From: Tubulanus polymorphus
Taxonomy: Eukaryota; Nemertea; Palaeonemertea; Tubulaniformes; Tubulanidae
NCBI RefSeq assembly: GCF_964204645.1
Contig: NC_134028.1
Span: 7,233,001-7,297,000 of the forward strand
Direction of reading: 5' to 3'
Length of the DNA: 64,000 nt
Shown: in pieces, positions 1-64,000 of the stretch
How the letters are laid out: every line of letters begins with the position of its first letter
Position numbering within the stretch: the first letter of the stretch is position 1
The notes under the pieces: model-generated
What the model saw: only the letters and a program-made list of their open reading frames with translations
The model's database searches: none
Told to the model about the DNA's origin: nothing
Made by a program: the position numbers and the translations under genes

Positions 1-24642
<24,642 letters not shown>

Positions 24643-24805
24643 GATCGCTTTCTTCCTTAATCTGGAACGAGAAATTATTAAATTCATATTGAACAAATTA
24701 GATTTATCATTGTAGACAGCACAATCCTAACCGAAATACGATAGAACATAAATGAAGAAATCCCACACTTCAAATTTTAAAATTATACGATCAAATTAAT
24801 TATAA

Positions 24806-24900
24806 TGAAATCACAACGTTTCGGCTGTTGACTAACAGCCATCGTCAGGTGGAATGATCAAGCCGATCATTCCACCGATGATTCCACCTGATGATTATAG
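24806..24900. repeat. Hairpin element with CATCGTCAGGTGGAATGATC core
   Basis: The inverted halves CATCGTCAGGTGGAATGATC and GATTCCACCTGATGAT face each other, and AACGTTTCGGCTGTTGAC sits to the left. The layout (CCTGA hairpin plus GAAACGT motif) matches several other hairpins in the window. Confidence 0.6.
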
Positions 24901-25363
24901 TGTTTATTCGACAACTAACGATTGAACATATCTTGACTATGTTATGTCATTGAAATTGTAGAAGCTATATGATAGGATAACCGGGTAACGCCTACAATTT
25001 ACTTAGAACAGATTTTCGATGATTTAAATATAGTATTTATGCTGCCACCTGAGCCCCTGGACTGAAGCTGCGTTTCCGGCGGCCCAAGTCTTCTGGAATG
25101 ACGGCAACTTAACAAACCGATTGTTTTGGTTTTTGCCATCCGCTTAACAGGCGAGGGCACATATTTTAATGCGATTAATTCCATTATCGAAACTTATATA
25201 CGCTGCGTATTTGAAGTTTGATTATTGAAAAATGAAGATTCAAACTGTCTTTACGTATTCATTTTTCTTCAAATGATTTTTCTTAATCGCAACAGTAACA
25301 CGATTCATTTTGAGATAAATATATTCCTACGACACGATCGATTTCGCTGAATCATTTCAATTC

Positions 25364-25500
25364 AACCTCATCAGGCAGGATTAAGTGAAATATGTGGCAT
25401 GGAATTACATCGCTTTAAGAATGATATTATAATAACTTGTTGATATCATTTATCATTAATTATATGTACATTAGTTCAATAATTCATACCTGATGAGGTT
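25364..25500. repeat. Inverted-repeat element, AACCTCATCAGG ends
   Basis: AACCTCATCAGG at the left end and CCTGATGAGGTT at the right end are perfect inverted copies spanning 137 bp. It is a candidate remnant of the CCTGATGA hairpin group. Confidence 0.5.
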
Positions 25501-27207
25501 GTGATTTTGTTATGGATTTTTCATCAATCACACAAGCGAAATGTAGTATATTTGATAGGATACCGGAAGCATTTCTATCATTCTAACTTCCCAGAACAAT
25601 CGAGTTACCTTTATTAACTACTTTCAAAAATATATACACAAAGCTACTAACCTTATTACGACGAAATTGCTGAATCGATGTAACAGCATCCTCGGCGGTG
25701 TACGTACATGTAAATCAGAACTATTTGCACATACTTCGTCGCCGATAGTTTCACCAAGGCGATTACTCGCAGCATGAATATGAATAAAATATATACACGC
25801 GCATATACACGAATATTTTTTCTAAATTTCATACATTTCATCAAAAGGATTTTGCCACCGGAAACCAACGTACGTACGCTCGTCGACATGAAATATTGGA
25901 CAATTTTACGTTGAGATCGAATGTCATATCAAAACTTGAAATATTCGGGCCAAGCTGTACACAGCGCTATCATAATACTTAGGTCACCAATTCGAACCAT
26001 AACCGCGGCTAAACTAATAAAAGTAATAACATTATGTATATACATCCTCAAAATAAGGATTATGTTCATATGTTATCTTAAAAAATCAATTTTGAATGGT
26101 CGGTAAATGTTAGAAAACCCACAATATTTTCTCATGATTATTAATCATTAGAATTGAAAGAGATGAAATTGGTTTATTTTATAGGGCCAGTGCTATGCAG
26201 GGTTTCCCAGGAAAACGAAATTTTAAAGGGAAACGGTTTGCTAAATTGGTAAAATCTTAAGTGAATAATGTCCTCGTTAGATTAGGCGCGGATGCAGGGA
26301 CAACACCGTTGAGGGTAGCACAACGAATAAAAGGCATAATCCACGACAAACGAGGGGAAGTTGAAATTTACTGCTTTTTGATGCAATTCCCAAGCTACAA
26401 ATGAAGTCCCGATACAACGTGCTTTCTAGATAACTTATTGCATTGAGATTTTAGTGATCTAAAGTGGACCCCGAACGATAAGTAAAACAAGCCACATAGA
26501 GTTCCTTTGGAAATTTTGAGACACAAGTAGAAAAGAGATCTGAGGCCTGTGAGAATGATATAATTAATTAAATCGCTTAAGTTGACAAGGCGTACATATA
26601 CTCAACGCATACGTATGTGGCACTAGTGATCCCTGGGAAAATACCGTCTCATATACGGGTATTTCCGTAGTGCGGGTATATATGAAATCCATTTCCTGTG
26701 TCGACTTAATTTTTCAACTTGAATCAATAATGTGGTATAACGATTTTTATTGATGATACTTCACCGTGCCATTGTTCGTTAACAATTCATGATTTTCTTA
26801 CAGAGTGAAGCAAATATTCGATATTTCGTTCCTGCGCTTCAGGCATATAAATATATATGAAATATATTTTCTCAGAACATGTGCCAGTCGTTTTTAAGAC
26901 ATTTCTATCCCCAGACTATGGTATACTTGAAGTAGGTTTCGTCCTGAGTTTTGTATGGAGTTCCAATTTACATATACTCAATGCCAAAGTCCGAATGTTA
27001 TTTCAGAGTAGCTTTGACATAGTAAGACGATGAATAAGATGACGACGACAACGTCCAACTATGTAGATGATGCAGGAATGTAAAATAATACGTCATACTG
27101 GACGTCAAATCGAAGTCAACTACTGAGTCTTTTTGACGCCGTAAAAACAGTTACAATAATGTTCATTGATGCATGTGTTATATATAAGGTGTTCTATGTG
27201 AGTCGAT

Positions 27208-27400
27208 ATGCTGAGGAAAATTTCACGGGTGAACTATAAATGGGAAAACCCGGGTTGAAATAAAACGGGATATTTGATTGGCTAATAATGATATCATCGA
27301 AGCTGCACATAAAGCTGCGCACTCGGTCTAGTGTGTAAGGTTCCAAGTGCCTTCAGGTTCATCAGGTTCGAATCCCTACCGGGGGATGGTGGGAAATGAC
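27208..27400 (+). mobile_element. tRNA-derived SINE-like copy
   Basis: The copy contains a Pol III B-box-like AGGTTCGAATCCC near 27364 and a shared upstream part (AATAAAACGGGATATTTGAT, then GCTGCGCACTCGGTCTA). The same segments occur inverted at 33655-33785 and partly again at 33786-33960, so it is a dispersed repeat. Confidence 0.6.
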
Positions 27401-27799
27401 TGAAGTGAAATGATTGCAGTTCATTGCATACATTTTAAATAACTCAGTAATACAGGAACTGACTCTATGCACTGGTATTTTAACTTTAGGGTAGCTCACT
27501 TGAAAATGAATTAAGTTTGGCCCAAGTCGGTAACCTGTCTGTGGTTATAGATTCGGATACTTTCACAAATCAAGCCCATGATCCGGAAACAAATACTAAC
27601 CACCAACGATTAGGTTGTAGAAAGTTGTGACTATACTTAAGGAAAAAACAAGAGCTAATGTATTAGATTTACATTGTGGGGTTTTCTCTTCGAAACGATT
27701 AGATTACTAACTAGTTTGCCCCTTTCAAAGCAGTCCTTCGTCTAATTTAATTGCACATTTTTAATGCTTGTTATTTGTTCATTAATTATGTAAACATTT

Positions 27800-27840
27800 T
27801 ATGGGCAAATAAATCATATCATATCATATAACATCATATC
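27800..27840. repeat. ATCAT simple repeat
   Basis: A short run of ATCATATC-type units. No function is suggested. Confidence 0.7.
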
Positions 27841-29674
27841 CCGACGACAGATGGCACGAAACGTTGCCGTGATGAGGTTTCGCGATGAAAGCATTTTGCA
27901 ACGACCGTGTGCGGTATCCAAGGAACGAAACGAACATTCTTCGGCTTCATAGATGGCGAAAGCTATCACTTGGTTCTTATGCGGCAAACATTCAACGGTA
28001 CCTAGTTGCCAATTTTACACATAACCAATTAGTATAATCCTCAGGCAATCTTCAAAAAGTTTTCAAGTCTAAAAATGCCACCTCTACGTAATAGGGATCT
28101 TTGAAGTACGTCATTGGAATTCGTATTTCGAGGAATACTGTATCAATCATTATTTTCACAGAACAGCAACTGCGCTGACGAAATGGGATATTGATGCGAG
28201 AAATTTTTTCGCATATATAACTGAATTATTCTCAATTCCGTAATAAAATCGGTGCGTATCAAAGATAACGCGTACATATAGTTGCCATGGATACGTTAAC
28301 ATCCTGTCACCTGTAAACGCGAACTGATCGCAGCCATATTCTCAAGATTGCTCATGGATAGTGATGTGTGCTGTAGCACAGTTGCCTAGCAAAATTTTAG
28401 GATAACTGCAACTACAGTTCTATTCAAGACAATAAAGTAAGTAATCTATATCAAAAATGCCACGATTGAAACACTACTTCATTGGTAATGTACGTAATGT
28501 ATTAACTTAAGAAAATTAAAAACTAATAGTTCTTTAAAAGGATCGCCAATAGATATTCGTTTCGAATAAAGAAAAATGCTCGCAACTGACGCCTTTCGGT
28601 ACTGCAATGACATGGTTGTATAAAACTGAGTAGCTGTTTTATAGCCTTCTATTCGTGAAGCTGAAACTCGGATTTTCATAATCCCCTTAAATATATCGGT
28701 CTTTCGATGAGAAAAGCCTGCCCTCAGGATTCTACTGTGAGCTGTTTCGAGTTATTAGTATTTAGAAATAAGTAAAAGTATCGGTAATACCCTTTCCAGC
28801 TGCTGATAAATAAGTTAAATGAAATCGCTGATTATAATTGGTTGTTCGAAACACAGCAAAATAAACAGAAATAGATACATATATTTTACCGAAGCCACAT
28901 TTGGCTAAGCAGTTCGATTCGAACAAGCACCACCTTTCATTTAAAAGTCTAAAAAGTAGGTTTGTTTTAAGTGGTGCTGCCAGGCAACTTTAATGAATGA
29001 GGAAGCGTGTATACTTAACTACAAATGTAATGTATATACTTATTGTCATAATTATGGCTTTGTAAGTGGCGCGGAATTCTCTCTTCATATATCAAAATGA
29101 AATAATTTTCAGTGATCAAAACTGACATAAATATCGATACATTTTTCTAGATTGAACTACATATAATGTATGTATCATAATACACGATCGTTATTTCGAC
29201 ACGAGGAACGGTTATGATTTAGAGTCGGTCGCTTAGGCGTAGGCAACTCAGAAATTGTGTTTTTTTTTTCGCGGCCAAACGCTACTGTGCGGTCGCCATG
29301 GAAATGCATGCTCCGTAACTTCAGCCATTTCGTGCCCAGATATTTGCGTCGTTAGTTTGTATTTCCCTCGATAAATAATGACGTCAGCATTCGATCGAAA
29401 GTGAAATGACAAAAATCTCATTTCCGCAACAAATTAATATTTAATGAGTAACTCTTGATTTTGAAAAGGATATCTTACCACCGGGATTTCGATTCATTTA
29501 GGAAATGCTGTATGTTCTATGCCGCACGCGGTATTGGGAAATGACTGATATCTATAGACCTATCGAATTCTAACGATCAATCAATTCGCTACTTTGTTAA
29601 TAAGTTTTTTTTCTGGTATTCTTTTTTAAATTGTTTAGCTTTCTTCTTTTTTGTCCTGTTTTTCCATGAAATAA

Positions 29675-29716
29675 ATAATGAATTGAATTGAATTGAACTG
29701 AATTGAATTCAATTGA
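29675..29716. repeat. (GAATT)n simple repeat
   Basis: Tandem GAATT/GAACT units, about 40 bp. Similar short runs occur near 1276 and 39938. Confidence 0.75.
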
Positions 29717-30589
29717 AAAAGAAGGGCTTAAGAAATTCCGCAGCCTTTGAGATACTGCAATCCGTGTCGTAGTCTATTATTCTATTTGGAGCCAAATACC
29801 AAGTCTGAATTTGGTGTTACGATTGTATCTTTGGCAAACGTCTACGCCGTGCGCAGCGTTCTGCCATACGACGGCATGGCACAAATCCTGTGTTGCGGCC
29901 AAATATCAAGTAAGCGTGGCCTTGAGTTGAGATATGGGAAAGTTTGAGAAAATAAAATAAGTTGTACGCAGACCCATTCTTTGGAACTGATAACTAATTT
30001 ATCCTATTAAGAGGATTATCCTATTAAGCCCAAAGCATAACCGAGTAAAAAAGTCTAAATCGATATTCCCGAAAAAGAAGTAGATCGCACATCGTCATTC
30101 TATAAGAGGTCGCCTTATTTCAAACCAAGACCCACACGCGAAAACTCGGTCTCCTAAAATGTTTTATGGAATTCCCCGAGTTGATCAAGTAGGTCTTAAC
30201 CAAATCAGTGTTAGATGACTGCAGGCTGCTCTACGCTATATCATCCGAGTCTATCCATCATAAGTATTGATCTATTTTAACCTTTTCGCTAGATTATTTC
30301 GATGCCACACAATCGACCATGAAATTGCCAATTATATGTATACACACATATACAGACAAACGTGTAACTTATACTTCATAATCCAGGCCAGAGTGATTCT
30401 TAGCATTTCATTGCATTCACTATATTCACAATTATTCGAGAGCACTTATCAACAACTGTAAAACAAATAGATTTATCGCATTTATTCTTATTCGAAGGAG
30501 CAAGCGATGAATTAAACGAAAATTGAATTCAAAGATACGTATGTTTACACTATAACTTTGGGCAAAAATACATATGTATATGGGCGAGC

Positions 30590-30930
30590 GGTGCGGGCGA
30601 GTGTTAAGAGGGTTCGACTCTGGGAAGCCAGGTCGTGTGTACAGGTTCGAACCCCACCCCGCAGTGTCCCCGGGCAGGACTATCTTCATTGCCTCTTTCC
30701 TTTGGGAGTAAATGGGTACCTTGCCTGATAGGTGACTCCTGAACGCCTAGTAGCTACTCCAGATGTTACTTCTCCCCAGGGAGAGAGACTGATACATGGT
30801 TAGAGTTATAGGCCGGGTTGATAATACCAATACAGCGTGCTCTCTAACTCGGGTCTGATTAGTGCCAATTTGGCCCAAACCAAATGGTCTCATTCTGTGT
30901 AGTCACGGCTTATGTAAATAAAAGTTAAGA
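30590..30930 (+). mobile_element. tRNA-derived SINE, about 340 bp
   Basis: The 5' part has a tRNA-like region ending in a strong B box (CAGGTTCGAACCCCACCCCG near 30640). It is followed by a body with GGTACCTTGCCTGATAGGTG and a tail ending CACGGCTTATGTAAATAAAA. Parts recur at 52250-52390 and 53790-53890, which shows a dispersed family. Confidence 0.65.
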
Positions 30931-32034
30931 GTAGCCTGAACTTTGAAGCATCATCCTAAAAATCAATTTTTCGAAAAATTTAAGGATCTATAATGCACAT
31001 GCGGTTTATTCAGTACAAACATAAAATCACGCCGCTAACGTAGTATCGAAGATACAGTGAAATTGTATTTGTGAGGCAGATGCATTCAGTACGGAAAACC
31101 TGATCAATTATGAATAAACCTAACGTCATTTCTGCGTGTTATGCGCTTTAATTAAGTAACTAAAAAACACCAATAATAGATTGTTCGATTTTACAATAGC
31201 GTGCTACAGATTGACTAGTCGAGAGATTCGAAAGTTGGTGAAATGAAATATGTACATATAATATCATTATAATAACGGGGGCTGATCGTGGAGGTATTTT
31301 CTGGGGTCCAGACACCTGCCTTTCTCTTGTGGTTGCATCCTTTTTGTCAAAACAAGTGAATTTGCCTGGCGTTGAAAACCAGTTTTTCGTTTTAACGTGG
31401 TCTTTCTGCTTTCAACGCCTCATTGGATTTGGCGATTTGGAAAAATTGGTTTTCACGTGGAGTTAAAACGAAAGGGGTAAAATGCAAACAAAAAATCGGT
31501 GTGATCGAGTGTCATATCTTTTCTAAATATGCCCAAATCAGCCACCATAGATTTAGGACAAACAATGAAAATTACAGGATTACAAAAAAATTCAATACAA
31601 CGGTCGAGGTCCAGTTGAAAAGAAAAGGCATTTGTTAGATAAAGTAGCCATACTGTAGACCACTGGAGTCCCTCCCGGTATTAGATATCTTTGAAGCAAT
31701 ACATGCGAAAGGGTGCAAGTTGCAAGAGGAGGATGTAAAAAATTGGCCGTTTGGCCAGGGTCCGGACCCCAAAAAACCAACCCCTAAAAACCAACCCCCC
31801 CCCCCCGAATTACGAACGAAATTCGTAAATAATAGTATAAAAAGGCAGCTGAAATAACTTTCATACATGGTTGACATATTGCCGCCTCACTCTAGCTATT
31901 TCTACACACGCGCTTTAAAGCAGTGAAGATTATATTGGACTAGCGCCAAATACTTTGTGTTGATTGAAACATAAATGAACTATCATTGTGGGACTTAGAT
32001 ATCACCTGAGACTGTTTCTTTTTTTATTTTCAGA

Positions 32035-33068
32035 ATGTCAGGGGCTGTTTGGGTCGTAATTATCGGCACATGTTTATTTGCAAAATTGTCCATTTACACA
32101 ACGCAGTCGTCGAGCACAAGTCCAGGCACATCCCCAAGTTCACTCACATCGACTGGTCAACAAACCTCAGGGCCAACAGCATCATCGTCGCTCAGTTCAG
32201 CGACTAGCCCGACGAGTTCGGTCTCACAAGGGACATCTTCATCCCCACAGACAACGACAAGTGTACTGCAGACCCAGACGGGGCCGACCCAGACATCGCC
32301 GTTCAGTTCATCGGCATCTAGTGTTGGTAATACGGCAGCCGGTAGTTCATCTTCGACGCTATCGCAAGCTGTATCTCAACCTCAATCTTCGTCTCAATCG
32401 ACGCCTCAATCTAGTTCTACTCCAGCTAGTGTTTCTACGCAAACTGGTTCGACTCCTGCGAGTTCGATCTCGAGTTCATCGCAGTCACCGGTCACCACAA
32501 CCGTCAAACTGGTACGTTCATTCGGTTTGTGAGGTGAAACCATACGTCAATATCGGCAGTATAGCGCGCTGCTTACACGTTCAAAAATTGAATTGAAATT
32601 TTTAATTTTTCATTAGATGAAATGTTACGACTGCGACTCTACGCAGGCCTGCAATCAGAAACAAACTGTCGATTCAACCAAACAAGTTTGCCCTGCCGAT
32701 CACGTATGCGGGGTAAAATATCTACCTGTTTGCTCTTAATATTCGAAAGAAAAAATCCAGAGCTGGATTGTTTAGTTGATTCTGCCTGTTGATTCTGGTT
32801 TTAGGTGATGAAGTACGATGAATTAGATGGCGACAAACAGTTCAACTATACCCGAAGCTGTATCCCGGACGCGGAATGCTACCAGGAGCGACACATCAGA
32901 CAATGCCTTACCCGACTCCTGCCGGCTAAACAACGGCGCTGTTACCACTGCTGTAAAACTGACCTCTGTAACGGACTCATCTTCAAATCTGCGGCCGAGA
33001 AAACTAATCCGCCGCTAGTTTTTACATTCCTAGTAGCAGCCCTCGTTGTAATTGTGATCCAAACTTGA
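32035..33068 (+). CDS. Mucin-like stalk plus three-finger (Ly6/uPAR-type) surface protein
   Basis: Three coding exons (32035-32511, 32617-32712, 32805-33068; all phase 0) give 278 residues. Residues 1-20 form a signal peptide (GAVWVVIIGTCLFAKLSIYT). Residues about 21-155 are almost wholly Ser, Thr, Gln and Pro, with no Cys. Residues 160 to about 258 hold 12 Cys, starting CYDC and ending CYHCCKTDLCN, the closing signature of three-finger domains. The last 19 residues are hydrophobic (LVFTFLVAALVVIVIQT), suggesting a GPI-anchor signal. An acceptor (TTTTTATTTTCAG) sits one base before the ATG, so an upstream untranslated exon is likely. Family members modulate receptors or channels at the cell surface; the partner here is unknown. 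The mucin-like stretch is coded by a single exon, as expected for exon addition. Confidence 0.85.
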
Positions 33069-33342
33069 ATTTGTTAGTAAATTCCACGTCATCTTAGGCT
33101 GCAGAATCCGAACTCTGGCATAGCATCCAGGATAAGAATGACAATTCTGAAGCCATAAGTTGTCCAGCTTGTATGGTTAGATTTCTATTGTGTTTAGCAA
33201 ATTTTGAATTTTCGCTCTTTTTTCTTTAAGAATAATGTCTGTATTTTAATGTTTTTAATGTGATCTGGACCGTCCTTGGTGGATCGAAATATATATGATC
33301 ATTTGATAATTCTTAGTCGTCCAATTTGTGTTGAGTGTAAAA

Positions 33343-33348
33343 AATAAA
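33343..33348 (+). promoter_or_regulatory. Polyadenylation signal AATAAA
   Basis: The first AATAAA downstream of the Ly6-type stop codon, about 275 bp after it, in AT-rich sequence. Confidence 0.5.
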
Positions 33349-33654
33349 CATATTCTAAGCCGTCCATTTAGTCCGTTCATCGAGATTCGTTCTTGATTAC
33401 GTGTTCCGTATTTATAAGATTTTCCAACAGACAATAAAACAACATTATTTATCAAGGAAGATTTAGTTTTGTGTATTTCTTTTAGAGAAACACCATTTCT
33501 AGAAGACACGGTTTAACTCAGTTTTATAGGTCATAATGACCCAACTCAGGTCATTTGAGGACTAAGACCAAAACGGAAAGAGACGACTGGACCTATCATT
33601 TATGCTACTCGTGTACATGAGTTCAGGAGCCATGATTTAGGCATCCTCCCGGGG

Positions 33655-33785
33655 CATCAATATTGCCACGGTACGAAACCCTGCCGCATTAGACCGAGTG
33701 CGCAGCTAGCGATATCATTATCAGCCAATCAGATATTCCGTTTTATTTTAGCCCGGGCTTTCCAATTTATATTTTTTCCGTGAAA
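33655..33785 (-). mobile_element. SINE-like copy, minus orientation
   Basis: Its complement matches 27208-27340: GAAATTTCACGG-like start, AATAAAACGGAATATCTGAT, GATTGGCTGATAATGATATC, then CTGCGCACTCGGTCTAATGC. It abuts the plus-strand copy that starts near 33786. Confidence 0.6.
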
Positions 33786-33960
33786 TTTACCTCAGCGATT
33801 AAAAAACAAGCAATCTGATTGGTGCCGCAAGTTTTCGTGCGGCAAAGCTGCGCATGTACCTGCGCACCCGGTCTACTGTGGCAGGGGTTCGTGCCGTGGC
33901 TGAGTGTAGCGATGCCATCAGGTTCGAATCCCTGCCGAGGAAGGATGGATTTAGACTATA
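33786..33960 (+). mobile_element. SINE-like copy, plus orientation
   Basis: It contains GCGCACCCGGTCTACTGTGG and the B-box-like CATCAGGTTCGAATCCCTGC. It lies head to head with the copy at 33655-33785. Confidence 0.6.
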
Positions 33961-35076
33961 GAAAAGCAGGCTAGTGCCGAGCTTTTCTGAGGGGCAGTTC
34001 AATTTCAAGAAAAATGGCATTTTTCTACGAGAAAAGGGGCACTTTCCTATTGTAAAAGGACTGATCTTAAATACGTAAAATACTGTCAGGGTACCTGAAT
34101 AAAGCATTTGAGAATGGATTATTTTTCATTTTCCAAAAAACATGAAAATTGTTTCCAAATTTCGGAGATTTTAGGTGGTTCGTTAACTTCACCCCCCTTG
34201 GAAAATGGACTTTTATCATGGGCGAACTACAGCTTAGTCGACAACATGGACGGAGCTAATAAGCGAACACCCTAAAGTTCGGTCTTATGCCTTTCGCAAT
34301 GTCGGCCATCTTGACGCAGGTTGTCCGAACTGCGACCGCGCTCAATCCCCTGGTTTACGGACTATAGTTCCAACTACCTGATTTTCGGTATGACTTAGTC
34401 AATAATTGGATTGGGGGAGGTGCGATTATGTAAAACGGCAAAATATCGAAGGAAACTAGTTTCCAAGCGGTTGAATTAGCAGAATGGCGTGAATTTCTAG
34501 AAAACAGGTTTATCGAGACAAGAAACACCACCGTAGATCGGTTCAATCCGTTAATCCTACCATATTACATTCTGGAATTTGAAAATCAAGAGATTAAACG
34601 GGATTGTCTCATTATGCCGGGCACTTTTGGACTTACACCAAGGATCTTTAAATGGACCTTTAATTTTTTGATCGCAGTAAAGACACCACCGTCAGAAGAT
34701 TTCACAAGCTGCTTTGGCCACGATATATAATCGGAATCTTCACTTTGCCCGGCGCGGCGGTCATTTTCTGAGTCACTTGATGTTTAACCGAGCAACAAAA
34801 TTACACAGACTCAACTACCTTCTTGGCGCCAAAACTTCTGTCAGGAGTTACCGAAATAGATAATCACGAACGCGGCGACAAATCGGAACGGAGAACCGCG
34901 TGAGCGCGTTATTAATCCAACACTTATGCGCGGTCATCCACGGGTACAAAGGCGTAAAATATATATCGCCCGTGGGAGAGAAATTGGACAGGTTCATCTT
35001 AATATAACCAGTGAAGCCCACTTTTTCGGAGACACCAAGTCTGAATGAGGTGACGGTGAGATTATCACGGTACGCT

Positions 35077-35084
35077 ATATAAGA
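35077..35084 (+). promoter_or_regulatory. TATA box (TATATAAG) of the cystine-knot gene
   Basis: TATATAAG lies 83 bp upstream of the ATG at 35167, so transcription would start near 35110. The spacing suits a short 5' leader contiguous with the signal-peptide exon. Confidence 0.6.
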
Positions 35085-35166
35085 ATGTATCGTCGACGAC
35101 CGTTTGCCTGCATTTTCGACTCATCATTGTTGGGAAATATTGCGCTTCAATCTGCGTCGAACGAAA

Positions 35167-38100
35167 ATGGAATATCGTCTGAAAGTTATATGGATACTTT
35201 CGCTCGTAGGTAAGAGTCTCTTTTGCGTGCGCTCAAGCTTCAATCTTTACTTCGATACGTTCGCTTTTTTCGGCTATTTAAAAAGAAGTCGCTATTCAAA
35301 TGTTGAAATTTGTCGACATAAACTTCTTCTACAATTAAATTTACAATTTTAAATCATGCGAATGATGTTTTTATTAACGGATCAGATTCCAGTCTGTACT
35401 TCAATTGGTTCTATAGCTCATTTTGAAATTACACAGACAGATCTAACCATGGACGTATAAACTAGACTATAATCTAGTCTATACGTCCATGATCTAACTA
35501 ACCCAATGCTGGTAGCTTAATTTTTCGATTATCGGCTTTTGACTGTTTGCACTTAACTCAGCAATCATTCACAGTTTCTACAGTCTTCGCGCCTTTCAAT
35601 TTCGAAAGTGCATTTGAAAAGTTTTCATTTTCCTCCATATGACAATACAAAATATCGAAAAAAATAATCATCGATATTCAATAGACTTCCACGGATAAAC
35701 GGTATTCAGGATTTCTACTGATTTAAAGAAACACTATAATTAAACTAAACCAGTTACTGTTTTCCACGGATCAACGAATTGTCATCATTTATACATTTAA
35801 GCACATCAGTCCTACAACGTACGTCATTACGATTTCCGCCTGTCAGTAATCGCGGTATATTACTCAATATCTCTGCAATCATTTGTAGCTTTATACTGCC
35901 GATTAAGCCGTGTTTACGACTCGATACCAATAATTCTCCATTAAATGCCGTATATTTGTTTTCCGTTATGGCGATAGCTATTACAATTTTTTGACACGCT
36001 ATTTTTGTGTAACGAAAACGTGAGCTTAAGTCAGCTGAAACTAATGCGTTTATGACAAAGATAACATTCCTTTACCGATTCGTGATAGTTATCGAGTACT
36101 AATAAGCCTTTTATTGGATAGAATGATATCAAGCCACAGTTGTTGTGGGTGGTTGGAATTTTATCCCAGCTGATTTTCTTTTTTGAAAAAAGGAAGTAAT
36201 TTCAACCCAAGCTGTGGATCCGTCGGATATATTTGCAAGAAGGTAGAAATTAGGGAGGAAAGTTCGAAAGTTTAAGAAATGAATATCAATAATTCATCAA
36301 ATAGATCAAACAATATAAGACTTAATTGTTTAGTTCGAATATGTTCTTTTTCTGGTCCGAAGGCCCAGCATTTATTTTGTTAGATTGAACTTAGAAATGT
36401 TTTTTTATTTCAACTCTGATAGGATAAAATTCTAACTTAGAACTATGCTAGAAAAGCCACACTGAGATGTAAAGAACAGATGATAAGTTTACACTGATAA
36501 GTGTATAAGACGCTGATAAGACACTACAAGAAAATATCAAAAACGAATTTTATCTACCAAGCATTAAAAAAAAAAAACCAATTTCGAACTCTCACTAGAG
36601 ATCCTCGTCAGGTGTGATCTCAACTCCTGACAATGATCTCCAGTGAGAGTTAAGAACATCGTGTATTTTGATTTTAATTCTTTATAAATAGAATAAGTTT
36701 TTAACTTTTAAACTATGTATATAGTAGGATTTTAACGTATTAAAACTATGGAATGACATCATTAAAGTCCATAGATGGAAATATTGAATTTATTCCAAGT
36801 ACTTTGTGATCTTTTTTTTTAATTTTCTAGAACTTATCAGGGCGTATAAACCCATTCTGTACGCTGCCGTTTCATCTGAAGAGGAACGTGATAGCAATGT
36901 TGACAGTTTTATTAATAATCTGATATGCTGTCAACGACAGGCAAAATTAATCAATATTGGACACGGTAAGTATTAAGTCATCACCCAATGAAATACGTTC
37001 CATTAATATTTCGCTTGAAATCACAATATCCGCGATGTTGTAATAAGGTCCCACGATTATAAATTGAATAAAAAGTTCATAAAAAAATTATTGAAAATAT
37101 ACATTTCGGTTGGTTGCTATACCAGCCTTCTTCAGTCTAAAAAGGAAGCGTGTGTGAATCTATAGCTAGTGTGACGCTGGATTTAAACCATTACGATTAT
37201 CATTATCATTATAAACGATTGTTTCATAATTTCAGACAATGATCTGAAACCGGTTCGCCTCGATGTTGGAAAATGCAAAAAATCATGCCACGATAGCAAA
37301 ACGTTCGACTCACAGGTATTAAATGATACAACCGTAATGTTGGCCTTACGTAAACCCATTTGTCTTCATCGGGGTATTTGTGGCATATATTTGATATGAT
37401 TTATGTTACAGATGATAAGCCAGAAATGTCCGCCGTCTTTCAAATGTCGAGCTACTCTGACGTCCGTCTACCGGTCGTTTCTAAAAGATGGCGCGCGAGA
37501 GGTCGACGTCGTTGAAAGCTGCGGATGCACCGAAATTCCCAAATCTTGCGAAAGACAAGAGAATTGGAAGATTTTCTACAAAGGAACGGTTTATCAGAGT
37601 TCGTTAGACGTTGGCCGATGCGATGGAAATTGCGATTCGGGTATTGTGCAGTTTCTTTAAGTAGTGTCCGTTAGAGCTGAATATAGTAGCAAATCACGAA
37701 GTACATACAAGGCGTCTCAGAAAATGTCTGACCGAAGATTTAAGATTAATTATTCATGAACTATAATTGTAACCAATTCTTTGGGGGTAAGGTTGGTAGA
37801 ACGGAATGATTGCTCGAAACGAGGATGGAATGTTGAAATGCAATCATATAAGTCATGCATGTCTAAGCACTACCGTGTTTTTGAATGGCCATGAATTTTG
37901 AATGAACTTGAACCAAAAAAGAGATATAAAAGTATTATTCTATTGTGTACATTTATGATTATTACCGAATCACCTGATCTCCAAATTCGTGTAATTTTAC
38001 TGTGGGGAATGATAAAAAGCACAAATCGAGGGTAGTTTCATTTTTTTTGGTTCGACTTCATTTCAATGGCCATTCAAAAACAGCTAGGGCTCAGCCATGC

Positions 38101-39101
38101 ATGACTTATGATTGCATTTCAACACTCCATCCTCATAAAGCTAAGGTAACACGATGTTTCGAACTCCAAGTAGAGATCATTGTATTTTGAATGATGACTT
38201 TTGCTTTCAAATTCGTATATAGCGGGGTTTATCATAAAATCTATTCCTCACTTTCAAGTGCGACTATTCAACTAAAAACGAGTATCATTATCATCGTTTT
38301 ATTCTATGATCTAGTATCTATATGGTTCTGATTGAAAATGTAAGATGGAAAACGTTAGAAATTTTCGTGGATTTGATTTTTTAGGGAATGCCTGTCGCGC
38401 AACCCGAACATCTTCCGTATCTATTCCTGGACCAAATGGTAAACCTGAAGCCTAAATAATTGTTCTCTTTCGCAAATACTTCTTAACAAGTATTTCTTAC
38501 TAAACAATCACCGAATATCGAGGTTAAATTCCAGTGCATTCCAGTCTACGAAACTGCTTTTGAACTAGTAGAGCTTATTACTCAAAGCATATTTCTTTTT
38601 GTTTTTAAGGAAAAAACTGCGTAGAAGTAATCAACAGTTGCTCGTGCGTCGAAGCGTGCTATCGAAAAAGCAAGATGGCCGTCTTCCGGCACATCGTTCG
38701 AAATGAAACAACAGGATCGGAACGAGAACAGACGAAAGAGATAGACGTCGGGGAATGTGCGGGAACCTGTCCAAATCACTCCGGTTATAAATGCGTAATG
38801 AGGTAGGAATATGCATGATCCTTCGCACCTGTTATACAGTTCCACAGTCGATATTCCTACTTTGGGATTTCACTATGGCAGATGAGGGCCCGCCAGGTTT
38901 TTCTATTAGTTAACCGGTTCAGTCATCGATCGGCTTTTTACTTGTAGATCGAAGACTCATCCCTCTGTCTGTCTGATGTCTCTGAAGAAGCGGCGCAGCT
39001 CTTGCCTCGCCGTGTCCCACACGACACATCGGTTAGCTCACAGCATCGACGGGCAGCATAACCAAGTGATTCTATCGGTCAGTCGATGTGGCTGTCAATG
39101 A
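35167..39101 (+). CDS. Secreted protein with three tandem cystine-knot-like modules
   Basis: Seven exons with consistent phases (35167-35209, 36831-36965, 37236-37315, 37412-37640, 38385-38438, 38610-38802, 38948-39101) give 295 residues. A signal peptide (MEYRLKVIWILSLV) is followed by about 45 residues and three copies of one module. Each starts [IL]DVGxCxxxC (residues 68-77, 151-160, 225-234) and closes with CxC (123-125, 191-193, 292-294); C-[QEY]-R precedes each repeat. The protein ends CGCQ. The layout (x-C-x-x-x-C, central C-R, basic loop, terminal CxC) resembles C-terminal cystine-knot domains of norrin, bursicon and mucins, but spacing differs and I do not recognise a named family. 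It is likely extracellular, perhaps a ligand or antagonist; the BMP gene lies 3 kb downstream on the same strand. That functional link is inference. Confidence 0.8.
35448..35491. repeat. Short palindrome in cystine-knot gene intron 1
   Basis: CATGGACGTAT and ATACGTCCATG are perfect inverted arms around ACTAGACTATAATCTAGTCT. It is a compact hairpin, possibly a mobile-element remnant. Confidence 0.6.
36540..36701. repeat. Hairpin element, TCGAACTCTCACTAGAGATC family
   Basis: Arms containing AAACGAATTTTAT ... TTCGAACTCTCACTAGAGAT face the inverse TCTCCAGTGAGAGTT ... TTTAATTCTTTATAAAT. A close relative is at 43646-43800. It lies in an intron of the cystine-knot gene. Confidence 0.7.
37815..38165. 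repeat. Foldback element in cystine-knot gene intron 4
   Basis: Inverted arms of about 100 bp: the left arm holds GGATGGAATGTTGAAATGCA, AGTCATGCATG and TTTTTGAATGGCCAT. The right arm holds the complements ATGGCCATTCAAAAA, CATGCATGACT and TGCATTTCAACACTCCATCC. It makes up most of the 744 bp intron between exons 37412-37640 and 38385-38438. Confidence 0.75.
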
Positions 39102-41982
39102 TCATTTATTCTTCGGGGTCTAAACGTCGTATTCGTTACGATAATTCAACAGTTTTCGCTAACGAACTAGCTATTCTCTTGTCGGTACTTTAGCCGAGTG
39201 TCTCAGTACAGATACGTATAAAGAGCAAAAGATTGATGGAAACTGGCGGCCGGAAAATAACTTTTGACTTTGATTGGTTAGCGAGCGTAGTCGCATTCGG
39301 CGGTGGATTTATCTAGGATGCCTTGTCTAGTGAGCTGAAACAAATTCGTGGCTGGAATGATGAAAAAAATGTACACATCAGCGTTACTCATCGATGGCTA
39401 TTATCTTTAAGCAGGGATCGAGCAACATGCATGTGCAATATCGTTGATAGCAATTATTCGTTATTCGCGTATTAAATTAAATAAGAAAATTACAGGTTAT
39501 GACGAGGTAATGTAATTTGAGTCGATGGGCATGAGGAGAAGTTACAAACTTGTAAACTGCAATAAAACATAGCCCTGACGCCCATGCAAATCCGAATCCA
39601 CCCATATCTCTATATCTCGTTTATCCGCTTTAACAAAATACGAAGTAAGACTCATTTTGCTGGAGCAGACATAAAGGTGTTTCATATAGATTTTCAGCTC
39701 CAGTCAACTATGTGTGAAATATTACGAACGAGTAGGATGCAGTCAGTATGGAAATTTAAGTTCGGAATCGCAGATTGTAATGTTCTTTTGTGCTCTTTCC
39801 CTGATCCAAATCACGTAGGACTTCTCTAGAGTTCATGTCACAGCAAATGATATATCTAAAATGTGTGTAAAAATGTGAACCGGTAACGTTGAATCGTCAG
39901 TCTGTGTTGTAAAGTATGTATATTGAGCAATAAATATTTGAATTGAATTGAGAATGTGTCCGTTTTCATTGTACTCGCAGCTGCGTACTTGAAACTGTCC
40001 GTTTGGTAGAACACGTTAATGAGGAATGCGTCTTTTCATTCACTGGTGTCGTTTTCAAATCGTAAAATGCCGCCGAATTCTACACCGACAAAAAGTTGCC
40101 GAGCTACGTTTCAGCTGCGAGTTTTGTCTTCGTTTGCCGGTCGATTGCACCCCATCTTCTGCTCGAGCGGGGATTTGTTTGTTTCTGAAATCAGGCGAAT
40201 AATGCGGACGGTTGCTCGTAAAATCGTTTCTTTCCGGCCACGACCTAGATTTCCGTCGAATCGAAATTGAGTCGGTGACGTTGTTGATGCGCGTTGTCCA
40301 CGTTGTTTTCGATTTCTTTTTAGAAGCGCTATTCTATCTATCAATGACCAGTCGACCGCGATATGAATAATATGAATTGAACTTGATTTAGATCGAAATC
40401 CCGTATACCACACACGATGTCGTTCAATGACGAGGGGCCTGAATGATGTCAAGATTGTTCATTATTGCTAAGCAGTGGGGCCTGTTCCATAGTCAGGGCT
40501 TATACTTAAGACCAGTCTTAGACCATCTTAGTTCTATAGCCAATCTAACATTTTAAGAACAGTGTAAGATTTAAGTCTACTTTTGGACTTGCGGAACGTC
40601 CCAAAATCTTTATAATTGTACATGTATACTTGCCTAATCACTCGATTTGAAAATCAGAGAGGCTGAACTGATTGGAAGCTTTCCCAAACAGATCTTGTGT
40701 AGCGTCACCGACTTGAACTTTTGATCTGATGCATCTTCTTTTGCATGGCTAGATAATGTCCATGATCAACTTGAACAACTAGGTTCTTATCTAGTCTAAT
40801 AAGTCCACTATAGGTAACCTAACAACTTAAGACCAGTCTTGAGATCTTGGACCTCTTATGGACTTCGACAATTCTTATTGGTTAATTCTTTTACACGTTG
40901 TCAAATTGAACCACAGCCGACGAGACTTAAGAACCGATTAATGAACAAAATGGTTTTAGCGAGAAATTCCGCACCTGTACATGATAATAATATAATTTGA
41001 GCACATTTTTTCACATAGTTCAGGGTTCTAGGAATGTGCAGAATATACACCGGCGCATTATGACGCGATTCAGAAATGCAAAACGTGCTAAAAGTAAAAT
41101 ATTATCTAGCAGAGTAAGACTGTCGCATTCATCAAAGTCACGTTTAGTTCGCTGTATTGGCTTTCGGGGAATAATAGCAGTTCACATTGATCGAAAGGCC
41201 CGATCGTGCTGAAGTGTTTCTTCCGAACACTGGCTCGTGTCCCGTCGAAGAGGATTTAGTTTTTACAATCTCCGAAAATCGTGACCTCTTGATGTTTACG
41301 CAGGAACTAGCGAACAATCGGACGCGCGATATTCACCGCTCGCACCACATACACCTGCGCGTCCCGTTTTCAAAATCAAGTCAATAGCGAGGAGCTGCCT
41401 GGAAGAGTTTTTCGTTACTAAAAAAACCTCGCTACGTTCGCTTAATTCGCTATTTTTCGTGCGAGCCATGTGCCAAAAGTTCTCGATAAGTTCGTCTTCT
41501 ATCATGCGCACTTGAAGAATTTGTAACTCGATACGGTACGTCTATGCACGGGGTCGATTCGATTCAGATCGTTGCGGTTCTAAAACGGTGGCTACTCGTA
41601 ATAAGAATAATTGGCCTCTTGTGTTGATGAAAAGCGATTAGCGACGAACAAAGCCGAAATGAGTGACGGTCGAAGTGGTTTTTAAGTATCATGCAGGTGT
41701 CAGATGGGGCTGGCTTCGAATCTACTACTTAATCGACGCGTAAGACGGTCGTGACGGCGATCGAGTTCGGTGACTTATCTCGGGCGGTTTTTTGCCGACT
41801 GCAGCTTAGATTTTATATCACCAGAGCGACGCGTGTAATTGGAATCGTCGCGAACATGAAGTCTTAGAGAAGAGGAGAGCGGAAAGATTGAATTGTGAAT
41901 AATATAAACAGATATCGGAGATTGTTGTGAAGTAGAGAAAAAAGATAACAAGATTAAGATCCTATTTCGGGATCACAATACC
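39102..41982. other. Interval between the cystine-knot gene and the BMP-type gene
   Basis: The proximal part should be the 3' untranslated region of the cystine-knot gene (AATAAA at 39561-39566 and near 39930). Around 40490-40870 there is repeat sequence with CTTAAGACCAGTCTTAGA motifs related to 24400-24530. Open frames near 40019-40452 and 41296-41511 overlap on both strands and have no recognisable domain. The stretch just before the BMP leader probably holds its regulatory sequence. Confidence 0.5.
39561..39566 (+). promoter_or_regulatory. Polyadenylation signal AATAAA (cystine-knot gene)
   Basis: AATAAA lies 460 bp after the stop codon. A second candidate near 39930 would give a longer transcript. 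Confidence 0.4.
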
Positions 41983-41990
41983 TATAAAAA
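41983..41990 (+). promoter_or_regulatory. Possible TATA box of the BMP-type gene
   Basis: TATAAAAA lies 175 bp upstream of the ATG at 42158. No intron is apparent between them, so a single contiguous 5' leader is plausible. Confidence 0.4.
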
Positions 41991-42157
41991 CAGACGGAAT
42001 TCTTAGAAAGTGGATATTTCTGTATGTGAGTCCGTGAGGATAAATGTCAACTATATTGATGCGATAATTACGCGGATTTAAACGAAAAAAATGTCGCCGT
42101 CTTGACGAGAACATTTAAGCAAAACAGACATTTGGTGACGCTATTGTTTCGAAGGTG

Positions 42158-45100
42158 ATGGTATCGTGCAGAAATATGATACTGTTGGGACGTTGGTGTG
42201 TGTTTTCTTGTTTAGCGGTGCTGCTATGTGCGGATCGCGTGAGCGGTACACTGCCGAGATATCTGTACAATCGCCTGAACGAAAACCAAGACAATTCGGC
42301 CACGAAATACTCGGAGGCCATCAACAGACTGTCGCAAGTTTTCGAAATCGACAAAGTGCCGTCGATTCGACGCCGCCATAAATCTCCTCCTCAGTACATG
42401 CAGGAACTGTTTAATTCGATCGCCGACGAAGACGGAATTACGCGAACAAAAAGTCCATTCGACGCCAACGTCGTTCGAGGATTTCCTGATCGAGGTAATT
42501 TTTCCATGAAACGATACAGAATATATTATATCTACTACCCCATTCGAATTAAATTTCTACGCTAAAAAAAAAAAACTGTGTATAGAATTTAGTAAAACAA
42601 CGAATTACCGCATAGTTATAGCGCCTCGAAACCTGAGGGAAAATTGACATAACTTATTTCATGTATTAGATATAATGTATATAGCCCTGAACATTCTTTA
42701 CTCCGATATGAATTATGACGTGTCAAGATAAAAAGCAGTAGCTAAGGCGCTCTTTACTACTTTTTTTCTTCGATTCAATTAGCGACTGATACATATATAC
42801 ATACAATAAAGGCAACATTGACCCAATAAAATAAGAATATACCGTTATTTCATTGTCCGCGTTATGTTTTGTATATTGTGCGTATATGTATGCACATTTA
42901 ACTCGCCGATTTTACTTTTGTGCGTATGTATTTTCAATAGCGGGTTCGGATACAATCTATCAATCAAAAGTTACCTAAGTGAATATTTTGTAATCGATGA
43001 ATGAATACAATCGGGCCGACCGGTAAAGTTGACATACCAGACGAGGTCACCGAGGACAGAAAAGAACCTAATTTTGGGGATTTTCGATATCAGTACATGT
43101 AAACTGAAATTTAGGATGTAAAAGTAATGTCATAATTTGTGTATTGTATATTATTGGTTATAAAATGCTATAATTTTCAGCAAAATACACAAACAAACAA
43201 ACAAACATTAATTTTTCATTATTGATTAAGGAAAATAATAGTATACATACGACCGATAAATCAGCAAAGGTCATTATTTCAAATCCTATCTAGGTGGCTA
43301 TTACCTAGTGTATATAGAAACAAAACCTGAATCGTTTATCGTTAAACACGAATTACGAAAACATTTCTTTTACAGATTCTCAACACCAAATGCATTTCCG
43401 CTTTAACATATCATCGTTTATCAAAAGTAAAGAGAAAATCCTGGAGGCGGAGTTTCATTTGTTTAAAATGAGACCGAGGCCGTACCGGCCGTATAGTTCT
43501 CATCGGAGACAAAAGAGGTCGCTTCATCTGTTCGAGGTAAGTCATTCGAAAGTGAGAGTCGACAATATAAACTATCATTAAAATAGTCAAATAAATCTCA
43601 TAGCTAATAACTTTAAAAGCCATTATATACAGAATTTTAGAAATTAAAAACGAATTTTATTCGTCAAGAATTAAAACAAAAATCCAGGACATTTCGAACT
43701 CTCACTAGAGATCAGCTGACACCTGACGATGATCTCTGGTGAGAGTTCGAAACACCATGTATTTTGGTTTTAATTCTTCAGAAATGAAATTCGTATTTTA
43801 TGTCTTAAATTCTGTATACGGTGGCGTTAAAACAAATTTTCTGTTCTCCACGTCTGAGTGGGGCTATTCTAGCACATTTAATATAGTCATTCGTGTCATA
43901 TCTTCGAAACTGATCTTCGGGTAAGATCTGCTCCGCGGGAAAGAAGATAAAAAGGAATTCACATCTTTGTTATTTTCAGATACGAGTTTATCAGGTGCTC
44001 GATGCGGCCAATATGTACTCGCGATCCGGTTCGAAACTACTGGATGTTAGACGTACTAGCGCGCACGGTCACAGTTGGGAAGTTTTTACCGTGAAAACAG
44101 CGGTCGAACAATGGTTGAACAGAAGCTCGCCGAATAATGGTACGCAAAAATTCAAACTTTGTTCAATCAAACACGCGCACGATTTCCCTATGACTGTCCA
44201 TCTTGTAAATGATGTTCGATCATTCCATTAAAACGGGTTTTCCTCCAAAATATTACTCAATTCAGCAATAGCCCGATATATTGATTATTACCTTTTCATT
44301 TTGTCGCAAATCGCTAGGCCATTCCAAGAAGTGAATAAGCTACGCAGAAAACCATCTTGGCAAATTCAAAATTCGATATTGAGGACAAAATTAAAGTTAC
44401 CAAAGTAGACCGATAGAAATGCTTTAGCGAACAGATCATGTTTGATTGTGATGAATAAAAAAACTTAAATTAATTTAAACTTAACTTAAATTATTCTTAC
44501 TTTTCCTTACTTAACTTAACTTTACCCAGCCTTTACTTAAGTTGTTATATTTGACAGGTTTTCTGGTGACTGCCTCGTCTTTAAGCGGAGAACCGCTCAA
44601 TTCGACCATTATCAGATTCGCTCAGCGTGGTCAGCACCACGAGAGCAAACAACCTGTACTGGTTACATTCGCCGACGACGGACGCACCAAGAAAGAACGC
44701 TACTACGCTGATAACAATGGTAAGAATTATTAGATTTTAATTTTATAAAAAAACCCACGTGTAAAGCCACATGGATTTTTTATGTGTACGAAAACAAGGA
44801 ATATTTTAAAGGCTTATGTATTTCGGCTGACTGTTGTAGATATACATGTATTCCGACTTTTGGCAGAAGCATTTATGAATAGAGGAGGGACCGATTAGAA
44901 AATAATCAAAATTGAACTGAAACGATGTGTATATATTCAAGGTCGTATTTCAAGCAGAGCGCTGTCCCCTTTTGCAAATCTTTGGAAAGTGCCCTTTGCA
45001 AATATTATTGTTATATCCTATAGAACTGCCATTCTTTCGGATTTCTCTGCCCCACTAAAATTCAATTGCTAGGTACGGCTCTGATATTCGTCAATTTCAA

Positions 45101-45672
45101 AAATAAATCTTCGAATACTTTCAGACTATGTGGGCATCAATCGAGAGTTCCAGGCGATGGACCCGTCGCGTCATAGAAACGTGTATTCGCGCGTGTACGC
45201 CGAACGAGTGAAACTACTGAACGAAAAATACCACCGATCAGACTCCGCGACGCGAGTCCAGCAGTCGTCGCCGTCGCGCTACCGACAGAAGCGAGCCGCT
45301 CGTTCGACCAAACGCGGCAACAAGCGTTCGATGGACATGAAAATAAGCAACAAAGACGTCTGCGACAAACACGAAATGTACGTCGATTTCGAGAAAATCG
45401 GCTGGTCGGATTGGATTATCTCGCCGACAGGATACAACGCTTTCCATTGCAAAGGGGACTGTCCTTTTCCGTTGGGCCAGACGCAAAAGCCGACGAACCA
45501 CGCGACGGTGCAGAGCATCGTGCACACGCTGAAGATCGGTCAGGGAGTGTCGATGCCGTGTTGCGTGCCGAATAAGCTATTTTCGATTAGTTTACTGTAT
45601 TTCGACGACGACGAGAACGTAATATTGAAACAGTACGACGACATGGTTGCCGCCAGTTGCGGCTGCCATTGA
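42158..45672 (+). CDS. BMP2/4-ADMP-like TGF-beta ligand
   Basis: Five coding exons (42158-42494, 43376-43536, 43980-44139, 44558-44719, 45125-45672) with consistent phases give 455 residues. The ATG at 42158 leads into a signal peptide (GRWCVFSCLAVLLCADRVSG). The prodomain has the TGF-beta pattern (FRFNISS, ILEAEFHLFK, WEVFTVKTAVEQWL, PVLVTFADDGR). Furin-type sites lie at RYRQKR (325-330) and GNKR (338-341). The mature domain has seven Cys from residue 353 to the C-terminal CGCH, with YVDFEKIGWSDWI, CPFPL, TNHATVQSIVH and PCCVPNKL. Those features place it with BMP2/4 and ADMP rather than activins or BMP5-8, but I cannot choose between them. The ligand would be a secreted dimer (the interchain Cys in PCC is present). 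Four introns in the coding region is more than the single one usual for BMP2/4. Confidence 0.92.
43646..43800. repeat. Hairpin element, TCGAACTCTCACTAGAGATC family
   Basis: Arms AACGAATTTTATTCGTCAAG ... TTTCGAACTCTCAC and the inverse GTGAGAGTTCGAAA ... ATGAAATTCGTATTTT, with CACCTGACGATGATCTC in the loop. Same family as 36540-36701; here it lies in intron 2 of the BMP gene. Confidence 0.75.
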
Positions 45673-46173
45673 AAAAAACAGATGCATACATTAAACATTC
45701 ATCTCGCTAGACTCTGCAAAGTTGCATCAGACAAACGAGTCATTCATTCATAGAATTCAGACTCACCAGACTTTCCTTCGCACTTCTATCGCTTCGTACG
45801 AAATGTTTTTAGGCGATGCTGAAATGTGACAAAAAGAATACGAATACACACCCAGAGAATGTTTAGACTGTTTCACAAAATCCCATGGTAGAAACTTTGA
45901 GCTCACAAATGAGTATAAATACTCAATCTTCGGATGAATTACACCAATCTTGTTGACGTCCTAAGTGCATGGGAAAGTTTCATTTTCAGCTAATGCTGCG
46001 AGAGACGGGTATGATATCAAGTCTAATTCGGTATTCGAGTAAAATGGTCAAAACAAGCTGACGCTAATATTGTGCCAAATTCGTATATATCTCAGCACTT
46101 TAAACTGGAAAAAATATCTACCAGTCGTGCCCCTGAAATGAAATTTCTTGAAAGTGTACGTTTGTAAAAAATG

Positions 46174-46179
46174 AATAAA
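46174..46179 (+). promoter_or_regulatory. Polyadenylation signal AATAAA (BMP-type gene)
   Basis: AATAAA lies 500 bp downstream of the BMP stop codon, in AT-rich sequence. Confidence 0.45.
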
Positions 46180-46259
46180 TAATTCTATCAAAATTATACT
46201 TCATGAGTTTGGAGTGTTTTATCAGTAGCAATTGCGACGATTCGTTGTTGGTAACGTCA

Positions 46260-46310
46260 TCAAATTCCCGTCCCTTTTCTGCAGGGGTTCGAACCTGATG
46301 GAACGGCAAC
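46260..46310 (-). mobile_element. SINE B-box fragment
   Basis: The complement reads CCATCAGGTTCGAACCCCTG, matching the B-box segment of the SINE copies at 27208-27400 and 33786-33960. Only a fragment remains. Confidence 0.45.
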
Positions 46311-47264
46311 TAGTCCAAAAATGTGTGGACCCAATCAGATTTTCCATTTTGTATCTGATCAGATGAAATAGATCTCTTCGATCGGTCAGTGGTGATATCT
46401 TTGCAAATAGGGCCGGCAGGCTGGTATAGGAGGACGCCCAGAGGACATAAGAAGCATTTTACACCCAAGAAAAAGAAAGAAAACAAGGTTTATTATCAGC
46501 GATGGGAACATATATCACATAATCAGATTACCAATTGAAAAATCAACAGATAAATGATTTATTTAACTGCGAATCATAATCGATGTCATAATTTGATGAT
46601 TTTTTTACCGGCTGCAATAGGAAGGTTTATGATATTCCATGAATTTTATTCCGACGTAGACATTTCTCTGGCTTCTCGAATGTCTGATTAAGTTAGTATA
46701 AGATAGAATTTTATATTTTTCTGACTTTCTAAAAAGCTATAAATAGTGTTTTTGTAGAGTTTCTCACAAGTAGATATTGTTGGCTTCCTGGAACATAATA
46801 AAACTGACGTTGACGAGTTTGTAAGCTCCGAATCTTGTAATCAAATCGGGCGAATCTAGAAAACGTCAGCATCGCAAAACATTCAGTATCGCAGCACCAG
46901 CACCGTCGTTCAGCCGCCATCGTCGCTTACGATTCACTCCGAAAACCCGTAGAATACCCGATAACTTTTGATAATAACACAACAAACAGTGGATATAAAT
47001 ATTCAATCATCACAACAAGCGAGTTAAGTACATCACAGCCGAGTTTCCATAATGGGAGAACTTCCAAAATATCGCTTACCAAAGGTTGGTTTAGTATCGA
47101 ACCAAGTTGCTATATTAAGGTGGTGGTTATGTACGTAATTACGTATAGGAACGATAAACGTGTGCCTCGTATTATGTTTAAGATAGTGAACGCACAGCAA
47201 TCACATATTTCAACCACGAAACATCGTTTTCAATCGATTTTCGAAATCGATTCTTTTTTGATTA

Positions 47265-50200
47265 TTATATTTTCAACGGCTTTCGTTCTGAATCGGTCGG
47301 TTTGATAATCGCTAATATTTGACTGTCGGACAGATTCGGTTCTCTATGACTACCGAATCCTTTCTCTATATCGATATTTCCGGTCACGAGCGATTTAACT
47401 TCGTCTTTCTTCTTCTCTTCGGTCTTCTTCTTTTTCTTTTTCTTCTTTTTCTTGCCATCGTCTTCGTCGCTATCTTCCTCATCCTCGGACGAAGTTATCT
47501 CACCCATTACGTCGTCCCCGCCGGCCTCTTTCTTCTTATCCGGGTCGATTCCGAACAGTTGTTTCAAACGCTTTTTGATGAACTCGACCATTTCGTAATC
47601 GTTCGATTGGAGGTCGGTATTTTCCTTGACGACCGCGAACGCGTCTCCGATGATAGTCAAAAAGAACGTCATCAACCCGATGGACACCATGTTGACGAAC
47701 AAGACGAAGAATATCGGTCCGAAAACGGGCGACGTATCCTTCAACGCGTGGAAGTCGAAACTGCCGAGCGCGAACGAAAACAGACTCTCGATCGTCGTGA
47801 TGAAGGTGAAGTAATCGCTCAGATTTCGACCGAAAACGAAGTAGGCGAATTGGCTGAAGGCGAAGAAATAGATGAAGAACGCGACGCTGAATACTTTCAG
47901 CTCTTTAGCGGCGATGTTCACCGTGCTGCCGAGCATTCCCATTCGACGGTTAAATTTGAGGATCTTGATGAATTTGATCGTGCAGAAAAATACGAGGAAC
48001 GCTTCGACGTAGCCGTATATAGAATCGTATAGGGCGATCGTTTGGAAGTTGACGTAATCGGCTGGAACGCAATAGAATACTATAAATTACTCGGGATATG
48101 AGTCCATGGTTAATGTAGAATAGAATAATGTTATGACGAATCTTGGAGTAATCAACAGCTGGATCCAGTTCCATAGTTGTGGACCCAGTTCCACAGTCCT
48201 GTGTAAGGATTTGACTCAGAGTTTACTCATTGAAAATGAACTTATCTTAACTCGGAGTTAACTCAAATTCACAACTGTAGAACCGGGTCCTGAGTCAGAG
48301 TAAACTCTGAGTTAGAATTAGTATTTACAATGAGTTGAGAAAGAACTTAACTCTGATTACTCTAAGGACGAATTAAGGTACCGGTTCAGTGGGTTCAATT
48401 TTTCCTCATTCTGATTGGTCGAATAGCTCGAATAGCTCATGAACTCATTGAATGAGCCAATCAGAACTCGTATCCGGTTATTTTCCGAAATAATCTGAGA
48501 GACCATTTTCAGGTAATCATTTCACTGATCTTTTACTTCGATACCAGAAAAGATTCCCTACAATGATTTTTTATCGAGTACTTTTACCTGATCCGCTTTC
48601 GTGAAGCGCTTGGATAGCCAGGTGAGCGAGAACCTTCTTCATGGCGTACATCGCGATGCCGACGATCGAACCAATGATCGTGCCGAATTCCACTTTATTC
48701 CAGAAACTCTTGAAGTAAGTGAACCGTTCTTGTTTCAGTCGTTTCACTTCTCGGTATAAGAAATACAACACGAACAACAAAAACATAACTTCGAATAGGA
48801 TGACAATGATTCCGAATCCGCCCACGTAGCTGTATAGACGAAATATCTACAATGTAAGAATTGCGCAACAGTTTGCGTTAAATCTAATGTAAAACCTACA
48901 TAGTGGGATGGCTGATAAGGTCATCTGTTTTGGCGGGCGCGCCGGAAATTCAATATTTTTTTCGTTTTAGCGTTCTGATATTCTGGCATCATTTGCATAC
49001 CAGGAATTAAACGTTGTGGCCCAGTCACCATATACATATCTATTGAACCTAGAAATTATAGTTCTGTCTAGTTAGGAACTCATTTGGAAGTGAGATATGC
49101 ATTAGACTGAAATGCAGCACTAAGAATGTTGTGGAGGAGCCGTATATACGTGTCGTGGAGGAGCCGTATAGCCGGTGTCAAATCCGTACTCGTGAAGAAA
49201 AACAGTACTTTGAACTTTTAGCTAATCTTATTTAAAGTACGAGCTTTCGCTATTTCCTCATAGTAGCCTCATCAGGTAAATGAGTGATAAACCCCTGAAG
49301 AAGCTACTATGCACTAGTAGTGAAAGCTTGTACTTAAAAACAAAATGAGTTAACCTTCAAAGTACTATTTGTCTCCAAGATACTAACGTGGAAAACGTAT
49401 ACCTTCTAAAAGACCTACGAGGAAGTTACTTATCTAAACAAACAGATAATGACATTAAAATAGATGCCAATAGCGATGGACAAGATATCTGACAACGTGA
49501 GAAGCAACATTGATAAATCTGTTAAAAACTGGTCAGACTTCGATTCGAATCTGAAACAGACTCACCTTGTGTTCGGTTTTCAGCGCACAGCCACCGGTCG
49601 CCATGAACTCTGCCAATATCACGATCGAAGCGAATAGATTCACGTTCGCGTTGTACAGAGTGAACTCTACGAACACGGCCCGTGTTCCCGTATTAATCCA
49701 ATCCTGATCTTTCAATTTTGCCAGAATCTTTTCGGTTTTCTTTCTCGTGCGGGCAAAATTGACCACGTATCCGCCTCCCTTGTAGACTGCGTACTTGCCG
49801 ATGTATGGCGCGTTCTTCAGTCTAAGGCTGTTCTGGTATACCCAAGGGCTGGTCCGCTGGAACGAGGAGTGATTCAACTCAGTTAGATATTGAAAATTGT
49901 TCTCCTCGTCAGGAGGATCTATGAAAATGGACTGCCAAGAGGTTGTACGTAAGGAAAATCCAGTCTTGAAGGTATCCCATTACATGGAGCCACCTCTATT
50001 TTCAAAATAGCCCTAAAACGTATTTACTTTTATTTCTTTTTTTTCGATAGCAATAAATCTAATTTTCAGATGTTACCGATTTGTCTAGGTTAGTAGCGTT
50101 CTCTTCGTTGGGCGGTTTGATCCAACCAGGTAGATACGGCTGAGCGTCATCGTCCAACCAGCCATATTCATCACGACAATGCTTGATGAGTGGTTTCATC

Positions 50201-53200
50201 GATTTCGGTATAGTACACGTATCTAATGAAAAAAGAGGAATTATCGGAGATGGATTGCAACTCAACTAGCACGGTACGAAGTGGCATATGGTATTAGGGT
50301 GTCTATTCTGCATAAGTACAATTGATCAAACCTTGTTCGATCTGTTGCGGTAATCAGACTGATTACTCCAAGATTAAACAAATGTGAATTCTCAATCGAT
50401 AAAACATTTGACACCCGATGGAGATTCTTGACCACCCTCTATACCTCCCCTGCTATATTACGCTCCTGGGAATACATGTATGATGATATGATTCATCTTT
50501 ATGAAGATTTGATAGAATATTACATCATGATGATAATTTATGTGAATAGAAATTGAGAAAGTTAGCGAGCAACTACAAAGTAATGGTAAGTTATTAAAAT
50601 TCATAGAGGAGCCGTGTTAACCTGGTGTTGAGTCAGTAAAACGTACAGTACTTTATAGCTAAACTATAGTTGATTTGAGATACATTTTACTCTTGATTGC
50701 TTTTAGACTGAAATCTCGTTTCATTTTGGACTGAATTCTCCATCAGCTTTTCGTTCGAATCTACAAATATTATCGCTATTTTCTTGTCTACTTACTCTCT
50801 TTGATTCGTAGCTGTCTAAGTCTCCCCACTCCCACTCTTATCGACTGATAGTTGCCGTCGTTGATACAAAGTGCTTCCCTCCAATCCAAACGGCGTCCGT
50901 TATAATACGGAGGCGCATACAAATTCGGTAACAACGTTTTGTCGATGTATTTCCAAAGCGACGTATAATCTTTGACCTGGAAAAATGGACGAGAAAGAAA
51001 TGGCTTCATTCCGGGAATGACGTTTTGGTACTTTCATCAACAATGTCTGTAAACATCCATCTCCAATCTTTGTGATCATGGTCTACCTTTGATTTACTTA
51101 ATCACCCAATTATCAACCCGTTGACATTCTTCTTAAGATATCAATATCGGGAAAAATGTCGGAAGTGACTTACGATGAATTTATCGAAGAACAAAGTTTT
51201 AGCAGTGTCCCCCATCATAAATCCGCTCGCGCTTCGAGTTTGATAGGACAAGAAAAACAACGTCAATACGAATACGGCATACGACATCATTTCTTTCAGA
51301 ATTTCCTCCATTTTGATTTCCTTTATCCTCAATTCACGCGCTTCCTTGAGAGCCTCGAGATCGGGAGGTCGTAGGTCGTAAGCCGCCATCTTTCTTTGGA
51401 ATTGTATACCTGCGAGTATAGCACGTAATTTGAGTCGTAGTGTAACCGAACATTGGACATCTAAATGATTTCATGAATTGCTTAGAATAAAACAGCGCTT
51501 GGGACTACAATACCCATGAAATAACTTAATTAGTTAACTTGGTGTTAATCTGGTGTAGAATAAATACCACCTGACAGATAGTACTAGTTAACTAGTTTAT
51601 TCGAGGCACGAGCTTTCGCTACTAGAAAGTGCATAGTAGCTCCATCAGGTTAATGATGAGGCTACAATAATGCATTAATGGCAATTGGGTGTATTCACCT
51701 GATGAAGCTTCTATGCACTAGTAGCGAAAACTCGTACTTCAATATAGTTAACCTATAAAGTACTATCCGTCTCGTTGTATTTAGTTAACTTTTAAGAGCT
51801 AAAAGCCATTTTTTTCCTTTTACAAAATTTCATGGCAAAGAAATTGTTTAAAAGCAAGAATTCTGTGATTAATTTTGCCATACGTTCAATGTCGACTGGA
51901 TTTTGTCTAATCAACTCCTCGTCTGGACCCGGTAAATTCGACACTTCCTCGAATTGATCATCGTCGTCTAGTTCTGGTTTTCTCAGAATCATTGATATAA
52001 ACGCGGCCAACAACAGCACCTAAAACAAATAACGTACGCCAAGTAAATAAAAGTAAAGTAGCAGTGACATACGATACCGGCCCGGTAACACAGTTGGTGT
52101 GGGTTCAATAACTGCGCGATATCGTAATGTTCTTGGGCGGACAACTCATCACGCCTCGGACTCTAAAACGATTAAGAGTTTTAGAGTTCATGCCTCGCTC
52201 AATCAAGAGGTTTTGGGTCAGATTTCAAGAGCAGAATGATAAAATATCCACTAGGATATCATATTGTGGTTTCGAACCCTCTACAGTGGCATTGTTTTTT
52301 CAGGCAAGACATCTATCTTCATCGGTTTATGCACGAGGGCGATGGGTAACCGGCCTGACAGGGGACTCTCAAGCCCCGAGTAATAACTGAAAACACTGAT
52401 GCTACGAAAAAAACGTTGAAGACAATTCTTTGGTTTTTTTACACGTCCAGTTTTCTAAGAGGGTCATTTGTTCTGTCAAGTGCACACCGGGGTCAAAGTG
52501 TAATAGACCAGTTTTACTTAACTGAATCTATTGAAATAAACTAAAATCGATTCACATAAAAATCAAAATATATGTGAAACTATGGCAAAATATCATTCAG
52601 ACGCCTCTGGAGTCTTACTTTGATTGGTTGAATGACTATAACCGATTGGAAGAACGACAGGAGGAAAGTTGTCAACCATTCGTTCGATTTTTCGCGGCCC
52701 CATTGCATACTGTACAGGATCGTGAAAAATGCCGAAAGCATCACACTAAAAAAGCACACTGTTAACAGAAAAGATAAATATCAGTTAGTAAAGTAAGTCA
52801 TATTGTAGTATATTTCATTAATGTTAATGCAAACGAAAGTATGTAAGGACCCCAGAGTTACTTGGTTAATTCAACTTATAGGTTTAAAAATCAATACGGG
52901 TTATAGGCCTAACGTTCGTTACCGGAAATAGGCATCAGTTTTCGCGTCAGTCAACTACATTTCAATGAAAATCCGTCGGTTCAAGTTTCCAGTAAGCATT
53001 TCTCAAAAAATTGAGTAAAAGGTAAGTGCGTGTTTTTGAGAAAATGCTTTCTGGAAACGAACGTTAGGCCTATAACCCGTATTGATCTCCATCTAACTCA
53101 TTAGTCAAAAGCTGAACGAAAATACTGAAATCAGATTCAGTCCATATCGGAACATTCGACCAAGTTCTACGTACAGGTCCACGCGACATAAATACACCAG

Positions 53201-56200
53201 TACGGGAGCGTGAACGGCTTTTTCTTCTTTTTGACCAGGTTCTCTTGACCGTTTTCGGTATATTTCCCGGCGTTTGCCGGCTGCTGCAGGCCCAACAAAT
53301 TCCTGACGCTGTCCTTCAATTTCTCCGACTTCGCCTTGTTACCATCAGTCCACAACTTAGAATCCTTGTTGATCGCTTTCCAGTGGTATTTCGACGATTT
53401 CGACGATTGTTTCTGATTGGTTTGGATGATTCTGTTTTCTTTCGGTTTGCACTTTCTGAACAGCGTGACCAGAACAAGATTCGGCGGGAAGACTATCAGA
53501 GTGGTCATAACGCTGATGAATAACTGATGCAGAGTAAATTTGAACGGGCCAAGAGTTAACGAAGAAACCTGTTGAACCCGCTCTTCGCCCTGAATAAAGA
53601 CAAATCAAAACCTTGATTGGTTCCTTGATATTTTGATAAGAAAATGAACTACGTTTCAATTTTGTTATGCGAGTGTAGGTGGTGGGAGATTTTGGCCTTT
53701 TTTGCAACTGGTTCCGGAAGTGACCCACATCGCTTCGTTTAAGCATTGTTTAGTATCGAGTGAGTTGGGATTTGCGTGTGGACGTGCTCTTCAATTAGGC
53801 CCGGGTCAAATTTGAATCGGGTCTGCTCCGTGCCAATCTTGCCCGGGCTAAATCTTCTCCGTGTGATCGCGGCTTATGTACCAAGTAACTACTATCACGT
53901 TCCGTTATGATCTCTGTACTAATTATTTATGCAAAATATATCAAATCAAATCAAATTTCTCGTTACCTTGAAAAACATACAGTTCGAAATCATAGTCAGA
54001 AATAGTAAGGACATACAACAGCTAACCCTCTGAACTCGGGTGAAACTACTCTTAGTTGGTCGACTTAACACCGAAATCCACAGGTGGTCGTTTGTCAACT
54101 TCTTGCGGACGGACGACGAGAACAGGTGCCCGAAACTGGCGAGGTCGTTGAGTCCGGCTACGGGGATAATTCGTTCGACCATACCGTCGTCCTCTTCGAC
54201 CGCTAACCATCGATCACACAGGAAGAAAAATCTATAAGAAATTCAATCATCTTCTTCTTACCGAATGAGATCGTTTGATTTTCGGGGGTGTTTTCGTAGC
54301 TCATGAAGACTATATCACACAGAATACAAGTCATGTAAATGCCCATTTGTTAATCTACAGTGCCCACCATTCATATATCAAAGAGCCCCTCCCCAGGGAA
54401 ATGTCGATAGGCATTATTCATTCAATTTTCAAGGATTCTGACGGGCCGATACGGGTATGTTTGGGTCTATTGCCTCAAATCATTCGAACATTCATCCATC
54501 AAAGATCGATCATTCGAAACCTCGTAATACGTGTTCAATGCCAGTGTAACAGTCGTTAGTCTTTACCTTTCGCCTGTTTGCAAATCAGTGAATTCGATCT
54601 GATTCAAATACCACGAACGATGCTTTCCTTTGCCGGAGTTGTCGTGCCAGATTCGCAAGAACGTCAGTGGACCGAGCGACTGTTCAGAACTCAGTATGTA
54701 ATTCAGGATACTTCCACGAGCGAAATGCTGCAAATTTGTATATGCAAGAAAACGAATGTTCAAAACATCTAAATATCCAAATGAAAATGGTGAAGTTTAT
54801 AAAACCTATACTACAATGCAACTACATGACAATGACCATTCTGATATGTCCTTTCTAAAATTTCGTCCTCACGCTAGACCTAAGCAAGCGGTTCCATAGT
54901 GTAGTGGTTATCACGTCTGCTTTACACGCAGAAGGTCTCGGGTTCGAAACCCGATGGAACCTATGGCTGCCTTTTTTCTGCTGGCTTCACTGTATGCAGT
55001 CAAGCTAGAGACATTTATGACACATATTTGTCTTTTAAATTCCTTTAAAAACAATTCATTTGTCGCATTAGTGTTTTCATAAAACATTCTCTATCTAATG
55101 ATGATGAATTTCTAATAACGTTCGACAGCTATTAGCGTCAAATTGAATGTAGCTTCGCCGATACCACAGTTAAATTTAGCCCATTTTCAATTACCATTCA
55201 ACTACTCTCCAGAACAAATTTCGAAGCCCGATGGTATGATTTGATTCTCCTTTTAAGAAAATCGTTTAGTGATTTGAACTACAATATATCATGAAAATAT
55301 AGAAGTCAATCACCTTTCTCTTGCCATCAGCTAGTTTTCTTACACCAGTGTCTCCGTCGTCTCCTGATAGTATGAAACTGATTTTTGAAGATGTGCCCGA
55401 TTGTTTTCGGACTCCCGTATTCACCGTAATTTGGTAATAGTACCTATCTGTCGGTAGGTTATCTTCCAATGGTATCGCTCCCCACTTGTAAAAGAGAAAC
55501 GCAAAAATGACACAATATTCGTGAAAATGTGGTAAGCTGATATGATATATTTTCAATATGCCCAACTCTACGAAGTAATAGTATTTTTGTCCCTTATACT
55601 GGTCAGAAGAGTTTGGTATCTGCCCAAAAGTCTAGCGTACAGGCCTGTTCGTATTTTGGTAAGAGGTGTCCTTTTATTTGCGATATAAGAGGAGCAGATA
55701 GCTGAAGGACAGAGAGGAATGGAGGAAGTAAGTTTCAAGATGTCCTGTGGTGCCCAACCGGTCAACACGACTACGGGCTAGGTGAAGGGGAGCAGGTGCC
55801 TCGTACACGGGATAGTAATTAACAACGCAAATGTTTACGACCAGCGCGACGATATAACTTTCTTAGTAATTTCTTAGATTCATACCTTGATCAGATCACG
55901 TTTATCTTTATATCTGCACCAGATCAGTGCGATCAGATAGAGACCCAGAATTGAGATTACTGTTCCGAAGACCGCCGCGTTCTCGTTGAGATCTTTGAAC
56001 TTAGACCAAACCGTATTGAAGTCTATCGTGTTCGGCGGGACCACGCAATCTCCCCCAAACGGAGTCAGATGTGCAGATATGCACTCCATTTTTGTAGCCG
56101 TCGTTCGGTTGCCGAGCTATTGCATCAAAAGCAAAAGAAAAGACATGAAAACTAGTAACAATCACTGCGCAACTGGAATGAGGTGATGAAGGATGCATCG

Positions 56201-59200
56201 ACGACGGTGTCGTTAAGTCTAGGGATCGTTCATATTCGTCTGATCGCGACCCAATAATCAAGTACCGACGAAGAAATACTCACGACAACTCCATCAGAAT
56301 ACCATTCGCTATCGTTTTTATTGAAGTAAACGCACTTTAGCGTCACTAGCTGGTAGGAATTTGAATGAAGTCGTTCTTTTATAGGCATAATGACGTGCGC
56401 ACCTGTGCAATGTATAAATATGAACATTTTTTCGAACTCATTACGACTAATGTAAAATTCATCGTTAACAGTGCCTTTTCGCTTTTTGCTTAGCGGTAGT
56501 ACGTGTACATATATATCATGACAGGTTTGGACACAGACAAAATGAACTTATTTGATGTGGTCAGTATTACTTATGTCACAATATCATGTTCAAAAAAGTT
56601 TTTTGAGATCGCTTATTTAAGGTTTCAGGCTAAATTCATTTCATTCCTACGCAATCAAGTCTAAAGGCCAATTTTTTACTAAGAATCCTGACCATTGTAT
56701 TATTTATTTCAAGTGGATCTTAAAACCCCAAGAGGATAGGTCACGTTAAGTGACAGCCAACAAAATCAACCCGAATCAGTAAATTGCCGGTTCAGACTGC
56801 TTGGAAGATTGTTTGAATGAACCGGAACCGAAATTCGCAGTTATGTACTTCGATTTAAACAAAAACTTCTGTAAATTCGACCACCGATCAGACAACTATA
56901 TCTGTACTTCAATTTCCGATTTCAAAATCGAACCCCTGTTTCGCTCCCGGCAGGTGTGGTGGGTTTGTAAGGGACATCGAATCAAAACTAAGTCAAACGA
57001 AATATACCAATCAAATAATTGACGGGTCAATCCCCATTTTAAGATCGAAAAATATAGCTCACCTATGAGTTTGAAACCTATTCGATACATGCCGACCCGT
57101 TCGGCGGCAAACAGATTCCTGTATCTATAATAATCGGCCAGATCGGGAGGATCGGAGTCGAGCGCCACGGATTTCACCACAGGAGTTCTCGCACACTCGT
57201 CGTAGTTCGTATCGTTCGGAAATTCTTGACTCAGCTCCAGTCCCAGGTACAGGGCGCACACTTCGTAGATATCGTCGCTTGCGAGGGGTTTCATGTAGAA
57301 GAGAATAGTCGAGTTGGGTTGAGTAACGTTGACTTTGTGATACTTCCATTCCTTTTTCTGCACGGTCGTGTTGTACGTGTAATTCGAAAACTCCCGAGCG
57401 CCTTTAAACAATAGTTGAAGATATTCTTTCACATTTGTAGAAGTCAGAATGCTTTGTTAGAGGTAAAGATACTAAAATAGCGATTCAGAATGTAATCATG
57501 GTCTAATTAACGAGCGCTGATTCATCTTGATCAGTAATCATCGAGAAATAAATATATAACGATTGGGAAAGTAAAATTGAATATGAAGACACCGGAAAAT
57601 TGGTCAGATAGACAAGAATTATCGTTTAGAATACAATGAAAGGAAATAATTTCACTTTACTTGGCGAGCTATTTTCGATTGCCAATGTTGCCGGTTGACT
57701 CGAGACGCTCCCGTTAGCACTGATGACACTCAAATCGACAACAGGTGTCGACACGGTTGTGTTTCCTTTGGCCCACGAAAATGGGTTATTTTTCAGAATT
57801 ACCATCTACAAAAATGAAGCATGTTCGTTCAATGAAATATATTCATCATTGCAACATTGCGAGGTATTTTGTTTGGTATGGCATATTCATTTTTGTTCAT
57901 GATCCATACATACAATGATCGAGATTATACAGATACGATTACAGTGTATGGTTGTAAAGGATCCAATGCAAGCCAGCTGGCTGTAGTTAGAATAAAGGCA
58001 CTGGACCCTGTGCATGGTGCACATGGGTACACAGTGTGAGAACAAGGTAATCATAATGATGATGATGATAATAGAAATGATAAAAACAATAATACAGCAG
58101 ATTGACGCAGATCAGAAGGATCCCATGCGTCTATAGCTGCGATGATGGTAGTAAACTTTTCCGGCTATAAATTCTGCTACGAGAAAACACCCGATGTTTA
58201 TACTGTTCCTACATCCAACAATTGTAATGGCAGTGAAAAGCAAGAACAGTTACATGGAAAGTTGTGAGTGGAACAGCCACATGTATGCTTCGCCAAAAAG
58301 AGAGATCCAGTGAGAGGGTACCATGGGCTCACGAGCTTTTCTAAAACTGGACACGTACCGATGCTGAGGTGTCCGGTGATTCCATGTCCATCTGGAAACC
58401 TCCGCCATCCCCAGATGTCTCGGTTGATCCGTTAGTAGCGGAAGGTTTAACGAGCTTTACTTGCATATTCTCGGATTTGATATCGACATCACCACCGCCG
58501 TCGACTTGTTTCTTGGTCATTGTTCCAGCTATACTTGTAAGTCCATCTGTAACACCCGTTGTGACGGCTCTTTCCTTCAAGAACGAGAAAAAGCGATCGT
58601 ACGATGAAAACAAGATGGAACGCTGTACGAAAAAATATTCAGAATATAGTGTTGACTTTCCGGTAGGTTAAAGAAGAATACATGCCACGTAACCCCTATC
58701 TAGAATATCAAATCCATGAAAAGATTATTCCAGGGTGCCCCGGACATTCGGGATCGGAATCTGGATGTATAATTCGAAAAAAATTACAAACCGTTTCGAT
58801 GATTTTTTCTTCGTCCGCTTTGAGGTGGACCATCTTTTCGTCCAGTTCGTCTTTCAGGTCATCCGGATGCATATATACCAACGATTCGCGTAAATCTTCT
58901 TCCGGAAACACTAAACAGTAGGTTTCCTCCAACTGGAAAATGATACGTTACAAGAAAATGAAAAAACGTAACTTTCGAATATATGCACACGTTCTTACTG
59001 ATCTCAATAATGCGACCTCAATAAAGAACGAGAATATCAATAAGGGTGTATGCGACAAATAAGGAAAATACAGTTAATTTCCCTGTTTTCGGCTTAAATT
59101 TGAAGTAGGTGAAAACCTGTTTTCTTTGAATTGAAGCCACGGGAACCACTTAACCTCATTTTCAAGCCGGCTTAGAATTGGCGATTTCGGGTTATTATGT

Positions 59201-62200
59201 CATTGATTTGCACAAAACGGACACCGGTCTAATCAAATTCCCATCCTCGATGGCAAGCGTTTCCAAAAACCCAGCAACAGTGAGTTCCGGGAACTCATTT
59301 TGACATGGAATGTCGGAATCGAAGCCTTCGATAATTTCCCGTCTTTCTAATGGCCCAGTAGGATTTTCTGTGATGTAACAGAAAACTCTAGAATAGTATT
59401 GGTTTTGGATGTAGATGGGTTTTGAAATTCTGTTTCAACCTAAACAGTTAGTAACATTACCTGATCGGGACAAATTGTGCCTTCAAACATCGGTGGATCC
59501 TTTTCGTTTACGATCTTTTCCTTGTTTTTGTTTTTCAGCTGCTGGTTTTTCAGACCGCGTTCCTGCGCCAACGCGAGAGCATTTTTACTCGGAAGGATGT
59601 TACTAATCGCCGAAACTGTATCTAATACCGTAATAGATAAACGCAGAACTCAGAACTGTTGAATCAAGTACTGGTTATTTACTTCGGGACCATTTTTGAA
59701 TATGCAATTCTTACTTGAGGCGACGTTAGTCACTTCTTTCAACGGCACTGTGTCCATCACGTCGTTTTTACCCAGGATGCCTTTGATCGCATTTGCTGCG
59801 ACTTCCTGAAAAATGTTTCATAGAATCAGCCTCGTTACTTTCAACACGTATCTGTCGGATAAGATTTAAATAAAACATGATGAGAAGCTTCATGATTCAT
59901 TCTGTTTCTTCTGAAACGCTTTATCAATTTTAATATTTGAGAATTGTCTTCAAAGCGACGAATTCTGCGGCGGACAGTCAACGTCTATGATTAGTTGCTC
60001 AGAGCTACCTTCGATTGACGCGACCAGCATAAAGAGTTCGCTGGTCAGAGTCTCTTAAAGAATATGAAATGCCATAGCTCATGATGAAGGCGCGAAGCCT
60101 ATAGCGGGTTTTGGGGGACACAAGAAAATATTCTGAGCAATTGAGTGATTTTGAATCAAAATTACCATGTAATAATGTTATCTTGGCCAAAAGTAGAGGC
60201 CCCGGGCCCCTCTGAATTTGTCTCCAGGGGTTTAACATTGAGAAACATTTCGTATATTATCATCTTTGCTCGCACGTACCTTGTCTTCATCTCTAACCTG
60301 GTCAGGTTTAGCCGTTACCACAGAAACCGCCGAGGCTGTAGCGCCAACCTGAGGTAACGTGTTCACCATATCGACGCACCTGCCTAAACCTTGTATCATC
60401 TTTGATCTCACCTACGTAAAAGAATACCCACCATATCATCATTATTCAGTAGCTTAGCTTCTAAACTCCAGTCGGATGGCAGGGTGCCATCGTTTCGAAA
60501 ACGTTTCTTAACTTGTATTCAAATAGCTTCACCTCATTCCAATGATTCGGGCCACGTCCATATTTTTATTCATCATCCTCAACTATTTGTTTTTACACGG
60601 GCTGAGAGATATGTCAATTGATTTGTGTACTAAGAATATGACAGTGACCATATGGTTTATAATTCAATGGCCTCTGAACTGATTACCAAAGTAGTTGTTT
60701 TTGAGAGGAAACCACAAGACGTTGTTGTTATTTCATAGAAACTGAAGGTAGAATTATCTATAAGACTACTATCATTGCTTACATTTTTTTTCTTTTGTAG
60801 ACTTTCTTCGGACTCTTCTTCCTGGTAAAATTGATAAAGGAAATACAATATAGGTTAATGGTTCAGCATTTCGGCCAGAAAAATATTCGAATAACCTACC
60901 CCATCGTCTGAATTCAGTTGCTCTGCAACTTTACCGACGATCGTCAAGCAGGATTTCACATCGCCTCTATTCAACAAATCGTCTAGATTATCCACGTCAG
61001 AAAGCGATATTTCACCGGACCAAACCATCAGCGAAACGTCACCCATCGACTGACGGACATCTTTTCGAACCACCAGACGAAACACATACGGTTCTTCCAT
61101 CGGTACCAAATCCGCGGCCGAGAATTGAAGTATTTTCTCCGGACCGAAAAATCTCACATCGCTCTCGAATACGTTCGACTTGTCCCAAACGGTCAGGCTA
61201 TCGTTTTCGTGAACTTTCGCGGCGCCAGATTTCAATCCGTCGAGGTCTAGATTCGCGAAGGTTCCGAGTTCGCTTTCCTTGAAACAAAACATATCGAAAA
61301 CGGCTGAATCGATACGAGGTGGAAGAATATCCGGGTCGCCGGAATCGGTAAAATCGAGGCTGACTGTTTCGGTCCTTTTCACGTCGATTCTCTCAGAACC
61401 GTCATCGACTTTGAATACGGCTCGCAAAGTCGACGCTTTAATTGAAACGTCCAGGGACTCCGTAGAGAATTGCAGAGGACACGACGAACAAGAAGCCGTT
61501 ACTTGAACTGTGTAGAAACCGTACTGAAAAGCGTTCGGGGGAATAATCAACATCGGATCCGTATTACCATTTCCAACGCAGACTTCCGGTACCTGACGCT
61601 CGAAAATGGTGGCGTTTTCGATGATTAGTTTTTCGCTGGCTCTGAGTGCGTAGGTCACTCCGCCGAACGCGCCACATTCTATATCACTAGACGCCGAAAT
61701 CGCTAATTCAGCGGCGCGTTGGTTCTGTACGCTTCTCACCGATTCAACGGATCCGTTGAAAGCGACAGTTACGAGCGGTTTCGGACAGTCCGAGTCCTCA
61801 GCGGATACGACCACAAGTTGCGGACACATAAACGATGCCTTTTCGCCAAATACGTTACTAGCAGTTACCCGGACATCGAAATTACTTTCAGATTCATATT
61901 CATGAACAATCTCTATATGACCGGGCATTGCTAGATTGTGGATGATGATTTTTGTGTTGTTGAATGTAAAGATTTGGGGATTTTGATTTGAAACGTCGCG
62001 ACGTTTGCGCTTCGCTATATTAGAAATTGTGTTAGTTGCGGATGTCGTTGTAGAGGCTGCATTGATCGTAGTTGATGACGAGGAAGGTGCCGTATTTGTA
62101 GTAGAGGTCGTTATGGATTGCCGAGTCGTTTTAGATGTGCCGTTCGACAGGTCGTCGGAATTAGAGGCGTTAGCGGTATCTGGTGTAACTGTCGATGATG

Positions 62201-64000
62201 TGGTTGGTTTCTGCGTAGTGGTAACTTCGCGGTTTACTCGTATAACCATCGGAGAGTCGTTCGAATCGTTCGATGGCACCGAAACCACTGTTCCATCTCC
62301 TAGTTCAATTCTGTAAGAAACCTGCGAACCAGACGGACATCGTATCGCGAACTTCGTCTCTGAATTAACCATAACTCGAGCTTTATCGGGAATAATGTCC
62401 ACGAAAGATATGTTTTGTCCGACCTGAGTGACGATTTCTGTCTCAACCGATGATATGTTATTTGTTACGTTGATCTGTATTTGATAAATGCCGTAAGCCG
62501 AGTATGTATGTTCAAATGTTACGACGGGACTTTCTTTTATGTCAAAGTTAATAGCCTTATGGCTACCATCTCCAGGTCTGATATCCAGAGTAACGCGGTC
62601 CACCTTCGATGAATCTTGACCGGGGTTGACAATAAGGGTCATAACAACCAGTTGCTCGGGACTTGTCACATTCTCTACCGATAGTTTGACCGACACGATT
62701 TTTCTCTCCACCGATATGGAGCCGATCTCCGTCGCATGACTAATCGCATTGCTGATCACCACGGATACCGGGTAGTGGCCTACGTTTTGGTACAAGTGCC
62801 TCATTCGGGTCGGTACGTCGCCTGCTGGCTCTCTGTGGTAACCGTAGAAACCACTCCGGTCCATGAAGTCGATTTTTACGAAGGCGTGATCGCCGCTACG
62901 GGTCGTCCAATCGATGTTGTAATATTCGGAAGGATTCCCGAAGGTCCGTCGACCAGAAATGACCGAGCAATTAACTTGATTTTGGTTCGTGACCGTCCAC
63001 GCGGTGATCCAGTATCCGTCTTGCGATACAAGGACATCATGGGATTTAGCAGCGACGAACGCGGTTGCAGGTATCGTTATCGCGTCCTGTTTGGCGATCC
63101 TCGATGCGGTTTTGTCTCCCGAGACGAAAACCTCCAAGTCAAACCAACCGCGATCCGCTCCAATCAGCGGAATGGTGAAATCATCGCCGATTCGTTTGTC
63201 AATGTGGTGTGTAACGTTGTCCTGGACGCGTACTTTGATTGTTTCGTTTTTCACGCCGAAATCGTTCGAGCAGTTCAACGAAGTCTCGTAGAAGCCCGGC
63301 CGGTTGAACGTGTGTATCAGATCTTGTTGCAGAACTTGTTCGTTTTCGGCCGCGTTGAGAACCTTCCGTTGACCATCGCCGAAACTGATCTCGCATACCG
63401 CCCGTTTCCTGCTGAACACGTTCACCCGATAATCGATAGTTTTAGTTTTGGCCGCCGATGGCGCTGACGTAACGTGCAGCATTTCAGGCGCAGCGCCTTC
63501 GTCGCGGTTGACCACTTCGATGTTCTTCGAAACGCTTTTACTTACGTTCCAGTACGACCAGTGCGCCTTCACGGTAACCGTAAAGACGCCCGCAGATTTC
63601 CAATCGTAGGATACCCGATTGTCGCTGATAATCTTCTCACCGCCATTGTCACCAAAATCGACGATGAAATAGGCGCCATCTCGCGGGTGTGACGTTACGT
63701 TCAGAACAACTTGCTCATTCGGCCTGATGTAACGCTTCGCTTTCAAGGCGATATCCAATGTGAAATTGACGCTTGTCTCAACATCTTCGACGACGTAATG
63801 CGAGACTACCACGACCATATATGGCCCCGATAATTGCGAACACGAAAGATCTAAATCCTCGGTGTTGATATCGCCGAAACTCTGCTGACAAAAACAGCTG
63901 TCTTGTTTGTAGATGGCAACTTGTTTCCTCAGTTTCAGGCAAATCGTTCGACATCGAAGCTTCGATGCGGACCCGGAAGCGGCGACATCCGCATTACCCG
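47265..64000 (-). CDS. Polycystin-1-like gene B (partial, N-terminus off the right edge)
   Basis: Paralogue of gene A. Twenty-three coding exons in the window join with fully consistent phases into 2,633 residues plus a stop at 47265-47267 (exons listed in block entries). Order: end of a WSC domain, PKD repeats, REJ (from about 730), GAIN and GPS (about 1034-1510), helix 1 (about 1530), PLAT (about 1572-1695), further helices, and the TOP and channel domain (about 2000-2500). The C-terminal tail is strongly charged. Several introns match gene A in place and phase: inside the GPS, after helix 1 (DLIK), after QPIK, and before and after the LRQLR segment. Others are unique, so the duplication is not recent. 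The channel domain is nearer to TRPP sequences (YNANVNLF, LAEFMATGG) and keeps a LGSFDF pore core. Expected role: GPS-cleaved receptor/channel subunit in a membrane, possibly ciliary; that is family inference. Confidence 0.92.
48180..48390. repeat. Degenerate inverted repeat of GAGTTAACTC-type motifs
   Basis: Several CTCGGAGTTAACTC / GAGTCAGAGTAAACTCTGAG units with flanking ACAGTCCTGTG and CACAACTGTAG. It looks like an old short inverted-repeat element in a gene B intron, similar in style to 40490-40870 and 24400-24530. Confidence 0.4.
49195..49376. repeat. Hairpin element, AGTACT...GTACGAGCTTTCGC family
   Basis: AACAGTACTTTGAA and TTCAAAGTACTATTTG mark the ends. AAAGTACGAGCTTTCGCTA and TAGTGAAAGCTTGTACTT are internal arms, with CATCAGGTAAATGAGTG in the loop. 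In a gene B intron. Confidence 0.7.
51570..51775. repeat. Hairpin element, AGTACT...CACGAGCTTTCGCTACTA family
   Basis: CAGATAGTACTAGTTAAC and GTTAACCTATAAAGTACTAT mark the ends. GAGCTTTCGCTACTAG, TGCATAGTAGCTCCATCAGG and their complements form the arms. Same family as 49195-49376 and 4891-5037. Confidence 0.7.
52250..52390. mobile_element. SINE fragment
   Basis: GTGGTTTCGAACCCTCTACA resembles a B box, and GGGTAACCGGCCTGACAGGG then ACTCTCAAGCCCCGAGTAAT aligns loosely with the body of the SINE at 30714-30760. Confidence 0.4.
52890..53086. repeat. Foldback element with 31 bp perfect arms
   Basis: ATCAATACGGGTTATAGGCC (continuing to AACGTTCGTT) at the left is perfectly inverted at 53056-53086. 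A second nested pair (TTTCCAGTAAGCATTTCTC and GAGAAAATGCTTTCTGGAAA) lies inside. It occupies the gene B intron between exons 53171-53589 and 52619-52745. Confidence 0.75.
53790..53890 (+). mobile_element. SINE tail fragment
   Basis: GAATCGGGTCTGCTCCGTGC and GATCGCGGCTTATGTA match the tail of the SINE at 30840-30910. Truncated copy in a gene B intron. Confidence 0.4.
54890..54962 (+). tRNA. tRNA-Val (anticodon UAC)
   Basis: A 73 nt cloverleaf. The acceptor stem GGTTCCA pairs with TGGAACC. The anticodon arm is CTGCT-TTACACG-CAG, giving TAC. The T arm is TCGGG-TTCGAAA-CCCGA. Internal A box (TAGTGTAGTGG) and B box (GGTTCGAAACC) are intact. It closely resembles metazoan tRNA-Val(UAC). The base after the acceptor stem is T rather than the usual A. 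It lies in a gene B intron on the opposite strand. Confidence 0.95.
54972..54977 (+). terminator. Pol III terminator (T6)
   Basis: Six T residues on the plus strand 10 bp after the tRNA-Val end, the normal RNA polymerase III stop signal. Confidence 0.85.
55886..60821 (-). other. Gene B block 2: GAIN domain, GPS and first membrane helix
   Basis: Exons: 60783-60821, 60280-60411, 59715-59805, 59461-59621, 58792-58932, 58359-58574, 57661-57805, 57063-57401, 56284-56402, 55886-56116. The GPS reads KCVYFNKNDSEWYSDGVV then MECISAHLTPFGG: HL|T is kept, but the second and fourth canonical cysteines are Val and Ser. Helix 1 is AAVFGTVISILGLYLIALIW. Exon 60783-60821 codes for only 13 residues (EEESEESLQKKKN). 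Confidence 0.85.
57806..58358. other. Gene B intron with unexplained, less AT-rich content
   Basis: This intron lies between exons 58359-58574 and 57661-57805. It contains a plus-strand frame of about 60 codons (57857-58039, reading ITVYGCKGSNASQLAVVRIK near its end) followed by sequence of more even composition to about 58330. I recognise no domain, tRNA or repeat ends; it may be part of a mobile element. Confidence 0.3.
60900..64000 (-). other. Gene B block 1: WSC end, PKD repeats and REJ in one large exon
   Basis: One open exon runs from the right edge to the donor at 60900 (GATGGG|GTAGGT), 1,033 residues. It opens with the second half of a WSC-like domain (Cys-rich, CFCQQSFGDINTEDLDLSC). 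PKD repeats follow (VDFGDNGG, ISFGDGQR, IDFMDRSG, IRPGDGS, IELGDGT). A Thr/Ser-rich loop (62013-62240) and a KRKRR site (61998-62012) interrupt one PKD repeat. REJ sequence starts at DCPKPLVTVAFNG. Gene A splits the same region into many exons. Confidence 0.85.
61998..62240 (-). other. Thr/Ser-rich loop ending in a furin-type site within a gene B PKD repeat
   Basis: Between the GDG strand (IELGDGTVVSVPSNDSNDSP) and the closing HEYESESNFDVRVTASN of one PKD repeat lies a stretch of about 75 residues dominated by Thr and Ser. It ends in KRKRR followed by DVSN. Extended, probably O-glycosylated, and a potential proprotein-convertase site. Confidence 0.7.

Follow-up and report, generated by a model that had tools for sequence, protein, structure and literature searches.

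The window examined here, a 64,000-nucleotide stretch of the genome of the nemertean Tubulanus polymorphus, carries on its plus strand a gene whose seven exons splice into one open frame of 888 nt including the stop codon and whose six introns all have GT-AG borders. The 295-residue product contains 23 cysteines, its N terminus is hydrophobic and was judged by eye to be a leader, and possible N-glycosylation sites lie at residues 212 and 236. The exons and the surrounding consensus elements are as follows.

35076..35082, plus strand: TATA-like element TATATAA, 91 bases 5' of the start codon (consensus match only)
35167-35209, plus strand: exon 1, residues 1-14; start codon and hydrophobic core, likely signal peptide
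36831-36965, plus strand: exon 2, residues 15-59; end of the leader and C47/C48 opening module 1
37236-37315, plus strand: exon 3, residues 60-86; LDVGKCKKSC of module 1
37412-37640, plus strand: exon 4, residues 87-162; remainder of module 1 to CGC and opening half of module 2, containing LDVGRCDGNC
38385-38438, plus strand: exon 5, residues 163-180; CRAT stretch of module 2
38610-38802, plus strand: exon 6, residues 181-244; CSC closing module 2 and opening half of module 3, containing IDVGECAGTC
38948-39101, plus strand: exon 7, residues 245-295 and stop; remainder of module 3, KKRR at 258, terminal CGCQ
39929..39934, plus strand: candidate polyadenylation signal AATAAA, with another at 39561 (consensus match only)

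The seven in-phase exons and 295 residues of the original prediction were confirmed in silico by the splice borders and by a joined frame free of stops. Judged from these features, the gene with its three modules looks real and its product is probably secreted. Two of the introns contain palindromes: in intron 4, nested inverted repeats at 37821-38134 (28 nt at 96%, 34 nt at 79%, 20 nt at 90% and 17 nt at 100%) resemble a palindromic mobile element, and smaller palindromes are found in intron 1 at 35448-35491 and 36587-36651.

The cysteines of the protein are arranged in a repeating pattern. The motif DVG.C...C begins at residues 69, 152 and 226, and each copy is followed by a CxC (residues 123-125, 191-193 and 292-294), exactly as had been claimed. 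When the sequence was shuffled 100,000 times with the 23 cysteines kept fixed, 99,907 shuffles lacked the motif, 93 contained it once and none contained it twice. Module limits were chosen at residues 47-126, 131-195 and 196-295, and the modules were aligned with one another as the original prediction had proposed. By this measure module 1 clearly resembles module 2, with an alignment score of 67 that was reached by none of 2,000 cysteine-fixed shuffles. Module 3 appears more diverged and only weakly similar to the other two beyond the motif, since its scores of 43 against module 1 and 43 against module 2 were reached by 30 and 19 of the 2,000 shuffles, respectively. A run of basic residues, KKRR, lies within module 3 at residues 258-261. 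Ten columns are invariant in the three-row alignment, namely the C and R of C-x-R, the D, V and G of the motif, the Cys pair of CxxxC, one Arg and the Cys pair of CxC. Module 2 had been described as lacking several of the cysteines of module 1; this holds for the C47/C48 doublet and for one of C92/C98, whereas C184 of module 2 has no counterpart in module 1.

The growth-factor cystine knot fold is marked by an arrangement of an N-terminal Cys, CxGxC, a mid Cys and CxC. The modules fit this arrangement in that each has a Cys near its N terminus, a half-ring of the form CxxxC, one Cys in the middle and a CxC at its end; the full CxGxC is present in modules 2 and 3, with CKKSC at this position in module 1. 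Thus, CxGxC is found in two of three modules and CxxxC with CxC in all three, and the disulfide pairing would be that of the knot. Three tandem cystine-knot-like modules are the best reading of these cysteines. In all three modules an intron follows the CxxxC half (residues 86, 162 and 244); the phases of these introns differ (0, 1 and 2), and their positions therefore provide no evidence of module duplication.

Some 3 kb downstream of the gene, the plus strand also encodes a TGF-beta-family precursor, which comprises the following open frames.

42119..42562, plus strand: probable first exon of the ligand (signal peptide and start of the prodomain), no Pfam match alone, borders approximate
43318..43578, plus strand: probable prodomain exon, no Pfam match alone
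43914..44228, plus strand: TGF-beta propeptide (PF00688, 9.8e-09)
45085..45669, plus strand: mature TGF-beta domain ending in CGCH (PF00019, 6.9e-36)

No Pfam match at 0.01 was obtained for the seven open frames of at least 75 aa that either separate the gene from the ligand or overlap the ligand's first exon (39566-42390), nor for three open frames upstream of the gene pair at 33802-35120.

Sequence identity of the ligand amounts to 51% with BMP2, 56% with BMP6 and 55% with BMP7. PF00019 was detected at 16 places in the genome, among them L008 on contig C1, 86% identical to the BMP2 of the PDB, and L021/L015 on contig C7, 79% identical to BMP6; because of these identities, we take L008 as the BMP2/4 and L021/L015 as the BMP5-8 of this genome. 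Since the closer matches to BMP2 and BMP6 are encoded on other contigs, the neighbor is, on these identities, a third BMP-type ligand, neither the BMP2/4 nor the BMP5-8 of the genome. A tree was built from 12 rows, consisting of nine of the 13 apparent ligands of the genome together with BMP2, BMP6 and BMP7. In this tree the neighbor paired with the ligand L019/L016 of the same genome (support 81/82), and strong support was attained by none of the inner branches. L019/L016 terminates in CACR and is presumably BMP3-like. Among the best 60 of 64 PDB matches to the neighbor there was no ADMP. By elimination, and by the stretches TNHATVQSIV, PCCVPNKL and VILKQYDDMVAASCGCH, which we take to resemble ADMP, the neighbor looks like an ADMP-like ligand.

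Elsewhere in the genome, the BMP2/4-like L008 and the BMP-type L010 lie about 8 kb apart on the same strand of contig C1 (25.967 and 25.976 Mb), a proximity that recalls the BMP2/4-univin linkage. Two very divergent TGF-beta-like domains, L018 and L020 (50.6 and 48.9 bits), adjoin on contig C2 at 9.8595 and 9.8614 Mb. Contig C6 carries eight Hox-type homeodomains within about 250 kb. One of them (L024) is followed by KLNGP, which we take to be a mark of Lox5, and two others (L029 and L028) by a QAIKELN or QQIKELN tail, presumably the mark of Lox2/Lox4; both marks are assumed to be lophotrochozoan. The Hox genes thus indicate a lophotrochozoan, the group in which the original prediction had proposed to look for the motif. 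A search with mitochondrial COI, made to place the animal, gave no match at E 1e-5.

Polycystin-type pieces flank the gene pair on both sides on the minus strand, at about 1-21000 and 47268-63998 of the window, and by eye represent two tandem genes.

14163-16493, minus strand: PKD and REJ
47268-48086, minus strand: PKD_channel
49536-49979, minus strand: Polycystin_dom
60858-63998, minus strand: PKD repeats

On the plus strand at 31999-33065, a Ser/Thr/Gln-rich open frame is followed by one with a CD59/Ly6-like C terminus (PF25152, 0.00049, below the cut-off), and the two perhaps encode one GPI-anchored mucin-like protein. At 22561-22906 the dinucleotide AT is repeated in tandem 172.5 times.

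Same-strand adjacency to an ADMP ligand is a genomic hallmark of pinhead. This tandem placement is present here (42119 to 45669, plus strand), with the ADMP call made by elimination and by likeness of sequence stretches. According to what Imai et al. are said to have described in 2012, Pinhead antagonizes Admp in Ciona, the tandem order of pinhead and admp extends from arthropods to vertebrates, and the enhancer of admp is disturbed when pinhead is transcribed. In 2021, Itoh et al. reportedly found that Pinhead is a cystine-knot-containing protein and that it binds Admp. We consider it highly probable that the gene is a spiralian pinhead orthologue situated directly upstream of a same-strand admp orthologue and that its product is a secreted ADMP-binding protein with three knots. 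Pinhead is the most likely identity because the next gene recognized downstream on the plus strand is an ADMP-like ligand and Pinhead is a known partner and regulator of ADMP in the formation of the back-belly axis; the grounds for the orthology are the position of the gene, the pattern of its cysteines and its single-copy status.

Passages of the literature bear on this reading. Pinhead is described there as an ADMP regulator (PMC11226491), and ADMP is named among ligands (PMC5979292). In zebrafish, passages of PMC8034876 and PMC8753366 state that Pinhead and Admp mutually repress each other's expression and that each promotes Chordin breakdown, and they liken Pinhead to TGF-beta/BMP ligands. 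The Xenopus Pinhead is listed among FGF-regulated genes in a part of PMC2659300, whereas the pinhead cited in passages of PMC4571091 and PMC6710290 is a different gene, one-eyed pinhead. The literature searched, which lacked some of the primary Pinhead papers, yielded no paper on Pinhead and the cystine knot together, and Pinhead was absent from the titles and the starts of the abstracts of publications on tandem, two, three or multiple cystine knots. A three-module description of Pinhead may be new in print.

The Pinhead of chordates (Pnhd; Xenopus, zebrafish and Ciona) and the protein described here would share secretion and cystine knots, reported for the former and predicted for the latter, as well as the tandem placement with Admp that is reported for the chordate genes. 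They differ in that the present gene is spiralian; in its product, three modules can be delimited by DVGxCxxxC and CxC. The original prediction regarded three such modules as an unrecognized architecture, open to refutation by an already described family. The protein probably belongs to one, Pinhead, as suggested by the ADMP-like neighbor and by the role of Pinhead as ADMP regulator. Against this assignment stand the grouping of the ligand with L019/L016, the missing match to any knot model or PDB entry, the weak likeness of module 3 and the weak codon usage detailed below.

The protein might alternatively be an undescribed, lineage-specific secreted factor with three cystine knots that lies beside an ADMP-like ligand by chance. 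This would be in line with the database searches, as the whole protein had no match at E values up to 10 in Pfam (where program filters remove most matches above about 0.1), none in NCBIfam and none by phmmer in the PDB, where a three-row profile of the modules also found nothing; the Pinhead orthology, moreover, was reached here by routes other than sequence comparison. However, such a factor would leave the pinhead hallmark of same-strand adjacency to chance, and no lineage-specific relatives were detected in the genome. A tblastn search of the whole assembly (267.8 Mb, E up to 10), in which five first-look candidates were scored and a far-diverged copy could be missed, returned six places, all six of them exons of this same gene; the very short exon 1 was not among them. 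Within these limits the gene is single copy, which we assume to be a trait of Pinhead. Prokaryote genome contigs gave 41 pattern matches and viral contigs 14, with no relatives in either set, as expected for an animal gene. A lineage-specific factor beside the ligand by chance appears improbable to us.

The original prediction had also likened the modules to CTCK domains, and a divergent cystine-knot antagonist of the CTCK/DAN/bursicon type in which one domain was triplicated would account for CxGxC with CxC in two of the three modules and CxxxC with CxC in the third. Norrin, gremlin, sclerostin and bursicon indeed share the ring signature of CxGxC and CxC. To our knowledge, however, such antagonists carry one knot per chain, in contrast to the three modules found here. 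Pfam includes CTCK-type and DAN models, and neither the whole protein nor any of the three modules matched them; the only match of the modules searched singly was an irrelevant one of module 1 to HisG (0.088). The likeness to knots thus held at the level of cysteines, which three knot-like modules fit best, but no knot family was reached by sequence, and we regard a triplicated CTCK/DAN domain as very unlikely. The TGF-beta/BMP ligands likewise share a knot-type cysteine pattern and a terminal CGC with the protein, which differs from them in having three modules per chain and no match to PF00019 or PF00688.

Finally, the modules depend on the exon joins, because each of them spans at least one intron. 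The joined frame contains no stop, whereas the remaining forward frames have 19 and 13 and those of the reverse strand 8, 11 and 11. GC content amounts to 47% in the exons and 31-44% in the introns, compared with 40.0% in the whole window. Codon usage gave a weak signal: the true frame averaged 0.113 bits per codon and the next frame 0.115, and four of the seven exons scored below zero in their own frame. A wrong gene model, in which the modules come from separate or differently spliced transcripts, would suit this weak codon usage and exon joins known from DNA alone, but is scarcely credible given seven exons in phase with canonical borders, a frame without stops and the difference in GC content between exons and introns.

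If the gene is indeed pinhead, its head-to-tail order with the ligand gene makes interference in cis possible, and transcription of pinhead toward admp may disturb an admp enhancer, as is said to happen in Ciona. The protein itself would most likely bind the ADMP ligand extracellularly. Such binding could limit BMP signaling or could support it, as reported for zebrafish, where passages of PMC8034876 and PMC8753366 assign Pinhead a BMP-like, supporting role. More speculatively, and with considerable doubt on our part, a ligand-binding architecture of three BMP-like knots per chain, placed head-to-tail with its own ligand, might be conserved from spiralians to chordates and could engage the ADMP dimer unlike any single-knot antagonist. 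According to passages of PMC13121700, every lophotrochozoan sampled, apart from specific annelid lineages, possesses admp, and in a brachiopod ADMP is expressed ventrally, along with chordin; by text count, the word "pinhead" is absent from the text counted of that paper. A spiralian pinhead-admp pair, if true, would make it testable whether the regulatory pair of Pinhead and ADMP dates back as far as the back-belly axis of bilaterians.
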